A DNA stretch of 53,830 nt from positions 1-53,830 of the forward strand of contig DJLT01000034.1 of NCBI GenBank assembly GCA_002435145.1. The letters are read 5' to 3'. Positions within the stretch are counted from its first letter, which is position 1; every line of letters begins with the position of its first letter. The DNA is from Neptuniibacter sp. UBA6509. GTDB lineage: Bacteria > Pseudomonadota > Gammaproteobacteria > Pseudomonadales > Balneatricaceae. A program made the position numbers and the translations under genes. Of this stretch, positions 1 through 53,830 are shown in pieces. Below the pieces are notes generated by a model that saw only the letters and a list, made by a program, of their open reading frames with translations, ran no database searches and had not been told where the DNA came from.

Positions 1-422
1 TCAACTAAGTGTTCTGTGTTTTCATAATCAAAGAGCGTTATCTCTGTCGCCCCAGCTTGTTCTGCTAGGCGTACAGCGCCATCGATTGATAATGCTGATT
101 CCATGCCTCCATTCCATGCTGCATCACTAACCGGAACAGGGGCATGAATAGCGTCTACAAAAGAGGCTCTGATGCTGTCAGATACTTTGATTTTTTCGAA
201 TTTAAACAAATCCTCTTGAGTGAATACACTACTCAAAACAGGTTCATTGCTTTCGTTAATTGTGAATTTTTGACCTCCACTTGTAAGCGCGTTTTTCATT
301 TCCTTGTATTGAGACTCTGAGATTTTTACGGCATCGCTTGGCCATGTATCTGCCAGCTCATAGCGCTTTTTCAGGTGGGCAGGGTAAAAACCTTGGGTTG
401 CTTGGGAACAGTACCAACTCAT
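1..422 (-). CDS. Tail fibre assembly protein, partial (3' end off window)
   Basis: The frame begins with ATG at 422 and stays open to the window edge, so the C-terminus is missing. The N-terminus (MSWYCSQATQGFYPAHL, followed by a TWPSDAVKIS segment) resembles the tail fibre assembly chaperones of the Caudovirales tfa family. These help trimerise or attach the fibre and in some phages remain on the fibre tip. It lies directly downstream of the small tail fibre gene (gap 12 bp), the usual S-U arrangement of Mu. The family assignment comes from the N-terminal pattern and position only. Confidence 0.65.
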   Translation of the reverse strand, partial: MSWYCSQATQGFYPAHLKKRYELADTWPSDAVKISESQYKEMKNALTSGGQKFTINESNEPVLSSVFTQEDLFKFEKIKVSDSIRASFVDAIHAPVPVSDAAWNGGMESALSIDGAVRLAEQAGATEITLFDYENTEHLV

Positions 423-434
423 CGTAATTTCTCC

Positions 435-932
435 TTAATGGCCAATTGAAAACCAGCGAGCATTACGTGAGGCCGTATTGTTGGCTGCTTTAAATGTTGA
501 GGTTGTATTCAGTTGGGCCTGTTGAATTTCAGCATCGCCTACTACTGAACCTGAGCTTGTGATCATTATGCAAAGAGACTCAGTCGGGTATGTCATGTTG
601 TATGGATAATTAACTTCATTGGTTGTTGTCTGAATGGTTCCCCATTGCAAAATAAGACCGCCCGGTAATTGCTGATAGCCGTCTTCCAGTAAACTGTTTG
701 CAAATTCTGCTTCGCTTACGCCCAGGGCCTGAACTGCTTGAAGTACTAACGTCAAATCGCCTTCATCGGGCGTTAAAGCAGCCCCTTCAATCAGATTGAT
801 TAACGAGTCAAAAACCATGTTTTGGTAATCTGCAGAGTCACGGCTGGCAGGTAAGTCTGACAGGGGATCACCATTCGTAAATTTGCCTGTTGTGGGGTCC
901 AATCGCGCTGCCGCTTCTGATGGATAATCCAT
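435..932 (-). CDS. Short tail fibre / receptor-binding protein
   Basis: 165 residues. The N-terminal half is probably the attachment region. The C-terminal part (LPGGLILQWGTIQTT, then a TYPTESLCIMIT strand and a final NARWFSIGH) has the pattern of the gp53-like C-terminal fibre domain, a beta-rich tip whose last residues are typically (F/W)xxIG. It follows the gp48 homologue and precedes the assembly protein, as Mu gene S does. It is far shorter than Mu S (about 500 residues), so the fibre shaft is much reduced or another fibre gene lies beyond the window. Role in host adsorption is inferred. Confidence 0.7.
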   Translation of the reverse strand: MDYPSEAAARLDPTTGKFTNGDPLSDLPASRDSADYQNMVFDSLINLIEGAALTPDEGDLTLVLQAVQALGVSEAEFANSLLEDGYQQLPGGLILQWGTIQTTTNEVNYPYNMTYPTESLCIMITSSGSVVGDAEIQQAQLNTTSTFKAANNTASRNARWFSIGH

Positions 933-944
933 TGTTATCTCCTG

Positions 945-1532
945 TTATGTGTAACTAAAAATAATGTGGCGATGTGAGTGCACCAACCGGTTGAATAAAC
1001 ATTCCAGACGTTGGTTTCCCCATGTTCGGTAATATTCACCAAAAGGCTCTCCCATAGAGCGCTCTGCGTAGTTGTTTAGTGATGTATTTACTTGCCAAAC
1101 ATAGTTCCATTCCACACCGCCAAAAGGCTCCCCTAGGTCATCACCGAAAGTGCGTTCTTGGTATTCAGTAATGGTGATGATGAACCCGAGAAGGGCTGCC
1201 AACGTGATAAAGAACTGACGACTTTGCCCACCGTTTGCTCGGTATGCTTGTATCAATGCCTGGCGACGTTCTTGAAATGAAGGATCGTCACCGCTACAAC
1301 TATGGGGTAGGGCATACATCTGCTCCCATTCTTTGAATAATTCAAATGCTGTTGAGGGGTGTGATTCACGAATTACAGCAAGAGTACGCGCATCAATACG
1401 GGCGAACTCTTCAGCTACGCCTAGCATGAGTTTTGCCATATCACTGTCTAAATCTGTTGGCCAAGCATCTCCACGGGGTAGCAGCGCTAGCAGTGCATCA
1501 CGATACTCTTCAGCTGTTTTACTTACGGCCAT
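945..1532 (-). CDS. Baseplate protein, YmfQ/DUF2313 family (Mu gp48-like)
   Basis: 195 residues. The N-terminus (YRDALLALLPRGDAWP) and the following segment rich in aromatic and acidic residues (FELFKEWEQMYALP, then QERRQALIQAYRANGGQS) are typical of the DUF2313 tail family that includes Mu gp48. Members form part of the baseplate periphery and link it to the fibres. The gene overlaps the 3' end of the gp47-like gene by 10 bp and comes just before the fibre gene, as in Mu. Confidence 0.88.
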   Translation of the reverse strand: MAVSKTAEEYRDALLALLPRGDAWPTDLDSDMAKLMLGVAEEFARIDARTLAVIRESHPSTAFELFKEWEQMYALPHSCSGDDPSFQERRQALIQAYRANGGQSRQFFITLAALLGFIITITEYQERTFGDDLGEPFGGVEWNYVWQVNTSLNNYAERSMGEPFGEYYRTWGNQRLECLFNRLVHSHRHIIFSYT

Positions 1533-2572
1533 GTCATTACCCCAAGCTCAGGGATCTGCCATGCGAAGCATGTGAAATCGTCTGTTAGATCTATACGGTG
1601 ATCTGTCTCACCAGTAGCGAGTGAAATTGCTTCATTTATTTGGCTTAAAAGGAGTATTCCGCCGGGTTTGCCTTCACGTTGAATTAGGTCGTTAAGCTCA
1701 GCGTTAATTGCTACGCGTGTTGCTATGTTGTTAGGAATGAGTCGACTGAATGTAATGTCGAGGGGCTTACCAACAAGTGCGCCAACACTAAAGCCTCGCA
1801 TGCCTGACGGACGAACTGTGTCTGTATAATCGGTGACTGCATTGATGTGGGTTTCAGTTGGAATAGGGGTGCTGAGATTATCAGTCACAAATCGTACGGT
1901 TACAGCGCCGATATGTGGTGTATTGGAATAGCACCATGCGCGTGTTACATCTACGTGTGCCGCTTTAACCCAAGCAATATAGTCATTGTCGTTACCGCCC
2001 ATTGGTGGGTTTTTACGACGTTCACTTAAGCGTTCGGCTACTCGCTGAATTGATTCAACATCTGCACCGCCTGTTATCTCTATGACGGTTGCTGTGCTAT
2101 CTATATCAAGTATCGAGTTTACAAGACGCAGCGTTATGCCCGCAGCTAGATTCCCGGATGCACCGGCTTCCACTGATGTGAGTTGCAGTGTTGCGGTACC
2201 GGTAACAATTGTTGTGCTCTCAGTAACGCGGTATAGCTGCTGATTGTCATCCTGCAGCAGTGTTTCAGCTTCAACGGTTGCGCCTTCGTTGCCGGTTATC
2301 GTCGCGGTACCAGACGCTCTAAAAGCGCCTATCTGATAAATTCCCATTTCAGCTGCACGACGCAGTAAGTTTTCATCATCAGCACTCTCATCAAATAGTT
2401 GATCAACGTTGTATTGGAGGTGTCCGTGTAAACCGTGAGCGATGCCAGCGACGGCTTGAGCAATAGGGTAGTAAGTATCGCCTCGCGCACTGGCACTTTC
2501 GCCGCTGTGGCGCTCAATATCTGTGCTAACTTGTTCACGTAGCGCCTTAAGTGCTTTTCTTAAAAATGGCAT
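1523..2572 (-). CDS. Baseplate J-like protein (Mu gp47)
   Basis: 349 residues, the usual size of baseplate J proteins, which form the wedge of contractile-tail baseplates (T4 gp6 relatives). Seen: an early YYPIAQAVAGIAHGLHGHLQYNVDQLF segment split by gaps, a MGIYQIGAFRASGTAT stretch followed by beta-rich repeats, and a conserved NPPMGGNDNDYIAWVKAA segment near residue 190. It shares its first base with the last base of the gp46-like gene and overlaps the gp48-like gene by 10 bp, which points to translational coupling in the tail operon. Confidence 0.92.
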   Translation of the reverse strand: MPFLRKALKALREQVSTDIERHSGESASARGDTYYPIAQAVAGIAHGLHGHLQYNVDQLFDESADDENLLRRAAEMGIYQIGAFRASGTATITGNEGATVEAETLLQDDNQQLYRVTESTTIVTGTATLQLTSVEAGASGNLAAGITLRLVNSILDIDSTATVIEITGGADVESIQRVAERLSERRKNPPMGGNDNDYIAWVKAAHVDVTRAWCYSNTPHIGAVTVRFVTDNLSTPIPTETHINAVTDYTDTVRPSGMRGFSVGALVGKPLDITFSRLIPNNIATRVAINAELNDLIQREGKPGGILLLSQINEAISLATGETDHRIDLTDDFTCFAWQIPELGVMTWP

Positions 2573-3015
2573 TAAGCAGCTGCTCCTATCAAATAGTCAC
2601 GGTAGAGTTCTAACCAGCTACCGTCGTCCAGTTGGCACTTAATGAACATGTCGATTCGTAGAAGGTCTCCACGGCTGGTTTCTACTTTTACTGCTTGCAA
2701 ATGATCATCTTCAACCAGCCACTTAAGTGATTCTTCTGCGTAGTCACGGGCTCGGTTGAGCGTTTTAGGGATTACTTTTTCACGTTTTAACGTCCACAGT
2801 TTGCTTCCTAGGCTTTCGCCGTCGGGAAGTTCAAAGTCACCGTAGTAACCACGCTGGTCTGTCTCGCCCTGGGGGAGTTCGTCCAGCTCGCAGCGGGCGT
2901 CGGTAAACAGGCTCACAGTGACTGCATTTTCTAACCAATTTAAAAATGATGAGCGCTTACTTTGTAGGTCGATTCTCTGTGAATCATTGTTATAGCTCAG
3001 GGTTAATAAACTCAT
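2572..3015 (-). CDS. Baseplate protein, GP46 family (T4 gp25-like)
   Basis: 147 residues. Recognised by the N-terminal LTLSYNNDSQRIDL, the GDFELPDGESLGSKLWTL segment and a late block on a conserved acidic/aromatic background. The Mu gp46 family corresponds to the T4 gp25 baseplate wedge protein, which helps start sheath assembly. It overlaps the spike gene upstream by 4 bp and abuts the gp47-like gene downstream. Confidence 0.88.
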   Translation of the reverse strand: MSLLTLSYNNDSQRIDLQSKRSSFLNWLENAVTVSLFTDARCELDELPQGETDQRGYYGDFELPDGESLGSKLWTLKREKVIPKTLNRARDYAEESLKWLVEDDHLQAVKVETSRGDLLRIDMFIKCQLDDGSWLELYRDYLIGAAA

Positions 3016-3515
3016 GATGGGTTAGCGCCTCCAGTTTGTGAGCCGTGAACATCGTCGTGGTCATGATCGTTAACAGATACGCCATCATGGGTGATGAAAT
3101 CTTCAGCTTTGACTATGCCGCTGCAGTTCACTTCAGGTGTATTGAAATTAGCTTTAACCGCTGCAGTCACATCAATTTCTCGGTTATCTTTGATATGGAC
3201 TTTGTCACCGTGGCGGTTATAGATGGCGACTTCGCCCTCATCGATCACTAAGCGATATCGACGATCACCCACGCAGAACACAACCGAGTGGGAACCGTTG
3301 CCGTTAAAGGCCAAAACGATGCCTTCCGCACCGGCTACTGGATGGCTGGTAAAGCCAAACGGCTCTAGATGTTCGATGTTGTCGAGCGGTTCAGCACCTT
3401 CACCTTGTATCTGTATAAAGCGGGTTTTATTGGCGTAGGAAACACGGCGAACAAGCCCGCGCTGGTTGATGCGGCGAATCTTACGTAAAGCACGTTTAAG
3501 CTCTTGCGGGTTCAT
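3012..3515 (-). CDS. Baseplate assembly protein V, tail spike (Mu gp45)
   Basis: 167 residues. An N-terminal OB-fold-like part (about residues 15-100) is followed by a beta-helix region and a histidine-rich tip, VNDHDHDDVHGSQTGG. HxH motifs at the tip of Mu gp45 and related spikes hold a metal ion that sharpens the membrane-piercing apex, so the DHDHDD segment probably does this here. It lies between the P and gp46 homologues with 4-bp overlaps on both sides. Confidence 0.9.
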   Translation of the reverse strand: MNPQELKRALRKIRRINQRGLVRRVSYANKTRFIQIQGEGAEPLDNIEHLEPFGFTSHPVAGAEGIVLAFNGNGSHSVVFCVGDRRYRLVIDEGEVAIYNRHGDKVHIKDNREIDVTAAVKANFNTPEVNCSGIVKAEDFITHDGVSVNDHDHDDVHGSQTGGANPS

Positions 3516-4594
3516 CGTATAAAACCCTCGCTTGCTGCTTTTTCAACTTCTGGTATCAACTCAAAGGCTTCTTTAGGCAGCACGCGTAGCTCGGTATTTC
3601 GGCCTCGGCCATTCAGCATAAGGCGAGTTTCAGCAATAAGGCGCTCAGCATTCATTAAATTCTGATAAGAATCAGTGACTGTCACTAATTCGTTAGGGGC
3701 CCAGATACGACCTTCGGGTTCTTGTCGCCAACCGGTGATGTTATAGACAACGCTTTCGCTACGACCCTTGTGAACATTACGTTGCCATTCAGCACGGGTT
3801 TTACAAGCTGCAAAATCCATATCATCATCAGCGGCAACAACAAAAGGGCGGTAACGACCGGAGCCCTTAACCGTGGCGGCTGGTAAGACCGTGTCGACGC
3901 CTTCAAGGTTTAGAGACGGTTCATTAGATTGTTGACCAGAGACGGTGTATTCACTGAATAGATCTTGCTCACTAAAGTTACCGCTGGCTGTTTTGATGTT
4001 TTGTCCAAGAACTAGGGCAACGTCCGCGCGTGCAACACCTGCGCGGGTAATGACAAGGTCTCCATTGGCGTTAGAAGTAAGGAGTACTGCACGGATGCGG
4101 GCTAACTCTTCTAAAAATTCCCAAATAGGCTCGCCAAGATCTAATCGTTTAGATTTAACAAACACCTGATTTGCAGCTTTTTTGGCACTAGGATCAACAA
4201 GTACGTTAATACCAAAGGGTTTACACAATGCCTGGCACACTTGAAAAAGGCTGCGACCTGAAAACTGTTTTCCTTTCGTTGAACAATCCACAATGTCACC
4301 TAAGCGGCTGCGGCCACGTATAGAGATGGTGTGATTCGTCGCGTCATAAGATGGTTCTAATTCGTTGATATAGCCTGAGAGCAGCAGGTCATCATTGATA
4401 TACGCCTGCAGCGGCATACCTTTCTCAATGGCTCGGCGATTAACTTGCGTTTTAGTATTCCAAATTTCACTGAGCTGTAAGCTAAAGTTATGAGGGCCGC
4501 GCTCTATCGATCTGGATATAGAGCCTTCTGTCCAGCCGGTGTGTGGAGTGCCGTCTACCATCATGATGAGTTGATCACCCGTAGCATTTGTCAT
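3512..4594 (-). CDS. Tail hub protein P (Mu gp44, T4 gp27-like)
   Basis: 360 residues, the normal length for the Mu gp44/phage D hub family. The protein forms the trimeric hub connecting tube and spike. Seen: an N-terminal LIMMVDGTPHTGWTEGSISRS (split here), the LLLSGYINELEPSYDATNHT strand pair, and a RSLFQVCQALCKPFGI helix. It overlaps the N homologue by 4 bp upstream and the spike gene by 4 bp downstream. In Mu a C-dependent promoter lies near P; I saw no copy of this phage's late-promoter repeat here. Confidence 0.9.
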   Translation of the reverse strand: MTNATGDQLIMMVDGTPHTGWTEGSISRSIERGPHNFSLQLSEIWNTKTQVNRRAIEKGMPLQAYINDDLLLSGYINELEPSYDATNHTISIRGRSRLGDIVDCSTKGKQFSGRSLFQVCQALCKPFGINVLVDPSAKKAANQVFVKSKRLDLGEPIWEFLEELARIRAVLLTSNANGDLVITRAGVARADVALVLGQNIKTASGNFSEQDLFSEYTVSGQQSNEPSLNLEGVDTVLPAATVKGSGRYRPFVVAADDDMDFAACKTRAEWQRNVHKGRSESVVYNITGWRQEPEGRIWAPNELVTVTDSYQNLMNAERLIAETRLMLNGRGRNTELRVLPKEAFELIPEVEKAASEGFIR

Positions 4595-5778
4595 GATAAG
4601 GCCTCCAGATCTTCACCTGCCGGCATGAATGATGGATGCTTAATGCTATTACGACTGATCAGTTCATCTGCTTTGTTGGCATCACCGTAAAGTGTGTGTG
4701 CCAAAACAAGTGCCGGTACAGATTGTTGTAGTTGAATTTGCTTAACACGCTGCAGACCTGGTGCAACGTCATCAACACGTTTCATAAGTGCTGTTTGCAG
4801 CTCAACCAGTGGGTAGTACTCGGTATCGCTGCCGTTTTCGATTAATAGATCTATTTGTTCCAGGAGCAAGTCGCGGGTTGCGATCGCATCGTCATAGGTT
4901 GCGAAAGGTGTGCTTTCAGATGCGATGACTCGTGCGGTTTCAACCGTTGCTGTTGTCGTTAGTAGCTGCTGAGTTGCTGCTTGGTTTTGTGCTTGTTGAG
5001 TACGTGCAGGCGTAGTTGTTTGAACGAACTCTACGTTTGCTACGCTGGTTGTTAAATTGCTGTACCCGTTGACGGCTGTCGTGGTTGAGGTGCTACCTAG
5101 TAACGATGACATTAAGCCGGTGATCTGGTTTGTTAGCGCTTCGGGCTGTTGCAACAGGCTTGATAATTCATTGCTAAAAAGATCAAACATTTCAGTGAGT
5201 GGGTTTGCATCCATTAATGATCCAAACTGGCTACTCATTGATTGCATGGCAGAGAGTGCATCGGTCATTTGTGACAGGGCTGCGTCTTCTACGAAGGCTG
5301 GTTGACCGTCTACTGTGAACTGTTCTGAGAAAGTACTTTGCACCGCTTCAGAACAGCTATCGCAAGCACTTTGTAACTGTTGTGCATTAGCATTTCCAGA
5401 CTGTGGGAACTTACGTTTACCGTCTAATACATAATCAAGATTGAACTGAACATAGCCGCCTTGGCGTGTTGTTATAGCCCATTCATAATTTTTTATATGA
5501 ACACGTAGCGTACCCAAGTACGGGTGAATCAGTGTATGCGGTCCTTCGCTTTCCAATAGCTGAATCAGATCATCACGGGCCAGATCATAATCTTGGCCAA
5601 CCAAGAATAATGTCAGGCGCTGCGAGCCTGCAGACGGCCCCATATCTTCAACATAATGCACATCTTGAAGTGGGTATTCATGCACTACTAAACGACGGCC
5701 ACCAGAACCAGAAGCACGCTCAGTATGAAAAGTTACTTTGCCGATACTGCCCGGCTGCAAACGCTCGCGCCAGCTCAT
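4591..5778 (-). CDS. DNA circularisation / tail protein N (Mu gp43)
   Basis: 395 residues. The first 100 residues match the DNA circularisation protein N-terminal family: SWRERLQPGSIGKVTFH, then GPHTLIHPYLGTLRV and IKNYEW. In Mu, N is a tail and baseplate protein that can also enter the cell with the DNA, where circularisation of the injected ends is attributed to it. The middle is Gln- and Thr-rich and probably helical. The gene overlaps the tape measure gene and the P homologue by 4 bp each. Confidence 0.87.
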   Translation of the reverse strand: MSWRERLQPGSIGKVTFHTERASGSGGRRLVVHEYPLQDVHYVEDMGPSAGSQRLTLFLVGQDYDLARDDLIQLLESEGPHTLIHPYLGTLRVHIKNYEWAITTRQGGYVQFNLDYVLDGKRKFPQSGNANAQQLQSACDSCSEAVQSTFSEQFTVDGQPAFVEDAALSQMTDALSAMQSMSSQFGSLMDANPLTEMFDLFSNELSSLLQQPEALTNQITGLMSSLLGSTSTTTAVNGYSNLTTSVANVEFVQTTTPARTQQAQNQAATQQLLTTTATVETARVIASESTPFATYDDAIATRDLLLEQIDLLIENGSDTEYYPLVELQTALMKRVDDVAPGLQRVKQIQLQQSVPALVLAHTLYGDANKADELISRNSIKHPSFMPAGEDLEALS

Positions 5779-7601
5779 GGCATTGCCATTGAGTAGCCGC
5801 CGTAAACATCAGCATCCATGCCTTGGGCGTTGAGGGATTTAACGCTTACGCGCTTGTCTTCGACTTCTATTTTAAGATGGGCATTGGCTCGCTCTTCAGC
5901 GTCTAGCGCTTTTTGTGCATTTTCATTACCAAAAAAGGCGAGCGATTTGGCAATGGCGCGACCTATATCGTCTGATAGATCTGTACCTTTTAAGGTTGTA
6001 TTGTAAATGACGGTACCAGCGCCATAGCCCAGAGCACCAGAAGCTGTTGTGGCTAATCCGGCTGTTCCCACAGCGCCTGCACCTAAATAACCTAACTTAC
6101 TTAATTTAGAACCGCCGATTAAACCTGCACTGGCTTTAGCTTTAGAGATCGTTGTATGGGAGAGTGGGCCTTTGCCTGGAAGTGAACCAGGTGCATTAAA
6201 GCCGGGTTGGAAGCCAGGTACTGCACTGTTCGGCATATTCACAACATAGACAGGGGTAACACCGGCAACCTCTTCAAGTGCTTTACCCGTCACAACGCCG
6301 CCTGCTAATACACTGCCTTTCCCTAATGAGCCGCGTACTGCTTTGCCGCCATACTTAGCAGCTAAGCCACCGGCGAGTAGTGCGCTAGATCCACCGAGTA
6401 ATAGGTCGAATCCATCAAGCCCTTGACCACCTTGCTCTTTCTTATCCAGGGCATACTTAATTAACTTATTTACAGAGCCGTTAATCGGTTGAACAAATGC
6501 ATCAGCGGCTTGACCGAGTGCGCCTTTAAGACGGGATACTTGATCCCCAGAGTTATCAAGGGCATCTGCCAGATCACGTTTTATAGTGCCTGTAGCATTA
6601 CGAGTTGTTTCGGTAATCTCACGCATTCCCGCTATAGCATCGCCACCCAGTAAGGCTTTCATGCCACGCTGGGTATCCATGTCGGTTTCACCAAACGCGG
6701 CCGCTATAAGGTTGTCACGTTGTTGATCGTTCTTTTGCTTTTTAAAGAGTGTGGATATCTCTTCGATAACAGAGAAAGTATCTCGGCGGTTGCCATCTTT
6801 ACCGTAAAAGCTAATACCTAACTTATCGCGAACTTTATTCTGGTATTTCTGATTAGTGAATATTCGCAGGGTGCTATCGGCGAGGGTGGCTAAGCGTTCG
6901 GGCTGTTTCTCGATTTTAGAAAGCTGCTCTATAAAGCCTAACGTCTGGCTAAAATCTAGGTTGGCAGTTTTCGCGTTGTTACCCACGCGGGAAAAGATGC
7001 TGGATAGGTCTTCTAGTTCGGCATTACCTAAGCGACCTGCTACTGTCATTTTGTCGAGCATGTCGGTAGCGACACCAACTTCGGATAGATCAAAGTCAAA
7101 GATCTCAGCACCAACCGCTAAGCCGCTGGCTAAAACGTTAGAGTTAGCGCCAGTTACCACCTGAGCCGGTGCGATCGCTTTGGTTGCCTGTATTGATTCT
7201 TTCCAATTCAGACCGGATTGAAGCAGGGAATCATTGGCGGTACGTGAGCTATCAACCGTTACGCCGTATTGCTTCTGTAGATCATAGAGTTCAGCACGTA
7301 GCGCCTTGGTTTCAGAGCGTGCAACGCCAGCGGTTTGTGACATCCGTGTCAGGTTTTTATCTAGCAGCGCTGAATCTTTTGCTATCTGCAGGCCGCTCCA
7401 TGCAGCCCCGATCGCAATGATCTCATTACGGAAATTACCGAGTACTCCACCCGTAAGTTGCTTAAACTCGTTACGAAGTCCGCGCAGCTCTCGTTCTGAT
7501 TTGTTTGTAAACGTACCCACAGCACGGCTTGAATGCTGCAGTCCACGTGTGAACTGTGCATTCTTTAAGCTGAGTATGAGGCTAGTTGTCAGATCGTTCA
7601 C
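5775..7601 (-). CDS. Tail tape measure protein (Mu gp42-like)
   Basis: 608 residues, starting at GTG 7601. It follows the frameshifted chaperone gene, the standard position for a tape measure. The N-terminal 200 residues are helical (LSLKNAQFTRGLQHSSRAVG, split) with a TMP-core type segment. A Gly/Ala-rich hydrophobic part near residues 400-540 (GGSSALLAGGLAAKYGG, LGYLGAGAVGTAGLATTASG) is probably the membrane-active region. Length sets tail length. The start overlaps the frameshift extension by 20 bp, so translation is probably coupled. Confidence 0.9.
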   Translation of the reverse strand: MNDLTTSLILSLKNAQFTRGLQHSSRAVGTFTNKSERELRGLRNEFKQLTGGVLGNFRNEIIAIGAAWSGLQIAKDSALLDKNLTRMSQTAGVARSETKALRAELYDLQKQYGVTVDSSRTANDSLLQSGLNWKESIQATKAIAPAQVVTGANSNVLASGLAVGAEIFDFDLSEVGVATDMLDKMTVAGRLGNAELEDLSSIFSRVGNNAKTANLDFSQTLGFIEQLSKIEKQPERLATLADSTLRIFTNQKYQNKVRDKLGISFYGKDGNRRDTFSVIEEISTLFKKQKNDQQRDNLIAAAFGETDMDTQRGMKALLGGDAIAGMREITETTRNATGTIKRDLADALDNSGDQVSRLKGALGQAADAFVQPINGSVNKLIKYALDKKEQGGQGLDGFDLLLGGSSALLAGGLAAKYGGKAVRGSLGKGSVLAGGVVTGKALEEVAGVTPVYVVNMPNSAVPGFQPGFNAPGSLPGKGPLSHTTISKAKASAGLIGGSKLSKLGYLGAGAVGTAGLATTASGALGYGAGTVIYNTTLKGTDLSDDIGRAIAKSLAFFGNENAQKALDAEERANAHLKIEVEDKRVSVKSLNAQGMDADVYGGYSMAMP

Positions 7602-8021
7602 GGGTGAATAACTCTATATAGTATTCAAATTCATCCACTGGCAACGCGAGTATTTCAGTGCGTGACCAGTGGGTTTTTAGGGCAATCAGCGCTATTTGCT
7701 GCCAGATTGACTCGCTTCGTTTTCGTCCTCCGCTGGCACGCTGTTGAGCTTTCCCTGGGCAACACGCAGCGCTTGATAATCAGCGGGTTTCATCTTGCGG
7801 ATCTGTTCCAATGAAAACGGTCCTTCGCAATCACCGATACGTACTAACTGCCGAGCAATAAGTGCGCCGTTAAATGCCAGCTGGTTTTCAACACCACCGG
7901 CTTCAACCTCTGCATCAAACAGTTCGCCAGCCGTGGCGACTTCACGCATTTCAAATGCTTTCTGCATTTGTTTTTTAAACTCAAAACCATGTGGCAGGGT
8001 GCCTGTTTGAATTCGTTCCAC
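7582..8021 (-). CDS. Frameshifted tail assembly chaperone (gp41 -1 product)
   Basis: A -1 shift at GGGAAAG (7755 to 7749) joins the first 91 codons of the gp41-like gene to a 55-codon extension ending at TAG 7584-7582, giving about 146 residues. The extension reads IWQQIALIALKTHW, then SRTEILALPVDEFEYYIELF, which is the usual C-terminal pattern of G-T type chaperones just before the tape measure. It has no start codon of its own near its beginning and would otherwise be an unexplained 90-bp gap. The long form is expected in small amounts and bridges the chaperone to the tape measure protein. Confidence 0.8.
7692..8021 (-). CDS. Tail assembly chaperone, short form (Mu gp41-like)
   Basis: 109 residues, unshifted product. 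It contains a conserved TGTLPHGFEFKKQMQKAFEM start, a VENQLAFNGALIARQLVRIG segment and a PADYQALRVAQGK block, as in the Mu gp41/tail assembly families. It coats the tape measure protein during tail polymerisation. Codons for Gly-Lys within AQGK form the slippery site, after which the unshifted frame ends 18 codons later at TAG. The position between tube protein and tape measure fits. Confidence 0.85.
   Translation of the reverse strand: MERIQTGTLPHGFEFKKQMQKAFEMREVATAGELFDAEVEAGGVENQLAFNGALIARQLVRIGDCEGPFSLEQIRKMKPADYQALRVAQGKLNSVPAEDENEASQSGSK
7749..7755 (-). promoter_or_regulatory. Programmed -1 ribosomal frameshift site GGGAAAG
   Basis: On the coding strand the heptamer is G GGA AAG in the gp41 frame, the X XXY YYZ form and identical to the site used by lambda G/GT. 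A -1 slip gives GGG AAA and opens the 55-codon extension. Mu itself is reported to use a different slip (-2) at this gene pair, so the site here differs from the Mu paradigm. Confidence 0.8.
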
Positions 8022-8047
8022 GTTCTTATCCTCAGTAAAGTTAACGT

Positions 8048-8398
8048 TTACACCGGTTCAGCAGGGTTACCCTGCATTTCAATTGGGATATCACCACCGG
8101 ATACCTTGGGGGTATTGGTGATAAAGGCTTCAGTCACAATCCAACTTTGTCCAAGTTCGTCCTGGACGTTTACGTTGACATCAGATAACCCGCGAAACTG
8201 CTCTAGGTAGCCTTGTAGATTAGGTACCGTAAAAGAGAGCATGGCTGGGTTATCATTTTCCATATGGTGGCTTCGTCCTGACTCGGTCATCTTCCCTTCA
8301 AAAGAGATTCCGCCTGGATCGAATGATGCACCCGGATTTGATTCAACTCGGCCTATACCTGGCAGAGTGAGTAATATTTTCTTCGCAGCTTTAGCCAT
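8048..8398 (-). CDS. Tail tube protein (Mu gp40/M)
   Basis: 116 residues, matching the small tail tube family of Mu-like phages. Seen: KILLTLPGIGRVESNPGASF at the N-terminus, GGISFEGKMTESGRSHHMEN with the H-x-M/E loop, and DNPAMLSFTVPNLQ. The protein polymerises as the inner tube through which DNA passes. It lies 8 bp downstream of the sheath gene and ahead of the chaperone gene, the canonical order. Confidence 0.92.
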   Translation of the reverse strand: MAKAAKKILLTLPGIGRVESNPGASFDPGGISFEGKMTESGRSHHMENDNPAMLSFTVPNLQGYLEQFRGLSDVNVNVQDELGQSWIVTEAFITNTPKVSGGDIPIEMQGNPAEPV

Positions 8399-8406
8399 GA
8401 TTCACC

Positions 8407-9867
8407 TCACACAATAAATTGTTGTTTACCGGCGAATACGCGCGCCTGGTTCACTAAGTTAGGCGTATCACGCCAGTTAAGACGGTTACGATCGTCAACG
8501 TCACGTTCAACAATTAGGTTGCTGTCGTACGTGCTGTAATCTTCAACCCAGCCGCGATCTTCTAGTTTTCGATACAGTGCGAGTAATTCGCCACGCCAAA
8601 CTTTAGGAGTGACAATGGCTTGCCCAGGCGCAAATTTGGTACCGTCATCAGCTAGCTTGCAGCGCGGATACTTCTGGGCTTGAAGTAGGCGCTGTTCAAA
8701 ACGAATACGTTCTAAGGTTTCAGGAGTACAAATATCCAGATAACTAGCATCGGGAAGGCTGGCATCGTTGGTTTGGTACATAGTGATCTGCCGTTCAATA
8801 CGGCAAGTACCATCACGATCGACGGTAAAGGTGCTCATACCGTCATATAGCAGCAAGTTACGTTCTTGGCGTGTCCATTGGTCCTCAACTGCAGGAGCCT
8901 TCATACCTTTAAGGTCTAAGGTTTGCAGTGGGCGAGCGGGGTCAATGCTGAGTGATAACGCTGCAACGGCTGCGTTGATAGCAGCAACTTCATAAACCGG
9001 AGTAGGGCTGGTGTTAATTGCCATACAGGAAACATGCGGGTTATTACGTCCGCTGCCGTAAGTGCCTGCCGTAGAGTGGGTGCCAGAAAAAGCGCTAAAA
9101 ACACGACAGCCTATTTGGCGCATCGGTCCAAAGCGATCATCTAGCTCGGTTTCTAACGCCACCATGTTAGCGATATCGGTGTAAGGGTTAATGAGCCAGT
9201 TAAACCACTCATCACCTAACGCATCGATGGCCGTACTGATATCAGGATTGCCTGTCCCACCACTCATCGTGCCAATGGTAAGTGCTAAACCTGCAGGTAA
9301 GGATTCGCCCTGATAAAAGTTGGTACGTATATCAAAGTCGTTAAATACTTCACCTTTATGGCGTGCGGTAACAGTAACCGTATTAGTGGCCACTGCTGCA
9401 GTCACAGGTAGATCAAGATCTGCATTAATCGCCGCATTGATGCTGGTCGCAACGGTATTGGCATCATCATCTTGTGCGACACCGATCGTTACCCGTTTAC
9501 CTCCTAGGTACAAGGCAATTGTGCCTGCTGCCGTTGGGGCTGATGCCACCGCAATGGTTGTAGTGGCAGTATTACCTGCGCCATTATCGTCTAATGCGAT
9601 CGCCCAAAGTTCTGTTTCAGGGTTGGCTTTAATCGAAGCGGCTAATGTCAAAGCCATCATAGAGCCTCGACCAAATAGCGTGACAGCCTGGCTTGGGTTC
9701 GTCACTCTAATAGGAACGCCTTCAGGATGGGAGCCAGAAGCTAAACGTTGCCCAAAGGCCACTTGCTTGTGCATAACACTTACTGCACCGGCCAGTTCAT
9801 TATTGAACTCTATATAAGCGCCTGGTGTGCGCAGGCTTGCTGGAATGGCATCAAATGAAATAGTCAT
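8407..9867 (-). CDS. Tail sheath protein (Mu gp39/L)
   Basis: 486 residues, close to Mu L. The N-terminal motif PASLRTPGAYIEFNN, a TLFGRGSMMALTLAASIK segment and the C-terminal YRKLEDRGWVEDY block are typical of contractile sheaths. A Thr/Ala-rich insertion (about residues 95-205) would be the exposed protease-resistant domain. The ATG shares one base with the stop of the DUF2635 gene upstream (TAATG). The sheath contracts to drive the tube through the envelope. Confidence 0.95.
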   Translation of the reverse strand: MTISFDAIPASLRTPGAYIEFNNELAGAVSVMHKQVAFGQRLASGSHPEGVPIRVTNPSQAVTLFGRGSMMALTLAASIKANPETELWAIALDDNGAGNTATTTIAVASAPTAAGTIALYLGGKRVTIGVAQDDDANTVATSINAAINADLDLPVTAAVATNTVTVTARHKGEVFNDFDIRTNFYQGESLPAGLALTIGTMSGGTGNPDISTAIDALGDEWFNWLINPYTDIANMVALETELDDRFGPMRQIGCRVFSAFSGTHSTAGTYGSGRNNPHVSCMAINTSPTPVYEVAAINAAVAALSLSIDPARPLQTLDLKGMKAPAVEDQWTRQERNLLLYDGMSTFTVDRDGTCRIERQITMYQTNDASLPDASYLDICTPETLERIRFEQRLLQAQKYPRCKLADDGTKFAPGQAIVTPKVWRGELLALYRKLEDRGWVEDYSTYDSNLIVERDVDDRNRLNWRDTPNLVNQARVFAGKQQFIV

Positions 9868-10040
9868 TACTTAGCGACCCCTTTCTTTGCTGGTTTACTT
9901 GCAACCAAATCACCATCATGCACGCGGCGGCGATAGTACGTATTATTTGGAACGTCGCAGCAAGCTTTAGGCATGAGACTGCCGTCTTCTTTGCGAACCT
10001 GTACGCCATCTTTCGGGCGTACTTTCAGCGTATTGCTCAT
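9867..10040 (-). CDS. Small tail protein, DUF2635 (Mu gp38-like)
   Basis: 57 residues, ATG at 10040, stop at 9869-9867 overlapping the sheath start. The sequence LKVRPKDGVQVRKEDGSLMP followed by NTYYRRRVHDGDLV is the DUF2635 pattern (short basic protein, (Y/W)-(R/L)RR-(x)-DGD-V). Mu gp38 homologues always sit between gp37 and the sheath gene. Function is unknown. Confidence 0.85.
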   Translation of the reverse strand: MSNTLKVRPKDGVQVRKEDGSLMPKACCDVPNNTYYRRRVHDGDLVASKPAKKGVAK

Positions 10041-10053
10041 GGATTACTCCTTG

Positions 10054-10584
10054 TTAACTCGCTGTGATTTCGACGGTATCAGCCGCCATTAAATGGGTTG
10101 GATCGTTTTCGTCGTAATGATCTGCTTGGTATCTAAGCCAATCATTCAAGCTGCTCGCGTCTTGAAGGTCTGGCCAGTTCATGGGTAGTTCAAAAGACAT
10201 TTCGTAGCAGCAAACGCCTTTCTTACCGTCTGCGAAACTGAATAAGTTTTTAACGCGTTTAAACTGCAACGCATCCGCTTGCTCTAGGTCTAATCCGTGC
10301 AGTGCAGGTAGCAAACGTTCTAGCATCTGATAGATACCTACTTCGCGCTTACCGTTAAGCGCACGGCCAACTAAGTAAACATGCCATTGGCTTTTTAGCT
10401 GGTCATGGCTGGTATCGATATGAGTACCCATGCTGAAACCAACAAACACCGACGGAGCTACAGAAATCATGTTTTTGATGGTTTCAGGCCCCCAGTAACC
10501 GGGGTGGCTTTCTACCTTTCTAACGGTGTTGCCCAGTGCTTCCTGTATGGCGTTAATCAGTTTGGCTTCAACGGCTTCCAGCAT
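10054..10584 (-). CDS. Tail terminator-like protein, DUF1834 (Mu gp37/K)
   Basis: 176 residues. It begins with MLEAVEAKLINAIQEALGN and has the central block SQWHVYLVGRALNG, typical of DUF1834. Mu K is needed for tail formation and its family is likened to tail terminators or joining proteins that set the end of the tube. It lies between the gp36 and gp38 homologues. Confidence 0.85.
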   Translation of the reverse strand: MLEAVEAKLINAIQEALGNTVRKVESHPGYWGPETIKNMISVAPSVFVGFSMGTHIDTSHDQLKSQWHVYLVGRALNGKREVGIYQMLERLLPALHGLDLEQADALQFKRVKNLFSFADGKKGVCCYEMSFELPMNWPDLQDASSLNDWLRYQADHYDENDPTHLMAADTVEITAS

Positions 10585-10592
10585 GGGCGACC

Positions 10593-11024
10593 TCAGATAA
10601 AGCTTTTATCATTACGGCTGAATACACTGCCGCCTGATTGCATCTCAGCACCGTCCATGGTTTCAGGGCGTTTGCCCTGGCTATCAATACCCAGTGATAT
10701 GTCACCTTTGGCAACTTTCTCTAAGTAGCGAATTGCATCCTTGTAGCGATTAGTGACCTCTTCCAGAGGGCTACGATCGTGCAGAAAGTAGCGGGTCATA
10801 TCACTGGCGTAGCGCTCTAATACCGGCGGTACTTGTGACAAAGGTAATGGGTACCGCGCTGCCAAGTAGCTATCGATCGTGGCCGTTGCATCTGCAATGG
10901 CGCGGTCGACCTGCGTTTGGTTGATCTCATCAGGGAAGTTACCGTTCTCATCCGCCTCGGCGGTGAGCTGTATTAACTCATCAGAACCGAAGCGATCGAC
11001 TAAATCTTGGCTAGCGCAATACAT
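10593..11024 (-). CDS. Head-tail connector, DUF1320 (Mu gp36/J)
   Basis: 143 residues. Recognised by MYCASQDLVDRFGSDELIQL at the start, the RAIADATATIDSYLAARYPLP helix-turn segment and YASDMTRYFLHD. DUF1320 proteins act as connector/adaptor proteins at the head completion site. The ATG overlaps the stop of the gp35-like gene by one base. Confidence 0.9.
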   Translation of the reverse strand: MYCASQDLVDRFGSDELIQLTAEADENGNFPDEINQTQVDRAIADATATIDSYLAARYPLPLSQVPPVLERYASDMTRYFLHDRSPLEEVTNRYKDAIRYLEKVAKGDISLGIDSQGKRPETMDGAEMQSGGSVFSRNDKSFI

Positions 11025-11416
11025 TACTCAGCACCGTCCAGCTGGCTAACAAATGCATCCCATGCGGCTTCACGCTCTTCAGCGGTGGTGCCTTTGGGAT
11101 AAGCTGCCGCTTTTGGTGTCTGATCTTCTTTCCAGAGGCTAGTGTCGGCAGTGTCTAGCCCTTTAATATGTTCAACTAGCTCAGCCAAACGATCTGAATC
11201 CACGGTCCCGTGCGCTGTTGAATCTTCAGTGTCCGCGTTTTCCCCTTCAAGCAACGTAAGGCGCGGGTCTTCGTTAAGCTGCTGTAGCTGTTCTTTAGTA
11301 AAGTGATCGGCTTCAAATGGGTTCGGGCCTTGCTCCAGTTCAACACCGCCGCGACGATATCCTGAAAGTACTGAACTGATAACCACGATGGCCGCGTGAA
11401 TAGCATATTTAGACAT
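11024..11416 (-). CDS. Mu gp35-like (HI1506-like) protein
   Basis: 130 residues. The N-terminal third is hydrophobic and ends in a YRRGGVELEQGPNPFEADHF segment followed by FTKEQLQQLNEDPRLTLLEG. This FTkeQl-x-L-x-DPRL pattern is typical of the HI1506/gp35 group found between the major head protein and gp36. The C-terminal half is acidic and low in complexity. A structural or head-completion role is inferred from position only. Confidence 0.7.
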   Translation of the reverse strand: MSKYAIHAAIVVISSVLSGYRRGGVELEQGPNPFEADHFTKEQLQQLNEDPRLTLLEGENADTEDSTAHGTVDSDRLAELVEHIKGLDTADTSLWKEDQTPKAAAYPKGTTAEEREAAWDAFVSQLDGAE

Positions 11417-11480
11417 TGCATAACTTCCTCTTAATTAAGGTGAGCATCCGTGCTCAAGCTTCCTTTAAACGTTTAAAGCG

Positions 11481-12374
11481 TTAGGCCAACCAAGGGCAGA
11501 TCAATAGCTCTACTTTTTTGTAGTTGGTGTTGGTTGCGCCATTAGCGTTGTTGACTGCCTCCAGCAATGTTTCTGCTTTCGACATATTTTCAGGGCCAAC
11601 CACTAAAAGATCTGGAAGGATGCCAAGGGGTGAACCCGCATCGTTCTTCAGTGACAGCATGGACTCACGGGCAGCGGTAAAGTTGTCAGCGTTCAATTCA
11701 GCTTTTGAGCCGAAGGCAAGCTGCCACAAACCAAATCCAGCGTTGTATCGACCATCAATACCCCAAAGGACTTCGTCATTTAAAAAGACGTGGTCAGAGG
11801 TTTCCGGGTTAGATTTCATCACCAGATTGAAGTTTTTACGGGTCTGCCAGATCAGAGGTTTGATAGGGCGCTTAGTACAAAGCAGGTACCAACCTTCACC
11901 AGCACCGGCTTGCATGTTGGATACAGACAGTTCTTCACCATCGCTACCCACTGGGTGGTCAGTATCAAAGAAGTTTTGGCCGTCATAACACAGCTCATCA
12001 AAACCCATTTTAAGTAGGCCAAAGGTACGGATATCAGGGAACTCCGCAGCATCAACACCCATCTGTTGAAAGAGTGGGGTATAGACGCCGTAGGCATCAT
12101 CCTCAATTTCATCGACTGGGATACCTTCGGTTTTCTCAAACTTCTTGTTTTGAATGGTGTACTGGTGTTTCTTTAAACGGTTGATCGCACGTGGGCCTAG
12201 CCATTCACGGATCTGGTTAGACTTACCTAACCAGGCATAGGTGTTGGCAGCTGCACTGGAAGGTACGACGGTGGCAATTTTTTGGTACATCGATTCGGCG
12301 CTATCAAGCGCATTATTAAACGCGGTTGATACTGTCGTATTTAGGATGCCGAGGTTCTGAGCATTAACTTCCAT
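11481..12374 (-). CDS. Major head protein (Mu gpT)
   Basis: 297 residues from ATG 12374. A longer frame starts at 12428, but it would overlap the preceding gene and the family begins MEVNAQNLGILNTTVSTAFN. Other matching segments are YAWLGKSNQIREWLGPR, then NKKFEKTEGIPVDEIEDD and the C-terminal PDLLVVGPENMSKAETLLEA, giving an HK97-like capsid subunit. It follows the protease/scaffold gene and a small cement-like gene, as in Mu. Confidence 0.95.
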   Translation of the reverse strand: MEVNAQNLGILNTTVSTAFNNALDSAESMYQKIATVVPSSAAANTYAWLGKSNQIREWLGPRAINRLKKHQYTIQNKKFEKTEGIPVDEIEDDAYGVYTPLFQQMGVDAAEFPDIRTFGLLKMGFDELCYDGQNFFDTDHPVGSDGEELSVSNMQAGAGEGWYLLCTKRPIKPLIWQTRKNFNLVMKSNPETSDHVFLNDEVLWGIDGRYNAGFGLWQLAFGSKAELNADNFTAARESMLSLKNDAGSPLGILPDLLVVGPENMSKAETLLEAVNNANGATNTNYKKVELLICPWLA

Positions 12375-12409
12375 TTTAGGTCTCCAAATTAAGCGAGTTA
12401 TAAAGCGTG

Positions 12410-12805
12410 CTAGTCGATGAAGACCCAAACGCCGTTTGTTTCTACATCTTCGATACGACCGGCAGCAGAGCTGCCAGTACTGACAGCAGTCACTGTCTGG
12501 TCATCGGAGATATACGCGGTTGAGCCGATATGCGAGCGATCAACATCGCCAGCATTCTTGAAAAAATGCGCACCGGTTTTGGTTTCAATGGTTCCATTAC
12601 CGTCTGCGCCGGTGCTGTTATTGCTGGGGTGCGTAGCGACACCGCGAACCCGCAAGCCTGTCGCTGCAGTGGCAGGTTCTGCAAAATGCGTTGCGTTCAA
12701 TACAACCAACGCGCCAGAAAAGATAACTGCAGTAGCGGCAACAGGGTCAGAGTGTGAGCCCTGGGCGCGGCGTTTAGTTGGGCGATCTTTTGTTAAAGCA
12801 GCCAT
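12410..12805 (-). CDS. Probable head decoration/cement protein
   Basis: 131 residues, rich in Ala, Thr and Gly, beta-rich, no membrane segment. It lies between protease/scaffold and major head protein, where Mu-like phages often encode a small capsid-associated protein. Segments such as ATAVIFSGALVVLNATHF and SHIGSTAYISDDQTVT resemble capsid cement proteins that bind the outer shell. The assignment is from position and composition. The first base overlaps the stop of the protease gene. Confidence 0.6.
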   Translation of the reverse strand: MAALTKDRPTKRRAQGSHSDPVAATAVIFSGALVVLNATHFAEPATAATGLRVRGVATHPSNNSTGADGNGTIETKTGAHFFKNAGDVDRSHIGSTAYISDDQTVTAVSTGSSAAGRIEDVETNGVWVFID

Positions 12806-13932
12806 TACTTGTCACCTTTTTTTGGTTGATTCTTTAAGTAATCTTCAAGAGAGATCCCCATGTTTTCGCAGACTTGTCGTTCTTGAGCACTCAGTGCTGC
12901 AACCCCAGCCTTTTTATCTTCTTCAGGGTTGTCTTTACCGTTTGTCTGCTGAGCAGATAGGGCTGCGAGGGGAGTAGCTTTATCTAAATAAGATGTAAGC
13001 GCGGCCATATCTTTGTTGCCGAGATCGCGTGCCCAGCCTTCCATTGCAGATAACAGACGACCGTCTTCTAGCGCGGAGCTTATTGTTTGCTCTAGCTCAT
13101 TCGCATCTGTACGGGATGAAAGAGCGGCGACCTGCTGTTGCAGTTGTTCGACAGCAGCAATAGGCACGTATTTAGCCGGGTCTACTTTATTGTCTTGTGC
13201 AGAAAGCGCTGCCACCTGCGTTTTAAGTCCATCGGTCTCGCTGGCTTTAGCCAAAGCGGCATCTACAGCAGATAGGGCTGCAGCTTCTTGTGCTTCGGTC
13301 ATCTGTTCACCGTCTGCCAGTTCAATACCGAGTCGGGCTAACAGCTTGCGCATTGCTTCGTTCATGGGAGGCGTCTCCTGTGGGTGTTGGTTTAATATGT
13401 TGGCGCTTAGGGCTTCTAAGTCTTGCAGGCCGTCAACACCCGCACGGTTAGTGAGGGCAGCACTATGGATATAGAGCGGTTCGCCAGTGTGTTTGTCGTA
13501 AGGGAAAACGGCGGATAGGAAACGGTATTCCTCGCCTTTAATGAATTCTTTGGCGCGGGAGGTCCACTGCGGTTTTATCCATAAACCAGAACCCTCCCGC
13601 CACTCCATGTCTTTGATCCAGCCAGATGCGGGGGCAGGCTGGCCGTTTTGCTCTTTGTTTAATGTTTGGTGTTCGTAATCGACAACCAAATCATTAGCGG
13701 AGTTTTTGGCATACTGAATAAGACGGGAAGCAATCTCTGCATTGATAACCCACTGACCACCGGGTACATCAAAAGGGCGACCATCAACTGCACTGAAATG
13801 ACCAGCAGGCAGTAAGTGGCACCAGCCATCACTCTGGTCATCAAATGCCAGAGACAGCGAAGCAAAACCAACATTAGCATCGGTGGTTGCTGATAAAACA
13901 GCGAGAGATAGGGAGTTGCGATTCGTCTTCAT
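12805..13932 (-). CDS. Head maturation protease and scaffold (Mu gpI/Z)
   Basis: 375 residues. The N-terminal half matches the Mu I protease family: LLPAGHFSAVDGRP, then NDLVVDYEHQTL, and PASGWIKDMEWREGSGLW. The C-terminal half is helical, charged and scaffold-like, and carries five ALSA tetrapeptides, several as AALSAQ, that could be processing sites. The ATG at 13932 lies only six bases after a possible -10 hexamer of the late promoter, and no good Shine-Dalgarno sequence is seen, so this mRNA may be leaderless or the true start may be slightly downstream. Transcription from this promoter would serve the head and tail genes. Confidence 0.9.
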   Translation of the reverse strand: MKTNRNSLSLAVLSATTDANVGFASLSLAFDDQSDGWCHLLPAGHFSAVDGRPFDVPGGQWVINAEIASRLIQYAKNSANDLVVDYEHQTLNKEQNGQPAPASGWIKDMEWREGSGLWIKPQWTSRAKEFIKGEEYRFLSAVFPYDKHTGEPLYIHSAALTNRAGVDGLQDLEALSANILNQHPQETPPMNEAMRKLLARLGIELADGEQMTEAQEAAALSAVDAALAKASETDGLKTQVAALSAQDNKVDPAKYVPIAAVEQLQQQVAALSSRTDANELEQTISSALEDGRLLSAMEGWARDLGNKDMAALTSYLDKATPLAALSAQQTNGKDNPEEDKKAGVAALSAQERQVCENMGISLEDYLKNQPKKGDK

Positions 13933-13938
13933 GCCGCC

Positions 13939-13987
13939 AGAATAGCGGCATGAAGTAAGGCGTGGGTTTAACCTTGGTTAGATGTTT
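13939..13987 (-). promoter_or_regulatory. Putative late promoter of protease operon (PI-like)
   Basis: The coding strand carries a 23-bp sequence (13,987-13,965) centred on TAACCAAGGTTA, identical to one upstream of the endolysin gene. Exactly 20 bp after it comes TATTCT (13,944-13,939), a possible -10. There is no -35 hexamer, which fits an activator-dependent promoter. Mu has its C-dependent PI here. The single Mor/C homologue at 25,182-25,604 is the likely activator. The role is inferred from repetition, spacing and position. Confidence 0.65.
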
Positions 13988-14194
13988 TTAGTCGTTGTTT
14001 TCAACTTCTAGTGCTTCTTGTATAAGGTCTGCATATTCGCCAAGACACTTAAGGTGATTTTTAATATTAACCGAGCCTGCATCACTAGCAGTTCTAACAT
14101 GAATCAACTCTAAGGCGGCTTCAACAGCAATTTTTCTTTTGTCTTTGGCGTCTAACACGTCATTATTTGTTGAATATAATTTGATCTTTTCCAT
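13988..14194 (-). CDS. Small hypothetical protein, cargo patch 1
   Basis: 68 residues, acidic and helical, no recognised family. Segments include KRKIAVEAALELIHVR and KNHLKCLGEYADLIQEALEV. A GGAAG sequence lies about 8 bp before the ATG, and the stop codon adjoins the late-promoter repeat. It is the last of three collinear AT-rich genes between gpG and the protease gene, none of which occurs in Mu. It may be an accessory subunit, small regulator or antitoxin of the two genes upstream; this is a guess from arrangement. Confidence 0.55.
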   Translation of the reverse strand: MEKIKLYSTNNDVLDAKDKRKIAVEAALELIHVRTASDAGSVNIKNHLKCLGEYADLIQEALEVENND

Positions 14195-14226
14195 GTATCA
14201 GTACTTCCTTTTATTTATGAATTATT

Positions 14227-14700
14227 TTAATTTGATGGTCTTGTATGAAGCGCGCTTAGAACTGAATATAGTTTCCAGCCAGTGTCAGCAAAGCTCACTA
14301 AACTTATCGCAAAAAAACTTGAAATAACGGTTAAAGAAATTTGCTCATAATTAGCCGGTAGATACATTGAAATAATCCCTATGGTGGCACTTGCTAGGAA
14401 TAATATAATTGAAATAAGCAAGCTATCTACTAGGCGATGATAATGTCTGGTTTTGACTAGATTACGAATTAGCCTAGTGCTGGCAATACTCATGAGTATT
14501 GCACCTGCAGCAACTAAAATACTCATTATTGTTACTGAATGAGAAGTTAGACCTGCTATGAGCTTTTCGGCCCTATCCGTAGGAAAAAGGTCGTATCTAT
14601 AGTAGACCGATAGCCCTATAGACAGCATCAGCCCTAACTGAAGAAATACCCAGCGTACTTTTCTACGAATTGATGTTGCCCTATTCGAGACCCTGCTCAT
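14227..14700 (-). CDS. Four-helix membrane protein, cargo patch 1
   Basis: About 157 residues from ATG 14700; a longer start at 14754 is possible. Four hydrophobic segments are visible: WVFLQLGLMLSIGLSVYY, then VTIMSILVAAGAILMSIA, LLISIILFLASATIGIISMY and ISLTVISSFFAISLVSF, with a basic N-terminus (RRKVRW). It overlaps the end of the 301-residue gene by 20 bp, so the two are translationally coupled and probably work together. A soluble protein paired with a small membrane protein is common among phage-exclusion and abortive-infection modules. No family was recognised. Confidence 0.65.
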   Translation of the reverse strand: MSRVSNRATSIRRKVRWVFLQLGLMLSIGLSVYYRYDLFPTDRAEKLIAGLTSHSVTIMSILVAAGAILMSIASTRLIRNLVKTRHYHRLVDSLLISIILFLASATIGIISMYLPANYEQISLTVISSFFAISLVSFADTGWKLYSVLSALHTRPSN

Positions 14701-15586
14701 CCAGAACCAGCCTAATATCTTCAATGTTTTTTTCGCGGACCTTTTCCAAAGCATTAAAGATTGACTCTGGAACCGGATAACGCCCTTCCTGTTGAACTGG
14801 ATCAGTTGATCCCTTGATTCGGTCTTCGATCAAATCAATAGGATCTGAATCTTCATCAAACCAAACTTTAGACATATTAACGGGAACTGTTGATCCTACA
14901 AGTGTAGTCATCCCACCTTTTACGACATCATTTAAATAGTTTCTTATCGAATGTCGTCCAGGAGGGTTAGCGCTAACAGTTATAGAGCATGATACACCGT
15001 CAACGGAATTTAAAAGAGACATTAATGGACCTGAAAATTGATCGTGGCCTTCATAAGCTTCAGTAGCTGTTGGTCTAGTGAAACTTATCTCAAATTTTCT
15101 AGGTTTCATATTCCCATTAAGAATGCGCTCTACTGCATCAGGTCTAAGAACAGGGGATAAACCAACACCGATAACTCTATCTTTACTTAAAACAGTGCCT
15201 AGCAATTCACCTGCTTTATTGATATTTAGTCCGTTGCCGTTAACTTGGAATGTCAACATTTCTAAACCTGGATCATATAAAAAATGATTTTTTTCAATAA
15301 GACCTTCAGAATCATCTAGATCTATGGGACGTTCTTCTATTGATGATCTATCCCCAATATTTGGTAGGTCATCATCACGAAATTTGGCTAGAACCCCTCT
15401 CATTCTGCCGCCTTGGAAAATATTTAATTCTCGTAATTGGAAAACCTGCCCATTTACCCTATGTTCTAAAGGAAGGTCTTCAGGGTTAATTTCATGTAAT
15501 AACGAACTTAATTTGGAAGGGCTATCTGTACCATCACTGACATGAGCTGTATAAAAGCTAACAGAATACTTCTTTGTGTCTGGCAT
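14681..15586 (-). CDS. Hypothetical 301-residue protein, cargo patch 1
   Basis: Soluble, no membrane segment. From memory it resembles a family of uncharacterised phage-borne proteins (possibly the DUF6731 group, unverified). Shared features are a YSVSFYTAHV start, a MRGVLAKFRDDDLP block, an acidic EGLIEKNHFLYDPGLEMLTF segment around residue 95, and a RKFEISFTRP strand later. The C-terminal third is charged and helical. It leads a three-gene patch inserted between gpG and the protease gene and overlaps the membrane-protein gene. A superinfection-exclusion or anti-phage role is inferred from the arrangement, not shown. Confidence 0.6.
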   Translation of the reverse strand: MPDTKKYSVSFYTAHVSDGTDSPSKLSSLLHEINPEDLPLEHRVNGQVFQLRELNIFQGGRMRGVLAKFRDDDLPNIGDRSSIEERPIDLDDSEGLIEKNHFLYDPGLEMLTFQVNGNGLNINKAGELLGTVLSKDRVIGVGLSPVLRPDAVERILNGNMKPRKFEISFTRPTATEAYEGHDQFSGPLMSLLNSVDGVSCSITVSANPPGRHSIRNYLNDVVKGGMTTLVGSTVPVNMSKVWFDEDSDPIDLIEDRIKGSTDPVQQEGRYPVPESIFNALEKVREKNIEDIRLVLDEQGLE

Positions 15587-15785
15587 TACATTTCCTTATA
15601 GTGCGAGAGTGCTACCAGTTGTTAGTAGCAGCACATCTCCTTGTGCTATTTAGGCTTAACGATACCCAAGCGCTTTACTTGTCCGAACTGAAGGCGTTAG
15701 ACCTGCGTTAGAATCTTCAAACGTACCGCTTCCAAACCAACATAGCAACTACAGTTTATAGCGGCTTAGATCGCCTTACAGGCTG

Positions 15786-16253
15786 TTACGCCTTTCTATC
15801 AATATGTTCCTTAACTATCTCGATAATCTCTAATTCATCTTCTGCACTTAATCCAAAATAAGGCCTTGCCTCTATATTCCTTTCTTCATCACCAAATTGA
15901 TGGGTGGCTGCATACGCGGTTGTACCTGGTCCGGTACTTACGCCTGCGACATCAGTTGAATGAAACGGGTAGATGGTATCGCGTAGGTGTAGGTGCTCGC
16001 CGTGTAGTATTTGATTAACGGGTACGCCTTTCTTTCGTTTACGGGCTAGGGTCTCCGGTGTGAGTGTTGCCCAAGGTGTGCCATCGGGTGCTTCTTGGTC
16101 GTCAAAGTGATCTCGGCTTCGCTCATGCAGAAACTCGGACACCTCCAGCATGGCAGGGGACATATCGTTTGATAGCTTATGCAGCTTTTTAAGGTAGTGC
16201 TGAATTTGCTGATCGTTGTAGTCGACGCCTAAGGTTAGATGGGTTCCCGCCAT
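15786..16253 (-). CDS. Virion morphogenesis protein (Mu gpG, gp31)
   Basis: 155 residues. The segments FLHERSRDHFDDQEAPDGTP, WATLTPETLARKRKKG and the final EERNIEARPYFGLSAEDELE are hallmarks of the phage virion morphogenesis family, in which G acts as a tail/head completion factor. In Mu, G follows F and ends the lysis-head operon. The 199 bp after its stop (15,587-15,785) hold no gene and lead into cargo patch 1. One weak hairpin is present there, near 15,604-15,637. Confidence 0.9.
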   Translation of the reverse strand: MAGTHLTLGVDYNDQQIQHYLKKLHKLSNDMSPAMLEVSEFLHERSRDHFDDQEAPDGTPWATLTPETLARKRKKGVPVNQILHGEHLHLRDTIYPFHSTDVAGVSTGPGTTAYAATHQFGDEERNIEARPYFGLSAEDELEIIEIVKEHIDRKA

Positions 16254-16356
16254 TGTTATTTTATCCTATACTTAAGGTTCTCCAGACAGACAAGGACTTC
16301 GAGTTCCGTCCACTGATCTGCCGGTGGGGTGCAACGGCGAAGCGCGGCATCCATCC

Positions 16357-17640
16357 TTATTCTTCTTTTACTTGTTCTTCTCTTCTATACAGATTCACAC
16401 CTTCACGCTGTTTTTCTAAGTACGTGTCATTATCGGGTACTTTGCTACCGCGTTGCTTTCGGTGGGGTGTAAACGATGTATTCCCGGTCCAGATGCCTTG
16501 TCCGTATTCAAATGCACTAAAACCGTGAATTGGTTGGCTTGATGATCCTTCATCTAACGTCCAGCGCTTTATATAACGGCGCTTCAGTTTGTATTTACCG
16601 GGGTGAGCACGGTCAGGCTCTAATATGGACCAGATCTCATCAGGATCTTTGATCGCTCTTGCTAACAATCGCATATAGCGGTGGCGTAATTTGTCCTTAG
16701 ATACCTTGAGCTGCCCATCAGCGCCGCGAAATAGATAATCGTTAATCGCTATGGGTTCACTCAGTACGTCTTTATAAACCATGGGACCGTCTGCACTGAA
16801 CTCGTTTAAGAAGGCATTAACGTAAGATTCCTCTGGTAAGTCGTCGGGCAGTATGTCGCTTTGCTTGGCTACTTGCGGTTTAGGTAATGGGGGCTTAGCA
16901 ACGGGGCCGATCGGTATGGGTTTAGCATTCGCTGGCCATTGTTCTATAAACTGGGGCGTACTATGACGAAGCCAACTTTGCCCAGGTGTATGTTCAAAGC
17001 CGGGATCGATCCCTAAAGGCACTTGTTTAAGCTCACCTGTACGTTTATCTAAATGCTCTTTGTATTCATCTGCAGGGGCGGTATCCGGTGTGGTTTTACC
17101 TAAACGCTTCATAGCGCGTTTTGATTTAGGGAATTTCTTGCACTTGCAACCATAGCCATTAGAAGGGCTGTGGATATCCCACCAAGGATCATTTGAAGCG
17201 AGTACCAATCGATCCCACGCTTTATGTTGGGGACGAAAGTTTTCGGCACCGGAGTGGCGATATTCCATGTAGGGGAACAGTTCTTGAAAACCCGGCTCGG
17301 TCATCTGAGCTTCTCGCCCTGCGTTGTATGCTTGGCGAATATTGGTTTCATAGATTAGTTTAGAGCGCCATCCGCGACTGCCGTTATAGTCCCAACCGTG
17401 TTTTTCTACGATGCTGTCAAAACGTTTACGGAAGTCTGCCAAGGTTTCACCGTCTTGAATGGCGGCTTGTATGGCGTTAGAAAAACCTTCGACAATGGCA
17501 GTTTTATTGGCACCGGCCACCATAAAGGCGTGGTCATGTTGTTTACCGTAAACATCCGACCAGCCGTTAGTGGGCAGCGGTAGCTTCTGCTGTAGATAAT
17601 CAATCGCCTGCTTAAACGGTTTATCTCCATAGGTTGGCAT
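16357..17640 (-). CDS. Minor head protein F with C-terminal PBECR2-like domain
   Basis: 427 residues. Residues 1-180 match the Mu F (gp30) head family: WRSKLIYETNIRQAYNAGRE, AWDRLVLASNDPWWDIHSPS and NGYGCKCKKFP. Residues about 272-420 are separate and match the pattern of the phage barnase/EndoU/colicin-like nuclease domain PBECR2: DPDEIWSIL, KLKRRYIKRW, FSAFEYGQGIWTGNTSF and a C-terminal YLEKQREGVNLYRR. A nuclease-like domain carried on an injected or head-associated protein could act in the new host cell. It shares its first base with the stop of the portal gene, and 103 bp separate it from gpG. The domain call is from motif recall. Confidence 0.87.
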   Translation of the reverse strand: MPTYGDKPFKQAIDYLQQKLPLPTNGWSDVYGKQHDHAFMVAGANKTAIVEGFSNAIQAAIQDGETLADFRKRFDSIVEKHGWDYNGSRGWRSKLIYETNIRQAYNAGREAQMTEPGFQELFPYMEYRHSGAENFRPQHKAWDRLVLASNDPWWDIHSPSNGYGCKCKKFPKSKRAMKRLGKTTPDTAPADEYKEHLDKRTGELKQVPLGIDPGFEHTPGQSWLRHSTPQFIEQWPANAKPIPIGPVAKPPLPKPQVAKQSDILPDDLPEESYVNAFLNEFSADGPMVYKDVLSEPIAINDYLFRGADGQLKVSKDKLRHRYMRLLARAIKDPDEIWSILEPDRAHPGKYKLKRRYIKRWTLDEGSSSQPIHGFSAFEYGQGIWTGNTSFTPHRKQRGSKVPDNDTYLEKQREGVNLYRREEQVKEE

Positions 17641-19223
17641 TATTGCGCATCCTGTAGCAGCTCATAACGCCCGGCCAGAGCTGCAACGGTTAATGCTTGG
17701 CTCATGAGTTTTTCAAGATCAGTTGTATCGAGCTGTAGCGCGATGAGCTGCTCTTGTAATTGTTCTAATGAATCTGCGTTATCCACAACCTGGCGTAACT
17801 GGTCTATTAGATCGGTGGTGTGCTGTGCTGATTTATTCTGCAGATGATCTGCAAGCTGTTCTACTTCGTCGGGTTGCTCTTCTACAGATTTAGATGTCGC
17901 ATTAAGTGCTGCCAGTGCGGTTTCTGATTGCGAAGTAATGGGAGGTGTAGAGGCTTGCGATAAGGTAAGCACGGGCTCACCTTTAACCGCTTCAGGTATT
18001 TTAGTTTTCTCATGCACCCATGAGATAGGTATGCTGACACCGACCTCTACCAAACCTTTCAAGGGTTGTACGAATTGCGCTAGATCTTCGCCTTCGTTTA
18101 AATCGTACTCTAAGCGTGGAATACGGCGAGGGCTGCGGAACGATTTACCGTTAAGCACGTACATGGGGTAAACCACGTCACGTGTCAGAGTCACGGCGAG
18201 TGCTTTCAAGTCGGCATCGCGGATCTCTTGGCGTACTTCGTTATGCACATTGCCTAAAGCGTTGGTGCTGGATTTACCGTCTGCCTGGCTGGTAAGTGTG
18301 CCACCGAGAATAGCTTTTGACTGACTACGCTCACACCAGTTGACCATCGCCATAAAGGGATCGGACCCGCCATCAGCAGCTTTTTCAAACTCGATATCCA
18401 TCCCTTTAGGAATGACACCGCCAGCATTGTGACCAATGCTCATTACTGCACGCAGTAGTGTGAGCTTCTCGCGATCGCTTGCACCTGCAGGGTACTTGCC
18501 TAAGCGCATAGGCAAGCCGTAGATCTCTAAAAACTCAGCTAGGTCACGAACACTGTAGTTTTTAAATAGAAAAGGCCATGCCAATACACGCGCTAAACCA
18601 TTACGGGCTAAATAGCCGCTTTTCGCTTTGGCAACGTGGCTAATCCAACCAAATTGACGCAATGTCTCACCATTATGGCTGCCATCACGCAGGGTGAGTT
18701 GATTGCGGCTATCTGGGTTTATCTGGAACCAGCTAGGGTCTCGCCATTCCGCATCAGCAATAAAGTGGGTTTTATCGGCGTATTCCCACTTGAGTTCTTG
18801 GTTGGAGAAGCCCTTTAGAATGCCATCGCCTGCATCAAAAATAGCATCGTCTAACCATGTGGCTGAGCGTAGTAGCTCCTCGATCATCTCTGCATCGCGT
18901 AACTCTTCAGCGCTGGCATTAGGCGGAGGAACAATATTCCAATCGACGCTTTGCATGGCGAGGCGACGTTTGCCGAGTTCGCTTTGAATATGGGCGTCTT
19001 TTTCTTCCATATCTTCTGCGAGTTCACATTGGCGTATCAGGTTGCCTTGTTCAGCTTCACGTAACACCATGGCTAGCTTGCTTGGTGTTAAACCGCTTGA
19101 GGGATGTTCGCCATAATGGTTACGTAGCTGGGCAAGTTTCGCATTGGCCTCGGTCTGCGGTTCTTCCAGATCGGGTAGGGTGAAAGGTTGCCCGTTGATA
19201 TCAACAATGGATGAGTTAGCCAT
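17640..19223 (-). CDS. Portal protein (Mu gp29, DUF935)
   Basis: 527 residues, the normal length of Mu-like portals. Recognised by LREAEQGNLIRQCELAEDME, the HIQSELGKRRLAMQSVDWNI segment, a FGWISHVAKAKSGYLARNGL block and YGLPMRLGKYPAGASDREK. It forms the dodecameric ring through which DNA is packaged. It lies between terminase and F, overlapping each by one base. The last 100 residues are helical and Gln-rich. Confidence 0.94.
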   Translation of the reverse strand: MANSSIVDINGQPFTLPDLEEPQTEANAKLAQLRNHYGEHPSSGLTPSKLAMVLREAEQGNLIRQCELAEDMEEKDAHIQSELGKRRLAMQSVDWNIVPPPNASAEELRDAEMIEELLRSATWLDDAIFDAGDGILKGFSNQELKWEYADKTHFIADAEWRDPSWFQINPDSRNQLTLRDGSHNGETLRQFGWISHVAKAKSGYLARNGLARVLAWPFLFKNYSVRDLAEFLEIYGLPMRLGKYPAGASDREKLTLLRAVMSIGHNAGGVIPKGMDIEFEKAADGGSDPFMAMVNWCERSQSKAILGGTLTSQADGKSSTNALGNVHNEVRQEIRDADLKALAVTLTRDVVYPMYVLNGKSFRSPRRIPRLEYDLNEGEDLAQFVQPLKGLVEVGVSIPISWVHEKTKIPEAVKGEPVLTLSQASTPPITSQSETALAALNATSKSVEEQPDEVEQLADHLQNKSAQHTTDLIDQLRQVVDNADSLEQLQEQLIALQLDTTDLEKLMSQALTVAALAGRYELLQDAQ

Positions 19224-20803
19224 TACCAGGCTCCTTTTTCATATGAGGGTAGATCGCTGTCTTCGTCACCGCCCCAAGGGTCAGCTTTTACAGGAAGAGC
19301 CATAAAATCTATTTCGCCACCTTCCATATAACTGGCTCGCACGATCATGGCATAAGCAACAGCGCAATCGCCGTGGCGTTGTTTACCGTCTTCTCCTTTG
19401 CCAGATCCTTTCTCTATTTGCGGTACGCCTTTTGTTACTACAATTTTACGTAGGTCAGTAACAACATCGTTGTCTTTTGGGATCTCTAAATCATCGTCTT
19501 CAAATTTGGCTTTGAATTTTGGCATCCATTCACGGTACCAAGCGATATTGAGCATCACTTGTTCAACCATCTCTGTACCGTATTTATCTGCGGCTTTCTC
19601 CGCTAATGAACCGCCGTTACCCGTTGCATCAAACGCCGCACCGATAAACCGGGGTAATTGATCAATGACAAAGAACATGATCTGTTCTTGCTGAGAGTAT
19701 GGAACGTTACGTAGCTCTAAGTGAAACGGCACTTTGATACGGGTATCTTTCTGGATTGCGCCTACAGCGAATATGGAAAGGTCACCTTTACGTGCAAAGT
19801 CTTCACCAAATACGTGGGTAAGATCTGGATTGAGCTGCTCTAAATGGGGTGCGACTTCCTCTTTTAGCCATTGCTCAACATCTGCTTCACGCTGAGTCAT
19901 GGGAAGTTTTTCAAAATCCTTAGGCGCTTCAAAACCAATGATCTTGCAATCATCATTCATAGCGCGGTCGATTAGGCCACGGTTAATATAGGCACCACCG
20001 CCTTGTTTAGGTACGCAGTAGTATTCCTCTAACGCATCTTCCTCTGTCGCGGTTGCACGCAGTAGGTCAGACTTCCATTTATCTTCTGCTTCTTGCGTCC
20101 ATTCTTTGTGCGTTATTTGGCATATGCGTTTATAGAGACCTTCTGCACAGGCATCATCCAGCGTGATGGTGTGAATACTGTAATCTTTTTTACCTGCGAG
20201 GCTGTCTTGTATCAGTTCATTAAAGAGGTTTTCAGTACCATTATGAGTGCTGATTAAGCGAACTCTACTACCCCACATTGTAAGGGCGAGGGCTGCTTTA
20301 AGTACTTCGGCTAAGCGATCATGAAAGGCCGCTTCATCGATAGTGACGTTACCTTGCATGCCTCGCAAGTTAGCGGGGTTACTTGATAGCGCTTGAATCT
20401 TAAAGCCACTGGCGAAGTAGATAACAAAGGTGAGGATCTCCTTGCCGTCTTGACCATCATCTATAAAGACCTCTTCTTGTATCTCACCTGCTGCTTTATT
20501 AAATGCTTTGGACCACATAGCGGCGGCTTCGATAAACTCGCGCGCCATCTCTTTATTGGATCCAACATAGAAATGATTGCAACCGCCATCTGATCTGGCT
20601 GTACCAGAACAAAGGGAAGCGTCTGCAGCCTCAGCCCAGGTTAAACCGGTACGGCGTGATTTTTGTCCAATCTTTAGAGGGGACTCGTCAGCGATCCAGC
20701 GCTTTTGATAACCAAGGAGTACTTCATTAGCGTCGAACTGCTGAAGGTCTAGAATTCCGTTTGTGACGGCTTCTGTTATGGCCTTTTCTTGGGATAAGTT
20801 CAT
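19223..20803 (-). CDS. Terminase large subunit (Mu gp28)
   Basis: 526 residues. A Walker A-like element KSRRTGLTWAEA is near residues 48-59, Walker B VTIDEAAF has D156-E157, and the C-terminal nuclease part includes GEDFARKGDLS, FDATGNGGSL and a late HGDCAVAYAM. It packages DNA into heads by headful cutting, carrying host flanks as Mu does. It lies between the small terminase and portal genes with single-base overlaps. Confidence 0.95.
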   Translation of the reverse strand: MNLSQEKAITEAVTNGILDLQQFDANEVLLGYQKRWIADESPLKIGQKSRRTGLTWAEAADASLCSGTARSDGGCNHFYVGSNKEMAREFIEAAAMWSKAFNKAAGEIQEEVFIDDGQDGKEILTFVIYFASGFKIQALSSNPANLRGMQGNVTIDEAAFHDRLAEVLKAALALTMWGSRVRLISTHNGTENLFNELIQDSLAGKKDYSIHTITLDDACAEGLYKRICQITHKEWTQEAEDKWKSDLLRATATEEDALEEYYCVPKQGGGAYINRGLIDRAMNDDCKIIGFEAPKDFEKLPMTQREADVEQWLKEEVAPHLEQLNPDLTHVFGEDFARKGDLSIFAVGAIQKDTRIKVPFHLELRNVPYSQQEQIMFFVIDQLPRFIGAAFDATGNGGSLAEKAADKYGTEMVEQVMLNIAWYREWMPKFKAKFEDDDLEIPKDNDVVTDLRKIVVTKGVPQIEKGSGKGEDGKQRHGDCAVAYAMIVRASYMEGGEIDFMALPVKADPWGGDEDSDLPSYEKGAW

Positions 20804-21351
20804 TAACGAATACCCAATATTTCATCTTTAATCGCCTGGACACCTTCGCGTGTCATACCTTGTTGCTTGGCGACAGTTTCAGCTATGCCTGCCGCTTCTT
20901 CTGCGGCTTGCTTGCGAATCTCTCTTTCATGTTTTTCATTCACACTGGCGGCTTCTTCTAAGTGCTTAATAGATAGAGAAAGCTCTTTGAGTAGTTTTGG
21001 TGGTACGGGGTCTTCACCCTCTGACATATGCAGCGCAGTTTCAAAGGCCATGGTACGTGTGAACTCGTTCAAGAGTTTGCCTACTTGCCCTTGTGGTTGG
21101 TTGCCTAATTTACCTATCCACATTTCGGCTACTTGACGCGATTGACGCATCTTAGCGCCGATGGCATCCATACGTTGGCTGTAGCGATTAACTGCGGATT
21201 TGCTGACTTCTTGATCAACGCCTTCGGCTTCAAGCAGTTTATTAATACGTAGGGTTGCATCTAACTGGGAGATCTTAGGATCTCTTAGTAAATCATGCAG
21301 GGCGTCACGGATCTCATCAGGGAGCAGGTCTATAGAGGATTTACGAGCCAT
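20803..21351 (-). CDS. Small terminase subunit (Mu gp27, DUF3486)
   Basis: 182 residues. SSIDLLPDEIRDALHDLLRD, the SKSAVNRYSQRMDAIGAKMR block and a coiled-coil C-terminal half are typical of DUF3486, the Mu gp27 family. It binds DNA and recruits the large subunit to the packaging site. It directly precedes the large terminase gene, sharing one base. Confidence 0.9.
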   Translation of the reverse strand: MARKSSIDLLPDEIRDALHDLLRDPKISQLDATLRINKLLEAEGVDQEVSKSAVNRYSQRMDAIGAKMRQSRQVAEMWIGKLGNQPQGQVGKLLNEFTRTMAFETALHMSEGEDPVPPKLLKELSLSIKHLEEAASVNEKHEREIRKQAAEEAAGIAETVAKQQGMTREGVQAIKDEILGIR

Positions 21352-21353
21352 AA

Positions 21354-21650
21354 CTAAGCTCCCGGCCCTGGGCGTTTAACGCCGGGTACGGATGCTTTGC
21401 CATTGGCAATATCTAAACCACGTTGAGTGATTTTGGTAACATAAACGCTTGATACTTCATCATATGAAACTAAGCCCTGTTCAGTCAGCCATGCGATATC
21501 TGAGTGCAGGCGATCGCGACTAATAGAATGCCCCCATACCTCTAACGCGCTTTGTAGTATTGAGCTGTTCACGGTGTAGTCTTGATCCTCTGCCAAATGG
21601 CGAAGGATCACCAGACGGCGGTCTTCTTCAGCAAATTTTTGAAACGGCAT
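21354..21650 (-). CDS. Winged-helix protein, VpaChn25_0724-like (Mu gp26 position)
   Basis: 98 residues. FAEEDRRLVILRHLAEDQDY, then ALEVWGHSISRDRLHSDIAW and LTEQGLVSYDE form a compact winged-helix pattern. It matches the small family annotated VpaChn25_0724 in Mu-like prophages between gp25 and gp27. A DNA-binding role at packaging or in regulation is likely but unproven. Confidence 0.8.
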   Translation of the reverse strand: MPFQKFAEEDRRLVILRHLAEDQDYTVNSSILQSALEVWGHSISRDRLHSDIAWLTEQGLVSYDEVSSVYVTKITQRGLDIANGKASVPGVKRPGPGA

Positions 21651-21653
21651 CGG

Positions 21654-21965
21654 CTAATCCTTTTTGTTAAGCATGTATTGATGAATTAGATTTAAGGTGT
21701 TGCGCATTCCATCCAGCTTGCTACCTAACTCGGCGGTTTGTTCTCTGAGCTGCGTGATGTCTTCATGGGTTGGGGCTGCTTTTGCTAAGGCTTCAACGGC
21801 TTGAATACGTTTGTCCAGCTGATGAATATCCTCTTGAACTTCATTAATGGTTTCTTTGTTTTTGTTACTGCCAGAGCGTACCCATGCGGCGATCGCAACG
21901 GCCATGGCAATAATCCAAACAGTAAAATCTAACCAGAATTTGAAAGCATCCCAGTTAACGTCCAT
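21654..21965 (-). CDS. DUF2730 protein (Mu gp25-like)
   Basis: About 103 residues from ATG 21965. An upstream start at 22022 would lie wholly inside the zinc-protein gene, so the internal start is preferred. One N-terminal membrane helix (FKFWLDFTVWIIAMAVAIAA) is followed by a long coiled coil (EVQEDIHQLDKRIQAVEALA). DUF2730 proteins occur in the lysis region of Mu-like phages and are often likened to Rz-type spanins, though this is not proven. Confidence 0.8.
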   Translation of the reverse strand: MDVNWDAFKFWLDFTVWIIAMAVAIAAWVRSGSNKNKETINEVQEDIHQLDKRIQAVEALAKAAPTHEDITQLREQTAELGSKLDGMRNTLNLIHQYMLNKKD

Positions 21966-22179
21966 GTCTTCTTTCCTCAATTGTTTGGCATTGGATGCAG
22001 CGAGCTGCATTGGGTTTTGCATTTAGCCGGTCAATTTCAATGGGTGTGGTGCAGCCGATACAAATAACCACACCGTCTTGAATGTCTTGAGGTGGTTCGG
22101 TTGTTTGTAGAGCGTTATCGAGTGCTGCTTGGCGCTGTCGCATCTCCATCTCTTTGGCTCGGTCGATTAGATCAGGCAT
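21955..22179 (-). CDS. DksA/TraR-like C4 zinc-finger protein
   Basis: 74 residues from ATG 22179, whose A overlaps the TGA of the holin gene; a TTG one codon upstream is less likely. The motif CIGCTTPIEIDRLNA followed by ARCIQCQ gives the four zinc cysteines (C-x2-C-x17-C-x2-C) of the short TraR class. TraR-type proteins bind RNA polymerase in the secondary channel and act without ppGpp. Such genes are common in the lysis-packaging segment of Mu- and P2-like phages. Confidence 0.85.
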   Translation of the reverse strand: MPDLIDRAKEMEMRQRQAALDNALQTTEPPQDIQDGVVICIGCTTPIEIDRLNAKPNAARCIQCQTIEERRHGR

Positions 22180-22583
22180 CAATCCTTCCTCATGATTTCT
22201 GTAACTTTAGGAACGATTTTTTCAGCACTGCGGCCAATGACGTAACCCCCTAAACCTAGCTGCAAAAGTGTCCAGGCTTCATCCGCTAGACGAAAGGTTG
22301 TCCAGCCAAAGGTATCGGCTACCACTAAGACTAAGAAGGTGAGCATGGTGATAGGGCGCCAGTTACGTTGTAACCAGCTTGAGCCTTGAGCCTCTGCTGT
22401 GATGACTTGCGCTTGGGCCTGCATGAGTTGCGTTTCGTAGTCCATGACCTTATCGGCCATCAGCGTTTGCATCTCGAATATGCGTGCTTTTACCTGTAGT
22501 CGTTCATCTTCAGAGGTGTGCAGTTCATCGACCAAATTGGTAATGGGTGAGACTAGCCCGGATAGAAATTTCCAGCCGCTCAT
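22179..22583 (-). CDS. Holin-like membrane protein (3TM phage holin)
   Basis: 134 residues from ATG 22583, which overlaps the endolysin stop (ATGA). A helical cytosolic N-terminal half (QVKARIFEMQTLMADKVMDY) is followed by the amphipathic SSWLQRNWRPITMLTFLVLV and further hydrophobic stretches (TLLQLGLGGYVIGRSAEK). This is the pattern of the GTA/Mu-like three-helix holin family, which makes holes that release endolysin. It is coupled to the endolysin gene. Confidence 0.8.
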   Translation of the reverse strand: MSGWKFLSGLVSPITNLVDELHTSEDERLQVKARIFEMQTLMADKVMDYETQLMQAQAQVITAEAQGSSWLQRNWRPITMLTFLVLVVADTFGWTTFRLADEAWTLLQLGLGGYVIGRSAEKIVPKVTEIMRKD

Positions 22584-23095
22584 ACGGGGTATTCCTCCCA
22601 GCACAACTCAAAGTGGAAACCATCGCATTTAGGCTCTTCACCTTCTGCTTTCTTCCTAGCTATGTAGGCTTTAAAGCCTTGTTCTGGGGTATCGTATCGG
22701 TCTAAATAAGCCCAACTCCCCCCCCATTTAATACGCACCTTTAGTTCTTCAGAAGCTATTTTTATCGCATTAGCAATGATGAAATAGTGTTCCCAATCCC
22801 AGTTAACGGTGCCATCTACCCATGCACCAAGATCAACAGCGTGAGCAATCGGGCCCAGTTCTGGCGAATTTTTTGGCACTTTTCCTAAATGGCGAGAATT
22901 CTTGGTCCAAGATTGGCCTTGACGGATCAAGTGGCGTTGGCGTTTTTCTGTACGTAGCGTTTCCAGAACGGTGAAATCCACACACGAACGTTGTAATGCA
23001 AGTGCTACAACTGCGGCTAAATCGGGGTGTGCTTTTTTTAATCGTTGCTTGGAGCGACGACCAAGAGCAAAGGGTGAAGCTGAGTTTTCAGACAT
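22580..23095 (-). CDS. Endolysin, M15-type peptidase
   Basis: 171 residues. The N-terminus resembles peptidoglycan-recognition segments (SKQRLKKAHPDLAAVVALAL). The catalytic metal ligands are visible as SRHLG (H69), then AHAVDLGAW (H85/D88) and a late DGFHFEL (H161), matching M15-type L-Ala-D-Glu or D-Ala-D-Ala endolysins. It cuts the peptide stems of the cell wall. No signal peptide; export through the adjacent holin is expected. It is the first gene of the late lysis operon, downstream of the promoter repeat. Confidence 0.9.
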   Translation of the reverse strand: MSENSASPFALGRRSKQRLKKAHPDLAAVVALALQRSCVDFTVLETLRTEKRQRHLIRQGQSWTKNSRHLGKVPKNSPELGPIAHAVDLGAWVDGTVNWDWEHYFIIANAIKIASEELKVRIKWGGSWAYLDRYDTPEQGFKAYIARKKAEGEEPKCDGFHFELCWEEYPV

Positions 23096-23102
23096 AATAA
23101 AA

Positions 23103-23156
23103 TCCCCGATAGGGTTGAAGTCCTTAAGTTTCGTTAGGACTCCAGCTTATCGGGGA
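23103..23156 (-). promoter_or_regulatory. Nested hairpin before endolysin gene
   Basis: TCCCCGATA (23,103-23,111) pairs with TATCGGGGA (23,148-23,156), and inside it AGTCCT (23,119-23,124) pairs with AGGACT (23,136-23,141). On the coding strand the outer stem is followed by TTTTATT and, two bases later, the ATG at 23,095. It could end read-through from the cargo genes or form a leader structure for the endolysin mRNA that hides its start. Part of it overlaps the proposed -10. Confidence 0.6.
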
Positions 23157-23192
23157 TAGAGAGAAGGGCGGTTTAACCTTGGTTAGATGTTT
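23144..23192 (-). promoter_or_regulatory. Putative late promoter of lysis operon (Plys-like)
   Basis: Coding strand 23,192-23,170 repeats exactly the 23-bp sequence found before the protease gene (dyad TAACC-AA-GGTTA). After the same 20-bp interval comes TAAGCT (23,149-23,144), a possible -10. Both sites then continue with GG. The lack of a -35 and the placement before the lysis gene match Mu Plys, which is activated by C. The repeat also overlaps the stop codon of the cargo gene by two bases. Confidence 0.65.
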
Positions 23193-23742
23193 AATTACTT
23201 AACGCTGGAAATTCTTCACCATAAAAGGACTCATACTGAATTTCAAACTTAATATGCTCTATATTTTCTTTAACAATATTTAGGTTAAATATAGTTGGGT
23301 CAATGTTGCCATCAGGTTCTAGTTTTAATAGTGGGATAACTTTCTCTGCTTCAAGAGCTTCCCCATGACTTACACTCTGTAGTGTAATCAGTACCGAATT
23401 GTCTGGAAATGCTCCTCTGAATAATCGCCAAAGATGCTGCACAGTTTCATCAGAATTCTCATTATCCATTATGATGCCATTTATTGTCATGCTATAGCTT
23501 GTAATGATTGCGGGCCCAAGGCCGTTATTAGATAAATTAAATACTAGAGATAAATTATGATTAGAGTGAGCGTAATCTAGGTGTAGGTGAGGCCTGACAG
23601 ATAATTTATTATGTTCTCTAGAATATTTGGCTTGCAAGTAGGTTGAAAGCATTGCACAGATTGCAATTATTGTGGCAATTATGGATGCTAGGTTTTCAGA
23701 AATCCATCCAATAGTACATGTGAAAAAACCAACACAGCTCAT
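23191..23742 (-). CDS. Membrane-anchored hypothetical protein, cargo patch 2
   Basis: 183 residues. An N-terminal hydrophobic helix (about residues 14-37, ENLASIIATIIAICAMLSTY) is followed by a RPHLHLDYAHSNHNLSL strand and NNGLGPAII. The NxGlGpAxI beta-sandwich pattern is widespread among uncharacterised anchored proteins of phages and genomic islands. It lies 11 bp after the secreted-protein gene and is AT-rich. The function is unknown; alteration of the lysogen surface or phage exclusion are possibilities. Confidence 0.6.
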   Translation of the reverse strand: MSCVGFFTCTIGWISENLASIIATIIAICAMLSTYLQAKYSREHNKLSVRPHLHLDYAHSNHNLSLVFNLSNNGLGPAIITSYSMTINGIIMDNENSDETVQHLWRLFRGAFPDNSVLITLQSVSHGEALEAEKVIPLLKLEPDGNIDPTIFNLNIVKENIEHIKFEIQYESFYGEEFPALSN

Positions 23743-23753
23743 CTAAAATTCTC

Positions 23754-24287
23754 TTATTCCAATACAAATTCAACAGGTTCTTCGTAAGAACGGATATCGA
23801 GGTGCCAGTTATTACCATCGAGATAAGTAGATAGTTTAATCCCCCCAATAACTGTTTCAGCATCTTCGCTATTCATATTCTTAATTATCCAAGCAGCCGC
23901 TTTTTCAGGCTCAGCATTAACGTACTCTAATGATGCTACAGCTCTAAACAAATTAGCAGTAAGTTTTCTATCCATATCAGCTAAAGTCCTGCCGCCAAAT
24001 GCCGTGATATTGATATTGTAGAGAGTGTCTTGATTGGTGTGACTCCATAATTTTGCATAAACAGAATAGTCATTTTTTGTCGTATCACCGGCTTTAAGCT
24101 CCCAGCGGTAATGAGTGGTTGGGCCATCTTGTACAGGATTAGGTCCTGTAAGATTAAAGCCTCTGGTTATAAACGGAGCTAAAGCTTTTTGTGGTGAAAG
24201 CTCTGGTATGGGCGGTTTAGGTTGTCCAGCTAAAATTGAGACGGAAAAAAGAGAGAGAAATAGTGCGAGAATTGTTGTCCGTAACAT
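23754..24287 (-). CDS. Secreted/periplasmic hypothetical protein, cargo patch 2
   Basis: 177 residues with a clear signal peptide: TTILALFLSLFSVSILA followed by GQPKPP, cleavage after about residue 20. The mature part is mixed alpha/beta with a THYRWELKAGDTTKNDYSV segment and a C-terminal LSTYLDGNNWHLDIRSYEE. No family was recognised. It is the first gene of a two-gene minus-strand unit, with a divergent start 114 bp from the plus-strand gene. Probably a lysogenic conversion factor; this is inference. Confidence 0.6.
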   Translation of the reverse strand: MLRTTILALFLSLFSVSILAGQPKPPIPELSPQKALAPFITRGFNLTGPNPVQDGPTTHYRWELKAGDTTKNDYSVYAKLWSHTNQDTLYNINITAFGGRTLADMDRKLTANLFRAVASLEYVNAEPEKAAAWIIKNMNSEDAETVIGGIKLSTYLDGNNWHLDIRSYEEPVEFVLE

Positions 24288-24401
24288 TTGTATAGCTCCT
24301 TGGCATTACTAGAAGGTATATAGTAACGACCTTAGATGAAACAATAAACTAATCACTGGTAATATAAGTTATAGCTTTGTGACTATATGGAGGAAATATA
24401 A

Positions 24402-25181
24402 GTGGCGATTGGAACGTGCAAGCTATGTTTTAAGGAAAAGGATTTGAAAAAGTCGCATGCCATAGCTAACTCTATTTTTAAAAGAATTTTACGGCCAGCT
24501 AATGGAAAAGCAATTTTGCTTTCTAACGGTGATGAGAAAATCGCTTATACGAGTGATAGCTGGGCTGAAGAACAGCTATGTGGTGAATGTGAAGGGCTTT
24601 TAAGTCGTAAATATGAAAAGTATTCATTGGAAGTATTACGTGGGAGAAGGGGAACCATAATAAACCACCCTACCAGTGATTATTATCAAAATGTGCAGGT
24701 AAAAGAGCTTATTTTATTTTTTTTATCAATTTATTGGAGAGGGGCACATTCAAGTCATAAATCTTACCACGCTCTCAATATATCTTTTTCTAATAATATG
24801 CTCCTTCGTGAGGCCATTTTAAATAACACTAATGTGCTTTTGAGTAAGTATGCTGTGAGGGTTTATAAATTAATAGATAGCACAGGTTCAGCAAACGACT
24901 TTGAGTCGAAAGTTTTTAAAAACTTTATAGCATCACCTTATGTTAAGAACCCCAGTGTTCTGCATAGTAGGGTCACGATTTGTTTTGCATTTGAGGGGTT
25001 TTACATTGAGATTATCGAAGGTGGGGTAAAATTTAAGGAGAGGTCTACTATTGGTGCTTTGAATGCTAATGAAGAGAGTATGAGAATAAAGCATATATGT
25101 CTTTTTGATATTCCACAATTAGTTGAAATTATGGGGAAATCTCTTGATAAGCAGCGGGCAGGGCACACACTGATTAAATAA
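24402..25181 (+). CDS. Zinc-motif protein, possibly HNH-like, opposite strand cargo
   Basis: 259 residues, plus strand, GTG start at 24402 behind GGAGGAAA. The N-terminal part has CKLC (C6, C9), an SHA pair (S18, H19), and LCGECEGLLSRKYEKY (C60, C63). This CxxC...SH...CxxCE pattern occurs in uncharacterised proteins that may be degenerate HNH endonucleases. The remainder has no known pattern. It is very AT-rich and transcribed against the lytic genes, so it is expressed in the lysogen if at all. Its stop touches the stop of the Mor/C gene without a gap. Nuclease activity is unproven. Confidence 0.65.
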   Translation: MAIGTCKLCFKEKDLKKSHAIANSIFKRILRPANGKAILLSNGDEKIAYTSDSWAEEQLCGECEGLLSRKYEKYSLEVLRGRRGTIINHPTSDYYQNVQVKELILFFLSIYWRGAHSSHKSYHALNISFSNNMLLREAILNNTNVLLSKYAVRVYKLIDSTGSANDFESKVFKNFIASPYVKNPSVLHSRVTICFAFEGFYIEIIEGGVKFKERSTIGALNANEESMRIKHICLFDIPQLVEIMGKSLDKQRAGHTLIK

Positions 25182-25604
25182 TTAAAATAGCTCTGGTTGA
25201 ATTCTCTTTCTGCAGTATGCTCGTTGTTCTTCAATAATTAAATAAACTTGCTTCACACTTATGTCGTACTTAGTCGCAAGATCTGAGGGTTGAATACCTT
25301 TTTCCGCCCAATCTCTATGTAGGTCAATATTCCTAATAGCTCGTTGTAGCGCATCTTTTTTAGGAAGGTAGAAATAGCGGCCACCACAATACATTGATTG
25401 TTCATGCAAAAGAGTGAGGCTTATTTTCTGGGCCTCTTCTTCACCGTATCCCATGCGATTTAGTGCTGCTGAGAAAATATCGATAAGGGCTGTGAGATCC
25501 TTGGGCCATTTTTTACGGACTTCTGCCGGGATCTCGCTCATATGGCTGGCGAGATCGTCGGTGAAGGACGCTTCTCCAAGTAGGTCTTTTTGTTCTTCAG
25601 ACAT
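25182..25604 (-). CDS. Mor/C-family transcription activator
   Basis: 140 residues, the length of Mu C. The Mor/C signature is present: CGGRYFYLPKKDALQRAIRN, then DLATKYDISVKQVYLII as the helix-turn-helix with an acidic dimerisation half before it (PKDLTALIDIFSAALNRMGYG). In Mu, Mor turns on the middle promoter and C the four late promoters. Only one homologue is seen here, so it may do one or both jobs. It overlaps the gp16-like gene by 8 bp. The two 23-bp dyads at 13,965 and 23,170 are its likely targets. Confidence 0.9.
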   Translation of the reverse strand: MSEEQKDLLGEASFTDDLASHMSEIPAEVRKKWPKDLTALIDIFSAALNRMGYGEEEAQKISLTLLHEQSMYCGGRYFYLPKKDALQRAIRNIDLHRDWAEKGIQPSDLATKYDISVKQVYLIIEEQRAYCRKRIQPELF

Positions 25605-26082
25605 ACTGACTCCTTTCGCGATATACGCGGCGCTGCCATTGTTTGAGACGTTCTAGCACTTTGCTGGCGAGTTGCTTGTCGTGCTCTAACCATTCCAGTT
25701 CATCGATGCCTACACCGCCGTTAAGTTTGCTGGATTGATGTTTTGCCCAGTGAGTGAGTGCTTGTTCTGAGCCGTCTTTAATAATCCCTTGCTGGTACAT
25801 CTCTATCCAAATGGCGCGCATCACATCAATAACTTTACCGCTGGCTTTTGGACTGTACTGCTTTTTAGTCTGGCGGTTCGCTGGTGGTTTTCGCTTAAAA
25901 CCGCATTTCTTTAAATGTGTGAGTACTTTATAAAGATCACCAATGTGCATACCGCCACAGCTACGTGTGCCTGTTATTTGTTGAAGCATGTCACGGTAGG
26001 TATCGTCATCTAAGCCCAGCTGTTTTTTGGCGATGTGGATCTGAGCCAGTGCTGATTTTCGGTTGTTTTTTTGTGGTTTCAC
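25597..26082 (-). CDS. GemA / gp16-like regulatory protein (DUF1018)
   Basis: 161 residues. The N-terminus (ALAQIHIAKKQLGLDDDTYR) and the following GGMHIGDLYKVLTHLKKCGF pattern are the DUF1018 family, which includes Mu gp16 and GemA, linked to changes in host gene expression and DNA topology. The C-terminal half has WLEHDKQLASKVLERLKQW. It directly precedes the Mor/C gene, the same order as in Mu. Confidence 0.88.
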   Translation of the reverse strand: MKPQKNNRKSALAQIHIAKKQLGLDDDTYRDMLQQITGTRSCGGMHIGDLYKVLTHLKKCGFKRKPPANRQTKKQYSPKASGKVIDVMRAIWIEMYQQGIIKDGSEQALTHWAKHQSSKLNGGVGIDELEWLEHDKQLASKVLERLKQWQRRVYRERSQYV

Positions 26083-26252
26083 TGTGTTATCTCGGTTAAT
26101 TTACAATCAGAAATAGCCCGTGAGCCACTTTTGATTGTTGATAAATTAAGAATTTTTCTTATATCTCTTAGGTTTAAGCATCTGTACATTCTGTAACCAG
26201 AGGAAAAGAGAGCATTAATTCTTTTCATAGGCCAAGGATGGCCGCTCGGTAT

Positions 26253-26277
26253 CCCGCCCTTCGGGGCGGGTTTTATT
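26253..26277 (+). terminator. Rho-independent terminator, plus strand
   Basis: CCCGCCC (26,253-26,259), loop TTCG, GGGCGGG (26,264-26,270), then TTTTATT. It points along the plus strand, against the phage operon. The 110-170 bp before it (from about 26,100) hold no clear gene, so it may end a short plus-strand RNA or attenuate transcription toward the 36-residue gene. Confidence 0.8.
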
Positions 26278-26281
26278 ATGT

Positions 26282-26537
26282 GTGGGGTGTGCAGTCTTTC
26301 AGCTCGTTACCCGTATATGACCTATTGCTTTGAAACAGAGGCGAAGTGTATAGGGCATTTCAGGGCCTCCCGCCCATCGGGAGATAACCATATGAGGGTT
26401 CTCTAATGGCTAAAACTAAAGCTGGTAAAAAGAAGGTGCACGTGCCTGCTCACACCAAAATAGTTAAAGGCAAGAAGATTAAAGTGCGCGAGCACTATCG
26501 CTCTACCAATGACTAAGTGATGCTCTGCACACTCCAC
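26282..26537. repeat. Imperfect inverted repeat pair flanking a small gene
   Basis: GTGGGGTGTGCAG (26,282-26,294) and CTGCACACTCCAC (26,525-26,537) are inverted copies with 12 of 13 matches, enclosing 230 bp. Inside are a hairpin (CTCCCG 26,367-26,372 with CGGGAG 26,378-26,383) and the 36-residue plus-strand gene. They may be mobile-element ends or pair as a long stem. No duplication of flanking bases is obvious. Confidence 0.5.
26406..26516 (+). CDS. Small basic protein, 36 residues
   Basis: MAKTKAGKKKVHVPAHTK followed by KGKKIKVREHYRS, about one third Lys or Arg. A four-codon frame (MRVL) ends in TAATG at its start codon, and GAGGG lies upstream, so it has a plausible leader. Similar short Lys-rich proteins with HxHTKxVxGKxxxVxxHxR patterns recur in phages and plasmids, to my recollection; the function is unknown. 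It is on the strand opposite to the lytic operon. Confidence 0.6.
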   Translation: MAKTKAGKKKVHVPAHTKIVKGKKIKVREHYRSTND

Positions 26538-26550
26538 TCCTAATAGATAT

Positions 26551-26844
26551 TTATTCGTTTACAGCGTCTTTTAGTACTTTCAGCGGTTTGAATTTAATTG
26601 TTTTAGCTGCGGCTATTTGAATCGTTTCCCCGGTTTGTGGGTTTCGACCTGTACGAGCTGCACGTGCACCTACTGAGAGCTTGCCTATTCCTGGCAGAGT
26701 CAGTTCACCTCCATTTCTAAGATTGTCCTGTACTGCTGTCTCTAGTGAGCGTAGTAGAGATTCAACATCGGCTTTGCTTACGGCGCGATCATCAATTAGC
26801 TGCATTTGGCTCTGAATGTGTTCGATCAGTTCTGCTTTTTTCAC
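26551..26844 (-). CDS. HU-family DNA-binding protein
   Basis: 97 residues, full HU/IHF fold. Seen: MKKAELIEHIQSQ, the NLRNGGELTLPGIGKLSVGA segment and the arm with GRNPQTGETIQIAAAKTIKF (the RNPqTGe motif, then KFKPLKVLKDAVN). Mu transposition needs host HU and IHF to build the transpososome; a phage-encoded copy may replace or adjust them. It lies in the early operon between DUF3164 and gp16. Confidence 0.93.
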   Translation of the reverse strand: MKKAELIEHIQSQMQLIDDRAVSKADVESLLRSLETAVQDNLRNGGELTLPGIGKLSVGARAARTGRNPQTGETIQIAAAKTIKFKPLKVLKDAVNE

Positions 26845-26902
26845 AGTAATTTCCTTACATTTAGTTGGCTGCTCATCAGTACCTAACTGCCACGTTGGGT
26901 AG

Positions 26903-26929
26903 ACGCCTTTTTTAGTGGGGAAAAGGCGT
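26903..26929. promoter_or_regulatory. Hairpin between DUF3164 and HU genes
   Basis: ACGCCTTTT (26,903-26,911) and AAAAGGCGT (26,921-26,929) are perfect inverted repeats with a 9-base loop. There is no T-run beyond the stem in either direction, so it is more likely an attenuator, a processing site or an mRNA end than a strong terminator. The rest of this 143-bp gap holds no gene. Confidence 0.55.
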
Positions 26930-26987
26930 TTCGCTTATGTTTGAAAAAGCCATTGAAAGGTGGAATGCCTCCGGCTACTTTGTTACC

Positions 26988-27623
26988 TCACACACTTGCT
27001 AGATCTAATGAAATAGGGCGGTATTGATCCGTTTTACCAATGCGCTCATACACCCGGATATAAACGGCGGTGCCGACATTCTGCAGGGCATCTTTTAATG
27101 CCTGCATCGCCAACTGCCACTCTTCGTCTTCAATATCTAGGCGCATTAGTTCAAGTACTTTGCCGGTTTTAATCTCTTGTTTGTTGTTAGTGCGGAATGC
27201 CTGGCTAACGATGGCGCTAACGTTTTTACTTGCTCCTTCTGTCCAGCGTTTTAGGCAGTTATCAATAAGTTCTTTGGCTGCTTCTATCTCTTCTGTGAAG
27301 GCGACAACTTCACGAAATGCGCGCTGTATTTTGTAGCGACCGTCGTATGAGGTAAGGCTGACGTTGCCTTTCTTACCGCCGAGTTTTACGCCGTATCGAT
27401 CACCTGCAATTGCGACTAAGTCATCGATGTCTTGAAGCGCTGCGGCTTTGAATTCTGCAAGGGCTGTGTGCAGTGCGATTGCTTTTGGCGTGAGGTCATT
27501 AACTAATGCATCACGCAATAGGTCTTGTTCACGCACTTGATCTGCAGGCACTAAGTGACCTACAGCATTCCGCATGAAGCCTTCCGGGATATGGGGTTGA
27601 ACGATTGGCTGTGTGCTGCTCAT
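26988..27623 (-). CDS. DUF3164 protein
   Basis: 211 residues. The N-terminus EGFMRNAVGHLVPADQVR, a VKLGGKKGNVSLTSYDG block and the helical RWTEGASKNVSAIVSQAF segment are typical of DUF3164, found in the early region of many Mu-like phages (often described as a Mor/gp8-region protein). Its function is not established. It overlaps the next upstream gene by 4 bp. Confidence 0.87.
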   Translation of the reverse strand: MSSTQPIVQPHIPEGFMRNAVGHLVPADQVREQDLLRDALVNDLTPKAIALHTALAEFKAAALQDIDDLVAIAGDRYGVKLGGKKGNVSLTSYDGRYKIQRAFREVVAFTEEIEAAKELIDNCLKRWTEGASKNVSAIVSQAFRTNNKQEIKTGKVLELMRLDIEDEEWQLAMQALKDALQNVGTAVYIRVYERIGKTDQYRPISLDLASV

Positions 27624-27874
27624 GCTACGCGCTCCTGTAGTGGAAAAGAGAGTAGGGCTTCTAAGTTGTTTTTGTGCTCTAGCGCTATGCTTTTCAGTAC
27701 GGCTTGTGTGGTAGCGCCGTTGTCGAAACGATCCAAGTTGCTGTTTAGGTGGCTATCATTCACCTCCATGGCTGCATTTGGGCTTGGGGTAGTAACGGTT
27801 TTACCAATGCCCCAGAACATCACACTGCCAACTTTGCGTGTTGCAGGTAAGTCGATAATTAAGTAACTAGTCAT
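27620..27874 (-). CDS. Small early phage protein, unknown
   Basis: 84 residues from ATG 27874; the longer frame starting at 27952 would run inside csrA. Segments: [20 protein letters not shown], then [20 protein letters not shown]. No family was recognised. It overlaps both csrA (by 8 bp) and the DUF3164 gene (by 4 bp), so it is translated in the same unit. Confidence 0.6.
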
Positions 27875-28055
27875 TGTTATGCTCCTTTGCCTTTTCTTTC
27901 TTGATGCGCTGATAGATCTCTTCACGATGAACATTGATATCTTTAGGTGCATTCACACCAATGCGCACTTGATTACCCTTAACACCGAGAACTGTGACGG
28001 TTACGTCATCACCCACCATGAGTGTTTCGCCTGGGCGGCGGGTTAGGATTAGCAT
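27867..28055 (-). CDS. csrA: CsrA-like RNA-binding regulator, phage-encoded
   Basis: 62 residues, the normal length. It begins [20 protein letters not shown] and continues [16 protein letters not shown] and [10 protein letters not shown], with the R44-type arginine in VHREE and the GxxxxxxLTRR start that bind GGA sites in mRNA leaders. CsrA represses or stabilises translation of metabolic and motility genes. A copy in the early operon of a Mu-like phage suggests it re-targets host or phage mRNAs. It overlaps the genes on both sides. Confidence 0.95.
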
Positions 28056-28336
28056 TGGAGTGCTCCTGTCAGCTTCTCTTCACGTTCATTCCAGCGCACT
28101 TCACAATCACCCACTTTTGCGACGCGAGTGGTCGTTCTGATGCCGTTTTCTGCAGGTGTCCAGACTGTGCGGGCACCGTGCAGTTGGTTGCATCCAGCCC
28201 CTGCAATAATGTGGATAACTGGGTTACGGTCTTTAACTTCAAAATCCAACACGGTTAGGTTTAGGGCGTGTAGGGTGTTTATTGTCATGTTCAGGTGTGC
28301 CAAACGGTCTTTAATAATCAGGTTTTGCTTATTCAT
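28049..28336 (-). CDS. Hypothetical early phage protein
   Basis: 95 residues, no recognised domain. Segments: [20 protein letters not shown], then [20 protein letters not shown]. It overlaps csrA (7 bp) and the 116-residue gene (ATGA, 4 bp). Early function in take-over is likely from position only. Confidence 0.55.
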
Positions 28337-28683
28337 GCTTCACCTCTGTTTGGGTTGTATTTGCACTGGCGGCAAGCTCGGTAAAGAGCTACCCGCTGAG
28401 GGTTGCTACTAATAAAAGGCTGCTGGCGATTTTTTTGGCATAGCTTGCTATCGATCTCGCCTAAAATCGGGCATTCGTGTGCCTGATTGAATGCCATTAT
28501 TTTTTGTTCCATTGCCGTGGTGTTCGCTGGGTATTTATTGGCAAGCAACGTACTGACGGATGCACGATCCACCCCTAAGCGATCGGCAGCTGCTTTCTTG
28601 CTCCCTGATTGGTCAACAACAGAGGCAAGGACGCGGATAAACTCGGGGGGATTTTTCCCCCAAGCTGAAAGGTTAATATTCAT
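28333..28683 (-). CDS. HTH protein with C-terminal cysteines
   Basis: 116 residues. Residues 20-55 form a helix-turn-helix (SGSKKAAADRLGVDRASVST), like small Cro/XRE regulators. The C-terminal half has several cysteines (ECPILGEIDSKLC, YRACRQCKYNP), possibly a metal site. It resembles early-region proteins of Mu-like phages of marine bacteria from recollection. Likely a DNA-binding regulator; the target is unknown. Confidence 0.65.
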   Translation of the reverse strand: MNINLSAWGKNPPEFIRVLASVVDQSGSKKAAADRLGVDRASVSTLLANKYPANTTAMEQKIMAFNQAHECPILGEIDSKLCQKNRQQPFISSNPQRVALYRACRQCKYNPNRGEA

Positions 28684-29306
28684 GACAATTCCTCCGGGTC
28701 TTCACAGTGCATGACCTTGTTCAAATTTGGGTCGTAGACTGTTTTTACGCGCTGAATCTGTGGGGCACGGGGGCCTGTGTTCATTCCTGGCTTAAGTCGA
28801 ATCACCTCTAGTCGGTGCGCATTTCCCTTGTGTAATACTTGTAGGTATCCGGCTTTCTTTAAGCTGCCTAGATAACGTTTCACATAGGCCATTGTGGTTT
28901 CATGCCCAGCGGCTTCTACGTAATTGGTTATAAGGCGAGCATCTAAGCTGTCTTGTATGCGTAAGGTGCGCCAGATCGCTTCGGAGATCATTCCTTGCTT
29001 AACTGGCTCGCCTTTACGTGTAAGGCGTGGTGCTTCAACACCGTTATCTTTGATGCGGCGATAGATTGTTTTGTCGTAACGTTTACGTTTTACAATTTCT
29101 ACAAATCCGCCTGCGGTTAAGCAGTAAAGGTAAGTTTTTAAAGTTTCGTCATCGACATTGGCTGCACGGGCTACGGGGTACATTTCAAACTCTCCTTTGA
29201 GCTTGCGTAGTTCTTCCCAGATACGCTGTCGTGATGATCTGCCTCCTATCATTTCAAGTTGTGCTGGCTTGCGAGTAGGGGTGCTATTTTTGGTTGCTGC
29301 GTTCAT
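28680..29306 (-). CDS. Early phage protein with winged-helix features
   Basis: 208 residues. After a basic N-terminus, two similar helical modules appear: RQRIWEELRKLKGEFEMYPV... ETLKTYLYCLTAGGFVEIVK and ISEAIWRTLRIQDSLDARLI... YVKRYLGSLKKAGYLQVL. Both look like winged-helix repeats (IWxxLR...YLxxLxxxGyxxx). It lies between the HTH gene and MuB. Probably DNA-binding; no symbol is justified. Confidence 0.65.
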   Translation of the reverse strand: MNAATKNSTPTRKPAQLEMIGGRSSRQRIWEELRKLKGEFEMYPVARAANVDDETLKTYLYCLTAGGFVEIVKRKRYDKTIYRRIKDNGVEAPRLTRKGEPVKQGMISEAIWRTLRIQDSLDARLITNYVEAAGHETTMAYVKRYLGSLKKAGYLQVLHKGNAHRLEVIRLKPGMNTGPRAPQIQRVKTVYDPNLNKVMHCEDPEELS

Positions 29307-29316
29307 TTGCTTCCCC

Positions 29317-30054
29317 TTATATCCGGCGCTTTGGCGCTTCGCCTGTGTATAGCTCTGTTTTGCCCCATGTTCTTAGGTCGACAGATTCCCAACCGTTGGT
29401 CATGGCTTGCTCTTGAACTAGCTCTAGGTTGACGGCGACTCGACGAACACTGCCGCCGGATATCTCTACTAAATGTTGTAGAAGGTCGTTTTCTATATGC
29501 ACCTGGTTCGCATACAGAGGTATCAGCTTTGTAGCATCTTCTAAACTGACCGGTTGTGCTGGTACCCAAGCAAGGACGCGCCCATGGAACCGTTCCCATT
29601 TTTTTAACTTGTTGGGGAGTTGCTCTTCGCCGATTAATAGGATGGGCGCTTGGCTTGATTCGTAGAGGTCACGTATAAGTTCAGCAGCATTTTTCTCTAC
29701 GATGTGGTCCATTTCATCCACAATTAGGGGGCGACCACTCATGGCCAGTTCTTGTGCGGCCTGGTCCAGCATTTCTGGAATGGTACCAATCGGCTTAATG
29801 CCCATTTCATGCAAGATTGCTTTAAGGGTATGGGCTTTACTCCAAACGCTTTTCGCTTGAACGTAGTAGGCTCTTCGGCGGTTGGCTACGTGTGTAGCCG
29901 CGACTGATTTACCGTAACCTGATGGGCCAAATAGGCACACCATGCCGGGTAAACTAGCAGAGCGTTCTATTGCTCGTTCTAGGGCTACATCGCATAAACC
30001 AAGGTTGGTAATTTCTGCAATTCCGCCATTGATATGATTGTTATTAGTCGTCAT
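29317..30054 (-). CDS. B: Transposition ATPase MuB
   Basis: 245 residues. Walker A GPSGYGKS is at residues 43-50 and Walker B PLIVDEMDH has D113-E114. The C-terminal part (HLVEISGGSVRRVAVNLEL) fits the AAA+ sensor region. MuB binds target DNA, keeps the phage from transposing into itself and stimulates MuA. It is shorter than Mu B (312), like the B3/D3112-type homologues. It lies 41 bp after the transposase gene. Confidence 0.93.
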   Translation of the reverse strand: MTTNNNHINGGIAEITNLGLCDVALERAIERSASLPGMVCLFGPSGYGKSVAATHVANRRRAYYVQAKSVWSKAHTLKAILHEMGIKPIGTIPEMLDQAAQELAMSGRPLIVDEMDHIVEKNAAELIRDLYESSQAPILLIGEEQLPNKLKKWERFHGRVLAWVPAQPVSLEDATKLIPLYANQVHIENDLLQHLVEISGGSVRRVAVNLELVQEQAMTNGWESVDLRTWGKTELYTGEAPKRRI

Positions 30055-30094
30055 ACTTTTGTTGCTCCATTTTGCAAGATTGGTAGCACTGGGA

Positions 30095-32167
30095 TCAGAG
30101 GGTTCGAGCCTCTGGTCCTATCTTTGATTCTTCATCTGCGCGCCGTGCCCAAGCGCTAAATTCTTTACTTTTTCCGTAGGTCTTAAACCAAAAGCTGTGT
30201 TGTTCTGGTATGGCTTTACCGTGTGAATACTCTTGGTAAAGGTTGATGCGTTCCGCTGATGTCATATCCTGTAGGGAGCGTTCAGCTGACTCTGTGATCA
30301 AGACTGGTTCTTCTATTTCTGCGGTTCTGTTAGTGATTAGGTCAGGGGTGATAGAGCCGATGCCAGGAATATAGGTAGGTGTATCTTGCTCTAATGCTGG
30401 ACGGCCGTTTAGTTCTGCTTCGACCTCTTCAAGCTTCACTTCTAGGCGGCGTTTTCTGCCTTTCGCTCGACCTTCACGTGCATGTTCAACAACGCTTTGT
30501 GGCATGTAGTTTTGACTGTTTCCGTTTAGCTCTGCTTTGCAGATGAGCGTGCCGCTCTCTGGTTCGTGCACCCATACAAACTGCGGATCGTTGATGTCGT
30601 AAGCAATGTGAACTTGTTCGCCGTGCCACTCTGTTAGTTCATGACTAAAGTAAATGTTGCTCATAAACTTAATCTCGCCACGGTTGGCTGTACGCTTAGT
30701 GCGTGGTCTAAATACTTGGGCTGCATCGTCACCAGTTAGCGTAAGAGGGGACCAACCTTTATCTTTAAATTGGTTCCATACTTCATCAGGTGATTGGTGA
30801 CGGCGTTTGCCTTGCTCGTCTGTGAATTTTGGTAGGCTGCTATGGGGGCGACTGTTGTACCAATCGATACGCTCATTCACCATTTGCATAAAAGCATCCC
30901 AAGCCATCAAGTGCATGACACCGCCTTGTTTTACTGCTTTGCGACTCAGTTTAAATTGTTCGTGTCGGGCTTCTTGGTCCATGTCTTTACCGATAAAACC
31001 CTGAACACCTTTCGCCATGTCGACCCAAAGGGTTTGATGTACACGTTCAATGACACCGCGAGCTTGTGAGCTATAGGGTAGTGAGTGAGTCATCGTGCTA
31101 CCTAAGCGAGCGAGAACGCCCGTTGCTTTATCTTTAAGTAGGGCGTTGGCATATCCGCCGCCGTTATCTACATAAAGTAGGGCGGGTATAGCTTGTGTGC
31201 ATGAACTAATCAGGGCATCTAATACAGCAATGCTGCTCTCAGCTAGATCAACAGATACGCCTACTACTCGACGGGTGGCGATGTCTATAAATGTTGTGAT
31301 CTCAGGGCGGAAAGGTCGACCATGAAACGGGTGTTGAACTTCGCCGTCATGACAGTGGCCATCTGCACTATAGATATCTGCTGGCAGCAGCTTGCTAAAG
31401 TCACGTCGCATAAAGGGCAGTAAATTTTTAAGTTCACGTGCACCCATGCGGCCACGCTCTTTGGATACGTTGCCCATTTTTTTAATGAACCGACGAACTG
31501 CGTAAATGCTTGGTGGTGTACCTTCATAAAATGCTGTGAACTGGCGATATGCGTGTTCAACACTTGGCTTTTCTGGACGCTGCCAACAAAGTAAAAACTC
31601 ATTAGCCCACTCAGGGATTTTGATTTCTCGCTTGGCTTTAGGCGCTAAGTCTTTTGCAGGGGCTGCAAACCAACGTTTAATGCTACGGTCGCTAGGGTAA
31701 TTACTAGCTGAATTACCGCGTGGGTCTTTAGCTAGCTGTAAGGCTTTATCTAAAACCGGATTAATTTCTGCTAACTGTCCAGTGATCGCTTGTGCCAATA
31801 AAGCCGCTATTGCTGACTCTTTACTAATGCCTTGTTCATGCATTGCGTTAATGGCAGTGATAACCGTTGCGCGTGCATCTGCAGTAGTGCGCTGACGTTC
31901 ATTAAGGCCTGCTTGTTGTGTAGAAACCGTTCTTGCTACTGCCGATTTTGATTCATGTAAGCGCGGCATAAGCTCTTCGATCTGGTTGGCCTGGAGTGCC
32001 TTGCGAGCTTCGGCAGGTAGGTTGCTGATGTGATATTCAAAGCCTTTACCAAAAGCCTTTTTCTGGCTTTCCCAATTGGATATTTCAGCTTTGCTTCTGA
32101 CACGCCTTTCTGTCGATGGCATGCCAGGGAGCCCTGCTATTTCCTTAGCTGTGTACCAGTGTTTCAT
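30095..32167 (-). CDS. A: Transposase MuA (DDE)
   Basis: 690 residues; Mu A has 663. N-terminal: WYTAKEIAGLPGMPSTERRV with the enhancer/end-binding winged helices and a SNWESQKKAF segment. Catalytic core: YSADGHCHDG (D269, the same number as in Mu A), LYVDNGGGYAN (D334) and GVIERVHQTLW (E374). It then has a beta-barrel part and a C-terminal helical tail for MuB and ClpX contact. It cuts the phage ends and joins them to target DNA. It lies upstream of MuB and downstream of the CII-like gene. Confidence 0.97.
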   Translation of the reverse strand: MKHWYTAKEIAGLPGMPSTERRVRSKAEISNWESQKKAFGKGFEYHISNLPAEARKALQANQIEELMPRLHESKSAVARTVSTQQAGLNERQRTTADARATVITAINAMHEQGISKESAIAALLAQAITGQLAEINPVLDKALQLAKDPRGNSASNYPSDRSIKRWFAAPAKDLAPKAKREIKIPEWANEFLLCWQRPEKPSVEHAYRQFTAFYEGTPPSIYAVRRFIKKMGNVSKERGRMGARELKNLLPFMRRDFSKLLPADIYSADGHCHDGEVQHPFHGRPFRPEITTFIDIATRRVVGVSVDLAESSIAVLDALISSCTQAIPALLYVDNGGGYANALLKDKATGVLARLGSTMTHSLPYSSQARGVIERVHQTLWVDMAKGVQGFIGKDMDQEARHEQFKLSRKAVKQGGVMHLMAWDAFMQMVNERIDWYNSRPHSSLPKFTDEQGKRRHQSPDEVWNQFKDKGWSPLTLTGDDAAQVFRPRTKRTANRGEIKFMSNIYFSHELTEWHGEQVHIAYDINDPQFVWVHEPESGTLICKAELNGNSQNYMPQSVVEHAREGRAKGRKRRLEVKLEEVEAELNGRPALEQDTPTYIPGIGSITPDLITNRTAEIEEPVLITESAERSLQDMTSAERINLYQEYSHGKAIPEQHSFWFKTYGKSKEFSAWARRADEESKIGPEARTL

Positions 32168-32179
32168 AACTTAAATCCT

Positions 32180-32644
32180 TTACAGAAGTTCCGGCTGTTG
32201 AAACTTTTCTACATTTCCACGCTGGTGCGCTAAGTCTTCAATCAACGTTGCTAGGGCTTCTGAGGTTTCTTTCTGCTCGCTGCGGCCTTCATTGAAGTCG
32301 ATAAGCATCGACATAACCTTGTTGGCATAGCTCCCAAGATCTGAAAGCTCTTTGTGTTGAGCTTTCCGACCTGTTGGCATATCAACAATCAGTTTGTTTG
32401 CACTGTAGGCGAGGTATTGAGTAACAAAATCAGCTCCACATGCGGTTTCAAATGCCCGGATCTTTATGGCGGGCATTCTTCCTGATTCCATCCATTTGTA
32501 GAGATTCCAATGGGTGGCTTCTCCCATCATTTCCGCGACGGTTTCGACACTTCGGTGGTGAACTTCTTTTGCATGCGAAATACAAAGCTCCATACCGTGC
32601 CGAAGGCTCCTTGCGCGTTTACGTTTCCAATTTGTACGTGCCAT
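32180..32644 (-). CDS. CII-like phage regulatory protein
   Basis: 154 residues. The N-terminal LRHGMELCISHAKEVHHRSV and VAEMMGEATHWNLYKWMESG form an HTH like that of the phage regulatory protein CII family. Then RMPAIKIRAFETACGADFVT and a C-terminal helix follow. In B3-type transposable phages a comparable gene lies between ner and the transposase. A role in early gene control or DNA replication is inferred. Confidence 0.7.
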   Translation of the reverse strand: MARTNWKRKRARSLRHGMELCISHAKEVHHRSVETVAEMMGEATHWNLYKWMESGRMPAIKIRAFETACGADFVTQYLAYSANKLIVDMPTGRKAQHKELSDLGSYANKVMSMLIDFNEGRSEQKETSEALATLIEDLAHQRGNVEKFQQPELL

Positions 32645-32757
32645 TGGATGACCTCTACTGTTGCGTTATCCAAATAAATAATTTTTGTGTCTCTGTGCAT
32701 CGTGATTCATTGCCGTTAGGCTTAATCCAAATATTAAAAAAGGAAAAAATCATGATG

Positions 32758-33045
32758 TTATGCAACACGTACATGCGGTCTTACTGCAGGTGATGTATAT
32801 TTAACTGTTAGGGATTGATAGCGAGAGGGCCATATCTCTTCGGGCTTGAGCTCTAGGAAATCGGCAATGATTTTTTGAGCAGTGGGAGCGTTCTTTCGAT
32901 AGAACACTACATACAAAGCACGACGGTTGTCATAGCCATTAGCTTCGGCCAGTTTTGATAGATTGCTACCACGGTTTTTTACCGCGAATAGAACCTCATT
33001 CTGGCTCCAGTCCTCAGTTTTTGAGTGGGTCTTTGATTTGCTCAT
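32758..33045 (-). CDS. ner: Ner-like regulator
   Basis: 95 residues. It has EDWSQNEVLFAVKNRGSNLS followed by LAEANGYDNRRALYVVF as the HTH, and the diagnostic ELKPEEIWPSRYQ near the end. Ner represses the early and repressor promoters in Mu and favours the lytic path. The C-terminal 15 residues beyond the usual end are extra. First gene of the early operon, start 158 bp from the repressor start. Confidence 0.92.
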   Translation of the reverse strand: MSKSKTHSKTEDWSQNEVLFAVKNRGSNLSKLAEANGYDNRRALYVVFYRKNAPTAQKIIADFLELKPEEIWPSRYQSLTVKYTSPAVRPHVRVA

Positions 33046-33113
33046 TTTTTTGCTCTGCTCTGTATTACTTTTAACTGTTAGTTGTTGGGCTAACTTGTAA
33101 TACAGGTTAGATC

Positions 33114-33176
33114 ATATTTGTACGCATATCAATATAAATATACGCGTCCGTTTCTATTTATTTATATTTGTACGCA
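33114..33176. promoter_or_regulatory. Divergent operator region between ner and repressor
   Basis: A 13-bp direct repeat ATATTTGTACGCA occurs at 33,114-33,126 and 33,164-33,176, exactly 50 bp apart. A weaker copy lies at 33,134-33,146 (9 of 13). The GTACGC half-site recurs in the palindrome at 33,319. The region carries the start of the early operon (minus) and of the repressor (plus), so these are the probable repressor operators. Confidence 0.7.
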
Positions 33177-33203
33177 CTAAAAATATAAAACCTTTACGAT
33201 TCA

Positions 33204-33920
33204 ATGAGTTATATGTCTGAAGATATTGATAGCAAGAAAGAGACAGAGCGTCCGATTCCAAGTGAAGGAATAAGACGCTTCTCTGAACGACTAGAAATAC
33301 TAGTTCAAGAACATGGTAGCGTACGTTCGTACGCATCCAGTGCTTCATTGTCAGAAGGTGTGGTTCGTAAATATTTAAAAGGAGATACATATCCAACGTT
33401 GGATCGTGTGGATATGTTGGCTGCTGCGGGTAATGTAAACGCCGCTTGGTTGGTCACAGGGGAAGGCAGCAAGCACCCTGGAGAGGAAAATCAGGAAGGG
33501 CTTGAAGAGTTTGCCCTTATCCCTGGATATAACATAGAAGTAGCAGCCGGGATCGGCTCTTTTCCTGATGGTGAAGAATCCACACGAAAACTGGCATTTC
33601 GCCACAAGTGGCTTAGATTTAGGGGCTTAAAGCCTGAAAGCTTGGTGTTGGTGTTTGCTAAAGGCGACAGCATGGAGCCAACTATTAACGATAACAATAC
33701 GTTAATGATCGATACCAGTAACCGAGAGCTTAACGACGGCCATATATATGTAATACGAACTGACGGGCACTTAATCGTTAAGCGTATTCAAAAATTGTGG
33801 AATAAAGGCATACTGCTACTTAGCGACAACAAAGAGTACAGAGAGCAACAAATAGAACCAAATGAAGCTGATGACCTGGAAGTGATAGGGAAGGTCGTTT
33901 GGATAGGGAAAGATGTTTGA
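33204..33920 (+). CDS. Prophage repressor, HTH + S24 peptidase
   Basis: 238 residues. N-terminal HTH: RSYASSASLSEGVVRKYLKG, then a LexA/CI-type autocleavage domain with EVAAGIG (probable Ala115-Gly116 cleavage bond), GDSMEPT (Ser156) and LIVKRI (Lys193). It is larger than and unrelated to Mu c but resembles repressors of other transposable phages that respond to DNA damage. It maintains lysogeny and its cleavage by RecA* would induce the phage. Transcribed away from the early operon. No good Shine-Dalgarno was seen; ATG 33213 is an alternative start. Confidence 0.93.
   Translation: MSYMSEDIDSKKETERPIPSEGIRRFSERLEILVQEHGSVRSYASSASLSEGVVRKYLKGDTYPTLDRVDMLAAAGNVNAAWLVTGEGSKHPGEENQEGLEEFALIPGYNIEVAAGIGSFPDGEESTRKLAFRHKWLRFRGLKPESLVLVFAKGDSMEPTINDNNTLMIDTSNRELNDGHIYVIRTDGHLIVKRIQKLWNKGILLLSDNKEYREQQIEPNEADDLEVIGKVVWIGKDV
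33319..33334. promoter_or_regulatory. Palindrome GCGTAC-GTTC-GTACGC inside repressor gene
   Basis: A perfect 6+6 inverted repeat with a 4-bp spacer lies in codons 39-44 of the repressor. It uses the same GTACGC half-site as the operator repeats, so it may be an internal operator for negative autoregulation. Confidence 0.5.
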
Positions 33921-33935
33921 TTCAAGGAAGATACA

Positions 33936-34367
33936 ATGACACCAAGGCTTTCTGTACCTACTGATAATATTTTTAAATTCTTTGCGTTGTTTGGAACAGT
34001 AATGCTGATCAGTAGTTTCCTAGCAATGGTTTTTATTAATGATAATACTAATATGCGCTTAATGGAGTGGGCGGATGAGTTAGCCTCTTTTGAGGCGGAT
34101 CAGGTTGTTACAAGTTATGAAACTAAGCGTGCAGAGATGTTGGAACGTTTGATTGAAATCGAAGCAGAAAATAAGCAAACGTTTATAATTGTGTTAAATG
34201 TATTAATGATTTTAGGGGCATCTTTAGCAGCAGTGGGTTTTCTTAAGTGGTTTAAGGATATACAGCCTATGGAGGATGAGTATAAAGAGCTGCTGATAGC
34301 CCAAATGAAAAAAGATCTGAATAAACCGTCTGTTGTAAAAAGATCAAAGAGGCTTGAGAAGAAGTAG
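33936..34367 (+). CDS. Two-helix membrane protein downstream of repressor
   Basis: 143 residues with two hydrophobic helices: KFFALFGTVMLISSFLAMVF and FIIVLNVLMILGASLAAVGF, separated by an acidic helical stretch (EADQVVTSYETKRAEMLERL) and followed by a basic tail. It starts 15 bp after the repressor stop on the same strand, so it is expressed in the lysogen. Candidates are superinfection immunity or membrane-located exclusion. No family was recognised. Confidence 0.65.
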   Translation: MTPRLSVPTDNIFKFFALFGTVMLISSFLAMVFINDNTNMRLMEWADELASFEADQVVTSYETKRAEMLERLIEIEAENKQTFIIVLNVLMILGASLAAVGFLKWFKDIQPMEDEYKELLIAQMKKDLNKPSVVKRSKRLEKK

Positions 34368-34392
34368 CGTGTTTTTTGTCTGCTATGACATT

Positions 34393-34451
34393 AAATGCGC
34401 TAACTATTTAAGTTGGCGGTTAGAAACGCGCTAAATTGAAAAACGTCTAAC
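34393..34451. repeat. Short repeats at probable phage left end
   Basis: AAATGCGCTAAC (34,393-34,404), AAACGCGCTAAA (34,424-34,435) and AAACGTCTAAC (34,441-34,451) are related, spaced 31 and 17 bp. They come just after the last phage gene, where MuA-type sites L1-L3 are expected. A possible end lies at CA 34,459-34,460. The terminal nucleotides cannot be proved here. Confidence 0.4.
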
Positions 34452-34489
34452 GCCGTACCATTTATCGTTTTATTGCTTTCCATCCCCCG

Positions 34490-34530
34490 TAATATGGGAA
34501 TCCCACTAAAAACCATTTAATCCCATATTA
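34490..34530. repeat. Inverted repeat near the phage-host junction
   Basis: TAATATGGGA (34,490-34,499) and TCCCATATTA (34,521-34,530) are perfect 10-bp inverted repeats with a 21-bp loop. AATCCC elements lie inside both arms. It falls in the non-coding stretch 34,368-34,774, which otherwise shows no gene. It may belong to the phage end or be host regulatory DNA. Confidence 0.5.
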
Positions 34531-34774
34531 TCCCGTCTATATATGCCAATAAGATCACTAGATCACATTTGGAAGAAAATTCTGATTAGATTGTTAATTA
34601 CTTAACCTCCTGTCTTTGCTTGTGATAATAAATTATAGTAACTTGTATCATCTTGTTTTTATGGAGGAATTTCGGGTTTTCTTAAAGTGGATTTAAGATC
34701 AGGTCCGGGATGAAGCTATGCTGTAAAACGTCAAGTGTAGTGATATACGATTTATAAATTTCAAGGACGTAGAT

Positions 34775-35185
34775 ATGGAATGGATTCTATTGGTGTGTGT
34801 TAGTGTTTGTTGTGGGTTGTATTTTAAAAAGCGCTTTAGCGGGGAAACTAAAGCTCGAAGAGGAACTAAAAACCCGTATCATGCGGTATCTATAAAAAAA
34901 GGTCTTTTCCCCTGTAAGGCGGTTATTTTTTATTCTGGCCGGCGTTTTTTCTCTCATGAAGCACCGGTTTTACCGCTTCCATCCTGTAGTGATTGCGCCA
35001 ATTGTGAATGTAGATATCGTCATCATAATGACCGACGAAATTCTGATAATGAGCGCCGAATAGAGAATATAATTAGCTCTTCAAATCGAAGTTTAAAATC
35101 TAATGCTCGTAAGTCTTTCAACGATCGACGTAAACAGGGGCGCGGTCGACGTTGGGATGACCGAGAAACGGGTTATGCAGGGTAA
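34775..35185 (+). CDS. Conserved small membrane-anchored protein, Cys/Arg-rich
   Basis: 136 residues. One N-terminal helix (WILLVCVSVCCGLYF), then a YHAVSIKKGLFPCKAV segment and a CSDCANCECRYRHHNDRRN motif, followed by repeated DRR/NDRR pieces. This C-x2-C-x2-C-x-C-x-Y-x-H-H-x-DRR pattern is common in gammaproteobacterial hypothetical proteins of unknown function. The likely first host gene; AAGGACG precedes the ATG by about 6 bp. Confidence 0.7.
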   Translation: MEWILLVCVSVCCGLYFKKRFSGETKARRGTKNPYHAVSIKKGLFPCKAVIFYSGRRFFSHEAPVLPLPSCSDCANCECRYRHHNDRRNSDNERRIENIISSSNRSLKSNARKSFNDRRKQGRGRRWDDRETGYAG

Positions 35186-35285
35186 GTTTTAGCTGTTTCT
35201 TTTTAACTGTTTCAAAATGTAATCGTTCTTTATTGTGCTAGGCTATGTTTTCTTTATAGAAGCATTTAATTCACGGCGAGATTTA

Positions 35286-35861
35286 ATGGAAAAAGTCTAT
35301 ATTAGCGCGCAACAGCTGTTAGAAGATTCTACTCAGATGGCGTTGCAAATATACGAAAGCGGCTTCCGCCCAAACTATATCGTAGGAGTTTGGCGCGGTG
35401 GTGCTCCTGTAGGAATATCTGTCCAAGAGGTCATGGCTTGTTTGGGTGTAGAGGCTGATCATATTGCCATTAGGACCTCATCCTATACGGGTATTGCAGA
35501 GCGTGGACGAAAGATCAAAGTACATGGGCTAACGTATCTTATTAAACGATTAGAGTCAGAGAATTCTCTGTTAATTGTTGATGATGTGCATGACTCGGGT
35601 TTGAGCATCGCACAAACAATTAAAGAGATTCGTTTAGCTTGTAAGAAGAATACTCCACAGATCCGTATTGCTACTCCTTACTATAAACCCGAGAATAATC
35701 AGACGGGTAGGGTGCCTGATTACTATGTTCATGAAGCGAGCGAGTGGCTTGTTTTTCCTCATGAGCTTGAGGGGCTGACGCAAGCGGAAATATTAGAAAA
35801 CAAACCTGAATATGCAGCCGTGGTTGAAAAAATGGTTCAATTAGGGCGCTTCAAATCATAA
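35286..35861 (+). CDS. Phosphoribosyltransferase (hypoxanthine-type)
   Basis: 191 residues from ATG 35286. The upstream alternative start at 35235 encodes a non-conserved hydrophobic stretch, so the ATG start is preferred. NYIVGVWRGGAPVGISVQEV fits the PRTase start and NSLLIVDDVHDSGLSIAQTI is the PRPP-binding motif (DDVHDSG). The C-terminal WLVFPHELEGL is typical of the xanthine/hypoxanthine group. It joins a purine base to PRPP in salvage. Separate from the prophage. Confidence 0.85.
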   Translation: MEKVYISAQQLLEDSTQMALQIYESGFRPNYIVGVWRGGAPVGISVQEVMACLGVEADHIAIRTSSYTGIAERGRKIKVHGLTYLIKRLESENSLLIVDDVHDSGLSIAQTIKEIRLACKKNTPQIRIATPYYKPENNQTGRVPDYYVHEASEWLVFPHELEGLTQAEILENKPEYAAVVEKMVQLGRFKS

Positions 35862-36019
35862 TCTTTAGCCGTTCAGGTATGGGTATTGTGGGGGATCTTG
35901 GAGAAGGGTTCATAACGATGACACATAACCAATTTCTATAACCTACTCCTTATGGTTTTCCGGTAATACTGTCTGTTCAAATTCTCCGCTATAACTGTCT
36001 CTGACACTAAGGTAAATAA

Positions 36020-36604
36020 ATGATGAAGATCTCTGAGCACGACGGCAAAAAGCGCTGTTTCGGTAATAAGCCTGGTCAAGAGTTTTATGCTCAGTATCAT
36101 GATGAGGAATGGGCCGTGCCGAGTCGTGATGATCGTCATTTATTTGAGATGTTAATTCTTGAAGGGGCACAGGCGGGGTTGAGTTGGGAAACGGTACTGC
36201 GTAAAAGGGTTGGTTACCAAGCTGCTTTTTATCAATTTGATGTTGAGAAAGTGGCTAAAATGTCTGACGAAGAGCTAGAAGCACTGCGCAGTAATGAAGC
36301 GATTATTCGAAATAAGTTGAAGATCTATTCTGCCAGAAAGAATGCCCGTGCTTTTATCGAGATTCAAAAAGAATTTGGCAGCTTCTCTCAATACTTGTGG
36401 GCTTACGTAGATCATAAACCTCAGGTTAATCATTGGACTCAGTTTAAGGCCGTACCGGTGACTACCGAGATCAGTGATGCTTTATCTAAGGACCTTAAAA
36501 AGCGCGGTATGTCGTTTGTTGGCTCAACAATTATCTACGCATATATGCAGGCAGTCGGTATGGTAAATGACCACCTCACCGATTGCTGGTGTTATAAGAG
36601 CTAA
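36020..36604 (+). CDS. tag: DNA-3-methyladenine glycosylase I
   Basis: 194 residues. KRCFG (C13), the YHDEEWAVP block (H27), FEMLILEGAQAGLSWETVL (with the conserved catalytic glutamate E48) and the C-terminal DHLTDCWCY (H185, C189, completing the Zn site) are those of Tag. It removes 3-methyladenine from alkylated DNA. ATGATG start; the second ATG (36,023) is equally possible. It lies near an alkyltransferase-like gene (37,759), suggesting an alkylation-repair neighbourhood. Confidence 0.95.
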   Translation: MMKISEHDGKKRCFGNKPGQEFYAQYHDEEWAVPSRDDRHLFEMLILEGAQAGLSWETVLRKRVGYQAAFYQFDVEKVAKMSDEELEALRSNEAIIRNKLKIYSARKNARAFIEIQKEFGSFSQYLWAYVDHKPQVNHWTQFKAVPVTTEISDALSKDLKKRGMSFVGSTIIYAYMQAVGMVNDHLTDCWCYKS

Positions 36605-36686
36605 TAGATTTACATCTATATTGTTCGCCTCTTATCTTTTTGCTGTAGAATCCGCAGCTTATATAACCTATCCATAAGATTTGTCT

Positions 36687-37691
36687 ATGTCAGAACTGTC
36701 GGCGTTACTTCTACAGGCTTTAGAAAACCGTTCCGAACTATTACAGCGTTTGCAGGCGGAAAATACCAATTGTTATCGCTTGTTCCATGGTACCAATGAA
36801 GGTATGCAGGGTTTGACTGTAGATAGGTACGGTGCACAGTTGTTGATTCAGTCTTTTCATGACGGATTGGAAGATTCTGCTGTTTCTGAAATTGAAGCTC
36901 ATTACTCCGATCTTTTCGAGATAGAAGAGGTCATCTATAACGACCGAAGCGCGAATAACTCTCGGCGCCAAGATGAACGTGATAAGCGCGGGCAGCCTTT
37001 AGTGGCTCAAGAGCTAGGTGTGAACTATCGGGTTAAAGGTAAACACTCCGGGCAAGATCCGTTTTTGTTTTTAGATATGCGCGTAGGTCGTCGTTATGTG
37101 ATGGAACAGGCTAAAGGTAAGTCTGTGTTGAATCTTTTCTCTTATACGTGCGGTGTCGGTATTTGTGCAGCTGTGGCTGTGGCGAGTGAAGTAGTCAATG
37201 TCGATTTTGCTGAACGTAATCTAGCGGTAGGTAAAGAAAATGCTGAGTTGAATGGGTTGAGTGACAATCATGTTCAATTTGTTCAGAGTGACTTCTTTAC
37301 GGCAGCAAAACAGTACGCAGGTATCCCCATTAAGCAGCGAATTAGGCGAGGGCAGAAACCTCGTCAGTTTCCACGTCTGGATGAAAAGCAATTTGACCTT
37401 GTTTATTTAGATCCCCCCCGTTGGGCGAAAAGCCATTTTGGTACAGTGGATCTGATCCGTGATTACCCAAGTGTTTTGAAGCCTGCATTACTCACGGTAA
37501 ATGAAGGCGGGACTTTGGTGTGCACAAATAATGTGGCCAAAGTTTCTATGGAGGATTGGCTAGATGTTGTTAAGCGTTGCGCTAATAAAGCGGGCCGACC
37601 TATCCGAGATTTTGAAATTCTTACCCCCGAGTCTGATTTCCCGTCCCCAGACGGACAACCGCCCCTTAAGATAGCAGTGCTACACCTTTAA
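36687..37691 (+). CDS. Class I SAM methyltransferase, RlmI-like
   Basis: 334 residues from ATG 36687; a TTG two codons upstream is less likely. DPFLFLDMRVGRRYV, the SAM motif NLFSYTCGVGICAAVA, then NVDFAERNLAVGKENAELN and YLDPPRWAKSHFG are typical of rRNA (cytosine-C5) methyltransferases of the RlmI/YccW type. The exact RNA substrate is not evident. No PUA domain is apparent, which distinguishes it from full RlmI. Confidence 0.8.
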   Translation: MSELSALLLQALENRSELLQRLQAENTNCYRLFHGTNEGMQGLTVDRYGAQLLIQSFHDGLEDSAVSEIEAHYSDLFEIEEVIYNDRSANNSRRQDERDKRGQPLVAQELGVNYRVKGKHSGQDPFLFLDMRVGRRYVMEQAKGKSVLNLFSYTCGVGICAAVAVASEVVNVDFAERNLAVGKENAELNGLSDNHVQFVQSDFFTAAKQYAGIPIKQRIRRGQKPRQFPRLDEKQFDLVYLDPPRWAKSHFGTVDLIRDYPSVLKPALLTVNEGGTLVCTNNVAKVSMEDWLDVVKRCANKAGRPIRDFEILTPESDFPSPDGQPPLKIAVLHL

Positions 37692-37758
37692 ATGGGATAA
37701 AAGTGATAAAGCCGTCTTATTCACAAGGATATCTTTTACTGGCAAAGACGTTAAAACG

Positions 37759-38094
37759 TTAAGGTATCCATTGATGGCTTTTGAGGTTTACCTTACCGTT
37801 TAATAACGTAATATCTTCTTCGGCCAGTAGATCCTTTTGTCGAAGATAGGCTTCACTATCGACCGGGAAGGAGATCTTTCCCTTAGCGTTGATTACACGA
37901 AACCAAGGCAGCTCTGTATCTTTAGGGAGTTTGCTTAAGGTTCTGCCTACCGCTCTTGCCATCTGTGGTAAGCCTGCAAGCTCAGCAACTTGGCCATAAG
38001 TGGCTACTTTTCCCTTCGGTATCATAGAAACCACGTGCCAAATTTTTTCTTGGTAGCTAGGTTTATGCTCGTTGTTGTTTGGTATTTTTATCAT
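37759..38094 (-). CDS. Alkyltransferase-like protein (ATL, MGMT family)
   Basis: 111 residues. The family pattern is complete (IPKGKVATYGQVAELAGLPQ, GRTLSKLPKDTELPWFRVI), but the active-site PCHR is PWFR: Trp64 replaces the acceptor cysteine. ATL proteins bind O6-alkylguanine without removing the alkyl group and pass it to nucleotide excision repair. This fits the neighbouring tag gene. Confidence 0.88.
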   Translation of the reverse strand: MIKIPNNNEHKPSYQEKIWHVVSMIPKGKVATYGQVAELAGLPQMARAVGRTLSKLPKDTELPWFRVINAKGKISFPVDSEAYLRQKDLLAEEDITLLNGKVNLKSHQWIP

Positions 38095-38727
38095 ATGAAG
38101 TGAGAGGAACTACAGATACTTTTGAAATTATGCATTTTAAAACGCAGGATTAAGGTCTGACTTTTTCAAGTTTTAAAGGTGATGAATTCCTAAAAGCTTT
38201 TTATTTCAATTAAAAAGTGTTTTTTATCAGTTTATAGTAGAACAGCGGCTGAGACATGTGACCTCAGAGATAATACCTAACTTTTCGACCAGTTCGATAG
38301 CATAAATTTTATTCTGGATTTCCAATTAATACATTGAAGGCTTTGTCGGTTCGGTGGCTTCGGATACGGCAAGGTGACGACCCGCAAAGTAAGTGGTGAA
38401 GTGACCATCTGCTTGTTTGCTGATTTGTATTTCTGTTTGACAATAGAGTGCCTGAGCAGTAATTCAATTAGATATAACCTGGTGCAATAGCTGAACGTAT
38501 GGTTGTTATGGATTTGACGGTATTCTTTTTGTACACAAAAAACGTCCAAATTCAGTTCCATATTCAAAGAAATCCATTCCTGTAGTTTCTAATATCCATT
38601 TCTTTCTTTTTCAGCCGTTAACGCAGTATTTATGTTGTTTAAGTCATCAATCAAGGCCCTTTTGACGGTATTGAGCAATACCACTATGTGTCATAAATGA
38701 ATACCTATAATTTTTTTATTAAATGAA
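38095..38727. other. Intergenic region with possible gene remnant
   Basis: No intact convincing gene. A minus-strand frame at 38,277-38,567 is unlikely to be real (many rare residues, no Shine-Dalgarno). In another minus-strand frame, SKQADGHFTTYFAGRHLAVS (about 38,420-38,361) looks protein-like, ending at a stop near 38,325, and may be a decayed gene. The remaining bases are AT-rich and serve the Hsp20 promoter further on. Confidence 0.4.
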
Positions 38728-38755
38728 CTTGAAAATAAAATTAGAGTCCTTAAAT
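38728..38755 (+). promoter_or_regulatory. Putative sigma-32 (heat-shock) promoter
   Basis: CTTGAAA (38,728-38,734), 13-bp spacer, then CCTTAAAT (38,748-38,755). The -35 is the full RpoH consensus; the -10 matches CCCCATNT only in part. It lies 84 bp before hsp20 and may serve the genes after it, including an RpoH-like sigma factor. Confidence 0.55.
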
Positions 38756-38761
38756 AGTGAA

Positions 38762-38838
38762 TTAGCGAAGGTCATTGCTTTCGAGGCTGACCTAAGCGTC
38801 TTTTGTTTTTATCTTTTATCGCTTTCGGAGGATATATT
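38762..38838 (+). promoter_or_regulatory. Possible RNA thermometer in hsp20 leader
   Basis: The leader has AGGTCA...TGACCT as one stem. Next to the start is TCTTTTATCGCTTTCGGAGG: a U-run that can pair with the GGAGGA Shine-Dalgarno, similar to fourU or ROSE elements of small heat-shock genes. The structure was not folded computationally. Confidence 0.35.
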
Positions 38839-39318
38839 ATGAACGCAATTGATTTAACACCAATCTATAGAAATAGCATCGGTTTTGACCGTTTCGCTTC
38901 TCTGCTGGATAGCGCATTAAGTAGTGAGCCTACTTCATCGAGCTATCCCCCTTACGACATCGAAGTTCTTGGCGATAGCCAATACGTCATCACCCTTGCT
39001 GTAGCTGGCTTCGACAGAAATGATATCAATATTTCAGTTGAAAACGGCACTTTATCAGTGAGATCTGACAAAGGTGAAGTTGAAGATAAAACTTACCTAT
39101 ACCACGGCATCGCACATAGAGCCTTTGAAAGAAAGTTCAACTTGGCTGATTACATTGAAGTCACTGGTGCTTCAATGGAACAGGGGTTATTGAAAATAAA
39201 CCTTGTTAAAGAAATACCTGAAGCAATGAAACCCAGACAGATTGAAATTCAATCTTCGGGTGATTCGGTATTGGAACACCAAGTTAAACAGGACACCAAA
39301 GAAACCGTTGTTCAATAA
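38839..39318 (+). CDS. Small heat-shock protein, Hsp20/IbpA family
   Basis: 159 residues from ATG 38839 behind GGAGGA; an upstream frame start at 38803 is in the leader and is not used. SYPPYDIEVLGDSQYVITLA starts the alpha-crystallin domain, followed by AVAGFDRNDINISVENGTLS, YLYHGIAHRAFERKFNL (the IbpA-type signature) and LLKINLVKEIPE. It holds unfolded proteins in a refoldable state. Longer C-terminal tail than E. coli IbpA. First gene of the stress module. Confidence 0.95.
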   Translation: MNAIDLTPIYRNSIGFDRFASLLDSALSSEPTSSSYPPYDIEVLGDSQYVITLAVAGFDRNDINISVENGTLSVRSDKGEVEDKTYLYHGIAHRAFERKFNLADYIEVTGASMEQGLLKINLVKEIPEAMKPRQIEIQSSGDSVLEHQVKQDTKETVVQ

Positions 39319-39390
39319 GTTATATGCCCCTTGCTATGGATTTAACTTTGTAGTGAGGGGCATCTATTTTGTTGTCGTGGAGTTTTAAAA

Positions 39391-40755
39391 ATGGTTAAAA
39401 AAATTGTCCATGTTTTTGTGGCCATGATGCTGGTTGCTTCTGCACAGAATATAGCTGCTGCACTACCCACATATATCCCTGAGACGGGTGAGGTTCCTTC
39501 ACTCGCACCTATGCTTGAAAAAGTTAACCCCGCAGTGGTGAATATATCGACTTTTTCAAAAGCCCAATCTCGTTATAACCCTCTTTTGAATGACCCTTTT
39601 TTTAGGCGCTTTTTCAATATTCCTGAGCAAGAGTTTCACCAACATACAGAGCCTAGGAAAAAGCAGCAGAGTGCTGGCTCCGGAGTTATTGTAGATGCAG
39701 CTGATGGTATTGTTATAACTAATTACCATGTGATTAAAAGTGCTGACGAAGTACATGTTGGATTGATTGATGGAAGAAGCTTTAATGCTGAGATTGTTGG
39801 TACTGACCCTGAATTAGATATAGCTATATTAGAAATTGATGCCGACAAATTAACAGCTCTTACTATTGCTGACTCATCTGATGTCAGAGTCGGGGATTTT
39901 GTGGTTGCTATTGGTAATCCATTTGGTCTAGGTCAAACGGTAACAACAGGTGTAGTCAGTGCATTAGGACGAAGTGGGCTCGGGATTGAGGGCTACGAGA
40001 ATTTTATCCAAACAGATGCTTCAATAAATCCAGGTAACTCAGGTGGTGCTTTAGTTAATTTGCGAGGAGAACTTGTTGGTATCAATACTGCAATTATCTC
40101 TCCGGCTGGGGGAAATGTGGGTATTGGGTTTGCTATCCCAACTAATATGGCCAGCGCTAGTATGAATCAGATAGTGAAATATGGTGAAGTTAAGCGAGGT
40201 CAGATTGGTGTAGGGATCCAAGATATTACATCAGAGTTACGTGATGCATTTGATCTAGAAAATGGTCAGAAAGGTGTATTAATTACCAACGTGTCTGATG
40301 GCTCGCCAGCGGAAGACGCCGGTTTAGAGTCTGGAGATATTGTCCTTTCAGTAAATAGTAAAAAAACAGAGTCTACATCTCAATTGAGAAGTCAGATAGC
40401 TATGTTCCCAATTGGTGAAAATGTTCGGTTACGGCTTCTGAGAAATGATAAAAAAATTAGTATCGATGTTGAGATTGGGGACCGTTACAGCTTCTCAGGT
40501 ATTGGTAATGATCTGCACCCACTATTGGAGGGGGCACAATTTGAAAATAATGATGAAGGAGTTGTTGTAAAAGCACTGAAACCAAACTCTAGAGCATCAT
40601 ACAGTGGCTTAAGATCTGGAGATGTGATTGTAAATGCTAACAAAATACGCGTTCATGATGTGAAGTCATTCACCAAAGTGCTTAGTCGTAGTAAAAATTC
40701 GATACTTTTAAGAGTTGTAAGAGGCAATATGGCCCTTTATCTGGTGATTCGCTAA
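39391..40755 (+). CDS. Do-type periplasmic serine protease (DegP/DegQ-like)
   Basis: 454 residues. Signal peptide MVKKIVHVFVAMMLVASAQN to about residue 24. Triad: H113 in TNYHVIKSADE, D143 in DPELDIAILEID and S217 in INPGNSGGALVN. Two PDZ domains follow (about 255-350 with VSDGSPAEDAGLESGDIV and 370-450 with LKPNSRASYSGLRSGDVI). It degrades or refolds damaged periplasmic proteins. It lies 72 bp after hsp20 and 19 bp before the sigma gene. It is likely a duplicate of a housekeeping DegQ elsewhere, which is unseen. Confidence 0.93.
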   Translation: MVKKIVHVFVAMMLVASAQNIAAALPTYIPETGEVPSLAPMLEKVNPAVVNISTFSKAQSRYNPLLNDPFFRRFFNIPEQEFHQHTEPRKKQQSAGSGVIVDAADGIVITNYHVIKSADEVHVGLIDGRSFNAEIVGTDPELDIAILEIDADKLTALTIADSSDVRVGDFVVAIGNPFGLGQTVTTGVVSALGRSGLGIEGYENFIQTDASINPGNSGGALVNLRGELVGINTAIISPAGGNVGIGFAIPTNMASASMNQIVKYGEVKRGQIGVGIQDITSELRDAFDLENGQKGVLITNVSDGSPAEDAGLESGDIVLSVNSKKTESTSQLRSQIAMFPIGENVRLRLLRNDKKISIDVEIGDRYSFSGIGNDLHPLLEGAQFENNDEGVVVKALKPNSRASYSGLRSGDVIVNANKIRVHDVKSFTKVLSRSKNSILLRVVRGNMALYLVIR

Positions 40756-40774
40756 ATCTTCGAGGAGGTTAAAT

Positions 40775-41677
40775 ATGAGGAATGAAGTATGTCTATCAAG
40801 CCAGAATAATAGTGCGCTAGTTGGAGGTTTTGATCGATACCTAAATTATGTTTACAGCCTACCGATTTTATCTGAACAGGAGGAAAGAGAGTTACTGGAT
40901 GAATATCACAATGAAAATGATCTTGAGGCAGTCGGAAAATTAGTACTTTCCCATTTACGTTTTGTTGCTTACGTGGCGAAAGGCTATCGAGGATATGGCT
41001 TGCCGGCAGAAGATCTGGTGCAGGAAGGAACAATAGGATTAATGAAGTCGGTTAAACGCTTTGACTCCTCTTATGGCGTCCGTTTAGCAACGTATGCTGT
41101 GCATTGGATAAAAGCTGAAATACAAGAGTACGTACTTAAAAACTGGCAACTCGTTAAAGTGGCTACAACAAAAGCACAGAGAAAGTTATTCTTTAATTTA
41201 CGCAGCCTGAAGAAAAAACTGGGTTGGATGAATACGGAAGAGGTTAACGAGGTCGCAGAATACCTGGACGTAACGCCAGATGATGTTCGTCAAATGGAGC
41301 TCAGAATGAGCGGTGAAGAATCATCTATTGAAGACTCGTTTAGAGAGGGAGATGTGGATGAAGTTATACAACATGAAACTCAGCAGAGAACGCTTTGTCA
41401 TGAGATCTTAGGTAAAAATCCGCAATCTCAGGTTGAAGAAGAACAGTTTCAAAATCGCTGCATACAGAAGGTAGTCGAGGTAATGGCGTCGCTTGATGAG
41501 CGATCAAGGTATATCGTTGAGAATCGATGGTTAGTCTCTGAAAATGAGAAACTAGGATTGAAGTCTCTCTCTGAAAAATTCGAGGTTTCAATGGAGAGGA
41601 TTAGACAGATTGAATCTCAAGCTTTGAATAAAATTAAAAAACAATTGATCAAAGCAGGTATTACGTACGTAACATAG
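40775..41677 (+). CDS. RpoH-like sigma-32 factor
   Basis: 300 residues. LPILSEQEERELLDEYH at region 1.2, then YVAKGYRGYGLPAEDLVQEG and IGLMKSVKRFDSSYGVRLA of region 2, YAVHWIKAEIQEYVLKNWQL with the RpoH-type QRKLFFNLR box, and region 4 SLSEKFEVSMERIRQIESQA. It is good enough to be an RpoH paralogue rather than RpoD/RpoS. Placed after hsp20 and a Do-protease, it probably directs this module or a wider stress regulon. Strong Shine-Dalgarno GAGGAGG. Confidence 0.92.
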   Translation: MRNEVCLSSQNNSALVGGFDRYLNYVYSLPILSEQEERELLDEYHNENDLEAVGKLVLSHLRFVAYVAKGYRGYGLPAEDLVQEGTIGLMKSVKRFDSSYGVRLATYAVHWIKAEIQEYVLKNWQLVKVATTKAQRKLFFNLRSLKKKLGWMNTEEVNEVAEYLDVTPDDVRQMELRMSGEESSIEDSFREGDVDEVIQHETQQRTLCHEILGKNPQSQVEEEQFQNRCIQKVVEVMASLDERSRYIVENRWLVSENEKLGLKSLSEKFEVSMERIRQIESQALNKIKKQLIKAGITYVT

Positions 41678-41707
41678 GTTTACTAGCTCATTTGTTAACA
41701 GGTAATT

Positions 41708-41848
41708 ATGAGGAATAAACAGGAGAAAGTGACATGCGATATATTACTTTATCACGCAAAGAACATATCAGGCCGCAACATTCCTAATGGTCAATGGGTT
41801 GCGCAACAGTACATAGACATTTTCAATTTTATAGGTCAAAAAAGTTAA
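41708..41848 (+). CDS. Small hypothetical protein (46 residues)
   Basis: MRNKQEKVTCDILLYHAKNI, then SGRNIPNGQWVAQQYIDIFN. The frame is closed by TAA at 41,846. Only a weak Shine-Dalgarno (ACAGG) is present, and an internal frame of 17 codons starts at 41,734 behind AGGAG. It lies between the sigma factor gene and the 84-residue gene, so it may be a small stress-module protein or untranslated spacer. Confidence 0.4.
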   Translation: MRNKQEKVTCDILLYHAKNISGRNIPNGQWVAQQYIDIFNFIGQKS

Positions 41849-41862
41849 AAGTCGGAGGGTAT

Positions 41863-42117
41863 ATGAGTGCCATTTTAAATCCTTCTATTGTTAAAACCGT
41901 TTATGAAAAAGTCCTTACTGAAGGTCATCCATCAAACAATGGTTTTTTTCTTAAAGGTGTTTATGCATCAGGTATAAACAATGATGTAACAGAATTAAGT
42001 GATCGCTTCTCAAAAGTTCGTTTAGCGAATGATGAACACGTAGAGGGTGAATTTCCTGATGCAACACAACGGGTAAAATTTCTGAACAAAATTAGAAAGC
42101 TTCATCGGAATGAATAG
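41863..42117 (+). CDS. Small hypothetical protein, stress module
   Basis: 84 residues from ATG 41863 behind GGAGGG; the upstream GTG/ATG-type start at 41794 is in a poor context. Segments: LNPSIVKTVYEKVLTEGHPS, FLKGVYASGINNDVTELSDR, DATQRVKFLNKIRKLHRNE. Soluble, charged, family not recognised. Last gene before a terminator, co-directional with the sigma factor. Confidence 0.6.
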   Translation: MSAILNPSIVKTVYEKVLTEGHPSNNGFFLKGVYASGINNDVTELSDRFSKVRLANDEHVEGEFPDATQRVKFLNKIRKLHRNE

Positions 42118-42154
42118 ACCACTAAAAATGTATCTTTTTTCTATGTGCTGCTTT

Positions 42155-42193
42155 GCCTCGTTTACTTGATCACTACAGTGACGGGGCTTTTTC
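42155..42193 (+). terminator. Terminator after stress module
   Basis: GCCTCGT (42,155-42,161) pairs with ACGGGGC (42,181-42,187) with one G-U pair, with TCAC/GTGA pairing inside, followed by TTTTTC. It closes the hsp20-to-84-residue gene unit. The 277 bp between it and selO show no gene. Confidence 0.65.
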
Positions 42194-42470
42194 TTACATA
42201 ATAAATAATTTTTAAAAGAACCCTAACCTCAAAGTTATAGAGAAATTTTTAAAGTAAGCGGTTTAAAGTCTGTTGTATATCGTTCATTAAGTCGAAGTAA
42301 TCCAACTATAAAGTCTTTATTTGGTTCTTTAATCATGTAATAAACTATATCCGGTAACTCTCAACTTTAAACGACAAAACTATTCAAAAAACCTCTTCTC
42401 TCTTTAGGGATGATAATACCTGACTAAAATGGTAGGGTAAGGATCAGCTTCGCTTAAGGATGAAAGATAG

Positions 42471-43937
42471 ATGAGCAGACTACAAAATCTAAATTTTAAT
42501 AACAGTTATCTTGGCTTACCAAACCATCTCTATCAACGTGTTCATCCTACCCCTTTAAAGAACTCTTTTTTAATTAGTTTTAATCCTGATGTTGCTGAAA
42601 TACTAGATATTGATCCCTCTTCTATTAATCCTACAGAGCTTACTCGTTTTCTTAGCGGTGAACAGCTGTTTCCGGGCAGTGAGCCTTTGGCTATGAAATA
42701 TACCGGTCACCAGTTTGGCGTTTATAACCCAGAACTGGGTGATGGCCGAGGCTTGTTGTTGGGAGAGGTGATTAACCCAAAAGGAGAGCGTTGGGATCTG
42801 CATTTGAAAGGTTCTGGCAAAACTGCTTTTTCTCGTTTTGGGGATGGAAGGGCGGTGCTTAGGTCAAGTATACGTGAGTATTTAGCCAGTGAGGCGATGC
42901 ATGCTTTGCGTATTCCAACTACCCGTGCATTGGCGCTTGTAGGTAGTGAAGATAAGGCGATGCGTGAGGGTATGATGGAGCCCTGTGCTACGGTTTTAAG
43001 GGTGACTCAATGTCATATCCGTTTTGGCCATTTTGAATATTTATATCAAACCCAGCAACACGAAGAATTGAAAGTTCTAGCAGATTATTGCCTAGAACGC
43101 TTCTTTCCCGAATGTCTTGAAACAGAAAAGCCTTATCTCGCTATGTATCAAGAGGTCGCTAAGCGAAGCGCTGCTTTGGTTGCCAAATGGCAGGCTTACG
43201 GTTTTGTTCACGCGGTATTAAACACAGATAACATGTCACTTATAGGGGAAACGTTTGATTATGGACCCTATACATTTTTGGATAGTTATAAGCCGGCTCT
43301 GGTAAGTAACGCTAATGATCATGAAGGGCGCTATGCGTTTGCAAAGCAGCCCTCTGTTGTTCAATGGAATTTATCCTGCTTGGGGCAAGCGCTTTTACCT
43401 CTGATCGAGCGAGATGATTTAATAGCGGTTTTGGATGAATTTCCAAATGCTTACAAGGAAGCGGAGCTTGGAGAGTTTAGAAAGCGTTTAGGTCTTCAGT
43501 CTATTCATGATGGAGATGAAAAGCTTGTTTTGGATCTACTCAAGTTATTTGCACAGCAAGAGATGGATATGAATCGCTTCTTCCGTTGCTTGTCAGACTT
43601 TGATGGATCAGAGAATTCAGTGGCAGCATTAATGGCGCTTTTAAAACTACCATCAGCCTTAACAAACTGGCTTTTGGCATATGAAGAGAGGCTTTCAAAG
43701 GAGGTGGCGAGTCGACCGATTCGACGCGCTCAAATGAGAGCTGTGAATCCGGAGTTTATATTACGTAACTATATGGCTGAAGAGGCGATACGTGCAGCAA
43801 CGGACGGGGATTATACTTTAGTTGATAACTTGTTGATGTTGTTACGTAATCCTATGGCTGAGAATAGTGAATTTGAGCATTATTCACAGTCTCCACCGGG
43901 TTGGGCAGGGGGGATTTGCTTGACCTGCTCCTCATAA
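42471..43937 (+). CDS. selO: Protein adenylyltransferase SelO
   Basis: 488 residues, normal length. YTGHQFGVYNPELGDGRGLL, LHLKGSGKTAFSRFGDGRAV (with K113 and D125), HAVLNTDNMSLIGETFDYGP and the C-terminal GWAGGICLTCSS fit the pseudokinase-fold AMPylator. The C-terminal CSS replaces the selenocysteine of the eukaryotic form with cysteine. SelO adenylates proteins in the oxidative stress response. It follows the stress module but is a separate unit. Confidence 0.95.
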   Translation: MSRLQNLNFNNSYLGLPNHLYQRVHPTPLKNSFLISFNPDVAEILDIDPSSINPTELTRFLSGEQLFPGSEPLAMKYTGHQFGVYNPELGDGRGLLLGEVINPKGERWDLHLKGSGKTAFSRFGDGRAVLRSSIREYLASEAMHALRIPTTRALALVGSEDKAMREGMMEPCATVLRVTQCHIRFGHFEYLYQTQQHEELKVLADYCLERFFPECLETEKPYLAMYQEVAKRSAALVAKWQAYGFVHAVLNTDNMSLIGETFDYGPYTFLDSYKPALVSNANDHEGRYAFAKQPSVVQWNLSCLGQALLPLIERDDLIAVLDEFPNAYKEAELGEFRKRLGLQSIHDGDEKLVLDLLKLFAQQEMDMNRFFRCLSDFDGSENSVAALMALLKLPSALTNWLLAYEERLSKEVASRPIRRAQMRAVNPEFILRNYMAEEAIRAATDGDYTLVDNLLMLLRNPMAENSEFEHYSQSPPGWAGGICLTCSS

Positions 43938-44175
43938 TTGAAAAAAAATGCAAATTTCTCGAATAAAAGCGCTTTTTTTCGTTGACCGGAGCTTAATAAG
44001 CTTTATAGAATGGAAACCGCTTGAAAGTAAGCCGTATATTTATGCACACCATTACGAAGTCTTATCAGTACCTCGTCCTGTTTTTCATAAGTAATCACAG
44101 CACTTCCAGCACAATCGTCTCATTTACATAGTGTATTTGAGGCACACAATTACTCTGAAGAATAGGACTACTATT
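43938..44175 (+). promoter_or_regulatory. Non-coding region and leader of cold-shock gene
   Basis: No gene. GGAGCTTAATAAGCTTTATA near 43,989 is a palindromic stretch. The long AT-rich leader before the cold-shock gene is usual for cspA-type mRNAs, whose leaders fold differently with temperature. A plus-strand frame that starts at 44,131 is an upstream extension only. Confidence 0.4.
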
Positions 44176-44379
44176 ATGTCTACTACTGGTACAGTTAAAT
44201 GGTTTAACGAAGAGAAAGGTTTTGGTTTCATCGAGCAGGAAAACGGCCCAGACGTTTTCGCTCACTTCTCTGCTATCCAGGGCGACGGCTTCAAAACTTT
44301 GACTGAAGGTCAGAAAGTTGAGTTCACTGTAACTCAAGGCCAGAAAGGTCCACAGGCTGAGAACATCACTAAGGTTTAA
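44176..44379 (+). CDS. Cold-shock protein, CspA family
   Basis: 67 residues from ATG 44176. [16 protein letters not shown] (RNP1) and [10 protein letters not shown] (RNP2) followed by [20 protein letters not shown] are fully typical. It binds single-stranded RNA and melts structure. Codon use is GC-balanced and optimised, indicating high expression. A longer upstream start is not in the family. Confidence 0.97.
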
Positions 44380-44407
44380 TCCTTAACTGATATTCAGTTT
44401 GAAAAAG

Positions 44408-44435
44408 AAGCAAGGCTTATGCCTTGCTTTTTTTA
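44408..44435 (+). terminator. Terminator of cold-shock gene
   Basis: AAGCAAGGC (44,408-44,416) pairs with GCCTTGCTT (44,421-44,429) and is followed by a T-run to 44,435. It is only 29 bp from the stop codon. Confidence 0.85.
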
Positions 44436-44532
44436 TGCCTGAAACTTATTCAAATATCACTTTTTTATCATTTTTTAGATCACGCGCTTCATGTTTGCTT
44501 AAGTAAACGCTTTCATCTGCGAGCAGTATTAG

Positions 44533-44795
44533 GGAACCTACGAATAAGTCTGAAGCACCTCAGGCTTACAGAGCGGTTCAAGTTCAAGGCAACGATTACA
44601 GGCATGCTGGTTGCCTGTCGAAAATCGTTAACGACGAAATTGGATCACTCTGTAAGCCCCATAGGGTGGACATTAAATTGACTTTCTGTTTTGTCAGGCA
44701 GCTTGAAAAGGACACGTCATTTCACTGTGCTACCTTTCGCGCATTAAGTCAATTTACTCTCCACTGAGAAAGCTTAGGACTTGTTCGTAGGTTCC
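44533..44795. mobile_element. MITE, IS5-like ends, TTAG duplication
   Basis: Left end GGAACCTACGAATAAGTC and the inverted right end (GGAACCTACGAACAAGTC read inward) match at 17 of 18 positions, and 21 of 24 over a longer stretch. TTAG flanks both ends (44,529-44,532 and 44,796-44,799), the YTAR-type 4-bp target duplication of IS5-like elements. Inside is a long stem, GGCTTACAGAG... with CTCTGTAAGCC, and no transposase gene. The element is 263 bp and must be mobilised in trans. Its right end sits at the DUF3301 stop codon. Confidence 0.8.
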
Positions 44796-45116
44796 TTAGT
44801 GAAGAATATGCGGGTCCAGATGCACATCGGTAATGTTATGACCTAAGGTAATAATATGGCCTGAGTAACGTTCTTCGCCCGTGGAGGAAAATTCGAAGTT
44901 ATAAGATCTCCAAATACGCACCATTCCTTTATCATCTCTTTTTAACCAGAAAGCTTTTAAGTTGATGTTGTCATCAAGCAGTTGCAGTTCGAGTTCTTTG
45001 CATTGTCGGCGGATTCGATTAAGGGCTATTTCCTTTACCCTTTGTGATTGCCACCAGTGGTAGAAAAGATATAAAAATAGAGTGACAACAAATAAGGATT
45101 CAAGATCTATATACAT
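44796..45116 (-). CDS. DUF3301 protein
   Basis: 106 residues. One N-terminal helix (SLFVVTLFLYLFYHWW), then a RRQCKELELQLLDDNINLKA and FWLKRDDKGMVRIWRSYNFE pattern matching DUF3301, a small anchored protein of gammaproteobacteria. Its stop codon TAA lies inside the TTAG duplicated by the MITE, so the element inserted at the very end of this gene. Confidence 0.8.
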   Translation of the reverse strand: MYIDLESLFVVTLFLYLFYHWWQSQRVKEIALNRIRRQCKELELQLLDDNINLKAFWLKRDDKGMVRIWRSYNFEFSSTGEERYSGHIITLGHNITDVHLDPHILH

Positions 45117-45256
45117 CGCTGCTTGTTACCTAGCAAAATATTGAGTATTACGTGATTATAGGGTTAACCGATAATCATAGCTTTCTTTGATTATTAGTTG
45201 TTTTACAATGAGTTGTCATACATTGCACGATTATTTTGTAACTGAGGCTTTTTCTT

Positions 45257-45970
45257 ATGGTACCGGTCCATCAGTTTATGATTGAAAACTGGCTTAATCT
45301 TATCGCCTTAATCTGGTTTTTAATCTGTTTTAAGGGATATATGTTTTATGCGCGTAGGCGTAGTTTCGACACGCCATGTCTAGCCAGTATGCTGCATATG
45401 TATCGTAAAGAGTGGATGTTAAGGATGTTGACGCGTGATGTGCGAATTGCGGATACAACCGCTATTGCGAATCTAGAGCGCGGAGTTTCTTTTTTTGCTT
45501 CCACGACTATGTTGATTCTGGCTGGTTTGATGACAATTCTAGGGTCAACGCAGGCGGCAATTGATGTTGTAGCGGATATACCTTTTGCGATGACGGCAAC
45601 CAGTGCCGAGTGGGAATTAAAAATTCTATTGCTGATCTCCCTGTTTGTGTACGCCTTCTTTAAGTTTACTTGGAGCTTACGTCAGTATGGTTTTGTATCC
45701 ATCATGATTGGCGGTGCGCCTCTACCCGAAGAAAAAGTGTCTGACATGCAGATCGATGCCCATGCCAGCCGTGTGGCTAAAATGACATCAATGGCAGCCA
45801 ATAATTTTAACCTTGGTTTACGCACCTATTATTTCTGTTTGGCTATTCTGGGTTGGTTTATCAATCCGTGGTTATTCATGGCGTTGAGCGGTGGTGTTGT
45901 GTATATCTTGTATCGACGTGAGTTCAAATCTTCAACATTAAATACGCTGATGATGAGTGCGGGTGAATAA
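45257..45970 (+). CDS. DUF599 membrane protein
   Basis: 237 residues with four hydrophobic segments: WLNLIALIWFLICFKGYMF, then STTMLILAGLMTILGS, LKILLLISLFVYAFFKFTW and YYFCLAILGWFINPWLFMAL. The MYRKEWMLRMLTRDVRIADT segment is the DUF599 signature. Inner membrane, role unknown. The start has no strong Shine-Dalgarno. Confidence 0.85.
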   Translation: MVPVHQFMIENWLNLIALIWFLICFKGYMFYARRRSFDTPCLASMLHMYRKEWMLRMLTRDVRIADTTAIANLERGVSFFASTTMLILAGLMTILGSTQAAIDVVADIPFAMTATSAEWELKILLLISLFVYAFFKFTWSLRQYGFVSIMIGGAPLPEEKVSDMQIDAHASRVAKMTSMAANNFNLGLRTYYFCLAILGWFINPWLFMALSGGVVYILYRREFKSSTLNTLMMSAGE

Positions 45971-46094
45971 AAAGCTGAATATTAATGCTTGAAATGGTTC
46001 ACCCCGTCCCAATATTGTTTTCATAGGCTGCTTTGAGGTTGGCTATCAACCTCAAAGCACTGTTCCCGATTTAACCGATATTGGATAAGTGTTG

Positions 46095-48020
46095 ATGACT
46101 ACAGAAACGCGTACAGAAACTCATGGTTTTCAAACTGAAGTGAAGCAGCTGCTTCATTTGATGATTCATTCTTTGTATTCAAATAAAGATATTTTCCTGC
46201 GTGAGTTGATCTCAAATGCGTCAGATGCCGCAGAGAAATTACGTTTTGAAGCATTGTCGAATGGCGCTCTTTATGAAAATGATGGCGATCTTAAAATTAA
46301 GATCAGTTTCGATAAAGACGCGAAAACATTAACAATTGAAGATAACGGCATTGGTATGAGCCGTGATGATGTTGTTGAGCATTTAGGTACTATTGCTAAA
46401 TCCGGCACGTCACAGTTCCTTTCTCAGCTTACAGGCGATCAGTCAAAAGACAGTCAATTGATCGGTCAGTTTGGTGTAGGTTTCTATTCTTCTTTTATCG
46501 TTGCTGATCGTGTTGAGGTCTTTACACGTAAAGCCGGTCTTCCGGTTGCTGAAGGTGTACATTGGTCTTCAGAGGGTGAAGGCGAATTTAGCATCGGCGA
46601 TATTGAAAAAACTTCTCGTGGTACGCGGATTGTTCTTCACTTGAAAGAGGGTGAAGAGAGTTTTGCTGATGGTTTTGCTCTACGAGGCTTAGTGCGTAAG
46701 TATTCAGATCATATCTCTATCCCTGTTCTAATGCAGAAAGAAGCTACACCGGATATGGGTTCAGAAGATGAGCCTAAAGAAGATGCAGCCGCAGAACTTG
46801 AAGATGAAACAGTCAACAGCGCTACTGCTCTGTGGACACGTAATAAGTCTGATATCTCTGACGAAGAGTACCAAGAGTTCTACAAACATATCTCCCATGA
46901 CTTCTCTAACCCAATGACTTGGGGACACAACCGTGTTGAAGGAAATATGGAGTATACAAGCCTTCTTTTTGTTCCTGAGCGTGCCCCTTATGATCTTTGG
47001 AACCGTGAAGCGCCTAAGGGTCTAAAATTATACGTACAGCGCGTTTTCATCATGGATCAGGCGGATGAGTTCCTGCCATTGTATCTACGCTTTATGAAAG
47101 GTGTTATCGACACTAAAGATCTTTCTTTGAACGTATCTCGTGAGATTCTTCAGAAAGATGCGAATGTTGATAAACTGCGTAGCGCATTAACTAAACGTGT
47201 TCTTGATATGTTGATCAAACTTGGCAAAAAAGATGCTGAGAAGTATGCAACATTTTGGCAAGAGTTTGGTCAGGTTCTAAAAGAGGGACCTGCTGAGGAT
47301 TACGCAAACCGCGAGAAAATCCTTAAGCTGATGCGCTTCTCATCTACGCATACGGGTAGTGAAGAGCAGAATGTATCACTGGATGACTATATTTCTCGTA
47401 TGCCTGAAGGGCAGGATAAAATCTACTTTGTGGTTGCTGATAACTACAATACTGCGAAAAATAGCCCGCACTTAGAGATCTTCCGTAAGAAAGGTATCGA
47501 AGTTCTATTAATGACTGATCGCATCGATGATTGGATGATGAGTCAGCTACAGAACTATGATGAGAAGGCTTTCCAAGATGTAACTAAAGGTCAGCTTGAT
47601 CTGGATGAGGAAGCATCTGAAGAAGAGAAGAAAGAGCAGGAAGAAGCGGCAAAAGAGCTTGCTGGTCTTGTTGAGCGCTTGAAGGAAAGCTTGACTGATA
47701 AAGTTGCGGACGTACGCATTACAACTCGTCTAACCGATTCTCCTGCTTGTTTGGTGCTTGGTGAACAGGACATGGGCTTACAGATGCGTCAAATTATGGA
47801 AGCGGCGGGTCAGGCTGTTCCTGAAACTAAGCCTACATTCGAAGTGAATCCAGAGCATCCTCTGATTGAAAAACTAGATAAAGAAGCAGATGAAGATCGT
47901 TTTGCTGATTTAGCCTTGGTGTTATTCGATCAAGCGGGTTTGGCTGCAGGTGCTCAGTTGGATGACCCAGCAACTTATGTAGCGCGCCTGAACAAGTTAC
48001 TTCTGGAATTGAGCGCTTAA
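46095..48020 (+). CDS. htpG: Chaperone HtpG (Hsp90)
   Basis: 641 residues from ATG 46095; GTG/TTG just before it are weaker choices. ATPase motifs: [47 protein letters not shown] and GTRIVLHL. Middle domain and C-terminal dimerisation domain follow. It folds and reactivates client proteins under stress. Single gene with its own terminator. Confidence 0.98.
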
Positions 48021-48043
48021 GTTTAATTCTTAATATTCTTGTT

Positions 48044-48070
48044 AAAAAAGCGACCTAGGTCGCTTTTTTT
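48044..48070 (+). terminator. Bidirectional-type terminator after htpG
   Basis: AAAAAAGCGACC (48,044-48,055) and GGTCGCTTTTTT (48,058-48,069) are perfect inverted repeats with a two-base loop and a T-run. Confidence 0.9.
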
Positions 48071-48202
48071 GTGCCTTAATTAAAGAGGTTTTATTAAGTA
48101 ATCTTCTATCAGACATACTCTATGCGCTAGATCAAAGACTTTTATGGTCATTTGCCGTTGAATAGAGTGATTGAATGATTTGGTTTGGGTGAGGAACGAA
48201 TT

Positions 48203-48499
48203 GTGAAAAAAATAATAAAGTTAGCTATGACGGTTCTAATTTTTGCTGCGCCATTTGGCGTACAGGCGGATGGGCAGGCTATTTATGATAAGCATTGCAA
48301 AGGCTGTCATGTTGCTGGAGTTGGAAATGCGCCAAAACCAGGCGATGCCGCGTCTTGGGAAGCACGTATCGCTAAAGGTGAAGATGCAATGCTGGCTGTA
48401 GTGGTGGCTGGTAAAGGTGCGATGCCGCCTAAAGGTACTTGCGCTACTTGTGATGAAACCACTTTGAGAGCTGCGATCAACGTGCTTATTTCGCAGTAA
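48203..48499 (+). CDS. Cytochrome c5-type haem protein
   Basis: 98 residues from GTG 48203, behind GAGGA. Signal peptide KKIIKLAMTVLIFAAPFGVQA. CKGCH binds haem covalently; the axial Met is in KGAMPPKGTC, and the second cysteine pair CATC forms the disulphide typical of c5. It carries electrons in the periplasm. Confidence 0.92.
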   Translation: MKKIIKLAMTVLIFAAPFGVQADGQAIYDKHCKGCHVAGVGNAPKPGDAASWEARIAKGEDAMLAVVVAGKGAMPPKGTCATCDETTLRAAINVLISQ

Positions 48500-48518
48500 A
48501 AAAAGTGATTAAGATAAG

Positions 48519-48543
48519 AGGCTGTCTTCGGACGGCCTTTTTT
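48519..48543 (+). terminator. Terminator after cytochrome gene
   Basis: AGGCTGTC (48,519-48,526), loop TTCG, GACGGCCT (48,531-48,538) with one G-U pair, then TTTTT. Confidence 0.8.
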
Positions 48544-48660
48544 ATGTCTATTATTTATGCAAAGATCTAATTTATTGCACTCAGTTATTTGTTAGGGCTA
48601 ATGTGTAAGTTCTTTCGTTAAATATTGGTTTGACGGTTTGTATTAAAAAAGGAAGGTTGA

Positions 48661-49026
48661 ATGGCTGATTTTGTGGATGATGTGCAGATTGATAGCTTGT
48701 TAAATAAGTTGCATCGTTTACAGGGAGAGTTAATTGATGAAGCTGATTCCCTTAAGCAGGCTGCTCAGCCAGTAAAACTGGATCAACAATCTTTTGGCCG
48801 AGTATCTCGCGGTGAGGCCTTACAACAGCAGAGCATTGCAAAGGCTAATTTAGCCCAGTGTCAGGAGCGTATTCAGCAAATTGATGATGCACTTAGAAAG
48901 ATTGATAATGAAAATTATGGTTATTGTGAAGCTTGTGGCGAGAAGATTGCAGTTTCTCGTTTAATCGCAAAGCCCGAAAGCTCATTCTGTTTAGAATGCC
49001 AGGATAAGCAGGAACAGAATAAATAG
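48661..49026 (+). CDS. DksA/TraR-family protein
   Basis: 121 residues. A helical coiled-coil half (LHRLQGELIDEADSLKQAAQ) is followed by DDALRKIDNENYGYCEACGE, and SSFCLECQ. It is a complete C4 zinc finger (CEAC...CLEC), and closer to the DksA-like proteins than to the phage TraR at 21,955. It probably binds RNA polymerase. It lies 33 bp before hupT. Confidence 0.88.
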   Translation: MADFVDDVQIDSLLNKLHRLQGELIDEADSLKQAAQPVKLDQQSFGRVSRGEALQQQSIAKANLAQCQERIQQIDDALRKIDNENYGYCEACGEKIAVSRLIAKPESSFCLECQDKQEQNK

Positions 49027-49059
49027 CCTTAGTTAAGTCAAATAACGAATCGATCTTTT

Positions 49060-50400
49060 ATGTCTCATAATGAAAAACCTATTACTTCTCTAGACAAACG
49101 TTTGGATGATAATTCTGAAGATGCATGGGTGAGTGTTATCCAAAAAATGGATGAAGCTTATGCTGATTTAGTGCACTACCAAGTAGAGATCGAGGAAAAA
49201 AATGTAGAGCTGGAAGAGAATAAACTGTTCTTTGACAGTATCGAAAGCTCAATGAGCGATGTCTTAATTGTGTGTGATCATAACGGCTGTATTCAGAGGA
49301 TCAATCGGGCATTAGAAACCTTAACAGGGCGTTCTGCTGAGTCTCTAGTTGGGATCAATTTTACAGATCTGATTGACCAACGTTACTTGCAAAAAGTAGA
49401 CAGTTTCTTAACTCAGGTTAGGGTTCAATCTATTCGTGATTGTGAACTCGAACTTATAGGTGTTGAGGGAGCTGTTCCATTGTCGATGAACTGCTCTCCC
49501 CGTAAAAATCACCGAGGACGTTTGGTCGGAATGGTATTGATTGGGCGCCCTTTAGGTGAACTACAGAAAGCTTATATAGAGTTAAACAATACCCATGCCG
49601 AGTTAAAATTAGCACAAGAGCGTTTAGTGCAATCTGAAAAAATGGCGTCATTAGGTCGTTTGGTGGCTGGTGTAGCCCATGAATTGAATAACCCTATTAG
49701 TTTTGTGTATGGGAATATGCATGCGCTACAGCGCTATACAGAGCGTTTGAGTGTGTACTTTGATGCGATTAATGAAGGTGAATCACGCGAATCTTTGAAA
49801 TTGATGCGCCAACAGCTTCGGTTAGATAAGGTTATTCGAGATTTAAACTCGCTCGTGGATGGCACCATGGAAGGGGCGGATAGAGTGAAGGAGATCGTTA
49901 ATGATCTACGCCAATTCTCTTCTACTCAAGAATCAGAAAAAACGCTATTTGATTTGACGCATGTTATCCGCACCGCGCTTCACTGGATTATAAAAGAGAG
50001 TAAGCAGGACGTTGATGTTGTCGCGGTTATTCCTGATGGTCTTAAAGCATTCGGCCACTCAGGGCAGATTCATCAAGTGGTTGTGAACCTTATTCAAAAT
50101 GCTGTAGATGCGATGATCGATTCTAAGGTTAAACGCTTAAGTCTTAATGCTTCACATATTGGAGATAAAATAGAGTTTCATGTCAGTGATACGGGCCCCG
50201 GTGTTTCTGAAGAGAATCTCTCCCGGTTATTTGATCCTTTTTTTACGACGAAACCGGTTGGGCAGGGCACAGGCTTAGGCTTATCTATTAGTTATGGGAT
50301 TGTATCGGAACACGAGGGGAAGTTGGAGATACGTAACCAGTCTTCGGGTGGTGTATGTGCCTCATTGGTCCTATTAGCGGAGAATCCTGAAAATGTTTAA
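49060..50400 (+). CDS. PAS-domain histidine kinase, HupT-like
   Basis: 446 residues. PAS domain about 55-165 (SMSDVLIVCDHNGCIQRIN, LVGINFTDLI). HisKA with MASLGRLVAGVAHELNNP (phospho-acceptor H207); N box NLIQNAVDAM, G boxes DTGPGVSE and GQGTGLGLSISYGI. No membrane helix, so it is cytosolic. It overlaps the hydrogenase small-subunit gene by 8 bp, so it is the HupT of a hydrogen-sensing system that controls uptake hydrogenase genes. Confidence 0.9.
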   Translation: MSHNEKPITSLDKRLDDNSEDAWVSVIQKMDEAYADLVHYQVEIEEKNVELEENKLFFDSIESSMSDVLIVCDHNGCIQRINRALETLTGRSAESLVGINFTDLIDQRYLQKVDSFLTQVRVQSIRDCELELIGVEGAVPLSMNCSPRKNHRGRLVGMVLIGRPLGELQKAYIELNNTHAELKLAQERLVQSEKMASLGRLVAGVAHELNNPISFVYGNMHALQRYTERLSVYFDAINEGESRESLKLMRQQLRLDKVIRDLNSLVDGTMEGADRVKEIVNDLRQFSSTQESEKTLFDLTHVIRTALHWIIKESKQDVDVVAVIPDGLKAFGHSGQIHQVVVNLIQNAVDAMIDSKVKRLSLNASHIGDKIEFHVSDTGPGVSEENLSRLFDPFFTTKPVGQGTGLGLSISYGIVSEHEGKLEIRNQSSGGVCASLVLLAENPENV

Positions 50401-51388
50401 TCTTCTATGGCTTCAGTCAGCAGGGTGCGGAGGGTGCTCCATGTCGCTTTTGAATGCTGAATCTCCAGACTTACTCACTACATTTGAGGCCGCTGGTATT
50501 CATCTGCTTTGGCATCCCTCTTTGAGTGAAGAAACGGGTTCTGAGGTTGTTGATATTTTTGACAGCATATTGAAAGGTGAAACGCAGTTAGACGTATTGT
50601 GTTTAGAGGGCTCTGTTTTACGTGGACCGAATGGCACCGGTCGATTCCATATGCTGGGTGGAACTGATAAGCCGATGATGGAGTGGATAGAGCTTTTATC
50701 CAAGCAAGCTCAATATACGGTTGCTGTTGGTTCATGCGCAGCTTTTGGTGGAATATCGGCGGCTGGGGATAATATTACGGATGCAATTGGGCTTCAGTTT
50801 GAGGGGGAAGTACCGGGTGGTTTCTTAGGGGATCAATACCGTTCGCTCTCAGGTCATAAAACAATCAACATTTCTGGTTGTCCTGTTCATCCTGATTGGG
50901 TCACTGAAACTTTAATTAGTTTGTCTCTGGATGAGCACTCTGAAGAAGCTGTTGATCTGTTTGGTCGGCCTCGTATGTATGCTGATCAGCTTGTTCATCA
51001 TGGCTGCAGTCGCAATGAATACTATGAATATAAAGCCAGTGCTGAGCTTCCCGGCGATCGGGGGTGCATGATGGAGAATATGGGGTGCTTAGGTACCCAA
51101 GCGCATGCTGATTGTAACAGTCGGCCTTGGAATGGTGTTGGTTCCTGCACGAAAGGCGGGTATGCATGTATCAATTGTACGGCTCCAGAGTTTGAAGAAC
51201 CCGGTCATAGTTTTACTCAAACCCCTAAAATTGCAGGTATTCCAGTAGGGTTACCTACTGATATGCCAAAAGCTTGGTTTGTTGCTTTAGCTTCTTTATC
51301 AAAAGCAGCAACCCCAGAACGTTTAAGAAAGAATGCGACTTCTGAAAAGTTGATCTATCCACCCACTATTCATAAGAGAAAAAATTAA
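50393..51388 (+). CDS. Regulatory hydrogenase small subunit, HupU-like
   Basis: 331 residues. LLWLQSAGCGGCSMSLLNAE (C12, C15), AVGSCAAFGG, ISGCPVHPDW, the C-terminal Fe-S ligands in HHGCSRN, GCMMENMGC, GYACINCTAP. It has no Tat signal, unlike energy-generating small subunits, which marks a cytosolic sensor hydrogenase (group 2b). It starts inside the end of hupT; the stop is one base from hupV. Confidence 0.92.
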   Translation: MFNLLWLQSAGCGGCSMSLLNAESPDLLTTFEAAGIHLLWHPSLSEETGSEVVDIFDSILKGETQLDVLCLEGSVLRGPNGTGRFHMLGGTDKPMMEWIELLSKQAQYTVAVGSCAAFGGISAAGDNITDAIGLQFEGEVPGGFLGDQYRSLSGHKTINISGCPVHPDWVTETLISLSLDEHSEEAVDLFGRPRMYADQLVHHGCSRNEYYEYKASAELPGDRGCMMENMGCLGTQAHADCNSRPWNGVGSCTKGGYACINCTAPEFEEPGHSFTQTPKIAGIPVGLPTDMPKAWFVALASLSKAATPERLRKNATSEKLIYPPTIHKRKN

Positions 51389-51389
51389 T

Positions 51390-52838
51390 ATGAGTCGTAT
51401 TGTGGTTGGCCCATTCAATCGTGTTGAGGGTGACTTAGAGGTTAGTCTTGATATTGAAAATGGTGTTGTGAATAAAGCTCAAGTTAATTCACCTATGTTT
51501 CGTGGTTTTGAACGAATCATGCAAGGGCAGGTACCTATGGATGCTTTGGTTTATACGCCTCGAATTTGTGGTATTTGTTCTGTTAGTCAGTCTGTTGCTT
51601 GTGCTAAAGCGCTGGCCGATTTAGCACAAACTGAGATCCCATTAAATGGTGAACTATCCATTAATTTGGTGTTAGCTAATGAGAATATGACTGATTTGTT
51701 GACCCATTTTTATCTGTTCTTTATGCCTGATTTTAGTCGTGATGTTTATGCTCAAAAAGATTGGTATTCGGTTGTAAGTGAACGTTTTAAGGCGAAAGAG
51801 GGGAGTTCAGTTAAAAAAATGTTGCCAGCCCGCGCAGAGTTTCTGCATCTTATGGGGATCATGGCAGGTAAATGGCCGCACAGTCTGAGTATCCAGCCCG
51901 GTGGAAGTGCGAAGCCGATAGAAGCGCAAGAACGTATCCGTTTGATTACACTCATTGCATCATTTAGACGTTACATGGAGCTGCATTTATTTGGCGCGGA
52001 TTTAGAGGACGTTGCTAAATTAGATTCAATTAAGGCGTTGCTAGAGTGGCGAAAGAAAGAGCACTGGTCACAAAGTGATTTTCGTACTTTTCTACATATC
52101 AGTGAGGATTTGAATTTAGCAGCATTAGGCCGCTCAACTGATCAGTTTTTAAGTTTTGGTAATTATCAGGTTCAAGGTAAGAAGCTGTTTGCGGAAGGTT
52201 GTTATATTCAGGGAGAGCTTCAACCCTTCGATCCTGATTCAATTGCTGAAGATATTGCTTATTCATGGATGCAGGGCGCGGAAGCTTTGCACCCTAAAGA
52301 GGGAGTTACAGAGCCCTCTGTGGATAACGAAGAGGCTTATACCTGGTGCAAGGCGCCTAGGTTGAATAAGCAGGTTGTTGAAGTGGGTGCATTAGCTCGA
52401 CAGTTAATTAATGGGCATCCACTGATTAAAGAGTTGGTCGAAAAGCAGGGCGCCAGTGTCGAGAGTCGAATGATTGCACGTATGTTAGAGCTCGCCATTG
52501 TGATTCCAAAAATGCAGGAGTGGGCTAAGCAATTAGATCCACAAGCGGCTTTCTGCTTTCCTACAACGCTTCCGAAAGAGGGGTGTGGTGTTGGGCTTGT
52601 TGAAGCAGCAAGAGGTAGCTTGGGACACTGGCTGCAAGTGTCAAAAGGAAAGATAAGTAATTATCAAATTATAGCGCCGACCACTTGGAATTTTTCACCT
52701 CGCGATAGTCAGTCTATACCTGGAGCCCTAGAGAAGGCGCTAGAAGGTGCGCCAGTATTTGAAGGGGAGAAAGAGCCTGTATCTGTCCAGCATATTGTTC
52801 GCTCTTTTGATCCATGCATGGTCTGTACGGTGCATTAA
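51390..52838 (+). CDS. Regulatory hydrogenase large subunit, HupV-like
   Basis: 482 residues. L1 motif PRICGICSVSQSVACAKALA (C60, C63) and L2 at the end DPCMVCTVH (C476, C479) ligate the NiFe site. It ends at the His, with no C-terminal peptide for maturation cleavage, which is the mark of H2-sensing hydrogenases. It detects hydrogen and signals via HupT. HupR and the uptake hydrogenase genes are not in the window. Confidence 0.95.
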   Translation: MSRIVVGPFNRVEGDLEVSLDIENGVVNKAQVNSPMFRGFERIMQGQVPMDALVYTPRICGICSVSQSVACAKALADLAQTEIPLNGELSINLVLANENMTDLLTHFYLFFMPDFSRDVYAQKDWYSVVSERFKAKEGSSVKKMLPARAEFLHLMGIMAGKWPHSLSIQPGGSAKPIEAQERIRLITLIASFRRYMELHLFGADLEDVAKLDSIKALLEWRKKEHWSQSDFRTFLHISEDLNLAALGRSTDQFLSFGNYQVQGKKLFAEGCYIQGELQPFDPDSIAEDIAYSWMQGAEALHPKEGVTEPSVDNEEAYTWCKAPRLNKQVVEVGALARQLINGHPLIKELVEKQGASVESRMIARMLELAIVIPKMQEWAKQLDPQAAFCFPTTLPKEGCGVGLVEAARGSLGHWLQVSKGKISNYQIIAPTTWNFSPRDSQSIPGALEKALEGAPVFEGEKEPVSVQHIVRSFDPCMVCTVH

Positions 52839-52867
52839 CTAATCAAGATCAAAGATAGGGATGTAAA

Positions 52868-53746
52868 GTGATTGAAGCTGAAGGCAAAAGGGTATCTCTG
52901 GTGTTGGGCAGCGGTGGAGCACGAGGCTTAGCGCATATAGGAATTATCAATGAGCTGACTAAAGCCGGCTTTCAGATTGAATCTATATCAGGCTGTTCGA
53001 TAGGTGCATTGATTGGTGGGGTTTACGCGGCAGGAAAACTAGCTGAATTTGAAGCTTGGGTCAGAGAGATTGATCGTACGGATATACTCAGTCTACTTGA
53101 TGTCGCATGGCGAACGGATGGTTTAGTGAAAGGGGATAAGTTGATCGATACCCTGATTGAGCTGGTGGGCGATCATTCAATAGAAGACCTACCTATCCGG
53201 TTTACCGCAGTGGCCGCGGATATTGATGAAGAGAGAGAAATTTGGATTAACTCAGGCTCACTATTTGACGCGATTAGAGCTTCAATATCTTTGCCTCTGT
53301 TTTTCTCTCCTGTTGAATATCATGGGGCCTATCTTGTTGATGGGGGAATTTTAAACCCTGTTCCTATTGCACCTACTTTCAACGATAAAACGGATCATAC
53401 AATTGCTGTTAATTTGGGAGCGCCTGTTGATCATAACCTTGATCTTTTTGATGATGCGCAGCTTTCGGGGAAGTCTGGTTTCAAACAAAAAGTGCATCGT
53501 TGGATTGGTAAATTGTACCGTGGGGATGAGGAGGAAGATCGCTCGTTAAGTATGTATGACGTGGCAAGCCAAGCCTTTGATTCTATGCAGGGAAGTATTG
53601 CGCGACAGAAGCTTGCGGCTTATCCACCGGATCACTTGATAGAGATTCCTCGAAATACGTGTGGAATTTTAGAATTTCACAAGGCGGGGCCTGTTATTGA
53701 ACTAGGTGCTCAAAGAGCGCGCTCTTTTCTAGAGCACAATATTTAA
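52868..53746 (+). CDS. Patatin-like phospholipase, RssA type
   Basis: 292 residues. SLVLGSGGARGLAHIGI (oxyanion loop), SGCSIGALIG (GxSxG, nucleophile S44) and YLVDGGILNPVPI (DGG aspartate) give a complete catalytic dyad. Similar to RssA/YchK. It may hydrolyse lipids or acyl chains. It starts 29 bp after hupV, so could be in the same transcript, but no functional link is known. The last 84 bp of the window hold no gene. Confidence 0.9.
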   Translation: MIEAEGKRVSLVLGSGGARGLAHIGIINELTKAGFQIESISGCSIGALIGGVYAAGKLAEFEAWVREIDRTDILSLLDVAWRTDGLVKGDKLIDTLIELVGDHSIEDLPIRFTAVAADIDEEREIWINSGSLFDAIRASISLPLFFSPVEYHGAYLVDGGILNPVPIAPTFNDKTDHTIAVNLGAPVDHNLDLFDDAQLSGKSGFKQKVHRWIGKLYRGDEEEDRSLSMYDVASQAFDSMQGSIARQKLAAYPPDHLIEIPRNTCGILEFHKAGPVIELGAQRARSFLEHNI

Positions 53747-53830
53747 GTCTGAAGATCTTTTCTTCGACGCTAGTATTCAGAGCATTTTTTATTCTGAGGG
53801 TTATGCTTTCTGAGGCTTAGGGTTTCTGAG

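Follow-up and report, generated by a model that had tools for sequence, protein, structure and literature searches.

A putative RexAB-type gene pair between genes G and I of a Mu-like phage region in Neptuniibacter

What is the role of three AT-rich genes lodged between gene G and the protease gene I of a Mu-like phage? In the window, i.e., the whole 53,830-nucleotide stretch from Neptuniibacter sp. UBA6509, three collinear ORFs occupy this place on the minus strand (Table 1). The initial annotation had described them as an AT-rich patch between G and the protease gene; the flanking genes are indeed G and I, and the Mu proteins mapped along the window follow the Mu order. Its remark that Mu has nothing here is loose, as the G-I gap of Mu measures 196 nt and holds an annotated gyrase cut site. 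The GC content ranges from 0.384 to 0.402 between 14001 and 16000, against 0.508 (13001-14000) and 0.480 (16001-17000) in the adjoining kilobases. Low GC is not unique to the patch, since other stretches, e.g., 23001-25500 and parts of 33000-43000, are equally AT-rich. The former (GC 0.370-0.379) is a second AT-rich patch, between the lysis operon and the Mor/C gene. A PBECR2 domain (barnase/EndoU/RelE-like nuclease family, E 2.9e-22) lies at the C-terminus of the Mu F-like head protein (16357-17640).

Table 1. Features of the locus and of the related intervals (coordinates of the window, or of the named locus).
Feature	Position	Strand	Basis or remark
RexA-like protein, 301 aa; predicted DNA-clamp sensor	14681..15586	-	PF20505, AF2 model, Foldseek
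RexB-like four-helix membrane protein, 157 aa (175 aa from 14754)	14227..14700 (14227..14754)	-	AF2, PADLOC, hhalign
68-aa protein, phrog_5901; passenger outside the conserved pair	13988..14194	-	phrog match, tblastn
Gene G	15786-16253		PF05069; flank of patch
Protease gene I	12805-13932		PF10123; flank of patch
Late-promoter-like element TCTAACGCAGGTCTAAC, two half-sites, 11-bp pitch, before the RexA-like gene	15696..15712	-	zero-mismatch match
PI-like element TCTAACCAAGGTTAAAC before gene I	13966..13982	-	within 23 bases identical to the lysis-gene copy
Late-promoter-like element before the lysis gene	core 23171-23187	-	23 identical bases around the gene I copy
Mor/C-type activator gene	25182-25604		PF08765
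Hairpin over ribosome-site region and start codon of gene I; neighbour, outside the pair	13927..13955	-	-20.9 kcal/mol
Repressor	33204-33920	other strand	S24
Other slot cargo	L073 3833-4306; L076 3476-4366; L077 3303-4385		same G-I slot

Both larger genes are under purifying selection. In comparison with an Amphritea relative (L020, 75% identical), pN and pS reach 0.154 and 0.858 (saturated) for the first gene and 0.268 and 0.841 for the second, the portal gene giving 0.158 and 0.844. The third gene is a passenger and stands outside the conserved module. The 68-residue protein matches phrog_5901 (E 1.3e-15). A tblastn search for it in the fetched loci and alignment rows gave nothing at E<=0.01; these loci include L020, L022, and L032, where the pair occupies the same slot. 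The protein has no match in phages or viral contigs, is found only in its own genome among 57 relatives, and gives two weak matches besides its own genome among 369 genomes of the class.

Predicted folds of the two conserved proteins

The 301-residue protein matches a single Pfam family at E<=1, PF20505 (DUF6731; 47.8 bits, cut-off 27), a name not found in the open-access literature searched. PF15969, the Pfam RexA family in which lambda RexA itself scores 326.8 bits, is not matched. Its AlphaFold2 model (pLDDT 83.0, pTM 0.77) was compared with the PDB using Foldseek. Lambda RexA (8twq, E 1.6e-7, prob 1.00) ranks first and alone passes E<=0.001, followed by RdgC (2owl, E 1.4e-3) and by inner kinetochore chains. 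Since RdgC and the kinetochore proteins IML3/CHL4 are reported as relatives of RexA in the available text of PMC11077077, the structural neighbours of the model are those of RexA. The overall superposition on 8TWQ gives TM-scores of only 0.39/0.42 (rmsd 18.2), which may be read as differing domain placement; RexA is proposed to move its domains when binding DNA (PMC11077077, available text). By sequence, the kinship is barely visible: hhalign gives prob 4.4 and E 0.009, collinear over residues 88-261, and a sequence search of solved structures returns matches only at E 0.3 or worse, RexA not among them, so that the link rests on the fold. The initial claim that this protein resembles only uncharacterised ones thus stands by sequence but not by the predicted fold, which the structure prediction suggested at that time has brought out. 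The attribution of a RexA fold to DUF6731 is based on models and is counted as new, the link not having been found in print in the open-access literature searched.

The second protein had been announced as a four-helix membrane protein encoded by an overlapping gene. Its AF2 model (pLDDT 92.5) displays four long helices (residues 3-34, 43-71, 86-112, and 116-152), and the overlap measures 74 nt from the start at 14754 (175 aa) or 20 nt from an alternative ATG at 14700 (157 aa). No ribosome site is obvious by eye at either start, and the gene may begin at 14700 rather than 14754. The PADLOC RexB model matches the protein with E 0.0018 (175 aa) or 0.0011 (157 aa), and 12 of the 27 family members at E<=0.1, with a best value of 2.9e-5. 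Compared by hhalign with an alignment of four lambda-type RexB proteins, the window's protein scores prob 70.5 (E 3.9e-5), the aligned part spanning helix 2 and the central loop. The Pfam RexB family does not match the window's protein, and its sequence kinship to RexB is weak.

With segments as drawn, all charges of the central loop (four) and of the N-terminus (six) are positive. This distribution suggests that both are cytoplasmic. The invariant position of the family (T84) and the near-invariant ones (N80, H86, and L90) all lie in or beside this loop. In gp31 of phage Sbash, defence is abolished by two substitutions in the loop that joins helices 2 and 3, according to the available text of PMC6426596. 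Searching BFVD with the membrane model gives a best E of 0.012, the top match coming from phage ctylc9, also the source of the first match of the RexA-like model. In third place comes a protein from Sbash (E 0.14, prob 0.97), which at 165 residues is as long as gp31. It lends mild support only, because helical bundles match easily and no match reaches E 0.001.

Pairing, distribution, and the G-I slot

Thirty-one related loci (11 + 20) were collected, of which 26 form, together with the window protein, the alignment A6; L025, L030, L034, L038, and L043 did not enter it, being duplicate, broken, or redundant. DUF6731 is recognised at E<=1 in 23 of these 27 proteins. A partner gene of 138-191 codons, taken as the longest same-strand ORF whose start lies between 150 nt ahead of the stop and 300 nt past it, directly follows the RexA-like gene in 31/31 loci and overlaps it in 26. 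This set comprises the duplicates L027/L043 and L033/L034, L025 being close to L033, and one locus (L030) with a broken RexA-like frame. At least three hydrophobic peaks, by a rough count, are observed in all 31 partners vs 3 of 145 other ORFs of 130-200 aa from the same loci. Five of nine matching phage records were opened (AUS531phi, cdtI, Vibrio phage PE001, Javan1, and Listeria LM 4-11-1), and all five have the membrane partner. DUF6731 exceeds its cut-off in four of them, as well as in L001, L003, L009, and L015. The PE001 protein has no DUF6731 match at E<=1 and aligns directly with the window protein at 8e-5.

Among whole genomes, 3 of 57 relatives and 4 of 369 members of the class encode DUF6731, the window's genome being counted in both. 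The partner check covered L001, L003, L009, and L015, with the fragments L010 and L011 left out: L009 and L015 possess a partner, and that of L001 has only two hydrophobic peaks. At L003 (1366-2232), an orphan DUF6731 gene stands without a membrane partner. The single-protein scan of viral contigs for close relatives gave no match, nor did the membrane protein alone as query in phages, and the plasmid search returned one record (55% of the query, E 3e-7). At L006 (1389-2896), a RexA-like gene, whose product aligns with the window's at 8e-5 and does not match Pfam DUF6731, is located together with an overlapping membrane partner directly after the integrase in a Vibrio phage of the Vinavirales (Varidnaviria). 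The pair thus seems to cross viral realms.

The surroundings of the pair vary. The window's repressor lies about 17.6 kb from it on the other strand, and the lambda-like placement beside the immunity repressor is not seen in the window. AUS531phi has the pair after a CI-like repressor, arranged as in lambda. The window's S24 repressor has a match upstream, within about 1.3 kb, in 9 of 35 loci (L016-L050, partly the same genomes), and 25 upstream proteins from 16 loci include Peptidase_S24 in six and HTH_3 in five. The G-I slot is occupied by the pair in the window, L020, L022, and L032, the RexA-like proteins of the latter three being 75, 51, and 28% identical to the window's, respectively. 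Rex pairs in Mu-like phages were not found in print in the open-access literature searched, and their occurrence in this slot is counted as new. Other Mu-like phages (L024, L035, L045, and L049) carry the pair before the terminase genes, a position roughly equivalent to that of the window's second AT-rich patch. In addition, a decayed Mu-like relic of Marinobacterium lacunae (L021, the same genome as L013 and L016) retains an open pair at 7349-9407 and a piece of gene G, with no other window-gene match in its stretch. There, the pair is downstream of a ClpB-like gene, and ORFs of similar peptides flank it in opposite orientation, as if repeats.

A survey of this locus in Mu-like relatives, suggested by the initial annotation, reveals other cargo. 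Among the matches listed, gene I is present in 76 of 80 Mu-like loci, 27 of which have a recognisable G upstream, as judged with a position filter. An iterated search for gene G drifted onto other genes and was discarded. Among these listed loci, the 27 G-I gaps have a median of 255 nt, and 24 lack a gene-strand ORF of at least 50 aa. The remaining three harbor one of 157 (L073), 296 (L076), or 360 aa (L077), for which no Pfam family over cut-off and no PADLOC model at E<=1 was found; they are candidates for defence or counter-defence cargo. The L076 product shows two strong hydrophobic stretches. Anti-CRISPR genes occupy exactly this slot in phages D3112 (G-acrF2-I) and JBD30 (G-acrF1-HTH-I), and a low-GC accessory region with anti-CRISPR genes has been described in such phages (PMC4378225, available text). 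In L077, a different gene is enclosed by counterparts of both elements that flank the patch in the window, with a single base changed in the second; this indicates that the cargo of the slot is exchanged.

Upstream elements and alternative readings

The PI-like promoter that had been noted before gene I recurs before the lysis gene, within 23 identical bases; the third copy, ahead of the 301-residue gene, differs slightly. The motif TCTAACSNNGGTYWAAC has three zero-mismatch matches in the window and none in 200 first-order simulations. As the pattern was drawn from copies near the patch, in the window and L020, the lysis-gene site is the independent one. Allowing up to three mismatches, 11 matches are found vs 6.24 expected, a number reached in 7 of 100 shuffles and not significant. 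Close copies precede the RexA-like gene in L020 and the other cargo in L077, and a similar repeat precedes the RexA-like gene in L022 and, on visual inspection, in L032. JBD30 and D3112 also show, by eye, a repeat with the 11-bp pitch before gene I. Half-site pairs with this pitch are present in 10 of 21 surveyed gaps of 60-450 nt, vs 3.3% of mononucleotide shuffles. Since copies stand before the lysis gene and gene I, we infer that these elements are Mor/C-type activator sites. The 199-nt gap before the RexA-like gene contains no standard sigma-70-like site (5 in the region vs 6.2 expected); a looser scan finds one 9-of-12 site, with a 19-nt spacing and its second hexamer next to the start codon. 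Together, the late-type element and the lack of a standard site in the gap point to late expression of the pair. This element is the main result against a simple defence of the lysogen, which would need expression in the lysogen; as far as the sequence can tell, the upstream findings do not support such expression.

A neighbouring feature, the hairpin over the start of gene I, is found in many Mu-like phages, with differing stem sequences, among the gene I starts of the window and 31 other loci. The mean folding energy at gene I starts is -13.1 (n=32) vs -7.3 at other starts (n=283), GC and start choice being unmatched between the two sets. It possibly exerts translational control of the protease.

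These elements give some room, tentatively, to the idea that a RexAB-type pair operates while the phage itself grows lytically: turned on late through the Mor/C-type activator, it would exclude superinfecting phages or tune the lytic switch rather than guard the lysogen. The recurrence of the element before the pair and before other cargo, and the lack of a standard sigma-70-like site, are consistent with it, as is the capacity of lambda RexA to bias the switch toward lytic growth (PMC11077077, available text). However, the assignment as activator sites is deduced only from the copies that precede gene I and the lysis gene, no enrichment of the motif is seen once three mismatches are allowed, the looser scan does detect a promoter-like site, and many relatives adjoin CI-like repressors.

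A toxin-antitoxin-like pair, with a soluble toxin and a membrane keeper, as proposed for Butters gp30/gp31, is unlikely. Butters, which reverses the roles according to the available text of PMC12894663, speaks for it, but its proteins give no Pfam match to DUF6731 or to the Rex families, and the window's membrane protein is akin to lambda RexB by the hhalign comparison above. More improbable still is a counter-defence operon of the anti-CRISPR type, an idea prompted by the use of this slot as the acr locus in Mu-like phages of Pseudomonas. Neither large protein is a small soluble inhibitor: one is a membrane protein, and the other has a predicted RexA fold. No HTH match is found in any of the three patch proteins; the 68-residue protein alone is of Acr-type size and could still be such a gene. 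That the genes encode virion or morphogenesis proteins, as their place inside the head gene cluster might suggest, is hardly credible, given the mostly empty G-I gaps among the matches listed and the pairs located beside repressors and an integrase in other phages.

A probable RexAB-type pair and its closest known systems

The two genes probably constitute a divergent RexAB-type abortive-infection (phage-exclusion) system, of RexAB type in fold, partner, and gene order, and of a sequence family other than Pfam RexA. Arguing for this assignment are 8twq as the only PDB match at E<=0.001 with RdgC next, the RexB alignment over helix 2 and the loop, the strict pairing, the purifying selection, the CI-like repressors upstream in some relatives, and the M. 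lacunae relic whose pair is still open. Arguing against it are the lack of a PF15969 match, the weak hhalign result and low TM-scores to RexA, the BFVD matches of the membrane model falling short of E 0.001, the lack of profile similarity to the Sbash proteins, the orphan L003 and the two-peak partner of L001, the distant repressor on the other strand, and the late-type upstream element. The soluble-plus-membrane exclusion plan foreseen by the initial annotation is supported by the predicted RexA fold, the four-helix RexB-like partner, and the strict pairing. As to an "undescribed defence module", the kind is known, namely RexAB, and the pair is probably a divergent member that databases still list as unknown.

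Mechanistically, the DUF6731 protein, with its predicted RexA fold, would dimerise as a non-specific DNA clamp and might sense phage DNA or replication complexes. Its target would then be the RexB-like four-helix protein of the overlapping gene, probably contacted via the positive, presumably cytoplasmic loop between helices 2 and 3, in which conservation is concentrated. By analogy with lambda, Sbash, CarolAnn, and P. putida RexAB, RexB would open a pore, the membrane would depolarise, and the infected cell would stop growing. The gene overlap may couple the synthesis of the two proteins. In a broader and rather doubtful extension, the RexA superfamily would include DUF6731 as a large branch without a name of its own, with a RexB-like channel at its side in almost every case. 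This branch would occur in phages infecting Gram-negative as well as Gram-positive bacteria and, judged by direct similarity but outside the Pfam model, in a Vibrio phage of another viral realm. Among Mu-like phages, it would stand behind a late-type promoter in the anti-CRISPR slot and exclude competitors during the phage's own lytic growth, not in the lysogen.

Rex exclusion was first seen 70 years ago, and to our knowledge its trigger is still unknown. The link between DUF6731 and RexA provides some thirty diverse, naturally paired candidates from phages of Gram-negative and Gram-positive hosts, and the family yields a testable map of the conserved RexB loop. Furthermore, probable exclusion genes, and not counter-defence alone, seem able to reside in the Mu-type anti-CRISPR slot.

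Five RexAB-like systems are counted as described in the available text of PMC12894663. With lambda RexA/RexB, the window pair shares the predicted RexA fold, a four-helix RexB-like partner directly downstream, and the two-gene order; it differs in belonging to DUF6731 instead of PF15969, in the overlap of its genes, and in its location away from the repressor, between Mu G and I. The prophage-borne P. putida RexABpp (PP_5643/PP_5644) likewise combines, by its description, a RexA-like DNA-binding protein with a four-helix membrane effector, but adjoins its repressor; RexBpp appears longer than the window's membrane protein, because a mutation at residue 181 is reported (PMC12894663, available text). 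Sbash gp30/gp31 and CarolAnn gp44/gp43 are also overlapping soluble and four-helix pairs (available texts of PMC6426596 and PMC6426606). No similarity to the Sbash proteins was detected by profile comparison, and CarolAnn gp44 matches no Pfam family at E<=1. The Sbash pair, with its own promoter, is away from the repressor, as is the window pair (PMC6426596, PMC6426606); adjacency to the repressor is therefore not required for a RexAB-type system, as far as the available text of PMC6426606 goes. Finally, the anti-CRISPR loci of D3112 and JBD30 share with the window the identical G-I slot and the 11-bp-pitch repeat before gene I, whereas their cargo consists of small Acr proteins, with an HTH protein in addition in JBD30.
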